In this document: in pieces, positions 1 to 64,000 of the stretch | Layout of the letters: each line of letters starts with the position of its first letter | How positions within the stretch are numbered: position 1 is the first letter of the stretch | Assembly: GCF_021049285.1 (NCBI RefSeq) | Contig: NZ_CP088017.1 | Span: 310,001 to 374,000 of the forward strand | DNA from: Ruania halotolerans | Lineage (GTDB): Bacteria > Actinomycetota > Actinomycetes > Actinomycetales > Beutenbergiaceae | DNA: 64,000 nt | Reading direction: 5' to 3' | The notes under the pieces: generated by a model | Databases searched by the model: none | What the model was told of the DNA's origin: nothing | What the model saw: only the letters and a program-made list of their open reading frames with translations | Translations under genes and position numbers: made by a program

Positions 1-780
1 GGCGGCGAAATTCACCCCGTCGAGGTAGGACAGTGTGTTCAAGACGGTATCCGTGGAGTCGCGGTGAACAGAAAGATACCGCCGCAACTCCCCGGCTGCG
101 TCGGCGGAGGCGTGGTCCAGGTACCGCTTGAAGTGGCACAGGAACGGAACGTCAGGCAGGACGGCGCGGACGAGCCCGGACAGGCCGGCCGCCGCGAGGC
201 TGACGCCACCGCCCTGACTCACGCCAGTGACGGCGATCCGTGCAGGGTCGACGATGTCCAGTTGTGTCGCGGCCTCGATCAGCAGCACCGCGTCGGTGTA
301 AAGCCGCCGGTAGTAGCTGGTCGACGGATCGGTGACACCGCGTGTGAGGAAGCCCGGAGCTGCAGGGCCGCTCCCGTGCGGATCCGGCGTTGCCCCCGGC
401 CCGGCGTTCGGCCACGCGCTGCCCTGCCCGCGGGTGTCCATGACGAGGTGGGCGAATCCGCTGGCCGCCCAGCCGAGGCGGTCGGTGGCCAATCCGCGCC
501 CGCCGCCGTAACCGATGAACTCGATCACCACCGGGAACGGGCCCGGTCCGGTCGGGTGCAGTAGCCACGCCTTGATCGGGTCGCCGCCGAAACCCGAGAA
601 CGTCACGTCCCACGCCGCCAGCTCGGTGAGAGGAGTCTCAGCCCGGGACACCACAGTCTCGCGCGCCAGTGCCCGCGATTCCTGCAGGGTCGAGGTCCAG
701 AACTGGTCGAAGTCGGCGGGCCGGGAAACCTGGGGACGGTAGGACCAGAGCTCATCCAGCGGCAGATCGGTCTGGGGCAT
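1..780 (-). CDS. Acetylxylan esterase / cephalosporin-C deacetylase family (CE7), 3' end outside window
   Basis: Partial gene: 260 codons are visible, reading from the ATG at 778-780 off the left edge. The product is an alpha/beta-hydrolase of the CE7 family, which removes acetyl groups from oligosaccharides. The nucleophile motif G-V-S-Q-G-G places the catalytic Ser at residue 188, close to the usual CE7 position. The CE7 hallmark R-G-Q-G lies near residue 117. The His and Asp of the triad would lie in the missing part. No signal peptide is visible, so it probably acts on imported oligosaccharides in the cytoplasm. It is the last visible gene of a minus-strand operon, 12 nt after the mannosidase, which suggests deacetylation of the same glycan. 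Confidence 0.85.
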   Translation of the reverse strand, partial: MPQTDLPLDELWSYRPQVSRPADFDQFWTSTLQESRALARETVVSRAETPLTELAAWDVTFSGFGGDPIKAWLLHPTGPGPFPVVIEFIGYGGGRGLATDRLGWAASGFAHLVMDTRGQGSAWPNAGPGATPDPHGSGPAAPGFLTRGVTDPSTSYYRRLYTDAVLLIEAATQLDIVDPARIAVTGVSQGGGVSLAAAGLSGLVRAVLPDVPFLCHFKRYLDHASADAAGELRRYLSVHRDSTDTVLNTLSYLDGVNFAA

Positions 781-792
781 GGTGAGCGGTTC

Positions 793-3165
793 CTAACTGT
801 TCACACGGAAGGTTTCCGGGCCCGCGCCGAGGGCGCAGGCACGCTCCAGCGCGTCGGCGGCACCCATCTCGCCCCAGGCAACATGAAACCGGAACTCGTG
901 GAAGCCGCTGACGTCGGCCCGGAAGTTCGTCTCCCACGTCGTGTTCAGGGCCCATGCGGCAACCTCGCGCTGATTCGCCTGCTGGTCCGGGCCGTCGTTC
1001 AATCGGATCGCTCGGTGGTCGATACCACCGAGAGAGATTAACGGTGTGTCCGGAGTGGCGACGGCGACCGCATAACCGCCGGCCTCCTGCACGAAACCTC
1101 GCTGGAGGAGCAGGTAGTCCTGCAACGTGCCGTGGATCTGATCGATCGCCGGGCGTAGCAGCGCGCCGGTCTTCTCGACCCACAGCGTCCCGGCGCCGTC
1201 CGGCCCGAACGGCAGGGGGAGGAGGAGGTTCTCGGCCTCCCAGCTGCCCGCGGCGCGACATCTGACCGAGACGTTCAGCAGCGGCTCGATCATCGAGCAC
1301 TCGAGCTCGACCCGGACGTGCTCGAAGCCGGGCAGGCTCAGCTGTAGCTCGGCTCTGGTGGCAATCGGACCGCGGGAGGTCACCCTAGCGGCGGTGACCT
1401 TGGCAGTGGTGACTGCCGCCTGGGCAGGAGTCCTATTCCTCCCGGACGCCATCCGGGGGCCGACGGGGTCGGAGCCGCTCTGCCATCGCGAGTGCACAGC
1501 GGCGAACGGCGCCTGGCCCGTGCCCCGCAGAATGCTGCGACCGGTGGCGAGGTCGACCACCTCGGCGATCCCACGATGCGGGTCGAGCACGATGCGGGTT
1601 CGCGCTCCCTCCAGGACGTGCTCGTCAGTGTCCTCAGCGCCATTCGTGCTGACGTCGGCGACACGGTCCACCCCAGCGATCTGGCCGATGTGTGCCGGCT
1701 CTTCACGCACCTCCACGACCGTGTCGTAGCCCGGGGGCATCTCGAGCTCGACGAGCAACTCGACCCCTCGCGGCACCGGGCGGCTCTGACAACGCAGGGC
1801 TCTGCCCTCGTGGTAGGCGACCGGCTCCGTGCCGAGGCGCGTGAAGAGCCAGTCATCGATGTGCAGGCGTAGCACTGACAGTGTCGATGCCGATGTGTTG
1901 ACCGCTCGGTAGCGCAACGGCTCGTTCTTCGAGGGCAGGAACGTCTCCCCACCAGCAGCGCGCGCCCGGGTCAGCGCAGCAGTCGCAGCCGCATGGGCCT
2001 GTGCCGCTACCGAGGTCTTCGCGACGTCCTGCGCGACGACGTCGGTCAGCCAGGGCATTAGCACCGAGTGGGAGTGACCCCACGTGTGCTCGGCGTAGAT
2101 CGCGAGCTGTTGTCGCGCCACGGCGACCTCGCTGGTGATGTCCGCGCCCGTCGCGGCGGCCAGGGATCCGGACCGTTCGAGTCGGTGCAGGGCATCGCGA
2201 GCCACCCGGAGTTCGCGAGGAGTCGAGGCGACTCCGTCCGCCCACCAGTCGGTCCAGTCGCCACGCTCGGTGGGAATCTCGCCGAAGGCCGGCTCATCCC
2301 GGAGCGCCTCGAAGAATTCATCGGCGGTGGACAGGCGAACCTGTACGCCGTCCGGATGCCGTTCGTTCCAGTCTCGGACGGCGTCGACGAGTGCAACATC
2401 GGGGGGAGCGTTGTCGGAGGCGGCACCCGAGATCAGCGCCGGAACCACGGAATACGGGTAGTCGCGTTCGGCGAGTCCGTCGAGGTAGTCCGTCATGCGA
2501 TCCCGGCGCATCTGCGCCGACGCGGATGCGCCGTGTCCGTCGTAGGCGTCTCTGATCGTGTAGCTCATCGCCCCGCGGGGGCAGAATCCGAGATCGTTGC
2601 CGAGTTGGTAGTGCGGTGCGACCCAGGCGAGCACCCGGCCGCCCGTCGGTCCCTCCCACCAGAAAGCGCGCTGGTCACGGCCGCCCGGCGCGAGTCCGTG
2701 GTGAGCGTGAATGCTCGAGAACAGGTGCTGCACGCCGTGCCGGGCCAGGATGTCGGCATATCCCCAGGAGTAGCCGTTGATGTCGGCCGTGAGCGCGGTA
2801 CGCAGCGGTTGAGCGTGAGCGGCGAACCAGTCGGTGGCGCGGGCCGTGACCGAGTCCAGCGTGACGGCGTCGATCACCTCCGTCAGGTTGAGGTAGCTGG
2901 CCGACCCGCCGACCTGACCCGATCGGAGCAGTGCGGCTAGCTCGTCGACCTGCTCGCTGCCGGCAGTCGCGAGAAACTGCTCCAACTGCCAGAAGTTCTC
3001 CATCTGCCAGCGATAAGTCGGCGTCGACCGGCACACCCGGACCACCTCGCGCAGGAAGTCTGCGTGAGCACGGGCCACCTCGGCACGAGGGGAGGTGTAG
3101 CCCAGGTCAGTGTGCGAGTGCGGGATCAGGTGGACCGTGAATGGGCGCGCGGTCGAACGCGTCAT
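793..3165 (-). CDS. Glycoside hydrolase family 38-type (alpha-mannosidase-like) protein
   Basis: 790-residue protein with a GH38-like N-terminal domain. The metal-binding H-x-H-x-D motif sits at residues 16-20 (P-H-S-H-T-D), and Asp128 in A-D-I-N-G-Y is the likely catalytic nucleophile and metal ligand. A further His-rich motif (H-T-W-G-H-S-H) lies in the central region, and the C-terminal part is beta-rich, as in GH38. GH38 enzymes are zinc-dependent retaining alpha-mannosidases. Sequence similarity beyond these motifs cannot be judged here, so substrate specificity is inferred. No signal peptide is seen. The gene starts 15 nt after the dehydrogenase stop and belongs to the four-gene minus-strand operon; the beta-mannosidase-like gene on the plus strand supports a mannoside substrate. 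Confidence 0.8.
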   Translation of the reverse strand: MTRSTARPFTVHLIPHSHTDLGYTSPRAEVARAHADFLREVVRVCRSTPTYRWQMENFWQLEQFLATAGSEQVDELAALLRSGQVGGSASYLNLTEVIDAVTLDSVTARATDWFAAHAQPLRTALTADINGYSWGYADILARHGVQHLFSSIHAHHGLAPGGRDQRAFWWEGPTGGRVLAWVAPHYQLGNDLGFCPRGAMSYTIRDAYDGHGASASAQMRRDRMTDYLDGLAERDYPYSVVPALISGAASDNAPPDVALVDAVRDWNERHPDGVQVRLSTADEFFEALRDEPAFGEIPTERGDWTDWWADGVASTPRELRVARDALHRLERSGSLAAATGADITSEVAVARQQLAIYAEHTWGHSHSVLMPWLTDVVAQDVAKTSVAAQAHAAATAALTRARAAGGETFLPSKNEPLRYRAVNTSASTLSVLRLHIDDWLFTRLGTEPVAYHEGRALRCQSRPVPRGVELLVELEMPPGYDTVVEVREEPAHIGQIAGVDRVADVSTNGAEDTDEHVLEGARTRIVLDPHRGIAEVVDLATGRSILRGTGQAPFAAVHSRWQSGSDPVGPRMASGRNRTPAQAAVTTAKVTAARVTSRGPIATRAELQLSLPGFEHVRVELECSMIEPLLNVSVRCRAAGSWEAENLLLPLPFGPDGAGTLWVEKTGALLRPAIDQIHGTLQDYLLLQRGFVQEAGGYAVAVATPDTPLISLGGIDHRAIRLNDGPDQQANQREVAAWALNTTWETNFRADVSGFHEFRFHVAWGEMGAADALERACALGAGPETFRVNS

Positions 3166-3180
3166 CAGAACCTCTCAACC

Positions 3181-4353
3181 TCAGATGCTGGTGGCCGGCT
3201 CGCCCGCGAGCGTGACGGCTCGGCCCTCCAGGTGGGACTCCAGAGCGGCGGCCGCCAACTGATGGGTCATGGCCGCCTCCTGGGGACCGGCGGTCGCGAA
3301 TCGTCCCCCCAGATCGCCTGCACGTTCGGCGAGGAAGCACGCCCACATCTGCAGGATCGCATCGGAGAAGCCGAACTCGAAGATCCCGCCTGTCACGGTC
3401 GGCCAGGCCGATTGACTCCCGGCATCGATCTGCTGCCAGGACTGCTCGCTGCCACCACCGTCGATCGCAACCTTTGCGAACAGCTCGACCCGCTTGGGAT
3501 TCTTGGTACTGAAGCGCACCCCGCCATCCATACCGACCACTTCAAGGAGCCACGTATTCTTCTCGCCTGGTTCGATCCGCTTGGTCTCCACAGTCATCGG
3601 GAATGAGGAGTCCGCGGAATCGACGCGGCAGTGCAGCACGGCGTTGTCCCAGGTGTCGCAGGGCACCAGGGTGCCATCCGGCCCGGGTCGTTCGGTGACG
3701 ATGTTCTCAAGATCGGCGTAGATCGTACGCGGAGCCCACCCGAGCCGCAGTGGCACGTGCCAGGCGTGCAGACCGAGGTCGTTCATCACCCCGGCCGCGC
3801 CGCACGTGGTGACTTGACGCTTCCAGTTGATCGGCTTGTGCACATCCAGGTCGCTGGAGTGCAGGAACGCACTGCGTACTGAGACGATCCGGCCCAACTG
3901 CCCGGACGTGATGGTCCGGTACGCGAGCTGTGCGCCCGGGAAGTACGGCATCTCGCTGGAGCAGCGTACGAACACCTCAGGATGGTCGGCGCAAGCACGC
4001 AGGATTGATTCGGCCGCCGGGCCGTCGATGCCGAATGGCTTCTCGGCGAGCAGGTCCTTCCCTGCCGCGATGACGTCGGTGTAGATGCTCTCGTGCAGGT
4101 CGTGCCGTACAGCCACGTAGACGACGTCGATCTCGTCCGAGGCGAGCATCTCGTGATAGTCGGTGGTGAGTTGAGTGACCGTGTCGATCTGCCGGAACCA
4201 CTCCAGGGCCTCGGGCCGGATGTCGCAGACCGCGGTCAGGCGCGGTCGCACTGGGTGGTCGATCAACGCCGGCCATCGCCCGAGAGCGGCGGCGAGCTCG
4301 CGCCCCATCAATCCGCCCCCGATGATCCCGATCCGCACATCGACACCGCTCAT
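3181..4353 (-). CDS. Gfo/Idh/MocA family NAD(P)-dependent sugar dehydrogenase
   Basis: 390 residues. The N-terminal Rossmann fold starts with G-G-G-L-M-G at residues 12-17. The family's E-K-P motif follows, with Lys105 the probable catalytic lysine (A-E-K-P-F-G). The remainder is the alpha/beta substrate-binding domain that also mediates oligomerisation. Members oxidise or reduce sugars, inositols or sugar-acid derivatives; the substrate cannot be read from sequence. The ATG at 4353 overlaps the aldolase stop by 4 nt, so the two are translationally coupled. It may oxidise a sugar released by the neighbouring glycosidases or take part in redox-assisted glycoside cleavage; both are inference. 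Confidence 0.88.
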   Translation of the reverse strand: MSGVDVRIGIIGGGLMGRELAAALGRWPALIDHPVRPRLTAVCDIRPEALEWFRQIDTVTQLTTDYHEMLASDEIDVVYVAVRHDLHESIYTDVIAAGKDLLAEKPFGIDGPAAESILRACADHPEVFVRCSSEMPYFPGAQLAYRTITSGQLGRIVSVRSAFLHSSDLDVHKPINWKRQVTTCGAAGVMNDLGLHAWHVPLRLGWAPRTIYADLENIVTERPGPDGTLVPCDTWDNAVLHCRVDSADSSFPMTVETKRIEPGEKNTWLLEVVGMDGGVRFSTKNPKRVELFAKVAIDGGGSEQSWQQIDAGSQSAWPTVTGGIFEFGFSDAILQMWACFLAERAGDLGGRFATAGPQEAAMTHQLAAAALESHLEGRAVTLAGEPATSI

Positions 4354-5192
4354 CGGGCGTGCTCCTCGATGATCGCCAGCGCCTCGTCGACACTGGCATC
4401 GGAGTGCACCGTAGCCATCAGTGCCGCCGTGATCCCCGAGGGAGTCCGGTGCTGAATGATGTTGCGCCCGTAGACGATGCCTCGCGCGCCGGCTCGCAGC
4501 ACGGCATGGGTGCGCTCCAGCAGTGTCCGGTCATCCACGCGACCGCCGCCGCGCACGAGCACAGGAACCTCACCGGCCACCTCGATCACCCGCTCGTACT
4601 CGGTGATGTCCTCGGACGGGTCGGCCTTGATCAGGTCGGCACCGAGCTCGACCGCCTGCCGAACGAGTGTGGTAATCCGGTCGATATCGCCGTCCACCAT
4701 GTAGCCGCCGGCGGTCGCGTTGTCCTGCATGACCAGCGGTTCGATCATCAGCGGCATACCGAACCGGGTGGCATCTTCGCGCAGCGCCATGATCGACCGG
4801 ATGTTGGCCTCACGGATGTCGGGACGCCCGGGCAGCTGCATCAGGTTGACGCACACCGCGACCGCGTCAAGGCGGACCGCGACCTCGATCGCGTTCGGGA
4901 CGTGATGGCTGAACAGGTGCTCGTCCAGCGGGTTGCCGTACACATTGGCGACATCGGTGCGCATCACCAGCGCAGGCTTGTCGCGGCGGGCGATGCGCTG
5001 TAGCAGCGGCGCCTGCCCCATGGTCAGCTGCACGGCGTCCGGTGCTGCGTCCACCAGGGTCTTCACCGTGGCGGGCATGTCGGTGATTCCGGCCAGGAAT
5101 GAGGGTTCGCCAAAGAATCCATGGTCCACGGCTACGTCGAGCGCGCGGCCGGATGCCGGATGGAACAGCCGGTTGAGGCGGTAGGCAGTCAC
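4350..5192 (-). CDS. Class I aldolase of the DhnA/FbaB/LacD type
   Basis: 280 residues from the GTG at 5190-5192. An upstream in-frame start exists at 5291, but it would place the coding region across the operator, and the conserved fold begins at the GTG (T-A-Y-R-L-N-R-L-F). It is a TIM-barrel aldolase. The D-H-G-F-F motif near residue 23 and the Schiff-base Lys189 in A-D-L-I-K-A-D fit the FbaB/DhnA/LacD superfamily, which cleaves ketose bisphosphates such as fructose-1,6- or tagatose-1,6-bisphosphate. First gene of the minus operon, diverging from a PfkB kinase-isomerase fusion that could supply the bisphosphate. Exact substrate unknown. Confidence 0.82.
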   Translation of the reverse strand: MTAYRLNRLFHPASGRALDVAVDHGFFGEPSFLAGITDMPATVKTLVDAAPDAVQLTMGQAPLLQRIARRDKPALVMRTDVANVYGNPLDEHLFSHHVPNAIEVAVRLDAVAVCVNLMQLPGRPDIREANIRSIMALREDATRFGMPLMIEPLVMQDNATAGGYMVDGDIDRITTLVRQAVELGADLIKADPSEDITEYERVIEVAGEVPVLVRGGGRVDDRTLLERTHAVLRAGARGIVYGRNIIQHRTPSGITAALMATVHSDASVDEALAIIEEHAR

Positions 5193-5321
5193 GTGCGGTC
5201 CTTGTCCGTCGTCGGGGGATCGCGGCTGAACGCCACGATGTCGATAGGTGCGATATGGCCAGCCGTGTGCCAGAGTAGTGCTGCGAAACAACGTTGTCTA
5301 CCTGAACGAAGGAACCGCAGC
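5193..5321. promoter_or_regulatory. Divergent promoter region with LacI-type operator (core 5288-5297)
   Basis: This 129-nt region separates the minus-strand aldolase operon from the plus-strand kinase-isomerase gene. Positions 5284-5299 carry a near-palindrome whose perfect core is ACAACGTTGT (5288-5297). The stretch GAAACAACGTTGT is identical to the left 13 bases of the perfect palindrome at 8458-8479 upstream of the permease genes. A LacI-family regulator is encoded between the two sites. The simplest reading is that it controls both divergent operons through this site. The kinase gene has a clear ribosome binding site, GAAGGA, at 5308-5313. Confidence 0.7.
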
Positions 5322-7313
5322 ATGCGCAGAGTTGCCGTCGCTGGGCACGTGTGCCTCGACCTCGTCCCCCGGCAGTTGCCGCATGGCGGGCTGGCGCCCG
5401 GATCGCTTGTCGAGGTCGGGCCGATCGAGGTCTCACTCGGAGGAAGCGTCGCCAATGCTGCCCGAACGTTGCAACATCTCGGGCACCCAGTGCGCGCATG
5501 TGCCGTCGTCGGCGACGACGACCTCGCCGAGGTGCTGCGCAGGCAGATGATCGGTCCACTGCTGCAGGCTGATCTCGTTCAGGTGCCGGCGACGACCTCC
5601 TACAGTCTTGTGCTCGAGCCCGGCGGGCAGGACCGGGCGTTCTGGCACCACGTGGGCGCCAACGCCGCGTTCGGCGCGGGTGCACTGGACCTCTCCGGTA
5701 TCGATCTGCTGCACCTCGGCTACCCGTCGCTGCTGCCCGGGCTGGTCGCCAACGAGGGTGAGCCGCTGCTTGCGCTGCTGCGCGACGCCCGGCGGCAGGG
5801 CGTGACGACCTCGGTCGACCTCGCCGTCGTGAGTCCTGCGGATCGCGCGAGCGGGCCGGACTGGGAGCGCCTGCTCCCGGCCTTGGCAGCTGAGTGTGAT
5901 GTGCTTTCCCCCAGTTTGGCCGACCTGCAGTCGATCCTGCCTGACGGCGAGCAGCTGGCCTCGTCCTTTGCGAAGCGGTTGGTGGAGTGGGGAGCGGGTG
6001 TGGTCGCCGTCTCCGACGGCGAGGACGGCCTGACGCTACGGGCAGGCGATCATGTGCGCCTGCGCGCGGGGGGCGCCGCCCTTGCGCCGCTGGCCGATGC
6101 CTGGGCCAGCACATCGCTGCACCAGCGGGCCGTACCCCTTGATCGAGTGGTGACCACGAACGGTGCCGGTGATGCTGTGAGTGCTGCGCTGCTCTACGCA
6201 CTCTCCGTCGAGCTGGGCCCCTCCAGGGCGGCGACGCTGATGGCCGCCGTTGCGGCGGCGGTCGTCTCCGGCGAGGATCCGGGAGCCGACGCCATCGCTC
6301 GGCTGTGCCCGGAACTGGCGGCGCTGGGCGCGATCGAGATCACAGCCAACCAACCGCCGGCCCGGTTCTATCGCGGGGGTGCCCAGATTGCAGGCTTCCG
6401 CGGTCAGGCGCACGTGGACGACTACACCCCGGAGGACTGGGTGGCCTCGACCGTGGAGGTCCGTGGCGACGAGCCGACCGGTCTCACTCGCCTTCCGGAC
6501 GGGACGATCCTGCGCGAGGCCATCGCGGCGCAGCCGGAACACTGGCTGGGTGCGGAGCACGTTGCTCGTTTCGGTGAGGACACGAAGCTGCTGGTGAAGC
6601 TTCTCGACGCCGGGCAGCGCCTGCCGGTCCATGCCCATCCCGACGGCGAGTTCGCCCGGCGTGAGGTCGGCACCGCTCACGGCAAGGCTGAGGCCTGGTA
6701 CATCCTGACCCCCGGCACCGTGCATCTCGGTCTGCGTGAGCCGGTCCGTCAGGAGGAGCTGGCTGACCTCGTCGCGCGCCAGGACGTCGAGTCCATGCTC
6801 GGCCTCTTGCACGAGATTGCGGTGCAGCCGGGCGATTGCGTCTATGTTCCTCCCGGTGTGCTGCACGCGATCGGGGAGGGGATCCTTCTCGTGGAGGTGC
6901 AGGAGCCAGAAGATCTGTCCATCTTGCTGGAATGGCGGGACTTCGATCTGGACGGTGCCGCACACGGTCACCTGGGTCTAGGTTTCGATCGTGCCTTGGC
7001 AGCGGTCGACCTGACGGCAATGACGACCGAACGCCTCGCCGAACTCGTCGTGGCCTCAGCCGGAGGTGCGTGCCTGCCCGAGGAAGCCGAGACCTACTTC
7101 CGGCTCGAGGTGATCTCGGTCGCCGGGGTGACGGACTTGCCCACCGGGTACTGCGTCGTCGTGGGTCTGGAGGGGGACGTACAGATCGGCGGAACCGGTG
7201 GGACGCCCACGTCGGTGGCCGGCGGCAGGGCGGCTTTGGTGCCGGCGTTCGTGGCAGCGCCCTGGCTGGCCGGCACTGGTCGCGTGGTCGTGCTGCGTCC
7301 ACCGCCGCCGTGA
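5322..7313 (+). CDS. Fusion protein: PfkB-family sugar kinase + class I mannose-6-phosphate isomerase
   Basis: 663 residues. Residues 1-330 are a PfkB/ribokinase-type kinase: signature G-G-S-V-A-N-A-A at 40-47 and the anion-hole/catalytic G-A-G-D at 281-284. Residues 345-663 are a class I phosphomannose isomerase: zinc ligands His437 and His439 (V-H-A-H-P), Glu457 (K-A-E-A-W) and His515 (G-V-L-H-A-I), plus a cupin-like C-terminus. There is no frameshift between them; the junction is continuous. The start is the ATG at 5322, 8 nt after GAAGGA. Known activities predict mannose-6-P to fructose-6-P by the C-terminal half. A PfkB-type kinase could phosphorylate that product, or it could act on another sugar. 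The neighbouring aldolase would then split a bisphosphate. The combined pathway is inference; the domain identities are well supported. Confidence 0.88.
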   Translation: MRRVAVAGHVCLDLVPRQLPHGGLAPGSLVEVGPIEVSLGGSVANAARTLQHLGHPVRACAVVGDDDLAEVLRRQMIGPLLQADLVQVPATTSYSLVLEPGGQDRAFWHHVGANAAFGAGALDLSGIDLLHLGYPSLLPGLVANEGEPLLALLRDARRQGVTTSVDLAVVSPADRASGPDWERLLPALAAECDVLSPSLADLQSILPDGEQLASSFAKRLVEWGAGVVAVSDGEDGLTLRAGDHVRLRAGGAALAPLADAWASTSLHQRAVPLDRVVTTNGAGDAVSAALLYALSVELGPSRAATLMAAVAAAVVSGEDPGADAIARLCPELAALGAIEITANQPPARFYRGGAQIAGFRGQAHVDDYTPEDWVASTVEVRGDEPTGLTRLPDGTILREAIAAQPEHWLGAEHVARFGEDTKLLVKLLDAGQRLPVHAHPDGEFARREVGTAHGKAEAWYILTPGTVHLGLREPVRQEELADLVARQDVESMLGLLHEIAVQPGDCVYVPPGVLHAIGEGILLVEVQEPEDLSILLEWRDFDLDGAAHGHLGLGFDRALAAVDLTAMTTERLAELVVASAGGACLPEEAETYFRLEVISVAGVTDLPTGYCVVVGLEGDVQIGGTGGTPTSVAGGRAALVPAFVAAPWLAGTGRVVVLRPPPP

Positions 7314-7398
7314 CGGGGCGCGGACGCGCAACGGAACGGGCGGGTATGAAGCAGCGCTGATTGTAGGGTGTTGCCGACCTGCACCGAGGAGGCGCCCC

Positions 7399-8397
7399 AT
7401 GGATCGTGGCCCCACGATGATCGACGTGGCTGAAGCGGCGTCGGTGTCTTTGAAGACCGTCTCGCGGTATGTCAACGGCGCCACGAACATCAATCCGGAA
7501 TTGGCCGAGCGCATCCGCGAGGCGGTCCAGACGCTCGGTTACCGGCGCAATCTTGCAGCTGCCAGTATCCGCCCGGGGTGGACCAGCAGGATGCTCGGGC
7601 TGATCATCGGTGACCTTGGTAACCCGTACTACTCCACGCTGGCACGAGGAGTCGAGCGGGAGGTGCACGCACGTGGGTACATCCTGACAACGGCCAGCTC
7701 GGATGAAGACGCCACGCGTAACGATGAGCTCGTCGACCGCATGCTCGAGCAGCGGGTGGACGGGTTGATCATCGTGCCTCCGTACACCGGCGGGCGTTCC
7801 TGGGCCGACTTGCCACCCCCGCTGCCGCCGCGGGTGCTCGTCGACAGGCCGGCACCCGAGGGCGGCGGATACACCGTGCTCGCGGATAACGCCGCAGGCG
7901 CGGCGCGCGCGGTCGAACTGCTCGTGCAGGAGGGTGCCACGCGCATCGCCTTCGTCGGCGACTCCGAGCTCATTTCGACCATGGCTGAGCGGCGGCAAGG
8001 GTATGAGTCGGCGCTCCAGGCTGCCGGTATCGCTGCTGACCCCGCACTGGTCGACCACAGTGTGCACACCGACGAGCAAGCCGAACAGGCCGTGGAGCGA
8101 CTGCTGGCCGACCAAGGCGCCGACGCCGTGTTCGCTGCGAACAACCGCGCCTCGATCGGTGCGCTGCGGGCGTTCCGCGCTCGTGGCGAGCGGGTGCCGC
8201 TCATCGGATTCGACGACTTCGAATCGGCTGACCTGACGTCGCCGGCCACGACCGTCGTCAGTCATGACATTGCGCGGATGGGTGCGATCGCGGCACAGAC
8301 TTTGCTCACCCTGATCGATGGGGATGAACCCGCCGCACTCACGACCGTGCTGCCCGTCGCCCTCCGCCGGCGAGGTTCGGAGCGAGCGGCCAGGTAG
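7399..8397 (+). CDS. LacI family transcriptional regulator
   Basis: 332 residues. The N-terminal LacI helix-turn-helix (M-I-D-V-A-E-A-A, then T-V-S-R-Y-V-N-G hinge) is followed by a periplasmic-binding-protein-like effector domain ending in the usual G-F-D-D-F region. The start at ATG 7399 is supported by GAGGAGG 6 nt upstream and by the family's N-terminus; longer in-frame extensions run into non-conserved sequence. It follows the kinase-isomerase gene by 85 nt and precedes the transporter operon. Two matching operators flank it (5288-5297 and 8458-8479), so it is probably the local repressor, released by a sugar or sugar phosphate of this pathway. The effector is unknown. Confidence 0.92.
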   Translation: MDRGPTMIDVAEAASVSLKTVSRYVNGATNINPELAERIREAVQTLGYRRNLAAASIRPGWTSRMLGLIIGDLGNPYYSTLARGVEREVHARGYILTTASSDEDATRNDELVDRMLEQRVDGLIIVPPYTGGRSWADLPPPLPPRVLVDRPAPEGGGYTVLADNAAGAARAVELLVQEGATRIAFVGDSELISTMAERRQGYESALQAAGIAADPALVDHSVHTDEQAEQAVERLLADQGADAVFAANNRASIGALRAFRARGERVPLIGFDDFESADLTSPATTVVSHDIARMGAIAAQTLLTLIDGDEPAALTTVLPVALRRRGSERAAR

Positions 8398-8426
8398 CTC
8401 TGGCGATAGCTCTCGAGACGACATGG

Positions 8427-8455
8427 TTGTCAAGATGTCGAGAACCGGGTACCGT
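8427..8455 (+). promoter_or_regulatory. Candidate promoter of the first CUT1 transporter operon
   Basis: TTGTCA at 8427-8432, a 17-nt spacer and TACCGT at 8450-8455 resemble a sigma-70-type promoter with a good -35 and a moderate -10. The 22-bp operator begins 3 nt downstream, around the expected transcription start, a standard position for LacI-type repression. An additional weak inverted repeat (CGACAT at 8419-8424 / ATGTCG at 8435-8440) overlaps the -35. Confidence 0.5.
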
Positions 8456-8457
8456 TC

Positions 8458-8479
8458 CTCGAAACAACGTTGTTTCGAG
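8458..8479. promoter_or_regulatory. LacI-family operator, 22-bp perfect palindrome
   Basis: A perfect 22-bp palindrome with central AACGTT; the inner 16 bases read GAAACAACGTTGTTTC. The central CG dyad is typical of LacI-family operators. Its left half is repeated at 5285-5297 in the divergent promoter. It lies between the LacI gene and the permease genes, immediately downstream of the candidate promoter. Confidence 0.8.
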
Positions 8480-8520
8480 AGAGATGGGCGGTACGCCTTA
8501 CCGTGTTGATCGAAGCCCCC

Positions 8521-9468
8521 ATGCGGAAGCCGCGGCGGTCGCGAAGTCGTCCCCGTTCGCGGGCGGTGCGTAGTGACAAGAGCATCCTGATCCTGGCTGT
8601 GCCGGCCCTGGCGTTCTTTGCCGTGTTCAGCTACGGGCCCATGGTCGGTGTGATCGTGGCCTTCAAGGACTTCAGCATCGTCGACGGAATCATCGGCAGC
8701 CCTTGGAATGGCCTGGAGAACTTCCGCTTCTTCTTCGAATCCGGCAACGCCTCTCGGGTCGTGCGCAACACATTGATGTTGAACGCGCTCTTCATCGGCG
8801 GGACGCTCATCTCAGGCATGGCACTGGCGATCATGATCAACGAGGTTCGGCTGCGGCTTCTCAAGCGGACCGCCCAGTCCGTCGTCTTCCTGCCGTACTT
8901 CATTTCACCAATCGTCATCAGTGTGATGCTGCAGGCGTTCCTGTCCGGCTTCGGCGGCAGCGGCGGGATGGTCAACGGGCTACTGGACGGGTTCGGGATC
9001 TCACCCGTCTCCTGGTACACCGAGCCCGGTGCGTGGCCGTGGATCCTGACCGTCGTCAAGATCTGGCAGATGGCGGGCTACACATCGATCATCTATCTGG
9101 CAGCCATGACGGCGATCCCGACGGATGTCTATGAGGCAGCCGTCCTCGACGGTGCCTCGCGCTGGAAGATCGCTCTGCGCGTCACGATGCCTCTGATCCT
9201 GCCGGTGACCGTCATCCTGCTGGTCCTGCAAATCGGCCGGATCTTCATGGGTGACTTCGGCACGATCTACGCGATCATCGGCGACAACGGCACCCTGTTC
9301 GAGACCACGGATGTCATCGACACCTTCGTATTCCGTGCGCTGCGCACCAGCGGCGACCTCGGCATGACGGCAGCCGTCGGTCTCTTCCAGTCCGTCGTGG
9401 GCTTCGTCCTCATCGCTGCCACGGCCCTCATCGCACGTCGCATCAGCCGAAAGTCAGGAGGGTTGTGA
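8521..9468 (+). CDS. Carbohydrate ABC transporter permease (CUT1 family), first subunit
   Basis: 315 residues from the ATG at 8521; earlier alternatives are a GTG at 8503 and a TTG at 8470 that lies inside the operator and is unlikely. About six membrane segments are visible, the first after a basic N-terminus (residues about 20-45). The cytoplasmic EAA loop is clear (Y-E-A-A-V-L-D-G-A-S), where the ATPase docks. It pairs with the next permease, 4 nt downstream, and with the binding protein. No ATPase gene is present, so a shared MsiK/UgpC-type ATPase elsewhere is expected. Confidence 0.88.
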   Translation: MRKPRRSRSRPRSRAVRSDKSILILAVPALAFFAVFSYGPMVGVIVAFKDFSIVDGIIGSPWNGLENFRFFFESGNASRVVRNTLMLNALFIGGTLISGMALAIMINEVRLRLLKRTAQSVVFLPYFISPIVISVMLQAFLSGFGGSGGMVNGLLDGFGISPVSWYTEPGAWPWILTVVKIWQMAGYTSIIYLAAMTAIPTDVYEAAVLDGASRWKIALRVTMPLILPVTVILLVLQIGRIFMGDFGTIYAIIGDNGTLFETTDVIDTFVFRALRTSGDLGMTAAVGLFQSVVGFVLIAATALIARRISRKSGGL

Positions 9469-9472
9469 GCTC

Positions 9473-10423
9473 ATGACCGCCACTGCTACAAAGAACGCTT
9501 CCACGCCCGCCGCGCCCTCACCCGCGTCACCATCGTCGCGACGGGCTGGCCCCCTGCGGCGCGCCCTACGGGGCGATCCGTTCGTGGGAGTCAGCACCGT
9601 CGCCGTCACGGTGTACGCCTTGGCCTGCGTGATTCCGCTCTGGATCATTTTCGCCTCCTCCCTGACGGCGGAACGTACGTTGGTCCAAACGGGTTTCAGC
9701 CTGTGGCCCTCGGACTTCTCGCTCGAGGCCTACAAGGCCCTGTTCTCCGGGAACGACACTCTCATCAACGCCTATCTCGCCACGCTGGTCATCACCGTGG
9801 TCGGTACAGCGGGCGCCGTGATCGCCACGCTCGGGATGGGATGGGTCATTTCGCGCCGGACGGCGATGGCGCGACGGTTCATGGTCGTTGTGTACATCCC
9901 GATGCTGTTCAACGGCGGCCTGGTTCCGCTGTACATCCTGGTCACCCAAGTACTGCAACTGCGCAACACCTACTGGGCGGTCATCCTGCCCCTCCTCGTC
10001 TCACCGTTCCTGGTGTTCGTGGCGATGGCCTTCTTCCGGGACATCCCCGAGGCCGTGCTGGAGTCCGCACGGATTGACGGCGCCAATGAGCTTCGGGCGT
10101 TCGTCTCGATCGTGCTCCCGATCGCCACCCCGATCGTGGCGGTGATTGCGCTCTTCTACGCCGTGGCCTATTGGAACGAGTGGTTCTTCCCGCTGCTTTT
10201 CATCAACGATCCAGATCTACGACCACTTCAGCTTCTGCTGCAGAACATGATCGGCAATCTCAATGCAGCACAGGCGCTGCAGCCGACGGCGGGCGTCTCT
10301 GCGCCCGTCTATCAACTGAGGATGGCCCTGACCGTCGTGACCATCGGTCCGATCATCCTCGCCTATCCCTTCATCCAGCGCTTCTTCGTGACCGGGCTCA
10401 CGCTCGGTGCGACCAAGGGCTGA
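9473..10423 (+). CDS. Carbohydrate ABC transporter permease (CUT1 family), second subunit
   Basis: 316 residues with an N-terminal Ala/Thr/Pro/Ser-rich cytoplasmic tail of about 35 residues and about six membrane segments. The EAA loop reads L-E-S-A-R-I-D-G-A-N-E. The ATG at 9473 is preceded by GGAGGG at 9458-9463 inside the previous gene. The C-terminus ends in T-G-L-T-L-G-A-T-K-G, typical of this subunit type. Its TGA overlaps the next start (TGATG), indicating tight coupling with the binding-protein gene. Confidence 0.88.
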   Translation: MTATATKNASTPAAPSPASPSSRRAGPLRRALRGDPFVGVSTVAVTVYALACVIPLWIIFASSLTAERTLVQTGFSLWPSDFSLEAYKALFSGNDTLINAYLATLVITVVGTAGAVIATLGMGWVISRRTAMARRFMVVVYIPMLFNGGLVPLYILVTQVLQLRNTYWAVILPLLVSPFLVFVAMAFFRDIPEAVLESARIDGANELRAFVSIVLPIATPIVAVIALFYAVAYWNEWFFPLLFINDPDLRPLQLLLQNMIGNLNAAQALQPTAGVSAPVYQLRMALTVVTIGPIILAYPFIQRFFVTGLTLGATKG

Positions 10424-11991
10424 TGACGCTTCCCCTACAGATTGGAAGACCCGTGGTACACCCTCTCGCCTCATCCGTCAGCCGTCGCCGGATGCTCCAA
10501 GGCTCATTTGCGCTGGGTGGCGCCGGCCTGTTGGCCGCACTTGCCGGCTGCCAGTCCGGTTCCGGTGATAGCTCTTCCGGAGCCGCCACGCTGAAGTCAC
10601 TGCTACCGGGGGACGTCCCGCAGCGGTGGACAGAGGTGCTCGCTGCCGTCAACACCAAGCTCGAGGCCGATACTGGGCTGAGGCTGGATCCCGAGTTCAT
10701 CTCCTGGACGAACTACGCCGAGCAGGAGATGCTGAAGTTCACGACGCAGGAGCCGTTCGATTCGGCCCTCGAGGCGACGTGGCTCAACCTAGCCCAGCTC
10801 CTGTCCGACGGGGCGCTCGCGGACATGACCGAACTCTGGGAGAGCGGCCGGTTCGAGAACCTCAACGCCACGATCGACGAGCGCATGGTGGAGTACGCCA
10901 AGTACCAAGGGAGCCTCTACACGATCCCGCTGGTCGCGAACTTCACCAGTCCGCCCGGGTTCGTGATCCGTCAGGACTTGGCCGACAAGTACGGAATCGG
11001 TGAGATCACCGATTACGAGACACTCGAGAAGTTCCTCTACGACGTCAAGCAGAAGGATCCCGACCTCATTCCCTTCGGGCTCGACGCCGGATATGTGAAC
11101 AACACCGTTGTTCCGAACCCGGTCGCGCTGTTCAATGCGCAGTCCTGGGACGACCCGGCCAAGTGCGTCCAGCTGCTCGGCACTCACTTCGAAGGGTCCG
11201 ACCTGAGCCCGGTCCCGTTCTGGGAGCAGCCGGACATTGTCGAGTCGCTCGATCGCATGCGGCAGTACTACCTCGACGGCATCCTGAACGAGGATGCCCT
11301 CACGCTGGACATGAGCGCCGTCCGGAGTTTGTTCGCCCAGGGCCGCTATGCCTCGACCACTGCAGGTGCAGACGGCCTCACCAGCCCCACGTTCGGACCG
11401 GTGGCCGACAATGTCGACGGTGCGGCGATCGCCCAGGTGTTCCCGTTCACGGCCGGCTTGGACGCCGTCATCCCGGCGACGTTCCAAGCCGCGAACAACA
11501 TGGTCGTGCCCGCCTATGCCGAGACCCTGGAGGAGGTTTTCGAGATGATGGACTGGCTCTCTGTCCAGGAGAACCACGACCTGCTCTCGTACGGCATCGA
11601 GGGAGAGGATTGGGAGGCGACGGGCGAGCACTCCTACGAGCAGATCAGCGGCTATGCATTCCCCGCGTTCGCGATGTCATGGCGCACGCCGCTCGAGCGC
11701 GGGCTAGCCGGCGCGGTCGAGAGCGACCGCGCCTGGGTGGAGTGGACCCGCGACTTCGAGAACTTCAAGGCCGACCACCTCGCAGGCTTCTATTTCGACT
11801 CCTCCGCAGTGGCCTCGGAGCAGGCGCAAGTCAACGCAGTCTTCGACGAATACGTCCTTCCGCTGTACGCCGGTGTCAAGGACGTCCAGCCGGGACTCGA
11901 CGAAGCGCGCAGCGCGATGGAAGACGCCGGCTACGAGACAGTCGTCGAGGAGTACCGCCGCCAGGCCACCGAGTACCTTGCTGGCTCCTGA
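10423..11991 (+). CDS. Extracellular sugar-binding lipoprotein of the CUT1 transporter
   Basis: 522 residues from the ATG at 10423, which overlaps the permease stop; a GTG at 10453 with GGAAG upstream is an alternative. The N-terminus has a twin-arginine-like S-R-R-R-M motif, a hydrophobic stretch and a lipobox ending L-A-G-C, so it is exported and lipid-anchored. The rest is a large solute-binding protein rich in aromatic residues, of the longer (LipO/YtcQ-like) type commonly paired with this permease kind. Expected to capture an oligosaccharide for the two upstream permeases; the ligand is inferred to be mannosidic only from the neighbouring hydrolases. Confidence 0.87.
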   Translation: MTLPLQIGRPVVHPLASSVSRRRMLQGSFALGGAGLLAALAGCQSGSGDSSSGAATLKSLLPGDVPQRWTEVLAAVNTKLEADTGLRLDPEFISWTNYAEQEMLKFTTQEPFDSALEATWLNLAQLLSDGALADMTELWESGRFENLNATIDERMVEYAKYQGSLYTIPLVANFTSPPGFVIRQDLADKYGIGEITDYETLEKFLYDVKQKDPDLIPFGLDAGYVNNTVVPNPVALFNAQSWDDPAKCVQLLGTHFEGSDLSPVPFWEQPDIVESLDRMRQYYLDGILNEDALTLDMSAVRSLFAQGRYASTTAGADGLTSPTFGPVADNVDGAAIAQVFPFTAGLDAVIPATFQAANNMVVPAYAETLEEVFEMMDWLSVQENHDLLSYGIEGEDWEATGEHSYEQISGYAFPAFAMSWRTPLERGLAGAVESDRAWVEWTRDFENFKADHLAGFYFDSSAVASEQAQVNAVFDEYVLPLYAGVKDVQPGLDEARSAMEDAGYETVVEEYRRQATEYLAGS

Positions 11992-12031
11992 TCGCGCCGA
12001 CGCCGGACCCCACGACCCACCCCGATAGGAC

Positions 12032-13981
12032 ATGATGCACAGCACGATCTGGCTCGACGGTGAGGACTGGACACTCCTCGGCTGGCGCCGCAACGACTGG
12101 GAGCTGGCGAGGACGCCGGCGGCGGACAAGGTGGCCAACCCGGACGTGGCCTCGGTGGCGATGCCGATCCCGGGCTCGGTCCGCGGCGCGTTGCTCAGCG
12201 CTGGAGTCATCACGGATCCGACGATTGGTCTGCAATCGCGCGACGCGGAGTGGGTGGAGCACCGCGACTGGGAGATCCGGCGGCAGTTGCCCGACCGGCT
12301 TCTCGGCGGCGACGGTGAGGCACAACTGTGGCTGCACTGTGCCGAACTCGACTATGCCGGGGCGGTCCTGCTCGGCGACCGGGAAGTCGGGAGATTCCAA
12401 GGCAGCTTCGTCCCCCACGAGTTCGATCTGACCGGGCCCTACGAGGACGGCGAACGGACGTTGCGGATTATTCTCACCGCTGCGCCGGACGGGCTGGCGC
12501 AGAACGGGTGGACCTCCCAGATCCGGGCATTCAAGCCGCGCTTCAGCTACGGCTGGGACTGGACTCCCCGGATGGTCTCGGCGGGAATCCCGGGCCGGGT
12601 CTGGCTCGAGCAGCGGCCACGGGACGGCGCGCGGCTTGTCGTCAGCGCTCGGGGTGACGTCGATGTCTCCCGTGATACGGCGGTCCTGGAGGTCGCGGCC
12701 CGTGCCGAGGGCTCCAGGGCCGCGGTGGGCGGTGCCACTGTCGAGGTGCTGCTCGACGGCAAGGTGGTCGGTGTGGGCCCGGCGTCCGCCCTCGATCTTC
12801 GGCTGGACGTGCCGGCCGAGCACTGGCAGCCGGCCGGCCGCGGTGGGCAACCGCTGTACGAGTGCCGGGTGCGCATGTTCGGCGCGGACGGCACGCTGCT
12901 CGACGAGGTCGTCCATCGCCTGGGCTTCCGGCACGTCTCGTGGTCACTGCCTGCGGGTGCCCCGGCCGGGGCCGACAGCTGGCTGTGCTCGGTGAACGGC
13001 ACACCCGTGTTCCTCGCCGGCGTCAACTGGGTGCCGATCCGACCGGACTACGCCGATGTCACCGAGGCCGACTACCGGCTCCGGCTGCAGCGGTATCGGG
13101 AGCTGGGGTTCGCGATGATCCGGGTATGGGGAGGGGCGGGCCTCGAACGCCCCATCTTCTATGACCTGTGCGACGAGCTGGGCCTACTGGTCTGGCAGGA
13201 GTTCCCGTTGTGCTCCTCTGGTCTGGACAACGAGCCACCGAGCGATCCGGAGTTCATCACCGAGCTGGTGAAGGTCGCTGAGAGCTACGTGCAGCACATC
13301 AGGCACCACCCGTGCCTCGCGCTGTGGGGCGGCGGCAACGAGCTGACCCGGGTGGACGAACCCGCCGTCCCTGGTGCACCGCTGACGAGTGACCACCCGA
13401 CCCTCGCGGCACTCCGCCGCGTGGTCGCCGCCGAGGATCCGATGCGCAGATACATCGCCACATCCCCGACCGGGCCCCGCTTCGAGGCTGACGCAGCCGA
13501 GTTCGGACTGGGCCTGCACCATGACGTACACGGTCCCTGGGAATTCACCGGGACCAAGGAGGAGTGGCAACAGTACTGGGACCACGACGATGCCCTGATG
13601 AGATCGGAGGTGGGCGTCGTCGGCGCATCGTCTGGGGACCTGCTGAAACGGCACGGGCTCCTCGAGGCGAGCTCGGGAGCAGAGCTGCGACAGCTGTGGA
13701 CACACACCTCCGGCTGGTGGCTGGCACCCCTCGACGCCTGGCTGGCGCGCGGGCACGAGCTGGCGGAACTACCGCACTGGATCGAGCAGAGCCGGGCGCG
13801 CCAGGCCGAGATGCTTGCCTATGCGGCGCAGCGCAGCAAGGACAGGTTCCCCCTATGCACCGGATTCTTCGTCTGGCTCGGCCATGACACCTTCCCTTGC
13901 GCCGTGAGTCTGTCGCTCCTCGACTATGACGGCGAGCCGAAGCCTGCCGCGCGCGCACTGGGTGAGGTCTTCACGGCCTGA
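12032..13981 (+). CDS. Glycoside hydrolase family 2, beta-mannosidase-like
   Basis: 649 residues, on the short side for beta-mannosidases, which usually run to 800 or more, so a C-terminal accessory domain is probably absent. The N-terminal galactose-binding-like domain (F-S-Y-G-W-D-W-T near residue 172, typical of beta-mannosidases) is followed by an immunoglobulin-like domain and a TIM barrel. The acid/base is Glu437 in G-G-G-N-E-L, and the nucleophile candidate is Glu526 in R-S-E-V-G. No signal peptide, so cytoplasmic. It would remove beta-linked mannose from imported oligosaccharides, complementing the GH38 protein on the opposite strand. Two adjacent ATGs (12032, 12035) are possible starts. 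Confidence 0.88.
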   Translation: MMHSTIWLDGEDWTLLGWRRNDWELARTPAADKVANPDVASVAMPIPGSVRGALLSAGVITDPTIGLQSRDAEWVEHRDWEIRRQLPDRLLGGDGEAQLWLHCAELDYAGAVLLGDREVGRFQGSFVPHEFDLTGPYEDGERTLRIILTAAPDGLAQNGWTSQIRAFKPRFSYGWDWTPRMVSAGIPGRVWLEQRPRDGARLVVSARGDVDVSRDTAVLEVAARAEGSRAAVGGATVEVLLDGKVVGVGPASALDLRLDVPAEHWQPAGRGGQPLYECRVRMFGADGTLLDEVVHRLGFRHVSWSLPAGAPAGADSWLCSVNGTPVFLAGVNWVPIRPDYADVTEADYRLRLQRYRELGFAMIRVWGGAGLERPIFYDLCDELGLLVWQEFPLCSSGLDNEPPSDPEFITELVKVAESYVQHIRHHPCLALWGGGNELTRVDEPAVPGAPLTSDHPTLAALRRVVAAEDPMRRYIATSPTGPRFEADAAEFGLGLHHDVHGPWEFTGTKEEWQQYWDHDDALMRSEVGVVGASSGDLLKRHGLLEASSGAELRQLWTHTSGWWLAPLDAWLARGHELAELPHWIEQSRARQAEMLAYAAQRSKDRFPLCTGFFVWLGHDTFPCAVSLSLLDYDGEPKPAARALGEVFTA

Positions 13982-14081
13982 GTCAGCGGCCCCCACGCAT
14001 TCCTCGTGCCCAGCGGCCCCGGTCGTACGGCCAGTCGCTCAGGGCCCACCGATCGGTATGACCGCACCAAGGAGATTTCGT

Positions 14082-16571
14082 ATGGACCACCAACTCGCCG
14101 ACGCTCCGGCCGCCAGAACGCTGCGACAGACCGGGCCTGACCAGCAGCGCTCGCTGAGCGTGCCCAACAGTCGGATCGTGCTCAACCCACAGAACTTCTT
14201 TGCCGAGGCCAGCGAGGTCGAGCAGAACTGTGCTCCGTCTCTGCCGCTTGGACTCGGGTACTACGCTCACGACCAGGCGTTGTTCCTCTCCCGGTTCCTC
14301 ACGCTGTGGGCCGTGCCGCGCGCACCGACGTCTCCCGCGCCTGCGTGCGAGCGTCTCGACGCTGCGCACTGGAGTGCGGGCCCGGACATCCGGCTGCACG
14401 CGGACGGCACCGTACTCGAGGCAGCGATCGCGGCAGAGCGCACACACAGCGGGTCGATTCGGCGGCGAATCCGGGTCGATCCCGCGCGCCCGATCCTGCG
14501 GGTGGGGATCGGATCTGTGCATGGCCAATGGGCGCTGCGCCTGCGCAACGATGCGGGCCGCACCATCCACGTGCAGGACGGTGCGGCCACGGTCGGCCTG
14601 CACCGCTACGACCTCGCCGCGCTTCTCGGCGAAACGGATGGCTGCGATGCGGAGCTGATCCTGGAACTCCTCAGCGCCGGGGCATCAGTGCGGGTCGAGG
14701 AGATGACGCTGGTCCCGGAGCGCCATGAATCCACCGCGGGGGCGCGGCAGTTCAGCACCGACTGGTCGCCGGGCGGCCTGGGGTTCGCGGCCGTGTATCC
14801 GGGCGGGGGAGCACTGCACGGCAACGACGTTTTCGCCGGCGAGCACAGCGTGCTCCGCGAGGTCACCCTCGACCATCCCCTGGGTGAGAGCGCCACGCTC
14901 GTGGTGGCCGGTGAGTACGTCGGTGGCGTCGAACTCGACCATGCAGCTGGTGTGGTCCGGTTGCGCGCCCCGCACGCGCACCTGGCCATCACCGTCCCGA
15001 ACGGATCGCAGATCCGCTACTACGCCGACGAGACGGAACTGCAGGCCGGTGGGCCGGGCTTGGCCGAACCGCGCACGAGGACCGGGCTGTGGGCGGTCAC
15101 CATCGCGCCGGACCTCCAGTCGTTCCGCCTCGGTTGCGGCTTCTCGCCCACTGACCCCGACGAGGCAGTGCAAGCGGCCACGACTGCTGCCACGTACTCC
15201 GCCGACGAGCGTGCCGAGCACTGGCACTCATTCTGGGACGGCGTGCTCGCGCGGGTGCCGCACCCGCACTCGTTCTCGCTGCTTGGCGTCCCCGACGACG
15301 AGGGAGTGGGTCCGCAGGATGTACGGGCGGCCTACTACCGAGCCTTCCTCGGGCTGTACGCGAATGTGTTGCCGGCGCAGCCGGAGAGTGGGTACCACCA
15401 CCCCACCGTGGCCACCGGCAAAGGGTCGATGTGGAACTACGGCGCGCCGGGCGCACGCACCGCCGCCGCCTGGGAGACGTTCCTGGCCATCCAGTTCCTT
15501 GCCTACCTTGACCCGGAGGTGGCCTGGGCGTCGTTCCACGGGTTGATGACGCTCGTTGTCGAGGACGGCTCACTCGCCGGGGAGGGTCTGCCCAGCCGCA
15601 AGGCCCAGACGGCGTGGATCCTGTTCTCGCTCACCGGAGACCGCGAAGCGCTCGCCGCCCACTACCCGGCGCTGCGCCGACTGCTGCACTGGCAGGCCAA
15701 GCACCCGCGGTGGGTCTACGGCGACTACGACTACCTCGGCGAACAGGACGCGGAGTTCATGACCTCGGCGGTGATCGATCTCGGGTTCGCCCAGCAGATC
15801 GCTGCAGTGCTCGAAGACGATGCCGACATGGCGAGATACGAGGAACGACGGACCGCACTGCTTGCCGATTATGCGGCGCACTGCTTCCGGGGCGAGGAAC
15901 GCGCGGCGGTCCAGCACTGGTTCCCGGATGACCCGACCTGCGGACCGCGTGGGGGCTGCGAGGGACTCGGGCTCCAGGTGGCGATGGGCTTGGCGATCGA
16001 CGGCCTGCCGGACTGGCAGCGCGCATCGTTGCTCGCCCGGTTCGACGCCCAGTTCGATCCACACGATCAGCTCGGGGGCTTCGACGTCGTCAAACACTCC
16101 AACCTCGGGTACACCGTGGATGGGCTGATGCTCAGCGGCAGATGGGAGCAGGCCCAGACGCTGGCGAACATCGCTCTCCGGGACGTGCTGCGGAGCGGCT
16201 CTTTCGCCGAGGTGTACGACCGGGGCGTGCACGGGCCCCGGCCTGGTGGCGTGCGACCTTCGATCTTCGGCATGACCCAGGTCATCGACACGGTCTGGTT
16301 GAACAATGGATTCCGGATGGACGGCGGGGCGCCCCAGGTCGTCGGATTTCCGGACGTGCGTGGCGGGCTCGACGGTGTGCGTGGGGGATCGCGCACCTGG
16401 CAGGTGGAGGTAGACGTTCCCCGCGGTGGTGCGTGCCTCACCGACGCCACCACGGGGCAGCGACAAGAAGTCGCCCTCCCCACGGGATCCAGCGTTCCCA
16501 TCACTGCCAGCAGCCATCACGACGCGGCGATACCTGCGCCGCGCACACCGACCCCCGCTGCCCACGAGTAG
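14082..16571 (+). CDS. Unclassified (alpha/alpha)6-barrel glycosidase-like protein
   Basis: 829 residues from the ATG at 14082, which has AAGGAG about 7 nt upstream. The first half is beta-rich (about residues 20-350) with no motif I can name. The second half is helical with repeated aromatic and acidic residues (W-N-Y-G-A-P, E-G-L-P-S-R-K, Y-D-Y-L-G-E-Q-D-A-E-F, G-G-C-E-G-L-G), resembling six-hairpin glycosidases such as GH63, GH37 or GH78 relatives. I cannot assign a family. No signal peptide. It lies between the GH2 gene and another barrel protein 13 nt downstream, so a role in degrading the same glycan is likely, but the reaction is unknown. Confidence 0.7.
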   Translation: MDHQLADAPAARTLRQTGPDQQRSLSVPNSRIVLNPQNFFAEASEVEQNCAPSLPLGLGYYAHDQALFLSRFLTLWAVPRAPTSPAPACERLDAAHWSAGPDIRLHADGTVLEAAIAAERTHSGSIRRRIRVDPARPILRVGIGSVHGQWALRLRNDAGRTIHVQDGAATVGLHRYDLAALLGETDGCDAELILELLSAGASVRVEEMTLVPERHESTAGARQFSTDWSPGGLGFAAVYPGGGALHGNDVFAGEHSVLREVTLDHPLGESATLVVAGEYVGGVELDHAAGVVRLRAPHAHLAITVPNGSQIRYYADETELQAGGPGLAEPRTRTGLWAVTIAPDLQSFRLGCGFSPTDPDEAVQAATTAATYSADERAEHWHSFWDGVLARVPHPHSFSLLGVPDDEGVGPQDVRAAYYRAFLGLYANVLPAQPESGYHHPTVATGKGSMWNYGAPGARTAAAWETFLAIQFLAYLDPEVAWASFHGLMTLVVEDGSLAGEGLPSRKAQTAWILFSLTGDREALAAHYPALRRLLHWQAKHPRWVYGDYDYLGEQDAEFMTSAVIDLGFAQQIAAVLEDDADMARYEERRTALLADYAAHCFRGEERAAVQHWFPDDPTCGPRGGCEGLGLQVAMGLAIDGLPDWQRASLLARFDAQFDPHDQLGGFDVVKHSNLGYTVDGLMLSGRWEQAQTLANIALRDVLRSGSFAEVYDRGVHGPRPGGVRPSIFGMTQVIDTVWLNNGFRMDGGAPQVVGFPDVRGGLDGVRGGSRTWQVEVDVPRGGACLTDATTGQRQEVALPTGSSVPITASSHHDAAIPAPRTPTPAAHE

Positions 16572-16584
16572 GACTCAGCCGACC

Positions 16585-18033
16585 ATGACCCTCACCGATG
16601 CGGACGTTGCCGCGATCGAGACTGCCATGTCCACCGGAGCACCCACCGGCCCGGTCGCACCACCCCGGCGCGTGCTGCCCACGTTGACGGGCTCGGCCGA
16701 CGGCATCGGGCGACTCTACGAGGCAGCGCTGCACAACGTGTTCGTGGTGAACACCCTGCGCGACGAGAAGGGCCCGTTCGTGCGGGCTGGCGGCGGCTAC
16801 CCCACGCCGTGGACGCGCGATGCGGCGATCAACTCATGGAGTGCGCTCTCACTACTCGCGCCCGGACTGGCCGAAGCGACGTTGCGAGCGGTGACCGAGT
16901 CCACCGCAGCCGGTCCGATCGTGGCGCAGGACGACCAGTGGTGGGATCAGGCAATCTGGGTGCTGGCGGCACAGCGCCACGCCTCGCTCACCGGGGATCG
17001 TGAGTTCGCCCACTGGGCGTACCAGGTGGGGCAGAACACCCTGGAGACGCTGGAGCAGTACCTCGATCCTCGATGGAATCTGTACACCGGACCTGCCGTG
17101 ATGCAGGACGGGGTGGCGGGCTTTCCCCTGCCAGACGGCGCGGAGGAGTCCACGGCGTTCGTGCTCGATTACCCCTGGGCGCGCTCACTCATGTGCTTGT
17201 CCACGAACCTGGTCTACGCCGCCGCCTTCGACTCACTCGCCGCCCTCGGGGACCTTATCGGCGTGCCCGCAGGGGCTGCGCGGGCCCGCGCCGACGTCGT
17301 CCGCGCAGCTATCGAGACCCACCTGTGGACTGGACAGGACTATGCGTACTTGCGGCATACCGACGGCCAGCTCGAGCACTATCAAGAACTCCTAGGTCTG
17401 GCGCTAGCGCTTGAGCACGGCGGTGTGGACGACGCTCGTGTGGATGCCGTCGTCAACGGCCTGCACCGCTCGCGACACGGAATCGCACTGGTGTGGCCGC
17501 ATTTCACTCGGTACAGCGATGAACGACCGGGACGTCACAACGTCGCTCTGTGGCCGATGGCCATGGGGCAGTGGGCGGTCGCAGCAGCACGCCGTGGCCA
17601 GGCCGCGGCATTCAGTGAGTCTTGGCACGACCTCTGCCGACTGGTCGAAGGCTCCGGAGATGAGTTCTACGAGCTCTACGCCGCCACCGACGGGTCTGTG
17701 CACGGCGGTTGGCAGATCGGCCGGCTCTGGGCATCCGAGCCGCACCAGACCTGGAGTGCGACGGCGTTCCTGCGGATGGTCCATGAGGGCGTGCTCGGGA
17801 TCCGGGTGAGCGAGGGTGCACTGCACCTCGCGCCGACGCTGCCTGAGGGGGTCGAGCACGTCACCCTGCGGAACCTGCAGCTCGGGCATGCACGCCTGAC
17901 GATCGAGGTGGCGGGCTGCGGCAACCGGGTGAGCCAGGCCAGTCTGGACGGAGTGACGCTGGGCAATCCGAACCAGCCGATCGCGCTCGCCGCTCTCAGC
18001 GGTGAGCACACCCTTCGGGTGCAGGTGCGCTAG
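16585..18033 (+). CDS. Second six-hairpin glycosidase-like protein
   Basis: 482 residues from the ATG at 16585. It is almost wholly an (alpha/alpha)6-type barrel followed by a short beta-rich tail (from about residue 405). Notable acidic/aromatic clusters are P-W-T-R-D-A-A-I-N-S-W near residue 72, Q-D-D-Q-W-W-D-Q near 113 and V-H-G-G-W-Q near 372. The first resembles the W-x-R-D motif of GH63/amylo-1,6-glucosidase-like enzymes. The catalytic residues are not certain. It is the last gene of the plus-strand run, and its stop overlaps tail-to-tail with the next minus-strand gene. Probably an exo-glycosidase of the same pathway; specificity unknown. Confidence 0.68.
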   Translation: MTLTDADVAAIETAMSTGAPTGPVAPPRRVLPTLTGSADGIGRLYEAALHNVFVVNTLRDEKGPFVRAGGGYPTPWTRDAAINSWSALSLLAPGLAEATLRAVTESTAAGPIVAQDDQWWDQAIWVLAAQRHASLTGDREFAHWAYQVGQNTLETLEQYLDPRWNLYTGPAVMQDGVAGFPLPDGAEESTAFVLDYPWARSLMCLSTNLVYAAAFDSLAALGDLIGVPAGAARARADVVRAAIETHLWTGQDYAYLRHTDGQLEHYQELLGLALALEHGGVDDARVDAVVNGLHRSRHGIALVWPHFTRYSDERPGRHNVALWPMAMGQWAVAAARRGQAAAFSESWHDLCRLVEGSGDEFYELYAATDGSVHGGWQIGRLWASEPHQTWSATAFLRMVHEGVLGIRVSEGALHLAPTLPEGVEHVTLRNLQLGHARLTIEVAGCGNRVSQASLDGVTLGNPNQPIALAALSGEHTLRVQVR

Positions 18034-18449
18034 TCCGAGCCGAGGAACCAGCTGCGGTTCTGCCACAGGAGGCCACTTCCCACCCCGATCCACAGGATCG
18101 AGATGATCACCTGCGGCCCACTGAGCCCATAGACCACCAGGAGCACACAGCCGAACATGTAGATGCCCCCTAGCCCGAGCAGCCCGACCATTGCACGCCG
18201 CCGCCTCCGGAGCACACCGATCGAGAACGCGATGGCCGCCGCTGCGGCCACCAGGATCACCCCGCCGAGGAGGGGCACCACCGAGGTGCTTCGCGCGCCG
18301 AGCACGGCGAGTTCGTCCGGCGCCACACTGCCCAATGCCAGAAAGCCCGCACCCACCATGGTCATCAGAATCGAGCCGAGGATCGTCATGGCCACTGCTG
18401 CGGTCACGCCGCCCGGGCGGCGTTTCGAGTCGCGGCCGGCCCGCGTCAT
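18030..18449 (-). CDS. Small four-helix membrane protein of unknown function
   Basis: 139 residues. A basic N-terminus (R-R-P-G-G-V-T-A-A) leads into about four hydrophobic segments, ending in L-L-W-Q-N-R-S-W-F. The same beginning and end motifs occur in the protein at 27646-28254, so the two are paralogues. Function is not known. Its start overlaps the stop of the ROK regulator by 4 nt, so they are cotranscribed; its stop shares bases with the convergent glycosidase-like gene. Confidence 0.75.
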   Translation of the reverse strand: MTRAGRDSKRRPGGVTAAVAMTILGSILMTMVGAGFLALGSVAPDELAVLGARSTSVVPLLGGVILVAAAAAIAFSIGVLRRRRRAMVGLLGLGGIYMFGCVLLVVYGLSGPQVIISILWIGVGSGLLWQNRSWFLGSD

Positions 18450-19696
18450 TCTCTGCCCGCCAACCTCTCGGTTGTCGCGATGGCGTCGTTCTCCGTGTCT
18501 TGTTCAAGACCCAGAGGTGCGGCGAGGTAGCCATCCAGCGCGAGCGCGGCCGACGCCCTCGGCCACGTCTCCGGTCCGAATCGTGCATGGCGGTGCACCT
18601 GTGGAGCGCGACCGGTGAGTTCGGTGTGCCGACGACGGACCATGTCCAAGCACTCATCGATTTCTTCCTGCGTGCCGAGTGGACCGCTGATCACGGTTTG
18701 ATCGGGTTGCAGGAGACTGATGAGCAACGGTATGACCATCCCGAGTGCACGAGCCCGATCGCGGCGGAGAGTCTGAAGGCCGGAGGGGTGCCCGGGCGGG
18801 CGGGCGGATGTGTCCCACATGCCGTCCTCGGCGGGATACAGGTGGTGCTGTGACGCGTCTGTCGGCAGCAGGCCGGCCTCGATGGCCTGAGTCAGCAGGG
18901 CGTCGTCGGTGCATGTCACGCGCACGCAACCGACTTGTCCGCAGTTGCATGGTGCACTCGAACCGGGAACGACCAAGTGGGAAACCACACCGCCACCAGT
19001 GGGACCTTCCAGGATGAGGCGGTCACCCTGCATCTGTGCGATGCGCATGGAGCGGCCGACGAGGATGCTCAGCACGTTGCCGTCGTACCCATCCCACCAG
19101 TGCTGATCGAGCGCCAGCGCTTGGACGTTGGAGTCCACTCGGATCGGCAAGTCGATTCGAGCGCGGAGACTGTCCAGCAAGTCGGCGTGGTCCACGTCGA
19201 CGACCTGCTGGGGTCGTGGCCCGGCCCAGAACTCGTCCCAGGGCTTCGAAACACCGATTCCCACGACGGTATTCGTATCGAACTCGTCGACGACGCCACC
19301 GATGAGTCGAGTGACCTCGTTGATCCGCTCCTGTGAGGTACGTGCTGACGTTGCCAGGGAACGGTAGAGCACCTGCTCTCCGCGCAGCGTGTAGACACCG
19401 CACGAGGTGTGTGCGGGGTGCAGGTGCGCACCGAGCAGTAGACGACCTTGCCGCGGCACGTCGATCGGGATCGTTGGTCGTCCGGCCGAGTGGCGCGGCC
19501 GGGTCTGCGGGCACTCTTCCAGGTCGCCCCGCTCGAGAAGCTCAGACACGAGTTTGGTGATGGTGGTGAAGCTCGCACCGGTGGAGGTGGCCAGCTCCTT
19601 TCTGCCGAGCGGACCTTCGGCGAGAAGGGCGCGGATGATCGCGCGTGCCGTCGAGTTGCGCTGACGGAGCATCAACTGCGTCGACGTACTGGCCAT
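18446..19696 (-). CDS. ROK family transcriptional regulator
   Basis: 416 residues from the ATG at 19696. The N-terminal winged helix (about residues 15-70: R-A-I-I-R-A-L-L-A, then R-K-E-L-A-T-S-T-G) is followed by a ROK sugar-kinase-like domain. The ROK zinc motif is visible as C-N-C-G-Q-V-G-C. The glycine-rich ATP loops of true kinases are not obvious, which fits a regulator rather than a kinase. It diverges from the binding protein of the second CUT1 system and most likely regulates it in response to a sugar. An in-frame upstream ATG at 19771 is less likely because it runs into the shared promoter. Confidence 0.9.
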   Translation of the reverse strand: MASTSTQLMLRQRNSTARAIIRALLAEGPLGRKELATSTGASFTTITKLVSELLERGDLEECPQTRPRHSAGRPTIPIDVPRQGRLLLGAHLHPAHTSCGVYTLRGEQVLYRSLATSARTSQERINEVTRLIGGVVDEFDTNTVVGIGVSKPWDEFWAGPRPQQVVDVDHADLLDSLRARIDLPIRVDSNVQALALDQHWWDGYDGNVLSILVGRSMRIAQMQGDRLILEGPTGGGVVSHLVVPGSSAPCNCGQVGCVRVTCTDDALLTQAIEAGLLPTDASQHHLYPAEDGMWDTSARPPGHPSGLQTLRRDRARALGMVIPLLISLLQPDQTVISGPLGTQEEIDECLDMVRRRHTELTGRAPQVHRHARFGPETWPRASAALALDGYLAAPLGLEQDTENDAIATTERLAGRE

Positions 19697-19840
19697 CCAG
19701 CCGAGTATATGGGGCCGATGACGATCGGAGCTCAGGCGGAGCGATAGCTCAAAGGCATTAATCACATGCATTTGACAAATAGTGATCCAGCCGCAAACAT
19801 GGCGATCACGTCACGACCAGAAGCATTCGAAGGAGAAGCA
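19697..19840. promoter_or_regulatory. Divergent promoter region of the ROK/CUT1-sulfatase cluster
   Basis: Contains a perfect -35 hexamer TTGACA (19772-19777) for the plus-strand operon with a weak -10 (AAACAT at 19795-19800). It is flanked by an inverted repeat ATCAC (19761-19765) / GTGAT (19782-19786) that brackets the -35 and may be the ROK operator. The binding-protein gene has a strong ribosome site, AGGAGAA, at 19831-19837. The operator assignment is a guess from position and symmetry. Confidence 0.45.
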
Positions 19841-21154
19841 ATGGATCGCCACGCACACTTGGGCCCGTCACGACGGCAAGCCTTCGGACTCGCCGGCCTG
19901 GCCGCGCTCTCAGCCTCGGCATGTAGTCGCGGTGGGAGTTCCGCCCCCGGTGGGGGCTCCGCCCCAGATGCCGACACCGCATCGCTGCGATACGCGTGGT
20001 GGGGTGACGACCTGCGCACTGAGCTCACTCAGGAGGCGCTCGCGGCGTTCGAGACGGAGTACTCCTCGATCGACGTACGAGGCGAGTTCAGTGGGTTCGA
20101 TGGGTATTTCGACAAGCTCGCCACCCAGACAGCCGGGGGCGGCGGAGCCGATGTCTTCATGATGAACGAGTGGAACCTCCGTGAGTACGCTGACCGTGGC
20201 TCTCTGGCTGATCTCACCGGCGTCAGCACCCAGAACTGGAGCGATGGTGCCGCCGAAGGGGGGCAGGTCGATGGGAAACTCTTCGGAGCGACGGCCGGTA
20301 TCGGCCTGCAGGCAGTGCTCGTGGACCCGGAGTTCTTCGAGGACGCGGGTGTGGAGATGCCCGACGATACGACGTGGACCTGGGAGGACTTCCGCGAGAT
20401 CGGTCGCGCGCTCACCGACGGTTCCGCGGACGGATCATTTGGCGTGACCTACCAGGCGGGTGACCAAATCACTGCGAACTTCTACTGCGCGCAGCACGGT
20501 GCCCCCGTCTTCGACGAAGCCGGCGTCGGTGTCGCGGTAGATCAGGTGCGCGCTTGGTACGAGATGTGGTTACTCCTCGTGAAGGAGGAGATCGCACCCT
20601 CGGCTTCGGCGGCGCTCGAGGACGGTTCGGCCGGGATCGAGCAGTCGCTATTCGCTCAGGGGCAGCTGGGCATGCTGTTCATCCCGACGAACTACCTCAC
20701 CGTGTACGAGGACCTGATGCAGCGGGAGCTGCGGCTGTTGCGGATCCCCACCCGGACCGGCCGCCCTGCGGATCTCGGGATGTGGTTCCGGCCGGCTCAG
20801 CTCTACTGCGTCTCGGCCACCTCGGACCGCCAGGAGGATGCCACCACACTGGTCGACTTTCTTATCAACAGCACCCAGGCGGGAGAGATCCTTCTCGCCG
20901 ACCGGGGTGCTCCTCCGAACAGTGAGGTACGTGGAGCCATCGTGGATCTCGTCTCGGGAGCAGACGCCCGTGTGTTCGAGTACATGGATTCGTGCGAGCC
21001 CGATCTGTCCGCACCACCGCCGCCTCCTCCGGCCGGCGCCGGCGCCTACCCCGGCATCCTCGGTCGTCACGGGGAGGACGTGCTCTTCGAGCGCGTCACG
21101 CCCGAAGCCGGTGCGCAGGCCTTCCTCGACGCCCTGACGGCGGAGCTGGCGTGA
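19841..21154 (+). CDS. Extracellular sugar-binding lipoprotein, second CUT1 system
   Basis: 437 residues from the ATG at 19841, preceded by AGGAGAA. The signal has a twin-arginine-like start (S-R-R-Q-A-F) and a lipobox ending S-A-S-A-C. The mature part is a family 1 solute-binding protein; it starts with L-R-Y-A-W-W-G and contains the W-T-W-E-D-F motif usual for these proteins. A run of seven prolines occurs near residue 394. The following sulfatase start overlaps its stop by 4 nt (GTGA), so uptake and desulfation are coupled. The ligand is probably a sulfated sugar or its desulfated product. Confidence 0.88.
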   Translation: MDRHAHLGPSRRQAFGLAGLAALSASACSRGGSSAPGGGSAPDADTASLRYAWWGDDLRTELTQEALAAFETEYSSIDVRGEFSGFDGYFDKLATQTAGGGGADVFMMNEWNLREYADRGSLADLTGVSTQNWSDGAAEGGQVDGKLFGATAGIGLQAVLVDPEFFEDAGVEMPDDTTWTWEDFREIGRALTDGSADGSFGVTYQAGDQITANFYCAQHGAPVFDEAGVGVAVDQVRAWYEMWLLLVKEEIAPSASAALEDGSAGIEQSLFAQGQLGMLFIPTNYLTVYEDLMQRELRLLRIPTRTGRPADLGMWFRPAQLYCVSATSDRQEDATTLVDFLINSTQAGEILLADRGAPPNSEVRGAIVDLVSGADARVFEYMDSCEPDLSAPPPPPPAGAGAYPGILGRHGEDVLFERVTPEAGAQAFLDALTAELA

Positions 21155-22443
21155 CATCGGCCGACCGCCCCAACGTCGTCATCATTCACTGGCACGATCT
21201 CGGAACCTATCTCTCGGCCTATGGCTACCGAGTGGACACTCCGCACACCGAGGCGCTGGCCCGAGAATCGACCCTCTTCACCCGATGCTTCAGCACCAGC
21301 CCGCTGTGTAGCCCTGCGAGAGGTTCGCTCTGGACCGGCCGATACCCCCACAGCAACGGATTGCAGGGTCTGACCCATCGCGGCTGGGAGTTCAACGACG
21401 GCGAGCGAACCCTGCCTATGTACCTGGCCGACGAGGGCTACCGCACGGCGCTGGCCGGTCTCCAGCACGAGTCGAGTGATCCGACCAGACTGGGTTTTGA
21501 GGAGGTTCTCGGCCCGGATCAGGCGTGGGCCCAGGACGTTGGGTCAGTGGCCTCGGCCTGGCTCGACGCACAGGACCGGCAGGCCGACCCTTTCCTGCTC
21601 GTCTGCGGCATGGTTGAAGCGCATCGCGACTGGCCCGAGGACCGCTATCCGCCGACCATCCCGCCCGATCAGGTGGACGTCCCTTCCTACTTGCCGGACA
21701 ACGAGCACACCCGACGCGACCTGGCAGCCTTCGCCTCCGCCATCCACGCCGCTGACCAAGGGGTCGGGCTCATCCTCGACGCTCTTGCTCGCAACGATCT
21801 CGACCGCAACTCGATCGTCATCTTCACCACCGACCACGGGGCCCCGTTCCCAGGCGCGAAGAGCACGCTGCACGATCCGGGTGTCCACGTCGCTCTCATG
21901 GTCAGGCTGCCCCCGATATGGCGGGGTGACGGTCCGCGGACGGAAAACGGACTGGTGAGCCATGTCGATCTGGTTCCGACGATCCTGGAGCTGTTGGAGA
22001 TTCCGGTGCCCGATCACGTCCAGGGCCAAAGCGTCGCGCGCTCTCTCAGCGATGGCACCCCGCCAGAGCGCCAGGAGGTCTATCTGGAAAAGACCTATCA
22101 CAGCGACTACGACCCAGTGCGCGCAGTGCGGACCGACTCCTTCAAGTACATCCGAAGCTTCGAGGAGCGTTCTATCCTTGCGCTGCCACCCGATCTTGAG
22201 GATTCGCGGACGCGGCAGGGGATGGGAGACGAACACCTCGCAGTGAGGCCGCGTGAGGAGCTCTACGATCTCCGGTCGGATCCCCATGAAATCGCGAATG
22301 TGGTCGACGAGCCCGCACACCTCAGCACCGCTAACATGCTCCGGCAGCGTCTGGATGAGTTTATGGCCACCACGGACGACGCGCTGCTCCATGGGCCTAT
22401 CCGGCCGCCAGAGCGGGTTCCGGGCAGGAATAGGTCGCGATGA
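21151..22443 (+). CDS. Type I (formylglycine-dependent) sulfatase
   Basis: 430 residues from the GTG at 21151. The sulfatase signature C-S-P-A-R-G at Cys53 is the site converted to formylglycine by a modifying enzyme not present in this window. The active-site T-T-D-H-G motif appears near residue 229. No signal peptide is visible, so it acts in the cytoplasm on an imported sulfated sugar. It sits inside a CUT1 transporter operon between binding protein and permeases, an unusual internal position. Start and stop both overlap neighbours by 4 nt. Confidence 0.9.
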   Translation: MTSADRPNVVIIHWHDLGTYLSAYGYRVDTPHTEALARESTLFTRCFSTSPLCSPARGSLWTGRYPHSNGLQGLTHRGWEFNDGERTLPMYLADEGYRTALAGLQHESSDPTRLGFEEVLGPDQAWAQDVGSVASAWLDAQDRQADPFLLVCGMVEAHRDWPEDRYPPTIPPDQVDVPSYLPDNEHTRRDLAAFASAIHAADQGVGLILDALARNDLDRNSIVIFTTDHGAPFPGAKSTLHDPGVHVALMVRLPPIWRGDGPRTENGLVSHVDLVPTILELLEIPVPDHVQGQSVARSLSDGTPPERQEVYLEKTYHSDYDPVRAVRTDSFKYIRSFEERSILALPPDLEDSRTRQGMGDEHLAVRPREELYDLRSDPHEIANVVDEPAHLSTANMLRQRLDEFMATTDDALLHGPIRPPERVPGRNRSR

Positions 22444-23399
22444 GTGCGATTTCTGAGCTGTCCAAGCTGGGTGGGGGCCGTAAGGCTCTCACTCCGCAGG
22501 AGCGGGCGGCGCGGCGTAAGGAGAATGGGCGCGATAACAGGGCTGGGTACCTGTTCTTGTTGCCGTGGCTGGTGGGGTTGTTCGTTTTCACCCTGGGGCC
22601 GATGTTGGCGTCGTTGTATTTGTCCTTGACTGATTACGCGTTGCTGCAGCCGCCGAATTTCCTGGGCTTGGATAACTGGCAGGCGATGGTGACCGATTCG
22701 CGGTTGCATCAGTCGTTGAAGGTCACGTTCATCTACGTGTTCGTGGGTGTGCCGTTGCAGTTGGCGCTGGCTCTGGGTGTGGCGATGCTGCTCGATAAGG
22801 GCATGCGCGGGCTGGCGTTCTACCGGTCGGTGTTCTATCTGCCCTCGATGCTGGGCTCCTCGGTCGCGATCGCGTTGCTGTGGCGCCAGATCTTCGGCAC
22901 CACCGGCCTGGTGAACCAGATCCTGCAGCTGCTGGGGGTAGAGGCGAACACCGGATACGTCTCGGATCCCGATACCGCGTTATGGACGCTGATCCTGTTG
23001 AACGTGTGGACCTTCGGTTCCCCGATGGTGATCTTCCTCGCCGGGCTGCGTCAGATCCCGGTGATGTACTACGAGGCCTCGTCCCTGGACGGGGCCGGAC
23101 GCTGGCGCAAGTTCACCCAGATCACGATGCCGCTGCTATCGCCGATCGTGTTCTTCAACCTGGTCCTGCAGATCATCAACGCGTTCCAGTCCTTTACCCA
23201 GGCGTTCGTGGTCTCCAACGGCACCGGCGGACCTTCGGACTCGACCCTGTTCTACACCCTCTACCTCTACGAACAGGGCTTCACCCGGTTCAACATGGGA
23301 TACGCCTCCGCGATGGGATGGCTGCTACTGCTGATCATCGCCACCTTCACCGCGATCAACTTCTTCGCCTCCAAATACTGGGTGTTCTACGATGACTGA
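22440..23399 (+). CDS. Carbohydrate ABC transporter permease (CUT1, UgpA/MalF-like)
   Basis: 319 residues. A basic N-terminus (A-A-R-R-K-E) precedes about six membrane segments, and the EAA loop reads Y-Y-E-A-S-S-L-D-G-A-G. The ATG at 22440 overlaps the sulfatase stop. The first 120 or so codons use TTG and GTG heavily, unlike its neighbours, while the end of the gene is C-rich; this composition shift is discussed as a finding. It pairs with the next permease, which it overlaps by 8 nt. Confidence 0.92.
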   Translation: MSAISELSKLGGGRKALTPQERAARRKENGRDNRAGYLFLLPWLVGLFVFTLGPMLASLYLSLTDYALLQPPNFLGLDNWQAMVTDSRLHQSLKVTFIYVFVGVPLQLALALGVAMLLDKGMRGLAFYRSVFYLPSMLGSSVAIALLWRQIFGTTGLVNQILQLLGVEANTGYVSDPDTALWTLILLNVWTFGSPMVIFLAGLRQIPVMYYEASSLDGAGRWRKFTQITMPLLSPIVFFNLVLQIINAFQSFTQAFVVSNGTGGPSDSTLFYTLYLYEQGFTRFNMGYASAMGWLLLLIIATFTAINFFASKYWVFYDD

Positions 23400-24288
23400 G
23401 ACCCGCACGCACATCTCCGGCGGTATCGACACCGCAACGTCCAAACGCGAGGGCGGGCCCGCCACCCTGGCACGCAGTCTGGGTAAGCATGCAGTGCTGA
23501 TCGGCGCGACCCTGCTGATGATCTACCCACTGCTATGGATGATCGTCAGCTCCCTGCGCCCCACCGAGGTCATCTTCCGCACCCCCGGGCTATGGGTTAA
23601 CGAGCTCTACCTGGAGAACTACACCGAAGGCTGGTTCGCCCTAGCCCACCCCTTCGACTACTACCTGGTCAACTCCGCCATCGTCGTCGGTGGAGCGATC
23701 CTGGGGAACCTGATCTCCTGCTCCCTCGCCGCCTACGCCTTCGCCCGACTGAAATTCCGCGGACGCGGCATCTGGTTCGCGATCATGCTCATGACGATCA
23801 TGCTGCCCTTCCACGTCGTCGTGGTCCCCCAGTACATCCTGTTCAACAGCTTCGACATGGTGAACACATTCCTGCCCCTGGTCCTACCAAAATTCCTCGC
23901 CACCGACGCATTCTTCGTCTTCCTCATGGTCCAGTTCATCCGCGGCATCCCCAAAGACCTCGACGAAGCAGCCCGCATCGACGGCGCCGGCCACCCACGC
24001 ATCTTCGGTCAAGTCCTCATCCCCCTGATGATCCCCGCACTAGCAACCACAGCCATCTTCACCTTCATCTGGATGTGGAGCGACTTCTTCACCTCCCTGA
24101 TCTACCTCACCTCCCCCGACATGTACACCGTCCCCGTCGCCCTGAAATCCTTCCTCGACGCCACCTCCGGCTCCAACTGGGGAGCCATGTTCGCCATGTC
24201 CATCGTCTCCCTGATCCCCATGTTCCTCGCCTTCATGCTCGGACAGAAATACCTCGTCAAAGGCATCGCCACCACCGGAGGCAAATAG
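23392..24288 (+). CDS. Carbohydrate ABC transporter permease (CUT1, UgpE/MalG-like)
   Basis: 298 residues with about six membrane segments and EAA loop D-E-A-A-R-I-D-G-A-G. The start at 23392 lies inside the previous gene (8-nt overlap). The coding strand is strikingly rich in C at third positions, more so than surrounding genes. Last gene of the sulfatase-linked CUT1 operon; no ATPase gene is included, so a shared ATPase is expected. Confidence 0.92.
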   Translation: MTETRTHISGGIDTATSKREGGPATLARSLGKHAVLIGATLLMIYPLLWMIVSSLRPTEVIFRTPGLWVNELYLENYTEGWFALAHPFDYYLVNSAIVVGGAILGNLISCSLAAYAFARLKFRGRGIWFAIMLMTIMLPFHVVVVPQYILFNSFDMVNTFLPLVLPKFLATDAFFVFLMVQFIRGIPKDLDEAARIDGAGHPRIFGQVLIPLMIPALATTAIFTFIWMWSDFFTSLIYLTSPDMYTVPVALKSFLDATSGSNWGAMFAMSIVSLIPMFLAFMLGQKYLVKGIATTGGK

Positions 24289-24448
24289 GCACACCTCCCA
24301 CCGGCCCCCACCGCGCCAAGTGCCCGTCTTCTCACTTACCCAGTACAGAACCGAGAAGCCGGGCACTCCGTCCTCGCTCTCGGCTCGCATTCCAGCTGTC
24401 TGCACTGCTGCGTCAAGAGGTGGATCCAGACCTCGATAGGCTCGCGGC

Positions 24449-27313
24449 ATGCCCGCAACTGCCGCCCCACTCGATCAGGTGCGGGACGCCGTCGCCCCAG
24501 GTGCCTGGAGCACCGCGACGGCGGATCTCGCCGGGATGGCGCACGACGCCTCCCACTATCTGCTCCGCCCGCGCGCCATCGCCACCCCGGCCACCTTCCC
24601 TGAGCTCGTGGCGGCACTGACCGCGGCCCACCGCGCAGGTCAGCCGGTGACCTTCCGCGCCGGTGGCACCTCCCTCTCCGGCCAGGCCGGCACCGACGGC
24701 GTGCTGATCGATGTGCGCCGCCATTTCGACGAGGTGGAGGTGCTCGACGGTGGCGCCAGGGTGCGGTGCGCGCCGGGCGCCGTGCTCCGCCGGGTCAATG
24801 CCATGCTTGCGCGGTACGGCCGCAAGCTCGGCCCCGACCCCGCTAGCGAGATCGCCTGCACGGTGGGCGGAGTGGTGGCGAACAACTCCTCCGGCATGAC
24901 CAGCGGGATCGCCGCCACGGCCTATCACACGCTCGATTCGATCCGTTTCGTGCTGCCCACCGGCACGGTGGTAGATACCGCCGAGGCGGATGCCGACGCG
25001 CGGCTGCGAGCCGCAGAGCCGGACCTGCATGACGGGCTGCTGCGCCTACGTGAGCAGATCCGTTCCACACCGGCCCTCCGGGCGGTGATCGAGCACCAGT
25101 TCTCCATGAAGAACACGATGGGCTACGCGCTCAACGCATTCCTCGACCACGATGATCCGGCACAGATTCTCGCTCATCTGATGGTCGGCTCGGAGGGCAC
25201 CCTCGGATATATCGCCTCGGTGGTGCTGCGCACCGTTCCGGTGCCCACCGAACATGCGACCGCACTGTTGGTGCTCGATTCCGCCGGGGCTGCGACCGAT
25301 GCCCTCCCGGAACTGCTCGGAGCCGGCGCACGGGCCGCCGAACTCATGGATGCCGCGGCCCTGCGCGTGGCACAGCGACTCCCGGCCGCACCGGCACAGA
25401 TGAAGGACCTCCAGGTGTCCGGCCATGCGGGTCTCCTGATCGAGTTCCAGACCACCGATGCCGGTGAACTTGCCGACCAGGTGGCCGCGGCCCGGCCAGT
25501 GCTCAAGCGCCTCGGGGTCGCCGCCGAGTTCACCTCCGAAGCCTCCGCACGTTCGGCCATGTGGGTGGTGCGCAAGGGGCTGTACGCCGCAGTGGCCGGA
25601 GCACGCCGCCCCGGCACCACCAACCTGCTCGAGGACATCGCCGTTCCCCCGCCGGCGCTCACCGACACGGTGCACGGGCTGGCTGGCCTGTTCGATCAAT
25701 ACGGGTACGACGACGCCGTGATCTTCGGCCACGCGCGGGACGCGAACCTGCACTTCATGATCACCCCGAACCTCGACGACGCGGGCGAGTTGGCCGGCTA
25801 TGAGGCATTCACCGAGGACATGGTGGATCTGGTGCTCGGCGCCGACGGCACTCTCAAGGCCGAACACGGCACGGGCCGGATCATGTCTGCCTACGTGCGC
25901 CGTCAGTTCGGGGACGAGCTGTACGCGGTGATGGGTGAGGTGAAGCGGCTGTGCGATCCCCGCGGCATCCTCGCCCCCGGTGTGCTGCTCGATGATGATC
26001 CTCGCGCGCACGTGCGCAACCTCAAGGTGGTGCCGACCGTGAACGGCGCGGTGGACCGGTGCGTGGACTGCGGATTCTGCGAGCCTGCCTGCCCCTCGCG
26101 TAACACCACCACCACGCCGCGCCGCAGGATCGCCCTGCTCCGGGAAGCCGAACTGGCCGGCGCATCCGGCGATACCGCCACCCAGTCCCAGATCGAATCC
26201 GCGTACTCCTATGACGCCGTGCAGACCTGTGCGGCGGACTCCCTGTGCGCCCGCGCCTGCCCCGTGGACATCGACACCGGAGCGGTGATGAAGTCCTTCC
26301 GCGCCGCCGAGCACGGCCCGTTCGCCCAACGCGCCGGGGGAGCGGTGGCCGGGGCATGGAGTCCCGTCAGCGCTGGTCTGCGCACCGGCCTGCGGATTGC
26401 CGACGCCGTGCCCTCACCCGTACTCAGTGGTCTGACCTCCGCCTTGCGGGGGGTGCTCCCGCATGAGCTGGTGCCCGCCGTCGGTGCAGATCTGCCCGGT
26501 GCGGGCAGCCGCCGCAGTGATCTACCGGCCCGGGAGGCCAGGCAGGGTACCGAGAGCGAGCAGGCACATGGCGACGCTGTGTTCTTCCCCTCCTGCACCG
26601 GCGCGATGTTCGGCCCTGCCTCGGGCGGAGAGGGAGCCTCGGCTGCGTTCCTCGAGGTGTGCGAGCGGGCCGGCCTCGATGTGATGCTCGCGGACCGGAT
26701 CGACGAACTGTGCTGCGGGACGCCGTGGGCGTCCAAGGGGTTCACCGACGGGCAGAATGCGATGGCCGCCCGCGTCGCGGATTCGGTCATCGCCGCCACC
26801 GACGGCGGCCGGTTGCCCCTGGTCTGTGACGCCGCCTCATGTACGCACGGCCTGGCCGACCTGGCCGCCCACCTTGACCCGGTGCGTGCCACCCTATGGT
26901 CTGAGATCGAGGTGCTGGACGCCGTGACCTTTGTTCGCCGCGAGGTGCTTCCCCGTCTCGACGTGCCTGTGCAGCTGGACACCCTGGTGCTGCACCCCAC
27001 CTGTTCCACTGAGCATCTGGGCACGGGCGGTGACTTGCAGGCGGTGGCCGGTGCGGTCGCCCGCGAGGTGACGGTGCCGCCGTCATGGGGGTGCTGCGGG
27101 TTCGCCGGGGACCGGGGCATGCTGCACCCGGAGCTCACTGCCGGCGCCACCGAGGCCGAGGCGGAGGAGATTGGTGCCATCGAGGCTGCGGACGGAATGT
27201 TCGACAGCTACGCCTCGTGCAACCGCACCTGTGAGATGGGGATGTCTCGTGCGACGGGGCGCGAGTACGAGCACGTCGTCGAAGTGCTCGCCCGCCTCAC
27301 CCGCCCGGTGTGA
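24449..27313 (+). CDS. FAD- and Fe-S-containing D-lactate dehydrogenase-like oxidoreductase (D-2-hydroxyacid dehydrogenase type)
   Basis: 954 residues in one chain. The N-terminal part (about 1-460) is a VAO-type FAD domain: F-R-A-G-G-T-S-L-S-G near residue 70 and V-V-A-N-N-S-S-G near 142. Two ferredoxin-type motifs follow, C-x2-C-x2-C-x3-C-P from Cys538 and a second from Cys594. The C-terminal half carries two C-C-G cysteine-rich motifs (E-L-C-C-G-T-P and W-G-C-C-G-F) of the heterodisulfide-reductase/GlpC type. This layout matches quinone-linked D-lactate dehydrogenases (Dld-II/YdiJ-like) that oxidise D-lactate or D-2-hydroxyglutarate and pass electrons to the membrane. Monocistronic; 160 nt downstream of the transporter operon. 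Substrate not certain. Confidence 0.88.
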   Translation: MPATAAPLDQVRDAVAPGAWSTATADLAGMAHDASHYLLRPRAIATPATFPELVAALTAAHRAGQPVTFRAGGTSLSGQAGTDGVLIDVRRHFDEVEVLDGGARVRCAPGAVLRRVNAMLARYGRKLGPDPASEIACTVGGVVANNSSGMTSGIAATAYHTLDSIRFVLPTGTVVDTAEADADARLRAAEPDLHDGLLRLREQIRSTPALRAVIEHQFSMKNTMGYALNAFLDHDDPAQILAHLMVGSEGTLGYIASVVLRTVPVPTEHATALLVLDSAGAATDALPELLGAGARAAELMDAAALRVAQRLPAAPAQMKDLQVSGHAGLLIEFQTTDAGELADQVAAARPVLKRLGVAAEFTSEASARSAMWVVRKGLYAAVAGARRPGTTNLLEDIAVPPPALTDTVHGLAGLFDQYGYDDAVIFGHARDANLHFMITPNLDDAGELAGYEAFTEDMVDLVLGADGTLKAEHGTGRIMSAYVRRQFGDELYAVMGEVKRLCDPRGILAPGVLLDDDPRAHVRNLKVVPTVNGAVDRCVDCGFCEPACPSRNTTTTPRRRIALLREAELAGASGDTATQSQIESAYSYDAVQTCAADSLCARACPVDIDTGAVMKSFRAAEHGPFAQRAGGAVAGAWSPVSAGLRTGLRIADAVPSPVLSGLTSALRGVLPHELVPAVGADLPGAGSRRSDLPAREARQGTESEQAHGDAVFFPSCTGAMFGPASGGEGASAAFLEVCERAGLDVMLADRIDELCCGTPWASKGFTDGQNAMAARVADSVIAATDGGRLPLVCDAASCTHGLADLAAHLDPVRATLWSEIEVLDAVTFVRREVLPRLDVPVQLDTLVLHPTCSTEHLGTGGDLQAVAGAVAREVTVPPSWGCCGFAGDRGMLHPELTAGATEAEAEEIGAIEAADGMFDSYASCNRTCEMGMSRATGREYEHVVEVLARLTRPV

Positions 27314-27645
27314 CGCGGCTCGAGCCCGGTCTTCTCCCTCGGTGGGCCGGGCGGGCGGTAGTCAGCGACCGCGCGCGCTTCCGCCTGGGAGTCCGCACGT
27401 GCGCTCGCCTCACTGGGGCCTGTTGCACATCTGGTGGATCACACGGAGAACCGGCCCGGCCCGCACCCCGCAGATGAGGACCGCCAGCACGCCCATCGAG
27501 CGCAACTGAACACCGCGAGAGACTGCACTGGGCTTAACGTGAGAAGTGCCGGACCCATCCCGCTCCCAGAAGGGAGCGAGAGGGCCCGGCACCTCGCCGA
27601 ACGACTCAGTCAGTGCTGGTCACGCGGTGCTCACCGGCTAGTTGA
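27314..27645. other. Non-coding gap between convergent genes
   Basis: About 330 nt with no convincing gene. Near the dehydrogenase end a GC-rich hairpin (GCCCGG 27324-27329 / CCGGGC 27347-27352) could slow transcription but lacks a U-tract. The only clear structure is the long hairpin at 27546-27592, which serves the minus-strand membrane-protein gene. Confidence 0.5.
27546..27592 (-). terminator. Nested hairpin, probable terminator of the membrane-protein gene
   Basis: Outer arms GTGCCGGACCC (27546-27556) and GGGCCCGGCAC (27582-27592) pair with one mismatch; inside them CGCTCCC (27561-27567) and GGGAGCG (27572-27578) pair perfectly around a 4-nt loop. It lies 53 nt beyond the stop of the minus-strand gene at 27646. 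The U-tract is short, so termination strength is uncertain. Confidence 0.65.
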
Positions 27646-28254
27646 TCAGACTCCGGCCGGCCGCTGGTCGAACCAGGGGCGGTTCTTGATCAGCAAGGCA
27701 CAGACGATCGCGATCCAGACGATCGGAATCAGGCTCATACCGCCGCCACCGGTGACCATCCCCACGATGCTCAGGATCACGTAGAGCGCACCGAGCACGA
27801 TCAGGCCGTACAGGCCCACCTTGCTGCGGCGGAATGCGAGGACGGCGAGCACGATCGCGATGATCGAGATGACCAGCATCACACCACCGATGACGGGCAG
27901 GGTGTCGACCATCTCGCTGGGCACGCCTGCGTCCTGCAGCTCATCGGTCATGCCGGAGGCGCCGAACATGATCAGGCTGAGCACCACGAGGATCGCGCTG
28001 CCCACCCAGGTCATCACCGCTGCCGCGGTGACCCCGCCGGGCCGCTTGTCAGAGCTGGGCCCCTCGTAGGACCCGTACGCGCCGTATTCGCCCCCGGTCG
28101 GTGCCGTGGGTGCCGCGGGCGGGGCCTGCCATGCCGCCCCCGCCTGGGGGACCTGTGCCGCCTGCGGCGGACCTGCGGGCGGAACCGGCGCGGCCGGCGA
28201 CTGGTTGGGGTCCTGCGGCCGGTTCGGGTCCTGCGGAGTCTGTGGATACGACAT
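27646..28254 (-). CDS. Pro/Gln-rich membrane protein of unknown function, paralogue of the 18030 protein
   Basis: 202 residues from the ATG at 28254, which follows a very strong Shine-Dalgarno (AGGAGGGTGATCACC just upstream). Residues 1-65 are a cytoplasmic low-complexity segment rich in Pro, Gln, Ala and Gly. From the R-P-G-G-V-T-A-A motif on, about four hydrophobic helices follow, ending in L-L-I-K-N-R-P-W-F. The helical part parallels the 139-residue protein at 18030-18449. Function unknown. Probably monocistronic with its own terminator. Confidence 0.8.
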   Translation of the reverse strand: MSYPQTPQDPNRPQDPNQSPAAPVPPAGPPQAAQVPQAGAAWQAPPAAPTAPTGGEYGAYGSYEGPSSDKRPGGVTAAAVMTWVGSAILVVLSLIMFGASGMTDELQDAGVPSEMVDTLPVIGGVMLVISIIAIVLAVLAFRRSKVGLYGLIVLGALYVILSIVGMVTGGGGMSLIPIVWIAIVCALLIKNRPWFDQRPAGV

Positions 28255-28405
28255 GGTGATCACCCTCCTGGTTGACTGCCACCACCGTACGGGGAAGCGG
28301 CCGGGCGTGCGATCGGCGGCGCGGGGGAGAAATACCCATCCCGACTCATCCGGACGGGGGAGAAGTACGAGTGCGAGCATGCGGCGTCCACCGCCTGGGG
28401 TGTCG

Positions 28406-28891
28406 CTACCGGTGGTCCTGCCGGTCGAAGCCGTAGGTCTGGATCGCCGCCGTGGAGCCGTCGCGGAGGGCACGCAGGACGCAGGCCTCGTGCGGCACCA
28501 CGGGAGCGGGGAGGGCGTCGAGCCGGAACCACTGCAACCCCGCCGACTTGGCGGGCTCCATCGTGCGTGGCGTGCCGGACCAGCGCCGGCAGGCAAAGAA
28601 GAAGTCGACCCGTTCATCGATCTCGCGGTGATTACCGTGCGTGCGATGCATCGCGGTGAGCGGCTCCAGATCATTCGGCGCCACAGTGACGCCGAGTTCC
28701 TCCCTCGCCTCGCGAACGGCAGCGGCGAGTACCGACTCGCCTGCCTCGACGTGCCCGGCTGCGGCACACGCCCAGTGCTCGTCCCGGTACCCGGTCCCGC
28801 GCCGGTACTGCAACAGCACCTCACGATCGGACTCCTCGCCCCGCTGCAGAATCAGGTACGCGGCCGGGACCACCTGGAATCGGGACGTCAT
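28406..28891 (-). CDS. Nudix hydrolase
   Basis: 161 residues from the ATG at 28891. A complete Nudix box spans residues 46-68 (G-H-V-E-A-G-E, then R-E-A-R-E-E-L-G-V), so the metal-binding glutamates are intact. The family hydrolyses nucleoside diphosphates linked to another group; the substrate is not predictable here. An in-frame upstream ATG at 29002 would overlap the sigma-factor leader and is less likely. Confidence 0.9.
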   Translation of the reverse strand: MTSRFQVVPAAYLILQRGEESDREVLLQYRRGTGYRDEHWACAAAGHVEAGESVLAAAVREAREELGVTVAPNDLEPLTAMHRTHGNHREIDERVDFFFACRRWSGTPRTMEPAKSAGLQWFRLDALPAPVVPHEACVLRALRDGSTAAIQTYGFDRQDHR

Positions 28892-29079
28892 TCGAGCACC
28901 GTACAAGCCCGCGCAGGAGACGCGCGGGCCCTCCGAGCCATCCAAGCCCTCGATCGCTCCGAACTCCCTGTATCCCACAACCCAGGAGGAAGCGGTGAGC
29001 ACCCATGTCCGTCGCAGAGATCGCGCCCACCGCCTCGGTGGTGCCGTCGATGCGTCCCCGGACAGGTCATACTGGGGCG

Positions 29080-29673
29080 ATGACCGCCGCCGACCCGCCA
29101 GCGCCGCTCACGGCGGCGGACCGGGCCGCGCTGCTCGCCCGTTCGGCCGGCGGGGATCGTGAGGCGTTCGCTGCGCTGTACGACGACGTCGCTTCCCTGG
29201 CCTTCGGCGTGGCCGTGCGAATCGTGCGGGATCGCGATCTGGCCGCCGACGTGACGCAAGAAGCGATGGTCGAGGTCTGGCGCACCGCCGCGCGGTACCG
29301 GCCGGAGTCCGGACCGGTGACGGCGTGGGTGGCGCTGCTGACTCGTCGCCGTGCCGTCGACCGGGTGCGTGCGGAGCAGTCCTATCGGGACCGCACCGAG
29401 AAGATGGCCCCACATTCGTTCGACCGGCCCTTCGATGAGGTCTCGGAGACGGTGGTGGGGCGCGATCAGGCCCGAGCAGTCCAGAACTGTCTCGGTACGT
29501 TGACAGACCGGCAGCGGACCGCCGTCGAACGTGCCTTTTACGGTGGCCTCACCTACCGGGAGGTTGCCCAGGAGAGCGGGGCGGCGTTGCCCACGGTGAA
29601 GTCCCGGATCCGGGACGGCCTTCTGCGCCTACGCGACTGCTTGGGATTCGAACAGGCTGGAGGTGCGACGTGA
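29080..29673 (+). CDS. ECF RNA polymerase sigma factor, SigK-like
   Basis: 197 residues from the ATG at 29080 (an ATG at 29005 would give 222). Region 2 spans about residues 20-95 (L-A-A-D-V-T-Q-E-A-M-V-E-V-W), and region 4 about 135-185 (L-T-D-R-Q-R-T-A-V, then T-Y-R-E-V-A, P-T-V-K-S-R). There is no extra SnoaL domain. The next gene, overlapping by 4 nt, encodes an RskA-type anti-sigma factor, so the pair matches the SigK/RskA arrangement known from mycobacteria. The regulon is unknown; no target promoter was identified. Confidence 0.87.
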   Translation: MTAADPPAPLTAADRAALLARSAGGDREAFAALYDDVASLAFGVAVRIVRDRDLAADVTQEAMVEVWRTAARYRPESGPVTAWVALLTRRRAVDRVRAEQSYRDRTEKMAPHSFDRPFDEVSETVVGRDQARAVQNCLGTLTDRQRTAVERAFYGGLTYREVAQESGAALPTVKSRIRDGLLRLRDCLGFEQAGGAT

Positions 29674-30413
29674 GTACCGACGAGGTGCGTGCCCTGCTGG
29701 GGGCATGGGCAATTGATGCGGTCGACGACGTCGAACGTCAGGCGGTGGAACGTGCACTGGCCGAGGATCCTGACCTCGCGCGGGAAGCGGCCGAACTGCG
29801 CGAAGCGGTCGCACAACTCGCAGAGGCCGAGCGCACTCCTGTCCCGGCCGCGCTGCGTGAGCGGGTGCTGCTCGAGGTGGCCGCCGTCGACCCGAGGGGG
29901 TCGGACCACGCCGGGGCACGGCAGTCCCAGAGCGAGTACCGCCGCACACGTGGGCTCCGGCAGGGGCGCCGGGTGACCTTGCGACGGCTGGCCGTGGCCG
30001 CTGCCCTGATCGTCGCGGTGGGGATCCCCTCCGGCCTCGCGTGGCAGGAGCGGCAGCGAGCCGATCGCCTCGACGCACAGTTGGAGGTCGTGATCGACTC
30101 ACTCGTGGACGCTCAGGCGCAGGTGACACAGGCGGACGTGGCAGGCGGTGGATCCGCTGCGCTGATCGACGACGGGTCCCGGGTGATCTTCGCGGCAGCC
30201 GGTCTGCCCGAATTGACCGACCAGGACTATCAGCTGTGGATGATCGTCGACTCGGAGCCGGCGCCCGCCGACGTGCTGGATCTGCACGATGGGACTGCCA
30301 CGGCCGAGATGGCGAACGTCCCGGCCGGCGCCAGCGTGGCCGTCACCGTGGAACCGCCCGGCGGATCCCAGGTGCCATCGTCCGAACCCGTCGTGGTACT
30401 CGCACGGAGCTGA
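29670..30413 (+). CDS. Anti-sigma factor of the RskA family
   Basis: 247 residues from the GTG at 29670, overlapping the sigma factor stop. The cytoplasmic N-terminal part (about 1-100) has the helical anti-sigma pattern (V-R-A-L-L-G-A-W-A-I-D-A, then A-E-D-P-D-L-A-R-E). One membrane segment follows near residues 110-130 (R-L-A-V-A-A-A-L-I-V). The extracytoplasmic RskA domain closes the protein (Y-Q-L-W-M-I near residue 190). It would hold the sigma factor at the membrane until regulated proteolysis. Confidence 0.88.
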   Translation: MSTDEVRALLGAWAIDAVDDVERQAVERALAEDPDLAREAAELREAVAQLAEAERTPVPAALRERVLLEVAAVDPRGSDHAGARQSQSEYRRTRGLRQGRRVTLRRLAVAAALIVAVGIPSGLAWQERQRADRLDAQLEVVIDSLVDAQAQVTQADVAGGGSAALIDDGSRVIFAAAGLPELTDQDYQLWMIVDSEPAPADVLDLHDGTATAEMANVPAGASVAVTVEPPGGSQVPSSEPVVVLARS

Positions 30414-30431
30414 CCGACGGACCGGAGGAAT

Positions 30432-31028
30432 TCAGTCGCCGGGGAGCACCAGCGGAACGAACCGGTACTGGCCGGCGGGTGTGCTCCGGAACGTCTCTGC
30501 GGTGCGCTCCACCACGGTCATCGTGGTGCCGACCGGGAGGACCATGCGGCCGCCGTCGGCGAGTTGAGCGAGCAGTTCGGCCGGAATCTGGGGTGCCGTC
30601 GCCGAGACCAGGATCCGGTCGTATGGCCCTGCCTCGGGGCGGCCGAGTACATCCCGGTGTGCGCGATGGATCGTTGCCCACGGTACGGCGGCAGCGCGCA
30701 GATTCTGCCGGCCCGCCGCCACCAAGGCAGGTCGCACCTCGACCCCGTCGACCCGCCCGCTCGGACCCACGAGATGTGCGAGCAGCGCGGTGGTCCATCC
30801 CGAGCCACTGCCCACATCGAGCACCGCCGCGCCCTGGGGAACGTCGAGGAGCTCGAGCATCGAGCGGACCGTGGATGGCTGGGAGCACGTCTGGCCCTCG
30901 GTCAGATGGAGGGGAAGGTCGGCGCCGGCGTCCTTCTGCTGTTCGGGGGGCAGGAACAGCGTGCGCGGCATGGCGTCAAAGGCGCGGTCGATGGCGGCGC
31001 CATCGCCGGAGTCGATCTGACTCGCCAT
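30432..31028 (-). CDS. Protein-L-isoaspartate O-methyltransferase-like protein
   Basis: 198 residues, the usual size for the family. The SAM-binding motif V-L-D-V-G-S-G-S-G is at about residues 68-76. The upstream G-Q-T-C-S-Q-P-S matches the PCMT pattern G-x-x-x-S-x-P, with Cys in place of the more common Ile-Ser pair. These enzymes methylate damaged aspartyl residues to start repair. Convergent with the anti-sigma gene (18-nt gap). Confidence 0.85.
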   Translation of the reverse strand: MASQIDSGDGAAIDRAFDAMPRTLFLPPEQQKDAGADLPLHLTEGQTCSQPSTVRSMLELLDVPQGAAVLDVGSGSGWTTALLAHLVGPSGRVDGVEVRPALVAAGRQNLRAAAVPWATIHRAHRDVLGRPEAGPYDRILVSATAPQIPAELLAQLADGGRMVLPVGTTMTVVERTAETFRSTPAGQYRFVPLVLPGD

Positions 31029-31111
31029 GTTCGCTCACCGCCACTCTCATTGCTCTGCATTCGACGGTACTGCGCATGAGACGGTCCTGCGTGGCGCGCC
31101 GGGTGCGGCGG

Positions 31112-32164
31112 TCAGCCGCCAGTGCCAGTGCCAGAGCCGGTGCCCGCTGCCTGCCCACTGCCTGCCTGCCCACCGTCAGACGGCTCACCGCCGCCGGCCG
31201 GGCCCTCCTCGGGAGGTGCGCCCCCACCGCCCGCCGCGGCTGGCTCCGTCGTCGGGTCCACACCGACCGTGAGCGAGACGACGTAACCCGACGAGAGGTC
31301 GCCGGTGACGGTGGCGAGTTGGCTGGCTCCGCCGTCGTCGGAGAAGACGTTGTCAGTGGCCAGCGATACCCGGGCCAGGTTGTCCACCGATGCCTCGTAC
31401 CCGCTCTGGGCGTAGACGGCGTCACACACGTCCTGCGGCAGTGCCACCTGGGATGTGGCGATCGCGGTGGTCGAGTCCGTGATGCTCGCCTGATCGGGGT
31501 ACACCTCGAAGTGGATGTGTGGCCATCGACCGTCGTAGCAGGCCGGGAAGATACTCGAGAAACTCACCAGACCCTCCTCGTCGGCGATCTGGACCCCGCG
31601 CAGGTAGTTCTCCTCGGTGATGCCCTCGGAGTACATCGAGTATGCGCCACCTTGAGTGCAGTGCCACACGTAGACGGCCACCCCGTCGAAGGGGGCCTCA
31701 CCGTCGTCCAGGTTCACAATGGTCAGATCGAGCTCCATCGGAACTCCCTCGGCAACCCCGCTTGCCTCACCGAAGCTGGAGCGGATGTCGCTGCGGATGA
31801 TGCCGCTCTGCTCGAGGACGTCGGGCCCGTTCGACCCGTCGCCGGGGTACGGTCCGGCAGTCTCCTCGGGAATCTCCGTCAGGCCCGATGCGCCCGTGCT
31901 CGATGGGTCCGGCGTACCTGACGCGTCGGAGGTTGCCCCCGCGGAGCACGCCGCGAGTCCGAGCCCGGCCGCCCCGGACCCCAGCACCGAGAGCATCCGC
32001 CGCCTCGTGAGCACAGTGACGACGTCGAACCCGAGCCCCTGATCGACCAACTCCTCCTCCGGGTGCGGCAGCACCCGGCCCTGGTAGGTGGGTCGAGCGG
32101 GCGGCGGGCTAGCGAAGCCGGGGGTCTGGTTCCGGAAGGCGGTCAACTGCGCGAAAGGGGTCAT
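31112..32164 (-). CDS. Intradiol ring-cleavage dioxygenase-like lipoprotein
   Basis: 350 residues. Unusually, about 50 residues precede a Tat-type signal (T-R-R-R-M at 53-57) that ends in a lipobox with Cys73 (G-L-A-A-C). The catalytic-type domain follows, with the W-P-H-I-H-F-E-V motif supplying the two iron-binding histidines and F-P-A-C-Y-D-G-R supplying a tyrosine ligand; G-A-Y near W-H-C-T-Q-G-G is the other. The C-terminus is a Gly/Ser/Thr/Pro tail. Intradiol enzymes cleave catechols; exported relatives in actinomycetes are common but poorly characterised, so the substrate is unknown. Confidence 0.82.
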   Translation of the reverse strand: MTPFAQLTAFRNQTPGFASPPPARPTYQGRVLPHPEEELVDQGLGFDVVTVLTRRRMLSVLGSGAAGLGLAACSAGATSDASGTPDPSSTGASGLTEIPEETAGPYPGDGSNGPDVLEQSGIIRSDIRSSFGEASGVAEGVPMELDLTIVNLDDGEAPFDGVAVYVWHCTQGGAYSMYSEGITEENYLRGVQIADEEGLVSFSSIFPACYDGRWPHIHFEVYPDQASITDSTTAIATSQVALPQDVCDAVYAQSGYEASVDNLARVSLATDNVFSDDGGASQLATVTGDLSSGYVVSLTVGVDPTTEPAAAGGGGAPPEEGPAGGGEPSDGGQAGSGQAAGTGSGTGTGG

Positions 32165-32254
32165 GGCGATCTCCTTGTGGTGGGCGATGGCCTCACGCTA
32201 GGAATCGCAGCCGGGGGCGGCCTGGGACGGTACTGAAGATCTCCTGGGAGTGTG

Positions 32255-32764
32255 TCACCTCGCTCGCTGCCGGACCTGCGCCAGTGCCGCGGCGTATTGC
32301 GGCCCGAGATCGACCTCTGCACCGTGGAATCGCCAGGTGATCAGGTGCTCCGGTGTGAACCGGCGGGCGCACCGTGCGCAAGCCAGCGGGCGAGTCGGGC
32401 GCCGGTATCGTTGGTGCACGTGCCCCGCACGGCAGTACCCCTCCCACGGTGCAGGGGGAGCGGGCGCGTCCGCAGGAAGGCAGCGTTGGCCACTTGCCCC
32501 GATCTCGACGGCGATCTGCCGCCACCGCGGGCCGTGCCCGCTGCGTGGGCCGGCCAACGCGTGGGCGATCTCATGCAGCACCGTGTCGCGGACGGCGTCG
32601 TCATCGAGCAGCGGCACCAAGTGCCGACTCAGGCTGATGGTGCGGGTGTCGTATCGACATAGTCCTGCCCGGCGGCGGGCGGAGTCGAGCCTCAGCTGCC
32701 ATTCGGTGAGGCCGTGCTCGTTCAGCAGCTGACGGCCCAGCTCCAGTGCAGTGTTCAGGTCCAT
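32255..32764 (-). CDS. SprT-like zinc metalloprotease-domain protein
   Basis: 169 residues. The H-E-I-A-H zinc-binding/catalytic motif sits near residues 64-68, preceded by a SprT-type helix (D-T-V-L). The C-terminal part carries a Cys/His pattern (Y-C-R-A-G-H and C-A-R-C) that may bind a second metal. The family includes DNA-protein crosslink proteases (Spartan) and bacterial SprT of unclear role. Between the dioxygenase and hrpA on the same strand, with separate gaps. Confidence 0.85.
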   Translation of the reverse strand: MDLNTALELGRQLLNEHGLTEWQLRLDSARRRAGLCRYDTRTISLSRHLVPLLDDDAVRDTVLHEIAHALAGPRSGHGPRWRQIAVEIGASGQRCLPADAPAPPAPWEGYCRAGHVHQRYRRPTRPLACARCARRFTPEHLITWRFHGAEVDLGPQYAAALAQVRQRAR

Positions 32765-32840
32765 AGTTCCCGCCCGGTCACGTCGATCAATACGTCGTGC
32801 ACGCTATCCGTGCCCTCTGACACCGGCCGTCGCGTGCACC

Positions 32841-35800
32841 TCACACCTCGGCGAGCGCTTTGCGGAGGCGTTTGGCCGAGACCGGTTCAGAGGTGCCGAG
32901 CTGCTGGGCGAAGAAGCTCACCCGGAGTTCCTCCAACTGCCAGCGCACCTGATCCACCCGAGCCATGCGGATCGGATCGCCCTCGGCGCTGCGCCCGGCC
33001 GCCCACCACGCCTCCTGCAGTTCGCTCAGCTGCCACGCAAGGTCCGCATCCCGGCGTGGGTTCTCGGCCGCCTTCTGCAGGCGTACGACGGCGGCCCGTA
33101 GGTACCGGGGCAGGTGGGCCAGCCGGTCGGGGGGTGTGGTGAGGAGGAAACCCTCGTGGATGAGCGCCTTCTGCTGGTCGCGGACGTCGGTGAGCACATC
33201 GAGCAGGGCCATCGAGGTGGTCGCCTTGATGCAGCCGTCGAGCTCCCGGGAGATGGTGAGGATCTCTGCTGCCAGCACGGCAAGCCGGTGCACTTCGTCC
33301 TCCAGGCCATGGCGCAGCCTGGTCACCAGTTGCTCGAAATCTTCCCGACGGCGCAGCGCGGCCAGATCTGCCTCGGCGGTGAGGCTGGCGATGGCGGCCA
33401 GCTGCAGGTCGCGGACCAGCGCATCAGTGGACCGGTACGGACTGGCGGCCAGCGCCAGCGACTGCGCAGAGCTCCACCGGGAGGTCACCCGGTTCGTGGC
33501 CAGCGCCAGCCGGTGCAGCAGCAACGCCCGCACCCCGCCGCGGTGCGCCACCGCTTGGTTCCCAGCGTCAGTCAGCACCCGCAACCCCACCGCGCGAGTG
33601 CGGGGTTTTTCGCTCATCTGCTGAGACTTACCCGAAATGTCCCGCACTCGTTCGTCCACGAGTGCGGGATAACCGCGAACTTCGAGGCCACCTGGTCCGG
33701 TGGAGGTCACCGAGGCGGGGATCACATCGAGTGCGGGCCAGTCAGTCAGCCCAGCTTCCTCAGCCAGGCCGGGCGTCAGTTCGGCTGCGTTGACCCGTGC
33801 GGCCGGCCCGCCCGGGGCACCGTCACCGCTCTGCTCACCCCGGTCCTTCGGGACGGGGCCACGGGCCTGACTGAGCGCACCCCGGACGGCGGAACGGACG
33901 GCGTCGGCGGATTCCCGGGCGAGCCGGCGCTGCAACTGCGCCAGGTCGTTCCCGGTGCCCATCACGGCACCGCGCTCCCCGTGTACCTGGAACGTCATCC
34001 GCAGGTGCGGCGGGACCCGATCGGTGTCCACATCGTCGGCGCGCACGGTCACCTCGCGCATCTCGGCCACACACCTGGCGAACGCCTCCAGGAATCCGGG
34101 TGCGCCGTCGGGTGCCGGTGCCACCTCCGCCCACGGCGGCAGCCGGGCCACCACCTCTCTGGCCACGTCCGGCGCCGGAACCAGGTTGCGGCGCAGTGGC
34201 TTCGGCAACGCGCGAATGGTGGCCACTACGAGTTCGTCGATCAGGCCCGGGACGAGCCAGTCGAACCCGTCCGGGCGCACCTGATGCAGCACGGCGATCG
34301 GGATGTGCACGGTCACGCCATCGCTCTCGGTGCCCGGTTCGAACTGATAGCTCAGCGGCAACGTGAGATCACCCTGACGCCACGTGTCCGGGAAGGCATC
34401 CGGATCGAGCCCCTCCTGCTCGGGGATGAGCAGCTCCATGGTGAAGCTGAGCAGGTCGGGGGAATCGCGACGGGTGTTCTTCCACCAGGAATCGAAGTGC
34501 CGGGCGGTGGTGACCTCGGCGGGAATGCGGGCGTCGTAGAAGTCGTAGATGCCTGCATCGTCGATGAGCAGATCGTGCCGGCGCTCGCGGGCGGCGACAG
34601 ACTCGGCCTCGGCGAGCAATTCGGCATTGGCCGCGACGAAGGCGTGCCGGCTGCGCCAGTCGCCCTCCACCAGGGCGCGGCGGATGAACATCTCCCGGGC
34701 CGTGTGCGGATCCACGCGCGCCAGCGGAACGGGCCGTTCGGCAACGATCGGGAGCCCGTAGAGCAGCACCTTCTCCTTGACCATCGCCGCGCCCTGCTTG
34801 GACGACCAGAATGGTTCCGCGTGCACCCGCTTGATCAGGTGCTCGGCGAGAGGTTCGGCCCACTCGGGTTTGATCCGTGCGACGGTGCGGGCGAACAGCC
34901 GGGAGGTCTCCACCAGTTCACCGGCCATCACCCACGCCGGGTTTTTCTTCGCCAGGTGCGAGCCGGGGAAGATCACGAACTTCGTGCCGCGTGCGCCGGT
35001 GTACTCGCGGCGGCGTTCGTCCCAGGAGCCGATCTGGGAGAGCAGCCCGGCGAGCAGCGAGATGTGGATGGCGTCTGCCCTGGCGTCAGCCTGTTCCTTG
35101 GTCTGCTCGCTCGGGTCGTGGCGTTCGTGGCCCAGCGGCAGGCCGAGGTGCTTGACCATCTGACGCAACTGGGAATGCACGTCCTGCCACTCCCGGATCC
35201 GCAGGAAGTGCAGGTACTCGGCCTTGCACTGGCGGTGGAACGCCGAGGAGGAGAGGTCGCGCTGCTGGGTGATCAGGTACCGCCACAGATTCAGGATGGA
35301 GAGGAAGTCCGAGGTGGGGTCAGCGAACCGGCGATGCTTCTCGTCGGCGGCCTGCTGGGCCTCGGCCGGGCGCTCGCGGACGTCCTGAACGGACAGGCCG
35401 GCCACGATGATCATCACCTCGCGCAGGCACCCCTGCTTCGCTGCCTCGACGATCATCCGGCCCATCCGGGGATCGATCGGCAACTGGGCGAGCTGGCGTC
35501 CCGTCGTCGTCAACCGGGTCTCCGGCCCCGTGGTGTCCATCGCGCCCAGCTCATGCAGCAGTTGGGTGCCGTCCCGGATGGCGCGGGAGTCCGGGGGGTC
35601 GAGGAAGTCGAACCGGGTGATTTCACCCAGCCCTGCGGCAGCCATCTGCAAGATCACCGAGGCCAGCGAGGTGCGCAGGATCTCCGGCTCCGTGAACTCC
35701 GGGCGGCCGTCGTAGTCGCGGCGGGAGTAGAGCCGGATACAGATACCGTCCGCCACCCGCCCGCACCGCCCGGCGCGCTGGTTCGCACTGGCCTGGCTGA

Positions 35801-37211
35801 CCGGTTCGATCGGCAGTCGCTGCACCTTGGTGCGATTGGAGTAGCGGGAGATTCTGGCGGTGCCGGTGTCGATCACGTACCGGATGCCCGGCACCGTCAG
35901 AGACGTCTCAGCCACGTTCGTGGCGATCACGATCCGCCGGACCGTGTGCTTCTCGAACACCCGGTGCTGCTCGGCGGACGAGAGGCGCGCATACAACGGC
36001 ACCACCTCGACGGCGTCGGGGGCGTGGGCGGAGGATCTGACCATCCCGGCCTTGACGTACCGGTGTCCCAGATGGCTGGCGAGCGCGTCGGTGGCGTCGC
36101 GGATCTCCCGCTCACCGGAGCAGAAGACCAGGATGTCCCCGGGGCCGGCGGCCATCAGCTCGTCCGCGGCGAGGCAGATACCGGTGGACTGGTCGATGGC
36201 GTCCTCTGCATGGCCAGCACCGACGGGCGGTGAGGGGGTGGGAGAGGGGGCTCCGCCGTCGGGGGTATCCGTGCCGGTGGCACTCTCGTCCTCGAGATCG
36301 GGCACCAGCGGCCGGTACCGCACCTCCACCGGGTAGGTACGCCCGGAGACCTCGATCACCGGCACCCGCCCCTGGCGTGAGTGCGGCCCTTCTCGCTCAT
36401 TTGCTGAGATATGGCCGAGATTGGCCGCACTCGCTGGCGTGATGGCCGAGGCGAAGTACTCCGCGAACCGCTCGGAGTCGATCGTGGCGGAGGTGACGAT
36501 CACCTTCAGGTCGGGCCGCTGGGGGAGCAGCTGGTGCAGGTAGCCGAGCAGGAAGTCGATGTTCAGGGACCGCTCGTGCGCCTCGTCCACGATGATCGTG
36601 TCGTACCGGCGCAGCAGCGGATCCCGCTGGATCTCGGCGAGCAGGATCCCGTCGGTCATCACCTTGATCAGCGTGGTCGGCGAGACCTGGTCGGTGAACC
36701 GCACCTGGTAGCCCACCACGCCGCCGAGTTCTACGGCGAGTTCTTCGCTGAGCCGTTCGGCCACTGTGCGAGCGGCGATCCGGCGCGGCTGGGTGTGCCC
36801 GATCGTGCCGTGGATGCCGCGACCCAGCTCGAGGCAGATCTTCGGGATCTGGGTGGTCTTCCCGGACCCGGTGGCCCCCGCCACGATCACCACCTGATGG
36901 TCCCGGATGGCGGCGGCGATGTCTTCTGCCCGTGCGCTGACCGGCAGCTGAGCGGGGTAGGAGATCGGCGGGAGTGCGGCCTCCCGTTGGGCGATGACTT
37001 CCGGCGACGGCGGCCGGTAGCCCTGGCGCGGCCTGCCGGGGTTTCGCTTCTGGTCACCAGGGCGGTCAGTGGGCTGGCCGCTACGCCGGGGCTTCCCGCG
37101 GGGTCGACGGCGTCGGGGCGCCTGGTCGCGGCGCTCCCGGTCTGGGCGGGGGGTGGTCTCGCTCACTCGTTTCGCTGGCTCGGGTTCGGAGTTGGCACGG
37201 GCTCGGCCCAT
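32841..37211 (-). CDS. hrpA: ATP-dependent RNA helicase HrpA, with two in-frame palindromic inserts
   Basis: 1456 residues from the ATG at 37211 (GTG at 37166 is an alternative; N-terminal residues 1-65 are a basic, Arg/Pro-rich tail). DEAH-box helicase: Walker A G-A-T-G-S-G-K-T at 112-119 and D-E-A-H at 209-212, followed by S-A-T, the HA2/OB-fold region and the long HrpA C-terminal domain. It is longer than E. coli HrpA (about 1300 residues). Two 54-nt repeated elements are inserted: residues about 261-278 split the conserved region before V-I-E-V-S-G-R-T-Y-P, and residues about 1188-1205 follow Y-P-A-L-V-D-E. Both keep the frame open, so the protein is probably functional. HrpA rescues or remodels mRNA-ribosome complexes. 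Confidence 0.93.
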   Translation of the reverse strand: MGRARANSEPEPAKRVSETTPRPDRERRDQAPRRRRPRGKPRRSGQPTDRPGDQKRNPGRPRQGYRPPSPEVIAQREAALPPISYPAQLPVSARAEDIAAAIRDHQVVIVAGATGSGKTTQIPKICLELGRGIHGTIGHTQPRRIAARTVAERLSEELAVELGGVVGYQVRFTDQVSPTTLIKVMTDGILLAEIQRDPLLRRYDTIIVDEAHERSLNIDFLLGYLHQLLPQRPDLKVIVTSATIDSERFAEYFASAITPASAANLGHISANEREGPHSRQGRVPVIEVSGRTYPVEVRYRPLVPDLEDESATGTDTPDGGAPSPTPSPPVGAGHAEDAIDQSTGICLAADELMAAGPGDILVFCSGEREIRDATDALASHLGHRYVKAGMVRSSAHAPDAVEVVPLYARLSSAEQHRVFEKHTVRRIVIATNVAETSLTVPGIRYVIDTGTARISRYSNRTKVQRLPIEPVSQASANQRAGRCGRVADGICIRLYSRRDYDGRPEFTEPEILRTSLASVILQMAAAGLGEITRFDFLDPPDSRAIRDGTQLLHELGAMDTTGPETRLTTTGRQLAQLPIDPRMGRMIVEAAKQGCLREVMIIVAGLSVQDVRERPAEAQQAADEKHRRFADPTSDFLSILNLWRYLITQQRDLSSSAFHRQCKAEYLHFLRIREWQDVHSQLRQMVKHLGLPLGHERHDPSEQTKEQADARADAIHISLLAGLLSQIGSWDERRREYTGARGTKFVIFPGSHLAKKNPAWVMAGELVETSRLFARTVARIKPEWAEPLAEHLIKRVHAEPFWSSKQGAAMVKEKVLLYGLPIVAERPVPLARVDPHTAREMFIRRALVEGDWRSRHAFVAANAELLAEAESVAARERRHDLLIDDAGIYDFYDARIPAEVTTARHFDSWWKNTRRDSPDLLSFTMELLIPEQEGLDPDAFPDTWRQGDLTLPLSYQFEPGTESDGVTVHIPIAVLHQVRPDGFDWLVPGLIDELVVATIRALPKPLRRNLVPAPDVAREVVARLPPWAEVAPAPDGAPGFLEAFARCVAEMREVTVRADDVDTDRVPPHLRMTFQVHGERGAVMGTGNDLAQLQRRLARESADAVRSAVRGALSQARGPVPKDRGEQSGDGAPGGPAARVNAAELTPGLAEEAGLTDWPALDVIPASVTSTGPGGLEVRGYPALVDERVRDISGKSQQMSEKPRTRAVGLRVLTDAGNQAVAHRGGVRALLLHRLALATNRVTSRWSSAQSLALAASPYRSTDALVRDLQLAAIASLTAEADLAALRRREDFEQLVTRLRHGLEDEVHRLAVLAAEILTISRELDGCIKATTSMALLDVLTDVRDQQKALIHEGFLLTTPPDRLAHLPRYLRAAVVRLQKAAENPRRDADLAWQLSELQEAWWAAGRSAEGDPIRMARVDQVRWQLEELRVSFFAQQLGTSEPVSAKRLRKALAEV
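33596..33649 (-). repeat. Palindromic element copy A inside hrpA (54 nt)
   Basis: On the hrpA coding strand it begins GAGTGCGGG and ends CCCGCACTC (perfect 9-bp outer arms). An inner stem TTTCG / CGAAA and an apical stem CTCA / TGAG around the loop GCAGA complete the structure. It is 54 nt (18 codons), so it adds residues without a frameshift. Copy B at 36379-36432 is 54 nt and 41 of 54 bases match. A further copy of the arm, belonging to the native Y-P-A-L-V-D-E coding sequence, lies at 33659-33668. Confidence 0.85.
36379..36432 (-). repeat. Palindromic element copy B inside hrpA (54 nt)
   Basis: On the coding strand it begins GAGTGCGGCC and ends GGCCGCACTC (perfect 10-bp arms). The inner stem is TCTCG / CGAGA and the apical stem CTCA / TGAG with loop GCAAA. 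Compared with copy A, the ninth outer pair is C-G instead of G-C and an inner pair is C-G instead of T-A: base pairs are kept while bases change. The element is read in a different frame from copy A, giving an unrelated peptide. A 9-bp direct repeat CTGGCGTGA lies at 36372-36380 and 36434-36442. Confidence 0.85.
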
Positions 37212-37352
37212 TCTCCCTGATGTGTCAGCACCATTTCCCGGGCAGCGGTTGCTGGGTCCCGATCTGCCAAGTGTGACCGGTACCACAGGCCGATTGATCG
37301 CGAACTTCGCCGACATGGGAACAGGTGAGCGAAGGTCGCTGTTGCTGCGTTC

Positions 37353-38678
37353 ATGACCTCCCCTGCCCCGACCCGGGAGCGCCTCGGTTTCGGTTTCGTG
37401 CTGCTGCTGGCCGCGCTCGTCGCGATCGGACCTCTGACCATTGACCTCTACCTGGCGGCGTTCCCCGAGATCGTCACCGATCTGGAGACCTCCCAGGCCA
37501 AGGTTCAGCTCACCATGACGGCGACCTTGGCAGGGCTCGCCGTCGGGCAGCTGGTGATCGGCTCGCTCTCGGACTCCTACGGCCGGCGGCGGCCGCTGCT
37601 GATCTCCTTGGCGGTCTACGTGCTCACCTCGCTTGCCATCATCGGCGTGCAGAATGTGGAGATACTGACGGCGCTGCGGGTAGTGCAAGGACTCACCGGC
37701 GGCGCAGGCATGGTCCTCGCCCTGGCGGTGGTGCGGGACAGGTTCGGCGGCATGGGCATCGGCACGGTGATCTCCCGGTTGATGCTGGTGGTCGGGGTCG
37801 CTCCGATCTTGGCGCCGACGTTGGGCGCGCAGATCCTGCTGTTCGGGAACTGGCGGATGATGTTCGCGGTCCTGGCCGGGTTCGGGGTGCTGCTGTTGAT
37901 CGTGGCCGGCGTCTTCCTCAAGGAGTCGTTGCCGCGCGAGCTCAGGCGCAGTACCGGAGTGAAGGCAGCACTCGGTTCCTACCGCTCCCTGGCCACGGAC
38001 TGGTCCTACATCGGCGCGGTGCTCATGGGGGCCTTCTTCATGGGCGCGATGTTCACCTACGTCTCCTCCTCAACATTCGTCTTCCAGGAGGGCTTCGGGC
38101 TCACCGCGAGCGAATTCGGTTACATCTTCGGCGCAGGGGCACTGGCCGTGACTGCTGGATCGCAGATCAATGGCGCGCTGGTACGCAGGATCCGGCCCGA
38201 GCGAATCGTGACCGTGGCCATCGCGACCGGGTGGGTGCTCGCCCTGGCGTTGTTCGTGGTGGCACTCTCAGTCGGCGAAGGTGAGGGCTTCTGGCCGTTG
38301 CTGGCGCTGCTCGTGCCGACGTTGGGCACCGTGGGCTTCGTGCTGCCGTCGGTGCCGGCGATCGTGCTGGAGCACAACGGTCACCGAGCAGGCTCGGCCG
38401 CCGCATTGAACGGCGCCATGGGATTCGTGATGGGCGCGCTCATCTCTCCCGTGAGCGGGTTGTTCGGTGGCACCGCGGCGGCGATGGCCGGGGTGATGTT
38501 CGCGGTGATCACGATCTCTGCTGTGCTGCTGATCGCCGTGCGGCGCCAGTGGCGGCGCACCGAGCAGGGCCTGGACCTGACCAGGACTGCTCAGCCGGCC
38601 GACCGGCCGACGCCGAGCGTCGCAGCCGCGGAGCCGGCGGCGACGCCCCAGCCGAGCACGGACGCAGCTCGCCGCTGA
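37353..38678 (+). CDS. MFS multidrug exporter, Bcr/CflA subfamily
   Basis: 441 residues with about 12 membrane segments. The N-terminal L-T-I-D-L-Y-L-A-A-F-P motif and the G-Q-L-V-I-G-S-L-S-D-S-Y-G-R-R loop between segments 2 and 3 are typical of the Bcr/CflA drug/proton antiporters. The C-terminus is a hydrophilic Ala/Pro-rich tail of about 45 residues. Divergent from hrpA. The substrate is not known. After the stop, 38679-38747 is a short gap with two imperfect CTGCCTGTCTG repeats. Confidence 0.88.
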   Translation: MTSPAPTRERLGFGFVLLLAALVAIGPLTIDLYLAAFPEIVTDLETSQAKVQLTMTATLAGLAVGQLVIGSLSDSYGRRRPLLISLAVYVLTSLAIIGVQNVEILTALRVVQGLTGGAGMVLALAVVRDRFGGMGIGTVISRLMLVVGVAPILAPTLGAQILLFGNWRMMFAVLAGFGVLLLIVAGVFLKESLPRELRRSTGVKAALGSYRSLATDWSYIGAVLMGAFFMGAMFTYVSSSTFVFQEGFGLTASEFGYIFGAGALAVTAGSQINGALVRRIRPERIVTVAIATGWVLALALFVVALSVGEGEGFWPLLALLVPTLGTVGFVLPSVPAIVLEHNGHRAGSAAALNGAMGFVMGALISPVSGLFGGTAAAMAGVMFAVITISAVLLIAVRRQWRRTEQGLDLTRTAQPADRPTPSVAAAEPAATPQPSTDAARR

Positions 38679-38747
38679 TCTCGCCGCCTGGCGGTCTCTG
38701 CCTGTCTGACCGGCTGCCTGTCTGCCGACATGGCCGGCTCCGCCTGC

Positions 38748-40223
38748 CTACCGGACTGACTCTGGAGGCCTGCGGCGTGGCCACGGCGACCCTTCGCCGT
38801 CGTGCGCAAGGACGTACGGCTCATCCCCCACCTTCGCCTGCTCGAACGCCAGCCGTTCCTTGAGCTCGCTGAGCACCTCGGCGTACTTCGGATCGAGCGC
38901 GCGATTGTGTAATTCGTCCGGATCGCGCTCGAGGTCGTACAGCTCCCATTCCGGAGCGAACACGTTCTGCCGGGTGCCGGGCAGGCCGAGCCCGTCGTTG
39001 TAGAAGTAGATCAGCTTGTACCGCTGCGTGCGGATCCCGTAGTGGGCGAGTGCGCTGTGCGCGCCGTCGTCGTTCTCCCAGTAGCGGTAGTAGAACGCCT
39101 GATCCTGCGGCGGGGGCAACTCCTCGCGCAGATCGGTGAAGAAGCTCTCGCCCTGCATCCCCGGATGCGGCTCCACCCCGGCCGCCTCCAGGAAGGTGCG
39201 GGCCAGGTCGACGTTCGTGATGAACCGCTCGCTGCGCCGCCCGGCAGGCAGTGCCGCCGGGTAGCTGACCAGCATCGGCATCCGGATGGAATCCTCGTAC
39301 ATGAACCGCTTGTCGAACCACCCGTGATCACCGAGGAAGAAGCCCTGGTCCGAGGCATAGGTGAGAAGGGTGTCCTCGAACAGGCCACGGTCGGTGAGGT
39401 GGTCGATCAGCCGCCCGACGTTGTCGTCCACCGAGGCCACGCACGCGAGGTAGTCCTCCATATACCGCTGGTACTTCCACAGGGCCGCCTCTGCATAGGT
39501 CAGTCCCTGCGGTGGGTCCTGTTTGAGATCCTCCCGGGTGAGGTGGTCGGCGATCCGCATCGCCGCCCGATGCGCCGCGAGCCCGCGCGTGTCGTAATCG
39601 TCGGTGAACGTGGCGGGCACCGGGATCGGGTCTGAGTACATTCCGGCATGTTTCTCGTCCGGCTCCCAGGGCCGGTGCGGTGCCTTGTGGTGTACCAACA
39701 GACACCAGGGTGCGTCCGGATCCTCCTCGTGCTGGCGATCCAGCCACTCCAGGGCCAGGTCGGTGATCACATCCGTGGCGTACCCCTCGCGGCGCCGCTC
39801 ACCATCGGGGCTGAGGAACAACGGGTCGACGTACTCGCCCTGACCGCCGCTGCCGGAGAGGACCTCCCACTCGTCGAACCCGCGTGGGTTGTGCCCTTCT
39901 CCTTCGCCCAGGTGCCACTTTCCGAAGATCGCAGTGCGATACCCGGCGTCCCGCAACTGGGAGACGAAGGTCGGCAAGCGGTTGTCGATCGGGGTGGCGA
40001 GGGTGGTCACCCCGTTCACGTGGGAGTAGGTACCGGTGAGAATCGAGGCCCGGCTCGGGGTGCAGATGGAGTTGGTGCAGTAGGCATGCTCCATCACCCA
40101 GCCGGCAGCGGCGATCCGGTCGATCTGCGGGGTGGTGTTCACCACCGAGCCGTAGGCGCCGACGGCGTGCGAGGCATGGTCGTCGGTGAGGATCATCAGG
40201 ATGTTCGGTCGCCGGTTCGGCAT
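38748..40223 (-). CDS. Type I (formylglycine-dependent) sulfatase
   Basis: 491 residues from the ATG at 40223, with AAGGA sequences 8-18 nt upstream. The sulfatase signature C-T-P-S-R-A has the modifiable Cys at residue 54, and the metal site begins with L-T-D-D-H near residue 12. N-terminal architecture matches cytoplasmic arylsulfatase/choline-sulfatase relatives; no signal peptide. Last gene of the operon formed by the peptide-type transporter and GH1 enzyme, 97 nt after GH1, suggesting desulfation of an imported glycoside. The enzyme making formylglycine is not in this window. Confidence 0.92.
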   Translation of the reverse strand: MPNRRPNILMILTDDHASHAVGAYGSVVNTTPQIDRIAAAGWVMEHAYCTNSICTPSRASILTGTYSHVNGVTTLATPIDNRLPTFVSQLRDAGYRTAIFGKWHLGEGEGHNPRGFDEWEVLSGSGGQGEYVDPLFLSPDGERRREGYATDVITDLALEWLDRQHEEDPDAPWCLLVHHKAPHRPWEPDEKHAGMYSDPIPVPATFTDDYDTRGLAAHRAAMRIADHLTREDLKQDPPQGLTYAEAALWKYQRYMEDYLACVASVDDNVGRLIDHLTDRGLFEDTLLTYASDQGFFLGDHGWFDKRFMYEDSIRMPMLVSYPAALPAGRRSERFITNVDLARTFLEAAGVEPHPGMQGESFFTDLREELPPPQDQAFYYRYWENDDGAHSALAHYGIRTQRYKLIYFYNDGLGLPGTRQNVFAPEWELYDLERDPDELHNRALDPKYAEVLSELKERLAFEQAKVGDEPYVLAHDGEGSPWPRRRPPESVR

Positions 40224-40320
40224 CGGTACGTCCTTTCCTTCGCCAATCGACGGGTACACGTCGCGGTGCGGGCCATCGGCGCGCGGCGTGAGATCTACCC
40301 CGATTGTGCACAAGCCATCA

Positions 40321-41490
40321 CTAGAGGGCGTTGGCCCGGGCCACCTGGCCGAACCAGCGGGCGCTGGGTTTGGGGGTGCGCTCGAACGTCTCCCGGTCCC
40401 ACTCCACCAGCCCGAAGGTGGGCCGGAACCCGCTCGCCCACTCGTAGTTGTCGAGCAGACTCCAGTGCAGGTACCCGCGTACGTCGATCCCGTCTTCAAT
40501 GCATGCATGCACCCCTGCCAGGGCACCTTCGGTGTAGGCCACCCGGCGGTCGTCGTCGGCAGTGGCGATCCCGTTCTCGGTCACCAGGATCGGGATCTCA
40601 TCGGCCAGCTCCCAGGCGCTGCGGATGCCCAGCTCGGTGGCCGGCGGGAAGAACTCCCACCCGGTGAGCGTGGTCTCCACGTCCTCGCGCACGGGAACTG
40701 GGCCGTCCGGGCCGATGAACGTACGGGTGTAGGCCTGCACGCCGACGAAGTCGTCCCCGGCGGACTGTTCCAGGTACCAGAAGTCGCGGGGGTAGCCGTA
40801 CTCCTGCAACTTCTCCGCGCTACCCTCCTCCTCGAGCGCGTGGAACGCCTGAGTGGCCACGGTCCAGCCCGAGCGCAGATGCGCCGCCGAGGCGAGGATC
40901 TCCCGGCTGCGGTGGTGCGACGCGAGCAGTTGGTCGGCCACATGCAGATCCGGGTTCGGCAGTCCGTGCGCCACCAGGTTGCGCGCATCCTCCCCACCGG
41001 CGAGCATCGCGGCGATATTGGGCTCATTGATCGTGCACACGTAGCGCACGTCGTCGAGGATGCCCAGCACGGTCTCGGTGTACCGGGCGAACAACTCGGG
41101 TGCGTCCTCGGCACGCCAGAAGCCATCCTGTTCGAACCAGCGCGGCACAGTGAAGTGCATCAACGTGACCACGGGTTCGACGGCGTTTTCCAGGCACGTA
41201 TCGATCATCCGCCGGTAGTGCGCCAGCGCGGCGCGGGAGACGTGCCCTCGCTCGGGTTCGATCCGGGACCATTCGATGCTGAACCGGTAGGCGTTCAGGC
41301 CCAGGTCAGCGGCCATACGGATGTCGTCGCCGTAGCGGTGGTAGCTGTCCGCGGCGTCCCCGCTCGGCTCCACGATCTGCGTACCGTCAGCGTGCTCGTG
41401 CTTCCACCAGTTGGCGTTGATGTTGTTGCCCTCAACCTGGTGGCCGGCCGTGGCCGCGCCCCAGAGGAAGCCGTCGGGAAAGTGCAGCAC
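40321..41490 (-). CDS. Glycoside hydrolase family 1 beta-glucosidase-like enzyme
   Basis: 389 residues, a little shorter than typical GH1 (about 440-480). The acid/base is Glu156 in T-I-N-E-P-N and the nucleophile Glu305 in V-T-E-N-G; the N-terminal F-L-W-G-A-A-T-A and the C-terminal W-S-L-L-D-N-Y-E-W are also present, so the barrel is complete and active. No signal peptide; acts on imported beta-glucosides or related sugars. It follows the ABC ATPase by 71 nt on the same strand and precedes a sulfatase, which together suggest a beta-linked, possibly sulfated oligosaccharide. Confidence 0.93.
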   Translation of the reverse strand: MLHFPDGFLWGAATAGHQVEGNNINANWWKHEHADGTQIVEPSGDAADSYHRYGDDIRMAADLGLNAYRFSIEWSRIEPERGHVSRAALAHYRRMIDTCLENAVEPVVTLMHFTVPRWFEQDGFWRAEDAPELFARYTETVLGILDDVRYVCTINEPNIAAMLAGGEDARNLVAHGLPNPDLHVADQLLASHHRSREILASAAHLRSGWTVATQAFHALEEEGSAEKLQEYGYPRDFWYLEQSAGDDFVGVQAYTRTFIGPDGPVPVREDVETTLTGWEFFPPATELGIRSAWELADEIPILVTENGIATADDDRRVAYTEGALAGVHACIEDGIDVRGYLHWSLLDNYEWASGFRPTFGLVEWDRETFERTPKPSARWFGQVARANAL

Positions 41491-41561
41491 TGGTTCTCCG
41501 TTCGTTCGTGTGTGGTGGTGCGCTCGCGCGAATCATCCGGTGGTGGCAGCCGCCAGCGTTC

Positions 41562-43424
41562 TCATGCGGCGGGGTGCACCCGTGCGGGGTTCGGGATGGC
41601 ATCCAGCAGACGTTCGGTATAGGGATCCTGCGGGGAACGCATCACCTGGGCGGTGGGCCCGCGCTCCACGATCCGGCCGCCGTTGAGCACAAGGATCTCG
41701 TCGGTGACCATCCGGGCACTGAGCAGGTCATGGGTGATGTACAGCAGGCTCACGCCCCATTCGGTGCGCAGGTCACGCACGAGGGAGAGCACACCCGCGC
41801 GTAGCGACACATCGAGCATCGAGACCGGCTCGTCGGCAACGATCACCTGCGGGTCACAGGCGAGCGCCCGGGCGATGACCACCCGCTGGCGCTGGCCGCC
41901 GGAGAGCTGATGCGGCAGTTTGGCCGCGAACTCCTCCACGGGGTTCAGGCCCACGGTGTCCAACAGCTCCAGCACCCGACGGCGAGCCTCCCGTCGATCC
42001 CGGTCCGTCAAGTTCACGACCGGCCGGGTGAGTGTGTACTCCACGGTGTGCAGCGGGTTCAGGGCCGCGTACGGGTCCTGGAAGACCATCTGGACATCCC
42101 GGTGGAAGCGGCGCAGGCCACGGCGCCGGAGCCTGCCGACGTCGATGTCACCGAAGCCGATGCTGCCGGCCGTCGGACGTTCCACACCGGTGATCATCTT
42201 GGCGATGGTGGATTTCCCGCTTCCGCTCTGCCCCACCAGCGCCAAGGCGGCGCCCGGTTCGAGGGTGAACGACACGTCGTCGACAGCGTGCACGGTGGCG
42301 GCGCCACGGCGAGGGGGTGGGTAGGTCTTGCTCACCCCGTGCACGCTCAGGGTGGTGTCTGCGGTGGTCATCGTGCGCCCCGAACCGGCACGCCCCGGGC
42401 TCGTCAGTCTGGAATTGGTGCGTCCTGACCTGGTGCTTGCGGCACCCGGGCCGCCGGCGGAACTGGGGTCTGCCGGCCCCTCGCCACCGGCAGTCTCCCG
42501 GGGAGAGCTGCCTTCGCCGTCGGGTCCTTCGTTCGCCAGCGCAGCCTCATTCTCCAGGCCAGCCTCATTCTCCAGGCCCGGCAGGGTGACCACCTCGGCA
42601 CGCGGATCGGCGTAGTGGCTCAGCAGCATCTGTGTGTACGGGTGCTCGGCGCGATGCAGGATCTGTGCGCTCGGGCCGTTCTCGACGATCTCACCCTCGT
42701 GCATCACCAGCACCCGCGAGGTGGACTCGAGCACGGTGCCCAGATCGTGACTGATCAGCATGGCGGTGAACCCTTCGCGGCGCTGCAACTCGCGAATGGT
42801 CTCCATCACGGCGTGCTGGACGAGGACGTCCAGGGCGGTGGTGGGCTCGTCGAAGACCATCACCTGCGGTTCCAACGACAGGGCCAGCGCGATCGTGACC
42901 CGCTGGCGCATCCCGCCGGAGAGCTCTCCGGGGTAGCGGTCCAACACGGATGGGTCCAACTCGACCTTCTGCACCAGGTCCATGGCGCGGGCACCGCCCT
43001 GCCCGGCCGGGACGTGCCCGTGTGCGGCAAAGATGTCAGCGAAGTGGTGCCGGATCGTGCGCACCGGGTTCAGTGCGTTCATCCCGGACTGCAACACCAT
43101 CGCGAACCCGCCCTGCCGCTGCGCGCGCAGCTCCTCGGCCGAGAGCGGGGCGATGTCGCGCCCGTCGACGACGATCCGCCCGGCCGAGATGCGGGCCGGC
43201 GGCTTGGCCAATTTGGTGAGGGCGAACCCCAAGGTGGACTTGCCCGACCCGGACTCGCCCACCAGGCCGACGAACTCGCCGCGATCGATCGTGAACGAGA
43301 CGTCCTTGACCGCCTCGGTGACCGGGGCGCCCACGGGCTCATAGACGACGGAGAGGTTCTCCACCTGGACGATCGGGTCCGTGTGTCCCTGCGGGCTCGG
43401 GTGCGTGCCTGCCGTCGTGCTCAT
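41562..43424 (-). CDS. Fused two-domain ABC ATPase of a peptide/oligosaccharide (Dpp/Opp-type) transporter
   Basis: 620 residues from the ATG at 43424, overlapping the permease stop by 4 nt. Two complete ATPase domains are joined in one chain. Walker A is G-E-S-G-S-G-K-S in the first and G-Q-S-G-S-G-K-S in the second; ABC signatures are L-S-G-G-M-R-Q-R and L-S-G-G-Q-R-Q-R. The join (about residues 275-355) is a low-complexity Gly/Glu/Ser/Arg linker containing an 18-bp tandem duplication. The two halves correspond to DppD and DppF. Family members transport peptides, nickel, or, in several bacteria and archaea, oligosaccharides. Confidence 0.92.
   Translation of the reverse strand: MSTTAGTHPSPQGHTDPIVQVENLSVVYEPVGAPVTEAVKDVSFTIDRGEFVGLVGESGSGKSTLGFALTKLAKPPARISAGRIVVDGRDIAPLSAEELRAQRQGGFAMVLQSGMNALNPVRTIRHHFADIFAAHGHVPAGQGGARAMDLVQKVELDPSVLDRYPGELSGGMRQRVTIALALSLEPQVMVFDEPTTALDVLVQHAVMETIRELQRREGFTAMLISHDLGTVLESTSRVLVMHEGEIVENGPSAQILHRAEHPYTQMLLSHYADPRAEVVTLPGLENEAGLENEAALANEGPDGEGSSPRETAGGEGPADPSSAGGPGAASTRSGRTNSRLTSPGRAGSGRTMTTADTTLSVHGVSKTYPPPRRGAATVHAVDDVSFTLEPGAALALVGQSGSGKSTIAKMITGVERPTAGSIGFGDIDVGRLRRRGLRRFHRDVQMVFQDPYAALNPLHTVEYTLTRPVVNLTDRDRREARRRVLELLDTVGLNPVEEFAAKLPHQLSGGQRQRVVIARALACDPQVIVADEPVSMLDVSLRAGVLSLVRDLRTEWGVSLLYITHDLLSARMVTDEILVLNGGRIVERGPTAQVMRSPQDPYTERLLDAIPNPARVHPAA
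42543..42578. repeat. 18-bp tandem duplication in the ATPase linker
   Basis: The unit AGCCTCATTCTCCAGGCC occurs twice head-to-tail (42543-42560, 42561-42578), encoding G-L-E-N-E-A twice in the linker between the two ATPase domains. A related third, imperfect unit follows in the protein (A-L-A-N-E). In-frame slippage in a flexible linker is the likely origin. Confidence 0.85.
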
Positions 43425-44353
43425 CGCCCTGTGCTCCCTTCGCGAAGGCGCGGATTGCTGATGCCATCGATGCCGAAGTTGATCAACGTCAGCGAGGTGG
43501 CGAACAGCGAGATGCACAGGCCGGGCGCCACCAGGAGCGCCCATTGCCCGGTGAGCAGGGCGTTGGAGTTCTGTGCCCAGAAGAGCATCGTTCCCCAGCT
43601 CACCACGGTGCTATCGCCCAGGCCGAGGAACTCCAGCCCTGCCTCGGCGAGAATTGCCGCCGTGGCCGAACCGAAGAACCCGCCGGCGATGATGGAGGTC
43701 ATATTCGGCAGGATCTCGCGGAAGATGATCCGGCCCGGGCGCTCGCCGGAGAACCGGGCGGCCGTCACGAAGTCCCGGGAGCGCAGCGAACTGGTCTGGC
43801 TGCGCAGCACCCGGGCCCCCCAGGCCCAGCCGGTGATCGCGATGACCACGATGATGATCGAGATGCCGCCGTTGCTCAGATAGGTGGCGATCACGATCAT
43901 CAGCGGCAGCCCGGGGATCACCAGGAACAGGTTGACCACGAAGTTGATCACCTCGCCGAGCCAGCCAGTCACATACCCCCAGCTCAGCCCGACCAGGACC
44001 GCGATGGCGGTGGCGATACCGCCCGCACCGAACCCGACCAGCACGCTGATCCGGGCTCCGTAGATGATCTGGCTGAGTACGTCCTCACCGGCCGCAGTGG
44101 TGCCGAGCCAGTGCGCACTGGTGGGGTCGAGGTTGCGTTCGAAGGTGTTGTCCGTGGGGGAGTAGGGCGCCACCAGTGGCGCCAGGGCGGCCATCAGGAG
44201 GAAAACGCCCAACAGAATCAGGCCGGCCCGGGCCTTGCGGTTCCCCCAGATGGTGCGCATCGCACGGGAGAGGCCGGCGAAGGTGCCGGGGCCGTCCTGG
44301 TCGGGTTCGACGGCGGTCGGCGCGAGGGCGCTGGAACTGGTGTTCTGGCTCAT
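43421..44353 (-). CDS. ABC transporter permease, DppC/OppC type
   Basis: 310 residues from the ATG at 44353. A cytoplasmic N-terminal stretch leads to the first membrane helix near residue 45, the G-T-T-A-A-G-E-D-V-L-S motif typical of DppC follows near residue 85, and about five more helices complete it. The G-A-R-V-L-R-S-Q loop and the later F-L-G-L-G-D segment also fit the family. It overlaps both neighbours by 4 nt, consistent with one transporter unit. Confidence 0.92.
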   Translation of the reverse strand: MSQNTSSSALAPTAVEPDQDGPGTFAGLSRAMRTIWGNRKARAGLILLGVFLLMAALAPLVAPYSPTDNTFERNLDPTSAHWLGTTAAGEDVLSQIIYGARISVLVGFGAGGIATAIAVLVGLSWGYVTGWLGEVINFVVNLFLVIPGLPLMIVIATYLSNGGISIIIVVIAITGWAWGARVLRSQTSSLRSRDFVTAARFSGERPGRIIFREILPNMTSIIAGGFFGSATAAILAEAGLEFLGLGDSTVVSWGTMLFWAQNSNALLTGQWALLVAPGLCISLFATSLTLINFGIDGISNPRLREGSTGR

Positions 44354-45330
44354 CGTCGGGTCCTTGGGTCGAGTACGCCGTAGAGCAGGTCGACGATGAG
44401 GTTCGCCACCAGCACGCTGACGGTGATCATCAGGAAGAGGGCCTGCATGAGCGGGTAGTCCTGCCCGATCACGGAGTTGAAGAGCAGGTAGCCGATGCCG
44501 GGATACTGGAAGACCTGCTCCACCAGGATCGATCCGCCGACCACGCCGCCGAGGGCGAGGCCGAAGCCGGTGAGATTCGGCAGGATCGCGTTGCGGGCCG
44601 CGTAGCGCAGTGCCACGGTGCGACCGCGCAGCCCGTTCGCCTCGGCGAAGGTCACGTAGTCCTCGCCGAGGGTATTGATCATGGCGTTGCGCATCCCGAT
44701 GATCCAGCCGCCCAGGGAGGTCACGAGCATCGTGACCGCCGGCAGGATGGCGTGATAGAGCGCATCGCCGATGAATGTCAGGCTCCACTCGGGCCAGGCG
44801 GTCGGGGAGAAGGCACCGGAGGTGGGGAACCAGTGCAGGCCGTACCCAAGGAAGAACAACAGCAGCAGCGCCGTCCAGAAGTACGGGAAGGTGTTGATGA
44901 AGCTCCCCGAGACAGTCGGCAGTGCATCGAGCCAGCTACCGCGCCGCCACGCGGCGAGCACCCCGAGAAGGGTTCCGAGGCAGAACGCCAGCACGGTCAC
45001 CGCACCCACCAGAATCAGGGTGTAGGGGAGGGCATCGCCCACCAGCTCCGCTACCGGCTGCGGGTAGAACGTGTACGAGACGCCGAAGTCGAGCCGGACC
45101 ACCTGCCCGAGATAGGTGAGGTACTGCTCGATCAGGTTGCCGTCCGGGATGCCGAGCTGGGCTTCCACGGCCGCCCGGGTGGCCTCGTCGACGGGGCCAT
45201 TCTGGGCGAGCCGGGCGACCGCGGCGTCTGCCGGATCGCCCGGCATCATCCGGGGCAGAGCGAAGTTCAGCGTGACGGCGGCCCACAGGGTGAGGGCGAA
45301 CAGGCCGAACCTGCGTAGTGCATACCGCAT
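44350..45330 (-). CDS. ABC transporter permease, DppB/OppB type
   Basis: 326 residues from the ATG at 45330. The first helix starts at residue 5; the N-terminal P-G-D-P-A-D motif and the later E-A-N-G-L-R-G-R-T-V loop (the EAA-like ATPase contact) are typical of DppB. About six membrane segments. It follows the binding protein by 5 nt and overlaps DppC by 4 nt. Confidence 0.92.
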   Translation of the reverse strand: MRYALRRFGLFALTLWAAVTLNFALPRMMPGDPADAAVARLAQNGPVDEATRAAVEAQLGIPDGNLIEQYLTYLGQVVRLDFGVSYTFYPQPVAELVGDALPYTLILVGAVTVLAFCLGTLLGVLAAWRRGSWLDALPTVSGSFINTFPYFWTALLLLFFLGYGLHWFPTSGAFSPTAWPEWSLTFIGDALYHAILPAVTMLVTSLGGWIIGMRNAMINTLGEDYVTFAEANGLRGRTVALRYAARNAILPNLTGFGLALGGVVGGSILVEQVFQYPGIGYLLFNSVIGQDYPLMQALFLMITVSVLVANLIVDLLYGVLDPRTRR

Positions 45331-45335
45331 CGGCT

Positions 45336-47033
45336 CTACTGGACCGGCTCGAGTCGAGTCAGGATCAGCAGTGGGGCCGAATCCCAGGTCTGCGGCGAGG
45401 CGTAGGGATCCTCCGCGCTGGGCCAGCCGGTGAAGCGGCCATCGTTGAACAACCCCCACATTCCGCCGTGGTAGACGGCGATTCCTGGAAGCTCATCAAA
45501 CATCAGATGCTGCAGTTCACCGATGATCCGCTCCTGCTCCGCCTCCTCCACTGCGGATCGATACGCCACGAGGAGGTCATCGGCCTCCTGGGACTGGTAC
45601 CGAATCCGGTTGTTCTGCGTGGTCTCCCCGTTTGGGGCATAGAACTCGCTGGAAAGCAGGGAGTTGTAGGAGGCGTAGGGATCACCGCCGCCGAGCCCGC
45701 CACCGAAGGCCATCTCGTAGTCGCCGCTGCTCAGGTTGGCCTCGTAGGCAGCCGCCTGCGGGGAGTTGATGTCCACCTCGATGCCGATCTCGGCCAGCTG
45801 GCGCTGGATCTCCTGCACGGCACGGAGCCAGTCGGTGTATCCATTCGGTGTGGTGATCGCGAATGTGAACGGCTGACCGTCCGGGGTGCGCATCGTGCTG
45901 CCGTCGTGGGTGAATCCAGCCTGTTCGAATGCGGCGATCGCGGCATCGGCATCCTGGGCGATGATGCCGCTGTCCGGGATGTCCTCAGCGAGGAGTTCTT
46001 CGTGGTTGGGCAGCAGCAGGCCGGTCTGGCTGGCTGCGTCCATGTATCCCTCGGACGCCACCTCGGCGATCCTGCCCTTGTCCAGGGCCAGCGCGATACC
46101 CCGGCGCACGTGCACGTCGTCGAATGGCTGCACGTCATGGTTGGGCAGCAGTCCGAGAACGCCGCCGGGAGGGAACCAGTACGTGTTGTTCTCATCGGCG
46201 CCGACCCAGGTGTTCTCCACATCGCTCATGAAGGAGTAGCCCCAGTCGAAGTTCCCGTTGACGATGTCGAGCTGTTCGGTTGCGGAGGGGAGCACGATCT
46301 GGTCGATCGCCACTTCGCCCCAATAATCGGGGTTGCGGTCCATCGTGTACTGCTGCGGAGTGAAGTTCCCTAGGGTGAAGGGACCGGTGCCGACGGGTTC
46401 GGTGTTGGCCCAGGTGTCCGGCGCGTCCTGCTCGGCCCAGATGTGCTCGGGCACGATCAAGGTCTGCCCGATGACGGGCAGGGCAGGAGTGTCGTCGCCC
46501 TGCAGGTGGAATGTGATCATGGTGTCGGTGGTTTCCACGGACTCGATGCGGTTCCATGCCCCGCGGGTGTCGAGTGCCGGGTACTCCTGGATCAACTCGA
46601 ACGTGAAGGCGATGTCCTCGGTGGTGAGCGGTTCGCCGTCGGTCCAGGTGACACCTTCGCGCAGGGTCATCTCAATGGTGGCCGGGTCCGGTTGCTCCCA
46701 GGATTCGGCGAGCCACGGCACCTGTTCGGCGTCCAGCGGGTTCACCATGATCAGCGGTTCGTAGATGTAGCTGGTGGCGCTGCGCTTGTTCTGCAGGTAC
46801 GGGTTGAAGTTCTCCTCGAATGTGGGTGAGCCCTTATCCGCGGCGAGCATGAGCGTGGCATCGCCCTCGCCTCCGCCACCCGATCCGCCTGGACCATCGC
46901 CGCTGCATCCGGCGAGAACGAGGGCGACCGCAACAGCGCATGCGGCCAAGCCGGTCGGGCGCCGCCGGTCCGTGCGAGCGCCGAGTCGTTGTGTCCGAGT
47001 ACGCGATGTGCGCGCCCACTGCCATGTAGCCAC
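45336..47033 (-). CDS. Solute-binding lipoprotein of a Dpp/Opp-type ABC transporter (SBP family 5)
   Basis: 565 residues from the GTG at 47033, with GAGGA about 8 nt upstream. A long basic N-terminus (R-R-R-P) precedes a hydrophobic segment and lipobox L-V-L-A-G-C. The mature protein has SBP_bac_5 features such as W-L-A-E-S-W-E and the later P-D-Y-W-G-E-V-A-I-D region. Ligand unknown. Because a LacI regulator, GH1 enzyme and sulfatase share the locus, an oligosaccharide ligand is more likely than a peptide; relatives in Thermotoga and archaea bind oligosaccharides. First gene of the operon. Confidence 0.9.
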   Translation of the reverse strand: MATWQWARTSRTRTQRLGARTDRRRPTGLAACAVAVALVLAGCSGDGPGGSGGGGEGDATLMLAADKGSPTFEENFNPYLQNKRSATSYIYEPLIMVNPLDAEQVPWLAESWEQPDPATIEMTLREGVTWTDGEPLTTEDIAFTFELIQEYPALDTRGAWNRIESVETTDTMITFHLQGDDTPALPVIGQTLIVPEHIWAEQDAPDTWANTEPVGTGPFTLGNFTPQQYTMDRNPDYWGEVAIDQIVLPSATEQLDIVNGNFDWGYSFMSDVENTWVGADENNTYWFPPGGVLGLLPNHDVQPFDDVHVRRGIALALDKGRIAEVASEGYMDAASQTGLLLPNHEELLAEDIPDSGIIAQDADAAIAAFEQAGFTHDGSTMRTPDGQPFTFAITTPNGYTDWLRAVQEIQRQLAEIGIEVDINSPQAAAYEANLSSGDYEMAFGGGLGGGDPYASYNSLLSSEFYAPNGETTQNNRIRYQSQEADDLLVAYRSAVEEAEQERIIGELQHLMFDELPGIAVYHGGMWGLFNDGRFTGWPSAEDPYASPQTWDSAPLLILTRLEPVQ

Positions 47034-47131
47034 TGGCCCATCCTCACGTCGTTGTCGCCATTGTCGCGCCGCGTCTCTGCGTGGCGATCGGCGTCCACCT
47101 CATCGTGCCGTTCGTCTCGCACCGTTGCGCT

Positions 47132-47161
47132 CTCAGCAATGTATGCGCATACATTGCTGAG
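47132..47161. promoter_or_regulatory. 30-bp perfect palindrome, probable LacI-family operator
   Basis: Thirty bases form a perfect palindrome whose inner 18 bases are AATGTATGCGCATACATT. Allowing a 2-nt bulge, a further TTGCG / CGCAA pairing extends it to about 47124-47166. The inner TGTATGCGCATACA has the TG...CG...CA frame of many LacI-type operators. It lies about 100 nt upstream of the binding-protein start and 130 nt upstream of the divergent small gene. A LacI gene sits 400 nt away. Binding by that protein is inferred. Confidence 0.7.
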
Positions 47162-47292
47162 CGCAAGAGGTGATCTCGATCGGTGCGGTGGTTCCCGGTA
47201 GCACGAGGTAGGCATGACGCTCGATCACAGCAGATGCGTGGTATCGGTGCCCATGTGAGCCTGGAGGCACGAACGAGAGGAAGGCGGAGGAG

Positions 47293-47562
47293 ATGCCCAC
47301 GAGCGATCCCGGACCCAGCGTCAAGGACGATGAGCTGTACGAGAAGTTGCGGGGGGAGGGGAACTCCAAGGAGAAGTCGGCACGTATCGCGAATGCAGCG
47401 GCGGCCTCCTCGCGCAGTGACATCGGCCGCAAGGGTGGCCACTCTGATGCGTACGAGGACTGGACCGTCGATGAACTCCACGACCGTGCCGCGGAGGTTG
47501 GAATCGAGGGCCGGTCCACCATGAAGAAGGATGAGTTGATCGAGGCGTTGCGGCAGTCGTGA
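47293..47562 (+). CDS. Small Rho N-terminus-like protein
   Basis: 89 residues. The C-terminal half (W-T-V-D-E-L-H-D-R-A-A-E-V-G, then M-K-K-D-E-L-I-E-A-L-R) matches the short helix-extended-helix motif found at the N-terminus of Rho and in many small actinobacterial proteins. The N-terminal half (S-A-R-I-A-N-A-A, R-K-G-G-H) is highly charged and resembles the DUF7218-type plasmid-stability/desiccation-style small proteins. The start at 47293 is preceded by AGGAAGG at 8 nt. Role unknown; convergent with the LacI gene, with an 8-nt gap. Confidence 0.8.
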   Translation: MPTSDPGPSVKDDELYEKLRGEGNSKEKSARIANAAAASSRSDIGRKGGHSDAYEDWTVDELHDRAAEVGIEGRSTMKKDELIEALRQS

Positions 47563-47570
47563 GGTGGCGA

Positions 47571-48647
47571 TCAACCAGGGGGGCAGCTGCCGCGGAGCAG
47601 CACGTCCACCGGTAGTTCGATCGCTCGCGGGGGTAGGTCCCGATCCTCTAGGCGGGTGATGATCGCCTCCATCGCCGTCTCGCCGAGTTGGGCCATCGGT
47701 TGTCGCACGGTGGTCAACCGGGGTGTGCTGTACCTGCCGGCGTCGATGCCGTCGAAGCCGGTCACCACGCAGTCTTCGGGCACGCGCACCCCCGCCTCGG
47801 CGAGCGCGGCCAGGGCGCCGAGGGCACTCTGATCGTTGGCCGCCACCACGGCACCAGGGACGCCGCGGTCGAGGAACTCGGCGACGGCGGCGCGGCCACC
47901 CGGTTCAGTGAACTCCGCCCCTGCGTGATGGACCTCGGGCAGGTCGGCGGGAACCGCGTCGCGGAAGCCTTCGGCCCGTGCCGCCGCATCCGGAGACGTG
48001 TCTGGTCCGTCCAGGTACAGCAGTGGACCCGGCGGCTTCACGGCGAGTACGTGCGCTGCCAGAGCCCGCATCCCGCCGCGGTTGTCCACGCTGACCCGGT
48101 CCACTTCGTCAGGGGTGTCCCCAGCCAGCACCACGAGGGGGAGTCGCCGGGCAGCACGCCTGATCAGCGCGTCGTCCAGGGTGGAGGCGAGTACGGCAAG
48201 TCCATCCACCCGACCGGAAATGTCGTCCAGGACGACGTCACGGCTCATCCCACGGCCGGCGGTGATCATCAGCGCGTACCCGGCCCGCCAGGCGGCATCT
48301 TCGGCGCCGCGCAGGATCTCGTCGAAGTACAGCTGGTGGGCGTGCCCGGCGCGCATGCCCTCGCGGTCGTCCACGAACGCCACGTCACCGGTGGCCGTGG
48401 AGACCATCGGTGGCTCGGGTTCGCGCTCGCTCTCCCCGGGTAGCAGGAGACCCAGCACCCTCGTGCGGCGCCCGGCGAGGCCTCGCGCGCTCGCACTCGG
48501 GACGTACCCGAGCTCGCGTACGGCGGTCAGGACGCGTTCCCGGGTGGACTCGCGCACGGTCTGCGGACCCTGGAGCACGCGGGAGACCGTGGCGATGGAG
48601 ACGCCCGCGCGGTTCGCGACGTCGTAGACGGTCGGCTGCTTGCGCAT
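47571..48647 (-). CDS. LacI family transcriptional regulator of the Dpp-GH1-sulfatase locus
   Basis: 358 residues from the ATG at 48647. N-terminal helix-turn-helix (T-V-Y-D-V-A-N-R-A-G-V-S-I-A-T-V) and hinge, then an effector domain ending with G-F-D-G-I-D near residue 295. A stretch of about 35 residues (Glu/Pro-rich) between the DNA-binding domain and the effector domain is longer than usual. Adjacent, convergent and separated from the palindrome at 47132-47161 only by a small gene; it is the obvious regulator of the transporter operon. Confidence 0.9.
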   Translation of the reverse strand: MRKQPTVYDVANRAGVSIATVSRVLQGPQTVRESTRERVLTAVRELGYVPSASARGLAGRRTRVLGLLLPGESEREPEPPMVSTATGDVAFVDDREGMRAGHAHQLYFDEILRGAEDAAWRAGYALMITAGRGMSRDVVLDDISGRVDGLAVLASTLDDALIRRAARRLPLVVLAGDTPDEVDRVSVDNRGGMRALAAHVLAVKPPGPLLYLDGPDTSPDAAARAEGFRDAVPADLPEVHHAGAEFTEPGGRAAVAEFLDRGVPGAVVAANDQSALGALAALAEAGVRVPEDCVVTGFDGIDAGRYSTPRLTTVRQPMAQLGETAMEAIITRLEDRDLPPRAIELPVDVLLRGSCPPG

Positions 48648-48864
48648 GGCGTGACCTCCTTTCCTGCCGTGTTCCCGGGTGCGGTCTGCCGATCATCGTA
48701 CGGGCGGTGATCGACACCGCGGCTCGACGCGATCGTCACCTGGGTGACGGTGGCCTCAGTGTCGGCGACAGCAACGTCACCGTCGCGCGCGACGGGTCGC
48801 CCTGGCGTACCGGCGGACATGTCGCCCGCACGGACAGGTCACGCTCGCGTGCAACGGGGCAGCC

Positions 48865-49881
48865 TCATGCGAACCGGATCGCCCGTTGAAGCCGGGTGCG
48901 TTGGTCGAAGACTTGGTCCTCGGTGAGGATCGGCACCCCGGGTAGCCCGACTGTCACGGTGCCAGCCACAGCGCTGCGGCGGATCGCGAATCGGGGGACG
49001 CCGCGGCTGCTGCCGAGGGGTAGCGCCATGGCCTCGAGTTGGGAGTCCGCCACGACCACGAGCACCGCGGCGTGCCGGACGCCCCAGCTCCGACTCACCC
49101 GGGCGCGGCGGGTGAGTGCTTTCACGGGCCGCGCACCCGGGGGGAGCCCATCGCTGACGAGCTCCTTGCCCTTGCGGCGCACGGGTGCGCCCCAGTCCTC
49201 GGACTGGGCGATGATCAACCCGGTCGGGCCGAGGATCACATGGTCCAGTTTGGCTGGGTCCGTTCTCGGGGCGTCAGCATCGCTACTCCAGTCGCCGTGG
49301 CCACGTGCGGTGGCCACATCGTGCCAGATCGTGAAGGCCGAACTCAGAGTGGCGAGTGCGCGGGCGGTAGCTTCCTCGGCACGCGCGTCGGCGAGCGCAT
49401 GCTGGATCTCACGCGGGGCGCGGGCAACCAGCGAAGGATCATAGGGATCGGCGATATCGACCCCGCGCCCTACCCATTCGCGCAGGAGCGTGAGGTATCG
49501 CTCTTGTGACCACCCGCCAGGGTGGCCGTGGCTACGGGCCTTCGCGCGCGGGCGAGTCCCACCCGAGGCGCGCCCAGCGGTCCAGACCCGTGGGCCGTCG
49601 TCGTGCGTGCTTGGCGGTGGCGCGCTGCTACGGGCGCGGCCCGACGAGGCGGGCGACCGCCTGGCCTCGGCCGTGCGCATGTCGTATGCGCGCCGAGCTA
49701 CGGGTGTACCCACCAACGCCCAGGCTTGCTGCACCTCGTGGAAGACTTCCGCGTTGCCGCCGGTGTCCGGATGCGTCTCACGCAGGCGGCGTCGATAGGC
49801 GCGGCGGAGCAACTCGGCAGGTGCGTCATGAGGCACCCCGAGGACTTCGTACGGCGTGCCGCCGGAGCGAGCGTCGGTCAC
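48865..49881 (-). CDS. DnaJ-domain protein with NERD-type nuclease-related domain
   Basis: 338 residues. The J-domain occupies residues 11-68 with an intact H-P-D at about 37-39, so it could stimulate a DnaK. A Ser/Arg/Gly-rich linker follows, and residues about 155-320 form a NERD-like domain (T-I-W-H-D-V, D-H-V-I-L-G-P-T-G-L). NERD domains are suspected in DNA processing; no catalytic proof here. No G/F region or zinc fingers, so it is not a classical DnaJ. The 217-nt gap to the LacI gene has a short inverted repeat (CGTCACC 48734-48740 / GGTGACG 48743-48749) that might be a weak terminator. Confidence 0.85.
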   Translation of the reverse strand: MTDARSGGTPYEVLGVPHDAPAELLRRAYRRRLRETHPDTGGNAEVFHEVQQAWALVGTPVARRAYDMRTAEARRSPASSGRARSSAPPPSTHDDGPRVWTAGRASGGTRPRAKARSHGHPGGWSQERYLTLLREWVGRGVDIADPYDPSLVARAPREIQHALADARAEEATARALATLSSAFTIWHDVATARGHGDWSSDADAPRTDPAKLDHVILGPTGLIIAQSEDWGAPVRRKGKELVSDGLPPGARPVKALTRRARVSRSWGVRHAAVLVVVADSQLEAMALPLGSSRGVPRFAIRRSAVAGTVTVGLPGVPILTEDQVFDQRTRLQRAIRFA

Positions 49882-49969
49882 CTGAGGGGAGGGACTTTCC
49901 GTGGGGAACTGGGAGGATTGCTACGGCCACGGTACCCGGGCTGCGTCGTTGCCACGGCGGTCAGCGGGA

Positions 49970-50854
49970 TCACCACGCGTCGAGGTGGCGGTGCTGCGGC
50001 CCAGGAGGTGGGACGTACTCCTCGCGATTGGCCGGATCGAGGTAGGTGCGCGCGAAGGTCAATGAGGCCTGGAGGTCCGCTACCCGCTCCGCTGCCGTGC
50101 GGGCGCGCCGCGTCTGAATCTCGACCACCACGTCTCCGGCGAACTTGCGCCGGGTGAGTTCGCGCAGCAGGTCGGCACACGGCTGGTCACCGCGCCCGGG
50201 AACCAGGTGCTCGTCCATCATCGACGCCGTTCCGTCAGCCAGGTGCACGTGTGCCAGCCGGTCGCCGAACAGGTCGAGCAGGTCAAGGCTGTTCTGCCGC
50301 GCCACCGCGGCGTGCGAGACGTCCAGGGTTACCTGGTCGTAGTCGTGTTCAGTGGGGTCCCAGCCGGGGAGGTACGCCTTCATCTCGCGGTTACCACCGC
50401 GCCAGGGATACATGTTCTCGACGGCGATCGTCAGGTCCGGTTCGGCGTTCACCTCACGCACGTGCTCGGCGAACCCGCGGGCGTAGCGGTACTGCCAGCG
50501 GAAAGGCGGGTGCACCACGACTGTGCTCGCGCCGATCTCGCGTGCGAGATCAGCTGTCCTGTCCAGCTTGTCTCGGGGTGAAGGGCCCCACACGCGGCGG
50601 GAGAGCAGGATCGTGGGCGCGTGCACGCTGTGGATCGGGAGGTCGTAGCGCGAGCTGAGCCGCCGTAGGTGCTTCAGGTCCTGGCTGGTCGGGTCGGACC
50701 AGACCATCAGCTCCAAGCCGTCGTAACCGAGCTCTGCCGCGATCTCGAACGCATACGGCGTCTTTCGTGGGTAGACGCTCACGCTGGAAAGAGTGACGGG
50801 GATCCGGTGCGTGGGTGCTGTCGGTGGCTTCTCCGGCATCGTTTCCTCGGCCAT
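49970..50854 (-). CDS. Sugar phosphate isomerase/epimerase-like TIM-barrel protein
   Basis: 294 residues. A xylose-isomerase-like TIM barrel with the usual metal-ligand motifs: V-E-N-M (Glu), D-V-S-H (Asp, His), H-V-H-L-A-D (His) and V-E-I-Q (Glu). The family includes endonuclease IV-like and 3-dehydroshikimate or inosose enzymes; the specific reaction cannot be chosen. The start at the ATG 50854 leaves an unconserved Pro/Thr-rich stretch of 15 residues; a later start is possible. Confidence 0.85.
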   Translation of the reverse strand: MAEETMPEKPPTAPTHRIPVTLSSVSVYPRKTPYAFEIAAELGYDGLELMVWSDPTSQDLKHLRRLSSRYDLPIHSVHAPTILLSRRVWGPSPRDKLDRTADLAREIGASTVVVHPPFRWQYRYARGFAEHVREVNAEPDLTIAVENMYPWRGGNREMKAYLPGWDPTEHDYDQVTLDVSHAAVARQNSLDLLDLFGDRLAHVHLADGTASMMDEHLVPGRGDQPCADLLRELTRRKFAGDVVVEIQTRRARTAAERVADLQASLTFARTYLDPANREEYVPPPGPQHRHLDAW

Positions 50855-50976
50855 GCGAGCCAGACTAAACCCGGTCGCTGGAGGTTGCCTGAGAAGTCTG
50901 AGGTGGGCGGGGGTGGCAGACCAAAGTGATCCCTATTTGAGTGATGAGCATGTTGCGAATATAAGCGCAGACTGTC

Positions 50977-50995
50977 TAAGGTGAGCCTGGCCTAA
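50977..50995. promoter_or_regulatory. DtxR/IdeR-type iron box upstream of the heme operon
   Basis: TAAGGTGAGCCTGGCCTAA matches 16 of 19 positions of the IdeR/DtxR consensus TWAGGTWAGSCTWACCTWA. A degenerate second site runs on from it (51004-51012 TTGCCTTAG as a half site). A -35-like TTGCGA at 50953-50958 puts the box over the -10, the standard place for iron-dependent repression. It precedes htaA by 50 nt. Confidence 0.75.
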
Positions 50996-51045
50996 GTGAG
51001 GGTTGCCTTAGTGGGGCACCCCGGGCTGCCAACTCTGGAGACCTC

Positions 51046-53238
51046 ATGAATCGACCTGTTCTCACGCGAAGCAGAGCTGCGGTAGCTGCCCTGCTCGCGA
51101 TCGTTCTCACCGCGTTCGGTCTGGCCACGGCACCACCGGCGTCGGCGGAAGCTGGCACTGTCAGCGAAGGCAGCATCTCCTGGGGCGTGCGGGCCTCATT
51201 TGCGAGCTACGTGCGTGGGCCCATCGCGCATGGTGAGATCGAGACGTCCGGGGTGACAGAATCCGACGGTGCATTCCACTTCGCCGGCGGTTCGGGAACG
51301 GTGGACAGCGATTTCGGCTCGACCGACGTTGCGACTGCGGGTTCCGTACGATTCACCGGGCACGACGGGCAGCTCGACCTCACGATCGCCAACCTGGGAG
51401 TGCGGATCACTGAGGGTCAGGCGTTCCTGATCGCGGACATGACCTCGAAGGCCCTGGGAGCCAGTGAGGCCGTCTACACCCCGGACGTGGCGATCGCCGA
51501 GATTGATCTGGATGCCGTCACATTCGGAGAGGAGAGTGTGACGGCTTCGGGGGCTGCGACCACTCTCACCGCCGAGGGGGCTGAGGCGTTCGCCGGTTTC
51601 TATCCGGCCGGGGACTCGATGGACCCCGTCACCTTCGTGTTGCCGTTCGTCCTCGATGAGCCGACGGATGAGCCGACGGATGAGCCGACCGATGAGCCCA
51701 CCGATGAGCCCACGGATGAGCCCACCGATGAGCCCACGGATGAACCGACGGATGAACCGACCGATGAGCCGACCGATGAGCCCACGGATGAGCCGACCGA
51801 TGAGCCCACGGATGAACCGACCGATGAGCCCACCGATGAGCCCACGGATGAGCCGACCGACGGCCTGCAGGTGGACGAAGGTGTCTTGACGTGGGGTGTG
51901 AAGGAGTCGTTCATCTCCTACATTCAGGGACCGATCGCGCATGGGTCGATTGAGACTTCTGGTGGCGTGACCTTCGATGGGTCGGTGTTCGAGTGGTCCG
52001 AGGGCGCCGGGGTCGCTGATGAGGAGGATCAGACGGCGTTGGTGGCGTTCCCGGGGGAGATCCGGTTCACCGGTCACGGGGGGCTGCTGGATCTGACCAT
52101 CTCTGATGTGCGGGTGCGGGTGGACGGCACGGATGCTGGTGCGATCGTTGCCACGATCGTGTCGAAGTCACTCCAGAGTGGTCAGTACGAGACCTTCACC
52201 GGCGTAGACCTTGCTGAGCTCACCCTCGACAGTCCGGCCATCTCGCTCGATGCGCTCAACGCCGGTGCCGGCCCGGGAGCACGCTCCCCGATCGTCGTGG
52301 TGCTCAAGGCGCCCGTCGGCAGCACAGGCGCGCTCACCATCTCCGGCGCCGCCGCGGTATTGACCGAGGAAGGTGCGCAGGCGTTCGCCGGCTTTTACGA
52401 GCCGGGCACCGCCCTCGACGCGGTGAGCGTCACCGCGCAGGTCGAAGCCGTCGCCGATCCCGCCGAGCCGACTGAACCGACAACGCCCACCGTCCCCACC
52501 ACACCGGCTCCCACACCGACTGACAACACCGATGATGACCCGCAGAGCTCGGCCGGCGCGGAGGAGCCCGCCGCCGCCCCCGTCTGCACGGCCAACGCGG
52601 TCTCGGCAGCCACCCTCACCTGGGGGCTGAAGTCCAGCTTCCGCAGCTACATCGCCGGGGGAATCGCGAACGGCAGCTGGGACACCTCCGGTGGCGTCTC
52701 CGACGTCAGCGGGGGTTGGCAGTGGTCCGCCGGCTCCGGGAGCATCAATCTGGACTCCTCCACCGGAACCATCTCCTATGGCGGCACGCTGCACTTCACC
52801 GGCCACGATGGGGTCCTGGACCTGACGCTGAGCAACGTGGTGCTCCGGCTCACCGGGCCCACCAGCGCCACTCTCTACGCCGATGTCACCTCGAACGACA
52901 TGGAGGGGAACGAGAGTTCGTACCCGGGCACCGCCTTCGCGACCGTGTCCTTCCCCGCGCCCTCGGCCGATGGTGGATCGCTGGACGTCACCGGTGCCTC
53001 CGTGACCCTCACCAGCGCCGGAGCAGCCGGCTTCGCGGGCTTCTACGAGGCTGGTACAGCACTCGATCCGATCTCGTTCCACCTCCCGATCGGTTCGGAC
53101 GTGGAGTGCTCGGCCGCAGCCGGAACCCTCGCCGAGACAGGCGCCGGAACCGAGATCGCCGGTGCACTCGCCGCAGCGGGCGCCATGGTGCTTCTCGGTA
53201 GCGTGCTGCTCGTTCGCCGTCGGGCTGCGCAGCGTTGA
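51046..53238 (+). CDS. htaA: HtaA-type heme-binding surface protein, three domains and an EPTD-repeat linker
   Basis: 730 residues. A signal peptide (cleaved near A-S-A-E-A) is followed by three HtaA domains starting at about residues 42, 280 and 522. Each has S-F-x-S-Y and F-T-G-H, the Tyr and His that bind heme in corynebacterial HtaA. A tandem E-P-T-D linker (17 units, residues about 205-272) separates domains 1 and 2. The C-terminus has L-A-E-T-G at 695-699, a hydrophobic segment and an Arg-rich tail: a class E-type sortase signal. It captures heme at the surface and passes it to HmuT, encoded next. Confidence 0.92.
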   Translation: MNRPVLTRSRAAVAALLAIVLTAFGLATAPPASAEAGTVSEGSISWGVRASFASYVRGPIAHGEIETSGVTESDGAFHFAGGSGTVDSDFGSTDVATAGSVRFTGHDGQLDLTIANLGVRITEGQAFLIADMTSKALGASEAVYTPDVAIAEIDLDAVTFGEESVTASGAATTLTAEGAEAFAGFYPAGDSMDPVTFVLPFVLDEPTDEPTDEPTDEPTDEPTDEPTDEPTDEPTDEPTDEPTDEPTDEPTDEPTDEPTDEPTDEPTDEPTDGLQVDEGVLTWGVKESFISYIQGPIAHGSIETSGGVTFDGSVFEWSEGAGVADEEDQTALVAFPGEIRFTGHGGLLDLTISDVRVRVDGTDAGAIVATIVSKSLQSGQYETFTGVDLAELTLDSPAISLDALNAGAGPGARSPIVVVLKAPVGSTGALTISGAAAVLTEEGAQAFAGFYEPGTALDAVSVTAQVEAVADPAEPTEPTTPTVPTTPAPTPTDNTDDDPQSSAGAEEPAAAPVCTANAVSAATLTWGLKSSFRSYIAGGIANGSWDTSGGVSDVSGGWQWSAGSGSINLDSSTGTISYGGTLHFTGHDGVLDLTLSNVVLRLTGPTSATLYADVTSNDMEGNESSYPGTAFATVSFPAPSADGGSLDVTGASVTLTSAGAAGFAGFYEAGTALDPISFHLPIGSDVECSAAAGTLAETGAGTEIAGALAAAGAMVLLGSVLLVRRRAAQR
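51655..51861 (+). repeat. 12-bp tandem repeat encoding the EPTD linker
   Basis: About 17 units of a 12-bp motif (variants of CCGACGGATGAG), each encoding P-T-D-E. Variants are limited to synonymous C/G changes in the Pro and Thr codons and to GAA/GAG, so the peptide is perfectly repeated while the DNA is not identical. Such arrays change length by slippage and may vary between strains. Confidence 0.92.
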
Positions 53239-54365
53239 GGCATCGCCCCCGTCGCGCTCGTGCCGCCGGCCCGGCCCTCGCCGCTGTTCTCGCTCTCCTC
53301 GCCCTGACCGGGTGTACGGGCGGAACAGCCGGCGAGGGCCAGCCGGCCGGCACGGCGGGCTCGCCCACTCCCGCGGCGGTGGAGTCCGAGTCCGCCCCGA
53401 GCGAGGAGCCGCCGGAGGAATCCAGCCGGGCCGCCCCCGACCCACGGACATTGCGGGGACCGGCCACGGCCGATCAGATCCCGGAGATCGAGCCGGTGGC
53501 CTCGCCCACCCCTGAACTGCCGGTCACCACGGTCGGTGTTGATGGGGTGGAGGTGACGGTCACCGATACGTCCCGGCTCCTCGCCCTGGATCTCTACGGC
53601 ACCCTCGTCGAGACCGTCATCGGGCTCGGACTGGGTGAGCGCCTCGTCGGCCGGTCGGTTTCCAACACCGAGGCGAGCGTGGCCGACCTGCCGGTGGTCA
53701 CGCAGAACGGTCACGAACTCAGTGCCGAGGCCATCCTCGGTCTGGACCCGACCGCCGTCGTGATGGACACCACCATGGGGCCACCGGAGATCCCGGACCA
53801 GCTGCGCTCGGCCGGGGTGCCCGTGTTGGTGGTCTCCCCGGAACGGGGAGTGGACCTGATCGCCGAGCAGATCCGGCATGTGGCGGGCGCGCTCGGCGTG
53901 GCCGAGGCGGGCGAGACGCTTGTCGATCAGTTCGAAGGCGACCTCGGCGAAGCAGAGACATACGTGGCCGAATTGGCGGGTGAGTGGGATCCGCTACGAA
54001 TGGCGTTCCTGTACGTGCGTGGTACCGGCAGCGTCTTCTTCGTGATGGGTGACGGTTCCGGTGGTGACGATCTGATCGAGCACATCGGCGGCCTCGACGC
54101 TGCGACCGACGCGGGCATCAGCGATATCGTGCCCGCCACGGCGGAGGCGGTGATCGCCCTCGACCCAGAGGTGATCCTCACCATGACCGGTGGGCTCGAG
54201 TCCACCGGGGGCCTGGATGGTCTGCTGGAGCGACCCGGGATCGCGCAGAGCGTCGCCGGTGAGCAGGAGCGGGTGATCGATATGGCTGACGGTGATGTGC
54301 TTTCGTTCGGCCCGTCGTTCCCGGCCGTGCTGACAGCGCTGGCAGACGCCGTCTACCAGCCGTGA
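53235..54365 (+). CDS. hmuT: Heme-binding lipoprotein HmuT
   Basis: 376 residues starting at TTG 53235, which overlaps the htaA stop. Signal with lipobox L-T-G-C near residue 27 and a Ser/Glu/Pro-rich spacer. The heme-binding site known from corynebacterial HmuT is recognisable: His160 in N-G-H and Tyr260 with Arg262 (L-Y-V-R-G). It takes heme from HtaA and gives it to HmuUV. The rest is a helical-backbone-type periplasmic binding protein. Confidence 0.92.
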   Translation: MRHRPRRARAAGPALAAVLALLALTGCTGGTAGEGQPAGTAGSPTPAAVESESAPSEEPPEESSRAAPDPRTLRGPATADQIPEIEPVASPTPELPVTTVGVDGVEVTVTDTSRLLALDLYGTLVETVIGLGLGERLVGRSVSNTEASVADLPVVTQNGHELSAEAILGLDPTAVVMDTTMGPPEIPDQLRSAGVPVLVVSPERGVDLIAEQIRHVAGALGVAEAGETLVDQFEGDLGEAETYVAELAGEWDPLRMAFLYVRGTGSVFFVMGDGSGGDDLIEHIGGLDAATDAGISDIVPATAEAVIALDPEVILTMTGGLESTGGLDGLLERPGIAQSVAGEQERVIDMADGDVLSFGPSFPAVLTALADAVYQP

Positions 54366-55486
54366 CGGCGGTGGCTCGCCCCTTGGGGCGATACGCACCC
54401 GTGGAGGGGGCAGAGTCCGACCTCGGCTCGGCCGTTGCTCCGCGCCCTGCAGTCGGCCGGGACCGCGGTACGCGCCGAAGGGCACGCCCCTTCCTGACGG
54501 CGGCCGTTCTGCTCGTCGCACTGCTCACCTTGTGCGTGTTCTCCCTACATCTCGGGCAGTACCAGGTACCGCTCGGGGACGTCGCTTCGAGCGTGATCGG
54601 GTGGCTCGGCCTGGGTGATCAGTCCGCGACCAGGGCCGACGGCGTGCTGTGGGATGTGCGGCTGCCTCGCATCCTGGCCGGGGTCCTGGTGGGAGCAGGT
54701 CTGGGCACGGCCGGCGCGATCACGCAGGGGCTGTTCGGGAACCCGCTCGCCGAGCCGAGCGTGGTGGGCATCACCGCGGGCGCTGGAGTGGGTGCCGCTG
54801 CCGCCACGGTGCTGGGTACGGCGGCCACGATGACCGTCCTGGTGCCAGCGGCCGCGTTCGGTGCAGGGATCGTCACCACTCTGCTGGTCTGGGCACTGGC
54901 CTCGATGGTTCGCGGAGGCGGAACGGTGGCCCTGGTGCTCGTGGGTATCGCCGTGAATGCCGTGGCCGGTGCCGCATCGTCGCTGTTGATCTTCCTGGCC
55001 GATTCGACCAGCCGTGAAGCGGTGGTGTTCTGGCAGCTCGGCAGCCTCAACGGGGTCATGTGGACTGACGTGGTGGTGGCCGTGGTGTTGGTGGGCGCCG
55101 GGCTGGTCTGGGCGTTCCTGCTCGCCGGCGGCCTGGACTCGCTTGCGCTCGGCGAACGGGCCGCGGCGCATACGGGCGTGAACCTGCGAGCCTTCCGTGT
55201 GCAGGCGGTGCTCGCGGCCGCGCTGCTTACTGCGGCGGCGGTGGCGGTGGCCGGAATCATCGGGTTCGTCGGCTTGATCGTGCCGCACCTGCTCCGCCTC
55301 GTGGTGGGCCCGCGGCAGCGTTACATCCTGCCGCTCTCCGCGCTGGGCGGTGCGGTCCTGATCGCCGGCAGCGATCTCGTGGCCCGGACTTTGGTGCCAT
55401 TCGTCGACCTTCCCATCGGTGCCCTCACGGCCGTGGTCGGCGGCCCGGTGTTCTTCCTGCTGTTACGCGCCCGGATCAGCACATGA
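54362..55486 (+). CDS. hmuU: Heme ABC transporter permease HmuU
   Basis: 374 residues from the GTG at 54362. A FecCD-type permease with about ten membrane segments; the N-terminal 35 residues are an Arg/Ala-rich cytoplasmic tail. R-L-P-R-I-L-A-G-V-L-V-G-A and the later G-F-V-G-L-I-V-P-H motif are typical of the family. It overlaps hmuT and hmuV by 4 nt each. Confidence 0.92.
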   Translation: MTAVARPLGRYAPVEGAESDLGSAVAPRPAVGRDRGTRRRARPFLTAAVLLVALLTLCVFSLHLGQYQVPLGDVASSVIGWLGLGDQSATRADGVLWDVRLPRILAGVLVGAGLGTAGAITQGLFGNPLAEPSVVGITAGAGVGAAAATVLGTAATMTVLVPAAAFGAGIVTTLLVWALASMVRGGGTVALVLVGIAVNAVAGAASSLLIFLADSTSREAVVFWQLGSLNGVMWTDVVVAVVLVGAGLVWAFLLAGGLDSLALGERAAAHTGVNLRAFRVQAVLAAALLTAAAVAVAGIIGFVGLIVPHLLRLVVGPRQRYILPLSALGGAVLIAGSDLVARTLVPFVDLPIGALTAVVGGPVFFLLLRARIST

Positions 55487-56358
55487 GCGTGAGTCGACCT
55501 GACGTGGCCGAACACGTGCACGGGGCGGATGCCGCTGGCGATCCTGGCGGTCGGGACCCAGGTGCGGGCGCTGCCGAACCCGCGGGCGTCTCCCTGACGG
55601 TGGATGCGGTCGTGGCGCGGCGCGGCAACAGGAGGGTTCTTGACGGGGTCTCCTTCACCGTGGAACCGGGCAGTGTGACGGCGGTGATCGGGCCGAACGG
55701 TAGCGGCAAGTCCTCGCTGGTGAGCGTCATCGCCGGTGATATGCCGCTGGAGGCTGGGACAGTTCGTCTCGGGGGTCGGTCCGTGGGGGCGGTGTCCTCC
55801 GCTCTTGCGGCGACTCAACGATCGGTGCTCACCCAGGAGACGGCTGTTTCCTTCGACTACCTGGGAGCGGAGATCGTTGCCCTGGGCAGACGGCCGTGGC
55901 GAGCCCAGGAGAGCCGCGCTCAGCGGGAGGCGGCGGTGGCGGCCGCTCTTGCCGAGACCGAGATGTCCGAGGCCGCCGGGCGGCGCATCCTCACCCTCTC
56001 CGGAGGGGAACGTGCCCGCGTCCAGCTTGCTCGGGTGCTTGCCCAGGATGCGCCGATCGTGCTGCTCGACGAGCCGACGGCCGCGCTCGACCTGCGCCAT
56101 CAGGCTCTGGTGCACCAGCTCTGCCGAGATGTGGCAGCAGCCGGAGGCACGGTGTTGGTGGTGTTGCACGATGTGGATGCGGCCCTCGCGGTGGCCGATT
56201 CGGTACTGCTGCTCGATGAGGGCCGGGTGGTCGTGCACGGCTCAACGGACGCCGTCACGGCTCAGCACCTGGAGGCGGTGTACGGGCACCCGGTGGAGAT
56301 CGTCACCCACCCGGTGGACGGTCGGCGGCTGGTTCTGCCCAGGCGCGTCGTGCGCTGA
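55483..56358 (+). CDS. hmuV: Heme ABC transporter ATPase HmuV
   Basis: 291 residues. Walker A G-P-N-G-S-G-K-S near residue 66, signature L-S-G-G-E-R-A-R and Walker B I-V-L-L-D-E-P-T. About 35 Ala/Gly-rich residues precede the ATPase domain. Last gene of the iron-regulated heme operon; no extra heme oxygenase gene follows in this window, so heme degradation is encoded elsewhere. Confidence 0.92.
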   Translation: MSVSRPDVAEHVHGADAAGDPGGRDPGAGAAEPAGVSLTVDAVVARRGNRRVLDGVSFTVEPGSVTAVIGPNGSGKSSLVSVIAGDMPLEAGTVRLGGRSVGAVSSALAATQRSVLTQETAVSFDYLGAEIVALGRRPWRAQESRAQREAAVAAALAETEMSEAAGRRILTLSGGERARVQLARVLAQDAPIVLLDEPTAALDLRHQALVHQLCRDVAAAGGTVLVVLHDVDAALAVADSVLLLDEGRVVVHGSTDAVTAQHLEAVYGHPVEIVTHPVDGRRLVLPRRVVR

Positions 56359-56412
56359 TGAGATCGCCTGTTCTGAGCACTCGCCACGAGGCCACCGGCG
56401 ACTGATGCAGGA

Positions 56413-57390
56413 CTACGCTTCGAGCGCTCCGGCCGCGGTCAGTGCGGTCAGGACGTCCTCCACTCGCCGCCGCTGGTGAGTGTTGAGTCCGCGGATGGGG
56501 AGTGGGAGGCACGATTCCTCAGCGATGCCGAGCCTCTCGGCGATGGCGGCGATCACCCGGATGCTGCCTCCCATCTCGGTGAACAGCCGCCACAACGGTG
56601 CCAGCCGGGCGTTCACGGCCTCGGCCTCCGCGGCGTTGCCTGCCAGTGCCGGGCGCGCCAGTCGCACGGCCACCTCGGGCAGGGTGCCGGCGATCACCGA
56701 GTACCAGGCGTCGCACCCGGCTGCGAGGCCTGCCGTGGCGAACGGGTCGCCGGAGACGCCGATGGTGACGTTCTCGCCTACCGCCACCCGGATCCTCGCA
56801 ACATGCTCACGCGCCGCCGCCGGTTCGGTCGGCACACCGGGGATCTTGATCGACGCCACCCCCGGCACCCGGGCCACCTGCGCGTACAGCTCCGGCGTGA
56901 AGGTGACGTGCGTTGTCCCCGGATTGTCATAGACGATCACGGGCAGCGGGCTGTGGGCCGCGACCGTCTCCACGAGCCCCACGACGTCGTCGTCGGTGAG
57001 CGGGTGGTAGGACATCGCGGGCAGCAGCACCGCTGAGGCTCCGGCGTCGACGGCATCGTCGACGTGCGCGAGAACGTGCGAGGTCCGCAGGGCACCGACG
57101 CCGACGATGACCGGGAGCCCGTCCGCGTTCTCCACGGCAAGCCGGGCCACGCGAGCGCGTTCGGAACGGTTCAGGTAGGGGTAGATGCCCGTGGACCCCA
57201 GAGCCGCGATCGAGTCGACGCCGGCCGCCGCGACGCGGGCAACCTGTGCCGCGAACGCGCGCTCGTCCACTGCGTCGTCGCGCAGCGGTGTGAGAGGGAA
57301 GGCGCTGAGTCCGGTACAGGTGATGATGGTGTCCTCCTTGCCGCGACCACAGTACTCATGACCGGCCCGCAGCGCGTGGACGGCCGGCAC
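56413..57390 (-). CDS. Dihydrodipicolinate synthase family aldolase (DapA-like)
   Basis: 325 residues using the ATG at 57390, but the conserved N-terminus (T-G-L-S-A-F-P-L-T-P-L) begins about 25 codons later, right after an AAGGAGG (57333-57339). The next two codons in position are ATC (57325-57327, 57322-57324), so an unusual AUC start is possible; the ATG has no good ribosome site. The Schiff-base Lys (S-I-K-I-P) and Tyr (V-Y-D-N-P) are present. The family includes N-acetylneuraminate lyase and 2-keto-3-deoxy-sugar-acid aldolases; true DapA is less likely because of the setting next to a rhamnose mutarotase. Confidence 0.85.
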   Translation of the reverse strand: MPAVHALRAGHEYCGRGKEDTIITCTGLSAFPLTPLRDDAVDERAFAAQVARVAAAGVDSIAALGSTGIYPYLNRSERARVARLAVENADGLPVIVGVGALRTSHVLAHVDDAVDAGASAVLLPAMSYHPLTDDDVVGLVETVAAHSPLPVIVYDNPGTTHVTFTPELYAQVARVPGVASIKIPGVPTEPAAAREHVARIRVAVGENVTIGVSGDPFATAGLAAGCDAWYSVIAGTLPEVAVRLARPALAGNAAEAEAVNARLAPLWRLFTEMGGSIRVIAAIAERLGIAEESCLPLPIRGLNTHQRRRVEDVLTALTAAGALEA

Positions 57391-57476
57391 TGGTCGCCGA
57401 CGGCGGTGGATGGCCCGATCGCGTACGAACCGTTAGGCATCTCTTCGCGCGTTGATTGCGAGATACCTTGGGCGTC

Positions 57477-57806
57477 ATGACCATCGCCCTGCACTCCCGG
57501 CTCAAAGAAGGCCATGAACAGGCCTACGAGCGTGACCACCAGTACATCCCGGACGAGATGGTGGCAGAGTTCGCCCGCGTGGGAATCCGCGAGTGGCGGA
57601 TTTGGCGCAGTGGACGAGACCTGTTCCACCTCGTCGACTGCGACGATATCGAGGCGGCGATGACCGCGCTCGAGGAGAGCCCGGCGAACGCCCGCTGGCA
57701 GGAGTTCATCAACCAGCACCTGGAAGGCTTCGCCACATTCGGCGAGGGACCGGGCGCCACGAGCGTTCCGCAGGTGTGGACACTGACCGGACAGACTGCG
57801 GGCTGA
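57477..57806 (+). CDS. L-rhamnose mutarotase family protein
   Basis: 109 residues from the ATG at 57477. The R-L-K-E-G-H-E-Q-A-Y-E-R-D-H motif and the short ferredoxin-like layout match RhaM-type mutarotases, which interconvert anomers of L-rhamnose or L-fucose. It diverges from the aldolase; a short imperfect inverted repeat (ATCTC at 57440-57444 / GAGAT at 57460-57464) lies in the shared promoter. No rhamnose isomerase or kinase is nearby, so the pathway is incomplete in this window. Confidence 0.85.
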   Translation: MTIALHSRLKEGHEQAYERDHQYIPDEMVAEFARVGIREWRIWRSGRDLFHLVDCDDIEAAMTALEESPANARWQEFINQHLEGFATFGEGPGATSVPQVWTLTGQTAG

Positions 57807-57947
57807 CAGCAGATCCTGACGGCCCGGTGCGCGGTGGCCGGGCGGCTGCCGACCATGCGTCGTCCACCTGTGGGTGGACCGTGAGCACCGGCAAGACCCG
57901 CCCCTGGTCCGATCCGTCCCTGGGCGGGATCGGGTGACGATTACTCA

Positions 57948-58952
57948 GTGCGAGCGTTCGGATGGGTCCTGGTGGTGCTGATCGGCATGACGTTCGTCGC
58001 AACCCTCGCCCCCGCCGCTGTGGGGTTGTCCATGATGGACGGTGTCGCGCAACTGATCGCAATCCGTCCCTGGGTTGCGGCTGCGCTCCTGGTTGGCACC
58101 CTCGTCTTTGCCCTGATGGCTGGGGTGGTGCGGCTCTTCACTGACGGGCGGGCGGCTCGCCTGCTGACTCTGTCCGTGATCGCCGCACTGGTGGCCGTGG
58201 GACATGCGGGGGTCCTCTTCGCACGCGGAGTCTCCGATGATCGGCCTCCAGCGGCCGCGACGGCACAGCCCGGTGATGTGACGGTGGTCGCTGTGAACAT
58301 GCTTGGGGGTGCGGCGGACACGGCGCGTGTGGTGGACGTGATTGCCGGTTCCGGGGCAGATGCGGTGATGGTGCCTGAGGCGGGAGACGTGGACGAGATG
58401 CTCCGGGCGCTCGCCGTCGCCGGGCTGAACTTCACCGCGTTCGACGGCACCAGCGGGCAGCCAACCGCGAACGCCCGCGGTACCGCGCTGCTGGTGCGGG
58501 ACACGATGGGGGACTACGTTCCCGCGCCGACCTCAACTCCGGGTTCGGTCCGCGCCGACCCGGCCGACGGCTCCGGGCCGCCCCTCGTGGCCGTCCATCC
58601 GATTGCACCACCGGTGCTGCCGGGAGCGATCGAGCGGATGCGGTGGTGGCGTGAGGAGGTCGCGGACGCCGCGGAGCTGTGCGGGCAGATCCCCGGCGGG
58701 ATCGTGGCGGGAGACTTCAACGCGACCATGGACCACGGGCCGATGCGCAACCTCGACGGCTGCATCGACGCAGCCACGGCCGCCGGGAGCGGTGGTGTGG
58801 GCACCTGGCCCGCGAACCTGCCTCGCCTGCTCGGAACCCCGATCGACCACGTCCTTGCCGATGGTGACGCGTACTCAGTGGTGAGCTCCGCCGTCGTGGA
58901 CGTTTCCGGTACGGACCACCGCGCGGTGGTGGCGCGGCTACGCGAGGGCTGA
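57948..58952 (+). CDS. Membrane-anchored endonuclease/exonuclease/phosphatase (EEP) family protein
   Basis: 334 residues from the GTG at 57948. Three membrane segments fill residues 1-95. The extracellular EEP domain follows: P-E-A-G (Glu metal ligand), G-D-F-N-A-T (Asp/Asn), G-T-P-I-D-H and G-T-D-H-R at the end, all consistent with an active phosphodiesterase fold. The substrate is not known; relatives act on nucleic acids or lipids. Confidence 0.85.
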   Translation: MRAFGWVLVVLIGMTFVATLAPAAVGLSMMDGVAQLIAIRPWVAAALLVGTLVFALMAGVVRLFTDGRAARLLTLSVIAALVAVGHAGVLFARGVSDDRPPAAATAQPGDVTVVAVNMLGGAADTARVVDVIAGSGADAVMVPEAGDVDEMLRALAVAGLNFTAFDGTSGQPTANARGTALLVRDTMGDYVPAPTSTPGSVRADPADGSGPPLVAVHPIAPPVLPGAIERMRWWREEVADAAELCGQIPGGIVAGDFNATMDHGPMRNLDGCIDAATAAGSGGVGTWPANLPRLLGTPIDHVLADGDAYSVVSSAVVDVSGTDHRAVVARLREG

Positions 58953-58959
58953 TCCACGA

Positions 58960-59023
58960 CTGAACCCAGCTTTCGTGTCTGAACCCTCCACTGGCCAGGT
59001 TCAGACACGAATACTGGGTTCAG
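58960..59023. terminator. Long palindromic intergenic hairpin between convergent genes
   Basis: Arms of 26 bases (58960-58985 and 58998-59023) pair with only two mismatches around a 12-nt loop. The outer part reads CTGAACCCAG / CTGGGTTCAG; the inner part contains a second TGAACC / GGTTCA. It lies between two convergent genes 8 nt from each end, so it can act as a bidirectional terminator. The exactness of the arms suggests a repeated element rather than an ordinary terminator. Confidence 0.7.
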
Positions 59024-59030
59024 ATGCCTG

Positions 59031-60242
59031 TCAGAACGGCTCCAGCACCTCGCGCCGGTCGACGGCGGCAAGTGAGTCGTGCCGCCACTGCGGCGCGTGA
59101 TCGCGATCCACCAGCACCGCCCGTACCCCCTCGATGAAGTCCGCGGCAGCGTCACCGCGCATGAATGCCGCGCCCAGGCGTAGATCTTGGGCCAGCACGT
59201 CCGCCACAGTCGGCAGCTCAGCCGCTCGACGGATCGCCTCCAGAGTGACGGCTACCGAGAACGGGCAGCGTGAGCGCAACATCTCGGCTGCCTCCTGTGC
59301 CTCCGGCTCTGGCCGGGTGCGCAGGCGGGATTCGATGGCCGCTGGGTCCGTGCCGGTGAAGCACGCGTCGATCCACCTCCGCTGGGCGGTGAGGTCGCTG
59401 GTCGGCGGCTGGTCAATCCACGGATCGGATCGCGTGGTGGAGTCGGCAGGTGTGAGCGGTGCACCGTCGGCCCACTGTGCGCAGAGGTCGGGCCACCCGT
59501 CTGGTTCGATCATGGCATCGGCCAACCCGACGGCGATCGCATCCGCACCCGACACAGTTGCCCCCGTCAGGGCGAGGTAGGTACCCAGCTCGCCCGGTGC
59601 GCGCGAGAGCGGGAAGAGTGCACCGACGTCAGGGAAGAAGCCGATTCCGGTCTCGGGCATCGCGACCCGCGTCCGCGGTGTCACCAGGCGCAGCGACGCA
59701 TGGCCGGCCAGGCCGATGCCACCGCCCATCACCACACCGTCCATGAACGCCGCCACAGGCAGCTCGGCGTCTGCGATGAGCCGGTTCAGCGCGTACTCCG
59801 AGGTCCAGAACTGCACGGCGCGATCTGCACCAGCACCCTCCCGGTCAGCACCAGCACCCTCCCGGTCAGCACCACGGCGATCGGTAGGCCGCCGATCGGC
59901 ACCGGCGGTCCCGGGAGCGGAGAACCCGGGCCCGTCCAGCACCAGCCAATCGCGGATAGCGCGCACATCCCCACCGGCGCAGAGTCCGCGATCGCCTGCA
60001 CCGTCCAGTGCCACAGCGCACACGGCGCCCTCGTCCGCCCACCGGTGCAGCTGGGTCAGCGTTGCCTGCACCATCTCGAGGGTGAGGGCATTGAGGGCAG
60101 CGGGCCTGTTCAGGCGAATCCGCCCCAGCGCTCCCTGCCGGGCGACGAGCACGTTCTCACCCGCGGGCGTCCACCGCGGTTCATGCGCGTCGTTACTGCC
60201 GTCCTCCGTGCGGTCACCGGGCGTCACGGCGCCCTCACGCAC
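59031..60242 (-). CDS. 3-hydroxyisobutyryl-CoA hydrolase (enoyl-CoA hydratase family)
   Basis: 403 residues from the GTG at 60242, overlapping the upstream gene by 8 nt. The crotonase oxyanion motif R-G-L-C-A-G-G-D is near residue 86, and the E-T-G-I-G-F-F-P-D-V-G loop matches the hydrolase subfamily of valine breakdown. A hydrophilic insertion at about residues 119-141 contains two perfect copies of a 21-bp unit (A-D-R-E-G-A-G), not found in typical members. The gene runs into the terminator at 58960. Confidence 0.88.
   Translation of the reverse strand: MREGAVTPGDRTEDGSNDAHEPRWTPAGENVLVARQGALGRIRLNRPAALNALTLEMVQATLTQLHRWADEGAVCAVALDGAGDRGLCAGGDVRAIRDWLVLDGPGFSAPGTAGADRRPTDRRGADREGAGADREGAGADRAVQFWTSEYALNRLIADAELPVAAFMDGVVMGGGIGLAGHASLRLVTPRTRVAMPETGIGFFPDVGALFPLSRAPGELGTYLALTGATVSGADAIAVGLADAMIEPDGWPDLCAQWADGAPLTPADSTTRSDPWIDQPPTSDLTAQRRWIDACFTGTDPAAIESRLRTRPEPEAQEAAEMLRSRCPFSVAVTLEAIRRAAELPTVADVLAQDLRLGAAFMRGDAAADFIEGVRAVLVDRDHAPQWRHDSLAAVDRREVLEPF
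59831..59872. repeat. 21-bp tandem duplication inside the hydrolase gene
   Basis: Two perfect adjacent copies of CAGCACCCTCCCGGTCAGCA(C) (59831-59851 and 59852-59872), each encoding seven residues. They extend an Arg/Asp-rich loop in the crotonase-like protein. Confidence 0.88.
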
Positions 60243-60441
60243 TGCGCTGGGTGGTGAGAAGTTCTTCGAGGGCGTTCAGGTCGTCCACCAGTGCCATCTC
60301 GCGAGTGTCCAGACCTTCCGTTCCGGCGCGGTCGAGCCACGTGTCATCGCGCGTGGTCAGCGCCGCGAGTACCGCGTCCCGCTCGGCGCGCGCATCGGCC
60401 AGAGTGAGTCCATCACGCAGGGCGCTCGTCGTATCGACCAT
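60235..60441 (-). CDS. Small protein of unknown function
   Basis: 68 residues from the ATG at 60441, preceded by GGAAGGGAG at a suitable distance. Highly charged, mostly helical, with repeated Leu/Ala and Asp/Glu (L-A-D-A-R-A-E-R-D near residue 14 and L-V-D-D-L-N-A-L-E-E near 52). It overlaps the hydrolase start by 8 nt and is probably cotranscribed. I recognise no family. Confidence 0.65.
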   Translation of the reverse strand: MVDTTSALRDGLTLADARAERDAVLAALTTRDDTWLDRAGTEGLDTREMALVDDLNALEELLTTQRSA

Positions 60442-60690
60442 GTCATGCTCCCTTCCTGCCGCTGCACCCGCACCTGCGAGCTGCTGCGGGTGTGTCGTAC
60501 TTTCGAGTGTGCACCCGAGCGCCGACATTGGGGCATGTGCCACCCCGCTCACCCCGGAGCCGCGCGATTCGCCACGGCCACGAACGTGAGCACCGAGGTC
60601 AGCAGGGTGAGTGGCCGCTCGTGGACTGGCAATCTCAAGGAGTGATACGCGGTGGAGACGTAGAACGAGACCGGTAGCATCGAGCGCACA

Positions 60691-60787
60691 CCATCCAGAG
60701 CGGCTGAGAGTCCTGGCTCGAGGACGCCGCAGCAACCCCTCAACGGAAGCCTCCCGCGGGGAAGGGTGCTACAGCCAGGTTCGATGG
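60691..60787 (+). ncRNA. SAM-IV/SAM-I-type riboswitch upstream of metF
   Basis: P1 pairs CCATC (60691-60695) with GATGG (60783-60787). P2 is GCGGC (60700-60704) / GCCGC (60726-60730) with an inner GTCC / GGAC helix (60710-60713 / 60722-60725). The loop of that helix, TGGCT (60714-60718), pairs with AGCCA (60773-60777), the pseudoknot expected for the family. The A-G-C-A-A-C-C consensus follows P2. The downstream gene makes the methyl group for methionine, so SAM sensing fits. Confidence 0.87.
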
Positions 60788-60827
60788 AGTCATCAATGCA
60801 GGCACACATTCATCCACACCCGAACCG

Positions 60828-60842
60828 CCACCCGCACGGTGG
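60828..60842 (+). promoter_or_regulatory. Hairpin sequestering the metF ribosome binding site
   Basis: CCACC (60828-60832) pairs with GGTGG (60838-60842), covering the GGTGGG ribosome site (60838-60843) 5 nt before the metF ATG. This suggests that the riboswitch works at translation initiation. The alternate pairing when SAM is absent was not worked out. Confidence 0.5.
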
Positions 60843-60848
60843 GCGATC

Positions 60849-61757
60849 ATGACGACCGCCACGCTGTACCGCAGCACCCGACCCGGCCCGGGCATCTCTT
60901 TCGAGCTCTACCCACCACGGACCCCCAAGGGTGAAGCCACTCTCACCCGCACCGTCGGCGCCCTGGCAGAGATCGACCCCGACTACTTCTCGATCACCTA
61001 CGGCGCCTCCGGTTCCACGCGGACCACCTCGCGTGACCTGATCGGCCGTATCCTCACCGATACGCCGATCACACCGCTGGCTCACCTGACCTGTGTGGGA
61101 GCGTGTGAGGACGATCTGGCCGAGTACGTCAGCTCCCTCCTTCAGGCGGGCGTGCGCGACTTCCTCGCCCTGCGCGGTGATCCGCCTGCCGGGCAGCCGG
61201 ACTGGCGCCCGCACCCCGAGGGCCTGACCCGCGCCAGCCAACTGGTCCAGCTGTTGCGGCGACTCGCTGCCGAGCACCTCGGCACCGACGGGGCCGACGT
61301 CAGTATCAGCGTGGCCACCTATCCCGGTGGCTCCTATGACGATGCTGGCCGCCCGGTGGTGGCGCAGGACGACGTCTCCGCACTGCTGGAGAAGCAAGCT
61401 GCCGGCGCCGACTTCGCCATCACCCAGTTGTTCTACGACGCCCGGCACTACGCCGAACTCGTCCGCGCTGCCCGCGCCGCCGGGGTGCACATCCCCATCG
61501 TGGCAGGGCTGATCCCGCTCACCGACCCGGGCCGGCTGCGCCGCATGGTGGAACTCACCGGTGTGGCCGTGCCCCCTGAACTCCTCACCCACCTGGACAC
61601 CGCCCCCGACAAGGAGGAGGCGTACCGGCGCGGACTGGCAGCCAGCGTCCAGCTCGTGCACGACGTCCTCGAGCACGGGGCCCCCGGGATCCACTTCTAC
61701 ACCTTCAACTCCTCGAGAGCCGTGCTGGACCTGCTGCACGCCTCCGGTCTGCGCTGA
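60849..61757 (+). CDS. metF: 5,10-methylenetetrahydrofolate reductase (MetF)
   Basis: 302 residues, the usual length. The F-E-L-Y-P-P-R-T-P-K-G motif at the start, the L-A-L-R-G-D-P-P motif (residues 110-117) and F-A-I-T-Q-L-F-Y-D (near 192) are typical of the MTHFR family. It makes 5-methyl-THF for methionine synthesis. Controlled by the riboswitch 60 nt upstream and followed by metE, the cobalamin-independent methionine synthase, 142 nt later. Confidence 0.95.
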   Translation: MTTATLYRSTRPGPGISFELYPPRTPKGEATLTRTVGALAEIDPDYFSITYGASGSTRTTSRDLIGRILTDTPITPLAHLTCVGACEDDLAEYVSSLLQAGVRDFLALRGDPPAGQPDWRPHPEGLTRASQLVQLLRRLAAEHLGTDGADVSISVATYPGGSYDDAGRPVVAQDDVSALLEKQAAGADFAITQLFYDARHYAELVRAARAAGVHIPIVAGLIPLTDPGRLRRMVELTGVAVPPELLTHLDTAPDKEEAYRRGLAASVQLVHDVLEHGAPGIHFYTFNSSRAVLDLLHASGLR

Positions 61758-61812
61758 CCGCACCGCACCGCACCACACACCGACCGCAACCGCACACCGC
61801 CACCCGGTCGAA

Positions 61813-61860
61813 CGCTGGGTTCTGCGGCTTCTGCATGCCAGAACGCCGCACAACCCAGCG
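61813..61860. terminator. Palindromic hairpin between metF and metE
   Basis: Left arm CGCTGGGTT...TGCGGC..TTCTG and right arm CAGAACGCCGCACAACCCAG(CG) pair over about 21 bases with one mismatch and one bulge around CATGC. It could terminate or attenuate metF transcription before metE. Its AACCCAG arms resemble those of the palindrome at 58960-59023. Confidence 0.6.
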
Positions 61861-61899
61861 CTCGAGTGAGTGGTTACTGACACACACCTGGAGATTGTC

Positions 61900-64000
61900 A
61901 TGTCCGATCACCTGTTTCCTGCGTTCCCCGCCAGCACGATCCTCGGCTACCCCCGCATCGGCCCTCGCCGGGAGTTGAAGCGAGCGCTGGAGTCCTTCTG
62001 GTCGGGCGCCACCAGCGAGGCCGAGCTCGCCACCACGGGCGCCGCGCTACGTGAGCGCACCCGCACCCACCTGACCGCGTGCGGCCTCGACCCGCAGTCG
62101 GGCGCCATCCCCTCGGACTTCAGCTACTACGACCAGGTGCTCAGCACCGCCGTCAGCGTGGGCGCCATCCCGCAGCGATTCGGAATCAGCACCACGACCG
62201 GTCCCATCAGCCTCACCGACTACTCGCGTCTCGCCCGCGGTGACTCCCAGACGCCCCCGTTGGAACTGACCAAATGGTTCGACACCAACTATCACTACCT
62301 GGTTCCCGAGATCGGCCCGGACACACCCCTGCACCACGTGCCGGGCTCGAGCATCGTGGCCGAGTTCACCGAGGCCAAGGAGGCCGGCGTGCTCACCCGG
62401 CCGGTCGTCGTCGGGCCCGTCACCCTGCTGGCCCTGGCCAAGGGGACCGACGGGATCAGTCCATTGGACCGGCTGGACGAGCTGGTGGCCGTGTACCAGC
62501 TGCTCCTCGCTGAGCTGGCGGCTGCGGGCGCTGCCTGGGTGCAGGTGGATGAACCGGCGCTGGTGAGTGACAACGGTGCCGTCCCGGCTGAACAACTCAC
62601 TGCGGCCGCAGACCGCGCCTACCGCGTGCTGGCCGAGGGCACGGACCGGCCCGCGCTCCTGGTGGCGGCCCCGTACGGGGACCTGCGCGAGCGTTTCGCC
62701 GTGCTCGCCGGTACCGGGGTGGAGGCAATCGCGCTCGATCTGGTCAAGGGCGAGATTCCCGACGACGGCGCCCTCGTCCATGCCCGTGGGCTCACCCTGG
62801 TTGCGGGTCTGGTGGACGGGCACAACGTGTGGCGCACCGACCTGGATGCGGCCACTGAGCGCCTGGAGCGGTTGCGTTCCGCGCACGATGGTCCGGTGAG
62901 CGTGGGCACCTCCACGTCACTGTTGCATGTACCGCACACTGTGGCCGATGAGACCAGCCTGCCGGACCGGTTGCGTTCCTGGTTGGCGTTCGCCGACGAG
63001 AAGGTTGCCGAGGTGCTTGCTCTCGTCGCTGGACCCGAGGCAGCGCGAGGAGCCTTCGACGTCTCCCGAGCGGCGGTTCACGATCGAGCCGGAGCGCCAG
63101 GGGTGCGGCGCGAGAAGGTCCGACAGCGCACCGGGGCCCTGACGTCGGCCGACATTGAACGCGACGATGCCGCTACACGCGCGGCAGCGCAGCAGGCGCG
63201 CCTCGGTTTGCCCACCTTGCCGACCACGACGATCGGCTCGTTCCCACAGACCTCCGAACTGCGCCGAGCGCGTGCTCAGCGCCGCAAGGGGGAGGTCACC
63301 GAGGATCAGTACCAGGCAACGATCCGCGGCGAGATCGAGCGGGTGATCGAGTTGCAGACCGAACTCGGGTTGGACGTGCTCGTGCACGGCGAGCCGGAAC
63401 GCAACGACATGGTGCAGTACTTCGCCGAGTTGCTGGACGGTTTCGCGGTCACCGAGCACGGGTGGGTGCAGTCCTATGGGTCGCGGTGCACCCGGCCCTC
63501 GATCCTGTGGGGAGACGTGGCTCGCCCGGCGCCGATGACCGTGGAGTGGACCCGGTACGCGGCCTCCCTCACCGACAAGCCGGTCAAGGGCATGCTCACC
63601 GGCCCGGTCACGATCCTGGCATGGTCGTTCGTCCGCGACGATCTGCCGCTGGGCGAGGTGGCGGACCAGGTGGCGTTAGCCCTTCGGGACGAAGTGGCCG
63701 ACCTCGAGGCCGCCGGGATCGGCGTGATCCAGGTGGACGAACCCGCACTGCGGGAACTGCTGCCGCTGCGCGCTGAGGACCACCAGGATTACCTGGACTG
63801 GTCGGTGCGCTCGTTCCGACTGGCCACCTCCGGTGCCGCGCCGCACACCCAGGTGCACACGCACCTGTGCTATTCGGAGTTCGGCGAAGTGATCGACGCG
63901 ATCGACGGTCTCAACGCTGACGTCACCTCCTTGGAGGCAGCCCGCTCGGCAATGGAGGTGGTGCCCGAGCTCGCCGAGGCAGGGTTCTCCCGGGGAATCG
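61900..64000 (+). CDS. metE: Cobalamin-independent methionine synthase MetE, 3' end outside window
   Basis: Open from the ATG at 61900 (GGAG at 61890-61893) to the window edge; 700 codons visible, against about 760 usual. The N-terminal (beta/alpha) barrel starts with G-Y-P-R-I-G, and the C-terminal barrel with T-T-T-I-G-S-F-P. Zinc ligands His655 and Cys657 (T-H-L-C) and the Glu of D-V-T-S-L-E are visible; the last cysteine ligand should lie beyond the edge. It methylates homocysteine with the 5-methyl-THF (polyglutamate) made by MetF. Confidence 0.95.
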   Translation, partial: MSDHLFPAFPASTILGYPRIGPRRELKRALESFWSGATSEAELATTGAALRERTRTHLTACGLDPQSGAIPSDFSYYDQVLSTAVSVGAIPQRFGISTTTGPISLTDYSRLARGDSQTPPLELTKWFDTNYHYLVPEIGPDTPLHHVPGSSIVAEFTEAKEAGVLTRPVVVGPVTLLALAKGTDGISPLDRLDELVAVYQLLLAELAAAGAAWVQVDEPALVSDNGAVPAEQLTAAADRAYRVLAEGTDRPALLVAAPYGDLRERFAVLAGTGVEAIALDLVKGEIPDDGALVHARGLTLVAGLVDGHNVWRTDLDAATERLERLRSAHDGPVSVGTSTSLLHVPHTVADETSLPDRLRSWLAFADEKVAEVLALVAGPEAARGAFDVSRAAVHDRAGAPGVRREKVRQRTGALTSADIERDDAATRAAAQQARLGLPTLPTTTIGSFPQTSELRRARAQRRKGEVTEDQYQATIRGEIERVIELQTELGLDVLVHGEPERNDMVQYFAELLDGFAVTEHGWVQSYGSRCTRPSILWGDVARPAPMTVEWTRYAASLTDKPVKGMLTGPVTILAWSFVRDDLPLGEVADQVALALRDEVADLEAAGIGVIQVDEPALRELLPLRAEDHQDYLDWSVRSFRLATSGAAPHTQVHTHLCYSEFGEVIDAIDGLNADVTSLEAARSAMEVVPELAEAGFSRGI

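Follow-up and report, generated by a model that had tools for sequence, protein, structure and literature searches.

A PfkB kinase-PMI-like isomerase fusion within a conserved aldolase module of Actinomycetota, and a possible route for free mannose through a ketose 1-phosphate

The soil actinobacterium Ruania halotolerans and its relatives carry a conserved set of genes for a Gfo/Idh dehydrogenase, an aldolase, a kinase and an isomerase resembling phosphomannose isomerases (PMI-like), the last two of which are adjacent or fused. In the window analysed here, a stretch of 64,000 nucleotides (C1:310001-374000 of the R. halotolerans genome), the two form a single protein. The reading that we tentatively prefer is that a free aldose, probably D-mannose, would be converted to the ketose and then to the ketose 1-phosphate, which would be cleaved to DHAP and an aldehyde. 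With slightly more reserve we suggest that this may be an undescribed actinobacterial route, in which a PMI-derived cupin would isomerise free mannose or a close relative, a kinase would phosphorylate the product at C1 and a dedicated aldolase would split it, all without mannose-6-phosphate (Man-6-P) as an intermediate, with interchangeable kinases, isomerases and aldolases and with isomerase and kinase fused in some lineages.

Results

Domains of the fusion protein

Translation of the fusion frame gave no internal stop. An earlier note on this DNA had described an uninterrupted chain with a PfkB and a PMI-type half, and the ATG-to-stop frame and the Pfam and PDB matches agree on this. Pfam PfkB covered residues 1-319 with an E value of 1.7e-24 and 87 bits, above the cut-off of 25.8. 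The catalytic motif was found where it had been claimed, as GAGDA at 281, and G281, G283 and D284 were invariant in 17 relatives. The nearest solved relatives of this domain are ribokinase, KDG kinase and fructokinase. The C-terminal half carries HAHP at 437, HGKAE at 453 (including Glu457) and His515, and matched the solved PMIs 1qwr and 1zx5 in a sequence search (E 8e-13). AlphaFold2 gave confident models of the PMI domain (mean pLDDT 96.4), with PMIs as the top PDB matches, and of the full-length fusion (pLDDT 90.2), which matched PMIs and ribokinases. Foldseek aligned the PMI-domain model to 1zx5 (E 5e-23) and 1qwr (E 2e-22) with TM scores of 0.76-0.83, and the PMI cupin fold is therefore present.

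Table 1. Positions of the fusion gene, its domains and neighbouring genes in the window
Feature	Coordinates	Strand	Characteristics
Divergent GH38 (alpha-mannosidase family) protein	793..3165	-	Glyco_hydro_38N E 3e-24; 15 bp downstream of the dehydrogenase, same strand
Gfo/Idh/MocA dehydrogenase	3181..4353	-	Pfam; start overlaps aldolase stop (ATGA)
DhnA/LacD-type class I aldolase	4350..5192	-	280 aa from GTG; Pfam DeoC E 9e-30
Intergenic region aldolase/fusion, presumed shared control region	5193..5321	.	Position only
PfkB kinase-PMI-like isomerase fusion	5322..7313	+	663 aa; ATG at 5322, stop ends 7313
Kinase domain, ribokinase fold	5322..6296	+	GAGD catalytic motif at residues 281-284; Pfam PfkB, solved relatives
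PMI-like cupin isomerase domain	6327..7310	+	His437/His439/Glu457/His515/Lys455; alignment and structure matches; no Arg274 equivalent by sequence alignment
LacI-family regulator	7399..8397	+	Pfam; LacI gene also adjoins most related modules
Probable ABC sugar importer	8470..11991	+	Permease-like ORFs 8470-9468 and 9473-10423; lipoprotein binding protein about 10420-11991
GH2 protein	12032..13981	+	Best solved relatives beta-mannosidases (5n6u E 6e-49)
FAD/Fe-S 2-hydroxyacid dehydrogenase (GlcD/YdiJ type)	24449..27313	+	About 17 kb from the module

Fused and separate genes

A fusion of kinase and PMI-like isomerase is encoded by several Ruania genomes, by Leifsonia sp. TF02-11 (L003) and by two other genomes (L095, L096). 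Among named relatives, the closest one found, in Ruania rhizosphaerae, has the same frame at 94% identity. Since this frame is kept in R. rhizosphaerae and the fusion occurs in three further lineages, it is not due to chance, and its repetition in these genomes rules out an artefact. At nine loci (L002, L021, L022, L030, L031, L036, L048, L049, L097) kinase and isomerase are encoded by two genes, which either adjoin or share a few bases. A single origin of the fusion is compatible with the kinase tree, though not proven by it. Distant PMIs were the only matches in a plasmid collection, none of them over most of the query. A full-text literature search gave no description of a fusion of PfkB with a mannose-6-phosphate isomerase, which is not proof of its absence. 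Both the fusion and the conserved module are real.

The PMI-like half compared with ManA

The manA model TIGR00218 matched the C-terminal half with an E value of 4e-11 and 42.5 bits, below the cut-off of 116.2, and a full-scoring ManA is encoded elsewhere in the same genome (C1:1246165). Residues of 80 relatives, of E. coli ManA and of the ManA encoded in this genome were compared in a MAFFT alignment. Lys86, His99, Lys132, Glu134, His255 and Glu264 of ManA were retained in all 80 relatives. All 80 likewise had His at the position of Gln97, Gly at that of His131 and Leu, Met or Val at that of Arg274 (Leu in the window), the last in a stretch where the alignment is ambiguous with respect to the short Bacillus PMI. 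Arginine is likewise absent from this position in 1zx5, a putative PMI. The PMI-like half thus shares with ManA the fold, the metal-site His/Glu/His and the catalytic Lys, and differs from it by Gln97 to His, His131 to Gly, Arg274 to Leu and the low TIGR00218 score. The earlier note had recognised the full set of four class I PMI zinc-ligand motifs; the positions of His437, His439, Glu457 and His515 were right, but in the alignment the counterpart of His437 in E. coli ManA is Gln97, and Arg274 has no counterpart. Judged by its sequence, this half of the protein falls outside the canonical class I PMIs.

In a Bacillus class I PMI, Gln98, Lys116 and Glu118 are described as important for catalysis, and the enzyme shows weak activity on several free sugars, with a more than 1000-fold preference for Man-6-P; D-mannose is not included among the listed substrates (PMC4718643). 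The altered Gln97 and Arg274 positions could also mean that the PMI-like half is catalytically dead or is a sugar sensor regulating the kinase. This is very improbable, given that all 80 relatives have the same metal-site residues and the same Lys/Glu pair and that the PMI-like protein is also encoded by a free-standing gene in dozens of operons.

Gene neighbourhood

The fusion gene diverges from a Schiff-base aldolase, as had been noted: the DeoC/LacD profile and the Schiff-base lysine of the DhnA/FbaB/LsrF class I aldolases are both present, the lysine aligning with those of LsrF and MJ0400. Relatives in the PDB are MJ0400, LsrF and an archaeal FBP aldolase. The importer binding protein belongs to DUF3502 (Pfam), and the two permeases were assigned by reading. 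Homologues of the FAD/Fe-S 2-hydroxyacid dehydrogenase lie near the module in L003, L049, L095, L096 and L097.

GH38 genes are found near the module in the window, L001, L022, L048, L100 and L101, and both GH38 genes of genomes G1110 and G1111 are located near it. A relative of GH2 beta-mannosidases is present in the window and in L155. These mannosidase-family genes make free D-mannose the first-choice substrate. Phmmer found no solved relative of the window GH38 protein. The L097 locus has GH78 and sulfatase genes and the window has a sulfatase gene (20992-22443, between ABC transporter genes), which leaves room for other sugars. The glycosidase cluster of the window also contains an 881-aa ORF (13926-16571) that matched no Pfam or NCBIfam model; relatives of this ORF form a tandem pair in genome G105 (L103 3925-10617).

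Conservation of the module and replacement of its parts

The Gfo/Idh dehydrogenase gene adjoins the aldolase gene at the kinase-PMI loci and at almost every locus of the wider aldolase family. It was absent from the earlier note, and its coupling to the aldolase in nearly every relative makes it doubtful that the module is self-contained, as that note had proposed.

The triad of isomerase, kinase and aldolase recurs across Actinomycetota, with members of different families. Of 20 loci examined in the wider family of the aldolase, 13 have an FGGY kinase gene adjoining the aldolase gene, and in seven it lies next to a PMI-like gene. L100 and L101 lack the PMI-like gene; there, a D-lyxose/D-mannose isomerase gene follows the kinase, and two GH38 genes are in flanking positions. 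The L100 isomerase matched 7nzo with an E value of 3e-60, and its homologue in L101 was assigned by reading. At L146, a xylose-isomerase-like TIM barrel is encoded next to the dehydrogenase. Aldolase, dehydrogenase and FGGY kinase occur with no PMI-like gene nearby at L142, L143 and L147, so that the isomerase is not universal in the module. Three loci with aldolase, dehydrogenase and FGGY kinase (L148, L151, L146), two of them with a PMI-like gene, belong to small genomes of 1.2-1.5 Mb and low GC. Aldolase relatives of 53-56% identity at L152, L153 and L154 have no Gfo/Idh gene; in the first two, DhaK/DhaL-type kinase genes adjoin the aldolase, and another kinase type may therefore pair with it.

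Stand-alone PMI-like genes were found at 70 loci, most of them 47-59% identical. In 45 of the 70, genes for an ADP-glucokinase-like kinase (PF04587) and a class II aldolase (PF01116) lie directly upstream, so the triad recurs with an unrelated aldolase. In the loci inspected, an ABC importer is encoded upstream of these operons. The genome of R. halotolerans has a second PMI-like gene (C1:1805612-1806616; L102 7827-10932) whose operon also encodes an ADP-glucokinase-like kinase, a class II aldolase and an ABC importer, an arrangement common in Microbacterium and Arthrobacter. Elsewhere, an amidohydrolase gene is located beside the PMI-like gene (L004 5861-11011, L074 8875-11050), and L004 also has an FGGY kinase-like ORF and a fucose-isomerase-like gene, which suggests further pathways for the PMI-like isomerase family.

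Comparison with described pathways

The nearest described logic is that of the sulfo-EMP pathway, which combines a PF00294 kinase with a PF01791 aldolase (PMC9594981). Like the module as we read it, the pathway of E. coli and Arthrobacter (YihS, YihV, YihT) uses a free-sugar isomerase, a PfkB ketose 1-kinase and a DeoC/LacD class I aldolase that yields DHAP and an aldehyde (PMC9594981). In the module, however, the isomerase is a PMI-like cupin and not of the YihS type, the context is one of mannosidases, and kinase and isomerase can be fused. A query with E. coli YihS gave no match in the 20 wider aldolase loci, no YihS-like gene was seen in the 24 related loci scanned, and YihV sits on a very long branch of the kinase tree, where its placement is unsure. 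Despite the matching architecture, these comparisons do not support membership in the sulfo-EMP pathway.

L-Rhamnose and L-fucose catabolism (RhaABD, FucIKA) also proceeds through an isomerase, an FGGY ketose kinase and an aldolase that releases DHAP and an aldehyde. This is the same logic, and the wider relatives of the module use FGGY kinases too, but the isomerases and aldolases belong to other families, and the window has a PfkB kinase and a Gfo/Idh dehydrogenase.

The earlier note had drawn a parallel to the LacC/LacD tagatose-6-phosphate pathway, which likewise pairs a PfkB superfamily kinase with an aldolase of the DeoC/LacD family. The parallel is not supported. The kinase scored 38.7 bits with TIGR03168 (cut-off 216) and 31.7 bits with TIGR03828 (cut-off 292), outside the 1-PFK/LacC/FruK subfamily by score, and the aldolase gave no match to TIGR01232 (lacD) at E 1e-3. 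The inositol route was rejected as well: IolC_N was the top-scoring NCBIfam model for the kinase, but with 42 against 300 bits. Bifunctional IolC-type kinase-aldolase proteins (family described in NF047869) resemble the fusion in joining a PfkB kinase to another pathway enzyme, which is an aldolase there and an isomerase here.

Discussion

The order of steps that we propose relies on the replaced parts. FGGY kinases act on free ketoses, and the D-lyxose/D-mannose isomerase family has free sugars as substrates. That members of these two families take the kinase and isomerase positions of related modules points to isomerisation first, followed by a ketose kinase and a DHAP-forming aldolase. One fused protein would then perform two consecutive steps on the free sugar. 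The PMI-like cupin is predicted to be a metal-dependent aldose-ketose isomerase for an unphosphorylated manno-configured sugar, most likely converting D-mannose to D-fructose, and the PfkB domain would phosphorylate the ketose at C1. The DhnA-type aldolase would cleave the ketose 1-phosphate via a Schiff base to DHAP and an aldehyde, which in the case of mannose would be D-glyceraldehyde. The Gfo/Idh dehydrogenase, presumably made together with the aldolase, would contribute a redox step somewhere in the route, and in several genomes the FAD/Fe-S 2-hydroxyacid dehydrogenase may remove an acid derived from the aldehyde. The free sugar would be supplied by the encoded mannosidase-type enzymes and the ABC importer under LacI control. 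Substrate, step order and phosphate position, as well as the activities and the role of the dehydrogenase, are read here from sequence and gene order.

Several observations weaken this reading. FGGY enzymes can phosphorylate C5 as well as C1, and the Bacillus PMI strongly prefers Man-6-P. The window GH38 protein is divergent, and other loci have GH78, sulfatase or no recognised glycosidase genes. The alignment at Arg274 is ambiguous, and some modules do without the isomerase. Finally, a route that simply leads from mannose to fructose-1-phosphate offers no place for the Gfo/Idh step.

This last point bears on a rather unlikely alternative, in which the same steps act on a different sugar, manno-configured or modified. 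Candidates are 6-deoxy-D-mannose (D-rhamnose), which would yield D-lactaldehyde, D-lyxose, which would yield glycolaldehyde, and sulfated or oxidised forms of mannose as substrates of the Gfo/Idh enzyme. The near-constant presence of Gfo/Idh, the sulfatases near the modules of the window and L097 and the D-lyxose/D-mannose family of the L100/L101 isomerases are consistent with this alternative, and the FAD/Fe-S 2-hydroxyacid dehydrogenase would suit D-lactate or glycolate. The neighbouring mannosidase-family genes, however, speak for mannose as such, we recognised neither a D-rhamnosidase gene nor one specific to lyxose, and a D-rhamnose route of this kind was not found in the literature search.

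The kinase might instead act first, as a mannokinase forming Man-6-P that the PMI domain would pass as fructose-6-phosphate (Fru-6-P) to glycolysis, while aldolase and Gfo/Idh dehydrogenase serve another sugar in the same regulon. The PMI fold is best known for 6-phosphosugars and the closest folds are PMIs, mannose would need a kinase, and the one encoded here resembles ribokinase and fructokinase. We nevertheless consider this order unlikely: by far the most loci have the aldolase linked to the kinase-isomerase pair, related clusters have FGGY kinases in place of PfkB, and at Gln97 and Arg274 the PMI-like family differs from ManA.

The pathway given in the earlier note, from Man-6-P through Fru-6-P and fructose-1,6-bisphosphate to two triose phosphates, would amount to a private upper glycolysis like LacC/LacD. 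It draws on the PMI fold, the LacD-like aldolase family and the PfkB superfamily, among which phosphofructokinases exist. Such a route would duplicate central glycolysis and the ManA encoded elsewhere in the genome, and no source of Man-6-P was recognised in the cluster. The aldolase lacks a lacD match, whereas the LacD-type aldolases of L095 and L098 have one. With a non-canonical PMI half, a kinase far below the 1-PFK cut-off, and FGGY kinases and a free-sugar isomerase family in the corresponding positions of relatives (the latter at L100/L101), we regard this route as improbable and its order of steps as probably wrong. The broader idea of a module running from Man-6-P to triose phosphate is retained in part: fusion and divergent aldolase would work together as an isomerase, kinase and aldolase triad that recurs in Actinomycetota and should end in triose phosphate, but it would probably not start from Man-6-P.

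If the route through a free sugar and its ketose 1-phosphate is correct, many genes of Microbacterium, Arthrobacter and their relatives that would receive the annotation mannose-6-phosphate isomerase, class I, would encode isomerases of a catabolic, DHAP-forming route and not Man-6-P isomerases; this would concern the stand-alone loci described above, including those next to a kinase and an aldolase. The direct fusion of consecutive steps would provide a test case for channelling, and Actinomycetota, small-genome lineages included, would possess a new pathway for mannose or a related sugar.

Follow-up and report, generated by a model that had tools for sequence, protein, structure and literature searches.

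The position of the general acid shifts between families of the six-hairpin superfamily. In the GH63-type mannosylglycerate (MGH)/glucosylglycerate hydrolases (MGH1-like_GH, PF22422), the WSWD and FAEYYD motifs hold residues D43 and E419 of MhGgH, whose alanine variants are inactive, as given in an excerpt of the source (PMC6608630). An excerpt of another source (PMC7263609) describes GH94 enzymes as binding phosphate at the place of the hydrolase base, and the GH121 beta-L-arabinobiosidase HypBA2 as a surface-anchored, multidomain protein that has an E-D-E acid set as well as a barrel. Here, two adjacent genes, encoding the proteins P0001 and P0002, are compared with these systems and with the GH78 alpha-L-rhamnosidases; both lie in a stretch of 64,000 nucleotides from Ruania halotolerans (hereafter designated the window). 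Taken as a whole, the probable explanation, in which we place somewhat more belief than doubt, is that P0001 and P0002 are two different cytoplasmic six-hairpin exo-glycosidases in a locus for mannose-glycan use, fed by an ABC importer.

The gene pair and its neighbourhood

The left part of the window carries the following features.

1–780, minus strand: AXE1 acetyl xylan esterase-like, truncated at the edge of the window (complete gene taken from locus L030)
793–3165, minus strand: GH38 alpha-mannosidase-like, 790 aa
3181–4353, minus strand: Gfo/Idh/MocA oxidoreductase
4350–5291, minus strand: DeoC/LacD-type aldolase
5319–7313, plus strand: fusion of PfkB sugar kinase and mannose-6-phosphate isomerase (ManA)-like protein, ManA part about 6396–7313; start picked by eye in ORF 5121–7313
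7399–8397, plus strand: LacI-type regulator; start taken from the ORF of a sister genome
8470–9468, plus strand: ABC transporter permease, by sequence appearance
9473–10423, plus strand: ABC transporter permease, by sequence appearance
10423–11991, plus strand: ABC solute-binding protein with DUF3502 C-terminus; start picked by eye in ORF 10171–11991
12032–13981, plus strand: P0003, GH2 beta-mannosidase-like, 649 aa, with GGNE and SEVG motifs and a PDB match
14082–16571, plus strand: P0001, 829 aa, six-hairpin glycosidase-like, unclassified family
16585–18033, plus strand: P0002, 482 aa, six-hairpin glycosidase, remote MGH1/GH63-like family

The two adjacent ORFs of 829 and 482 aa are thus found where the preliminary description had put them, next to the GH2 beta-mannosidase-like gene that it had named. 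P0001 starts 100 bases 3' of this gene on the same strand, with a ribosome-site-like stretch, AAGGAGAT, directly 5' of its ATG, and is separated from P0002 by 13 bases. In two other genomes of the genus, orthologues of P0001 (93 and 76% identity) and P0002 (81 and 81%) occur in unchanged order, which marks P0001 and P0002 as real genes; the order of the neighbourhood with GH38, GH2 and PfkB-ManA is likewise kept in both. The best PDB match of P0003 is 5n6u, a solved beta-mannosidase (E 5.9e-49), and both catalytic glutamate motifs are present, GGNE around residue 436 and SEVG at 525, whose NE and SE we take to be the catalytic glutamates of GH2.

By sequence, the GH38 and GH2 proteins and the PfkB-ManA fusion point to mannose-containing oligosaccharides as the substrate, and P0001 and P0002 may, given this neighbourhood, share one glycan. 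A ManA gene lies near a P0001 homologue in genome G530, and 4 of 22 P0002-type loci (30 loci searched) have a GH38 gene close to their P0002 homologue, overlapping it head to tail in one of them (L027). The link to mannose may nevertheless be only local, because GH38 is absent from the stretch examined in the other 18 of the 22 loci, and the haloarchaeal relatives of P0001 are neighboured by GH28-like, GH78 and mannonate dehydratase genes, with no mannosidases. A fixed or obligate pair of P0001 and P0002 was rejected, because P0001 is absent from all 20 P0002 loci and the reverse search of seven non-genus stretches with P0001 relatives (L031, L033 and L050–L054) found no P0002; outside the genus, neither is found beside the other.

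The six-hairpin character proposed for both proteins rises above chance in per-member Pfam scans and in profile comparisons checked against controls, both reversed and shuffled. Neither P0001 nor P0002 reached a curated Pfam or NCBIfam cut-off, and the listings of literature searches included no paper plainly describing either family. The suggestion of new or remote families therefore stands, since both are six-hairpin glycosidase-like and without family placement by curated cut-offs; P0002, however, proved less of an orphan, with a clear fold and MGH1-like_GH matches in most of its family, and P0001 is the truly unplaced one of the pair. The fold comparison proposed in the preliminary description succeeded likewise by half: the P0002 model matches GH63, GH37 and GH94 folds, whereas the prediction for P0001 had a pLDDT of 38.1 and gave no usable model.

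Both proteins could instead be ordinary members of CAZy families already listed, yet missing from Pfam and NCBIfam. This is rather unlikely, though deserving of attention: the relatives of P0002 are fairly common in actinobacteria (20 loci), as such a reading would have it, but a haloarchaeal homologue of P0001 is annotated as "hypothetical protein" in its record, and direct comparison with GH78, GH63-type MGH and GH121 gave no family that took in P0001.

Profile kinship, residues and surface paralogues of P0001

Judged by sequence, P0001 looks like a six-hairpin glycosidase of a family unclassified by Pfam and NCBIfam. An N-terminal region (about residues 1–380), with a conserved QQR-S-P-SR-LNP start, precedes a catalytic region (about 382–760), and no signal peptide is visible. 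The six-hairpin profile of GH78, Bac_rhamnosid6H, was matched by 13 of 16 catalytic regions of the family (best E 1.2e-7) and MGH1-like_GH by 8; P0001 itself scored 16.1 bits against Bac_rhamnosid6H, below the cut-off of 24.5 (E 0.0073). In profile comparisons, from whose alignments (A4 and A5) the fragment L054 was left out, the family came nearest to the GH78 catalytic domain (PF17389; probability 96.1%, E 3.3e-9; reversed and shuffled controls each 0.2%), represented by 23 of 27 given sequences that were chosen by presence of the DER-GW--D motif. The comparison with the P0002 family gave 77.3% (E 2e-5; controls 0.0 and 0.2%), and that with GH63-type MGH (10 of 10 sequences used) was weak at 5.1%.

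The closest PDB sequence match of P0001 is likewise a GH78 enzyme (6i60, E 0.0026), and a GH78 gene occurs near the haloarchaeal relatives; P0001 might hence be a distant alpha-L-rhamnosidase in a locus handling a rhamnose-containing glycan. We consider this quite unlikely, since the DER-GW--D acid motif of GH78 is missing from all 16 family members, and mannosidase and ManA genes belong to the locus, whereas no rhamnose pathway gene was recognised among the proteins scanned. GH121 was weighed as a further candidate, because the E-D-E acids and surface anchoring of HypBA2 resemble what is seen in the P0001 family, in which the relative L053 also carries F5/8 type C domains. This placement was rejected: the profile comparison gave 0.2%, no higher than controls, and the GNDADAVSF motif does not occur in the P0001 alignment; the GH121-like sequences had been found by DNA pattern in 15 of 396 genomes, and the 12 loci read were all of one motif context.

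The candidate catalytic residues of P0001 are E435, E465, D556 and E710. E435, D566 and E710 are invariant in 16 of 16 members, D556 is kept in 15 (L050 has N), and position 465 carries E in 11 members, with D in the remaining 5. E710 aligns with the FAEYYD-like base motif of MGH, albeit in the weak 5.1% alignment. The YWRG motif of GH63/MGH1-like enzymes occurs in none of the 16, and G-x-D-x-S-P, counted anywhere in the protein, in one (L051).

Among 396 genomes of the order, 7 carry members of the P0001 family, as do two haloarchaeal plasmids, whose homologues are 30% identical; no relatives were found in 50,697 phage records or in viral contigs. Two P0001 paralogues, each bearing a signal peptide and an LADTG anchor, are encoded directly outside the window on its left side, and LADTG followed by a hydrophobic stretch ends all six surface paralogues (two per genome in three genomes), which indicates that surface and cytoplasmic forms of P0001 exist. 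We tentatively propose, at slightly less than even confidence, that P0001 founds a new six-hairpin GH family of a few actinobacteria and haloarchaea, with matched surface-anchored and cytoplasmic copies, its own catalytic set (E435/E465/D556/E710) and a mannose-containing, possibly acetylated glycan as substrate.

Fold and family of P0002

The AlphaFold model (pLDDT 90.5, pTM 0.90) places P0002 firmly among the six-hairpin (alpha/alpha)6 glycosidases. It aligned with many six-hairpin enzymes at Z 30–35 over 322–426 residues, its best matches being amylo-1,6-glucosidase 7vma (Z 34.8, rmsd 3.2 over 392), GH94 8bou (34.2, 2.7 over 408), GH63 YgjK 5ca3 (33.4, 2.8 over 350), GH63 mannosylglycerate hydrolase 4wva (33.2, 2.9 over 333) and GH37 2wyn (33.1, 2.7 over 335), where Z values within 1 count as tied and a family missing among the matches listed is not thereby excluded.

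In the P0002 family, MGH1-like_GH was matched by 16 of 19 members (best E 4.2e-19; matches up to E 0.1) and GH65C and Bac_rhamnosid6H by 15 each; P0002 itself, scanned with an E limit of 1, did not match MGH1-like_GH, and it is not listed among the Bac_rhamnosid6H matches of the Pfam scan. Profile comparison gave 96.4% with the GH63-type MGH sequences (E 1.1e-9) and 74% with GH78, while the value against two GH78 proteins was 97.6%. The alignment (A3) excludes L028, which has a frame break, and the partial L029. Weak matches in genomes G306, G463 and G500, together with an additional one in G336, were dropped from the family; the two scanned (L065 and L066) are of GH78 type.

D79, D175 and E363, invariant in 19 of 19 members, are the candidate residues. 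Besides the common fold, alignment and fold place the base (E363) and the subsite -1 aspartate (D79) as in GH63-type MGH, where they align with FAEYYD and WSWD, respectively; D175 stands three columns off the MGH acid. P0002 differs from these enzymes in an extra C-terminal beta domain, GH65C/GH94-like, and in its motifs: G-x-D-x-S-P and YWRG, like the DER-GW of GH78, occur in none of the 19 members, which instead have QDDQWWDQ and an R-x-x-RHN-like motif. On these comparisons, the P0002 family belongs to the GH63-like MGH1 group as a remote arm that has its own motifs.

The arrangement of barrel and C-terminal beta domain is shared with GH94 disaccharide phosphorylases, which are the top Foldseek matches (1v7v, E 6.1e-18) with the beta domain aligned too; as no signal peptide is seen, P0002 might be a GH94-like phosphorylase yielding sugar phosphate inside the cell. 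We hold this to be distinctly improbable: Pfam Glyco_hydro_94 matches just 2 of 19 members, and P0002 conserves the base residue, E363, at the position where GH94 binds phosphate according to the excerpt of PMC7263609.

Proposed working of the locus

Returning to two exo-glycosidases in a mannose-glycan locus, we infer substrate, sugar flow, stereochemistry and single-residue roles as follows. The surface-anchored P0001 paralogues would first cut the glycan outside the cell, and the ABC importer would bring the resulting oligosaccharides into the cytoplasm, where P0001, P0002 and the GH2 and GH38 enzymes would trim them; the PfkB-ManA fusion would then channel mannose to fructose 6-phosphate. 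The most likely mechanism is inversion, in which E710 of P0001 and E363 of P0002, close to the last helices of the barrel, would serve as the carboxylate base and D556 or E435 of P0001 and D175 of P0002 as the candidate carboxylate acid, the general acid assignment being tentative in both. That one or both proteins are catalytically dead, with a sugar-binding or regulatory role, is very improbable, for although neither has the classical GH63/GH78 acid motif, several of their acidic residues are kept without exception in the 16 and 19 diverse family sequences, including the distant haloarchaeal ones.

To our knowledge, no member of the P0001 family has been characterised. Its substrate is testable in this setting, where a cytoplasmic copy, mannosidases and a kinase-isomerase fusion accompany two copies anchored at the surface. 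If the proposal is true, P0001 would represent an enzyme family that adds an arm to the six-hairpin superfamily and extends to haloarchaea, and P0002, a distant relative of whose family is currently named amylo-alpha-1,6-glucosidase, would belong to an actinobacterial family set apart from the GH63 enzymes it resembles.

Gene order and features of the locus

In the single-contig 4.27 Mb genome, which groups with actinobacteria and of which the window comprises bases 310001-374000, P0001 and P0002 (the two six-hairpin glycosidase-like proteins) are encoded on the plus strand in the order PfkB-ManA fusion, LacI regulator, two permeases, solute-binding protein, GH2, P0001 and P0002. To the left of these, the minus strand carries, from left to right, an AXE1-like esterase, GH38, a Gfo/Idh oxidoreductase and a DeoC/LacD aldolase. 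At 5319-7313, a single frame joins a PfkB-type sugar kinase to a mannose-6-phosphate isomerase-like domain.

Features discussed (window coordinates unless stated otherwise)
12032-13981, plus: P0003, GH2, upstream of P0001 and P0002
14082-16571, plus: P0001, 829 aa
16585-18033, plus: P0002, 482 aa
24449-27313: FAD/Fe-S oxidoreductase
Genome 302.8-306.3 kb and 306.4-309.7 kb (locus L030, 8843-12334 and 12451-15717): surface paralogues of P0001

The 829-residue P0001 starting at 14082 is more likely than a longer frame from 13926, because a ribosome-site-like stretch, AAGGAGAT, immediately precedes the ATG and the orthologue in G322 has the same start position. In G322 and G393, two other genomes of the genus, the gene next after P0002 begins with a sequence that marks it as a homologue of the FAD/Fe-S oxidoreductase encoded here at 24449-27313. 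The block at 18.0-24.3 kb (18030-24288), encoding a ROK regulator, a second ABC system (solute-binding protein and permeases) and a sulfatase, is likely an insertion, since it is missing from the corresponding spot in both.

Family relations and candidate catalytic residues of P0002

Neither protein is placed in a family, as the preliminary description had held: the sole Pfam match of each was sub-threshold, P0001 reaching E 0.0073 with the GH78 six-hairpin profile Bac_rhamnosid6H and P0002 E 0.0034 with the C-terminal domain of GH65. NCBIfam gave no match for either up to E 1, and the PDB searched with the single sequences gave no credible match. Their six-hairpin likeness was also borne out, by the model of P0002 and by profile kinship for P0001.

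One scan of the genome collection gave 20 relatives of P0002, all actinobacterial, 18 of which were aligned with it (A3), the frame-broken L028 and partial L029 being omitted. The AlphaFold model from A3 (pLDDT 90.5) resembled six-hairpin phosphorylases and glycosidases: GH94, GH63, GH37, invertases, GH116, rhamnosidases and an archaeal amylo-1,6-glucosidase, with Z 30-35 and rmsd 2.6-4.4 over 322-426 residues among the matches shown. Moreover, 16 of the 19 members individually matched MGH1-like_GH, and the A3 profile scored 96.4% against the GH63-type mannosylglycerate hydrolase (MGH) sequences. Of the earlier proposal of "new or remote families", remoteness describes P0002, a distant branch of an already known group.

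D79 and E363 of P0002 align with the WSWD aspartate and FAEYYD glutamate of the MGH sequences, respectively. Via primers printed in PMC6608630, these motifs were equated with those holding D43 (substrate binding) and E419 (catalytic) of MhGgH, whose alanine variants are described as inactive in passages of that article. D175, kept in 19/19 sequences, is the likely candidate for the general acid, although it is three columns off the MGH acid. The GH63 acid and YWRG motifs were absent from all 19 sequences. Collectively, the D79/E363 alignment and the MGH profile match indicate that P0002 probably acts in a GH63-type-like manner, and it is no more than a candidate GH63-type enzyme.

Kinship, residues and distribution of P0001

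Sixteen P0001-family sequences were aligned (A4; catalytic part, A5). In per-member scans, 13 of the 16 catalytic regions matched Bac_rhamnosid6H (best E 1.2e-7) and 8 matched MGH1-like_GH; the one further family listed had a single match (E 0.32). Profile comparison gave 96.1% for GH78 at E 3.3e-9, against 0.2% for either control (reversed or shuffled), and 77.3% for the P0002 family, 5.1% for MGH and 0.2% for GH121. PDB matches of A5 were GH78 6i60 (E 0.0026) and GH63 YgjK (E 0.042), and a model of the P0001 catalytic region built without relatives had pLDDT 38.1. A GH121-like protein with a GNDADAVSF motif is encoded at base 389205 of the same genome, right of the window; the GH121 family is described as mostly bifidobacterial, and the GH121-like DNA pattern occurred in 15 of 396 genomes of the order.

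E435, D566 and E710 are kept in 16/16 sequences and E501 and D556 in 15/16. The E710 motif SFAEVYD resembles the MGH base motif FAEYYD, and YgjK alignments place E465 on YgjK D324, beside an invariant tryptophan. The general acid may be D556, which corresponds to the GH63/GH37 acid by its order in the chain, or E435, which lies in the loop region that holds the acid of GH78. A relative in genome G681 (L050) has N, S, Q and L at the otherwise conserved positions 556, 558, 501 and 507, and is perhaps altered or inactive.

The two paralogues directly left of the window (42-43% identical to P0001) have signal-peptide-like starts and LADTG-type sorting ends; their front parts are nearly identical, so that the tandem looks like a recent duplication. 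G322 and G393 have a matching layout, each with one P0001 and two surface forms. Outside the genus, the family is rare: of 396 genomes of the order, seven had it, counting the own genome, G322 and G393, and in samples from higher ranks (394 genomes of the class, with alignment A2 as query, and 296 genomes of the phylum) it occurred in the own genome alone. Among 72,556 plasmid records, two had a homologue (30% identity over 90-93%), both from the archaeon Halomontanus rarus. These homologues are annotated "hypothetical protein" and flanked by beta-helix (GH28-like) and beta-galactosidase genes.

Sugar and pairing

GH38 lies near a P0002 homologue in 4 of 30 loci searched (L020, L027, L028 and L064), all among the 22 actinobacterial loci with such a homologue; L020 and L028 are both Curtobacterium, leaving three lineages. 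Together with the ManA parts in the own locus and in genome G530, this argues for mannose. In L027, the GH38 alpha-mannosidase gene (5041-8022) overlaps the P0002 homologue (8001-9377) head to tail. Genes for GH28-like and GH78 proteins and for a mannonate dehydratase in the haloarchaeal P0001 locus speak for another sugar there.

Among eight sampled genomes of the genus, P0001 occurred in three and P0002 in the same three. A two-part system is disfavoured, since in the stretches read beyond the genus each is present alone; most likely, two families were recruited into one locus. Judged against Pfam, NCBIfam and the GH78, MGH and GH121 profiles, P0001 is a candidate new family. The finding on these two enzymes is interesting rather than startling.
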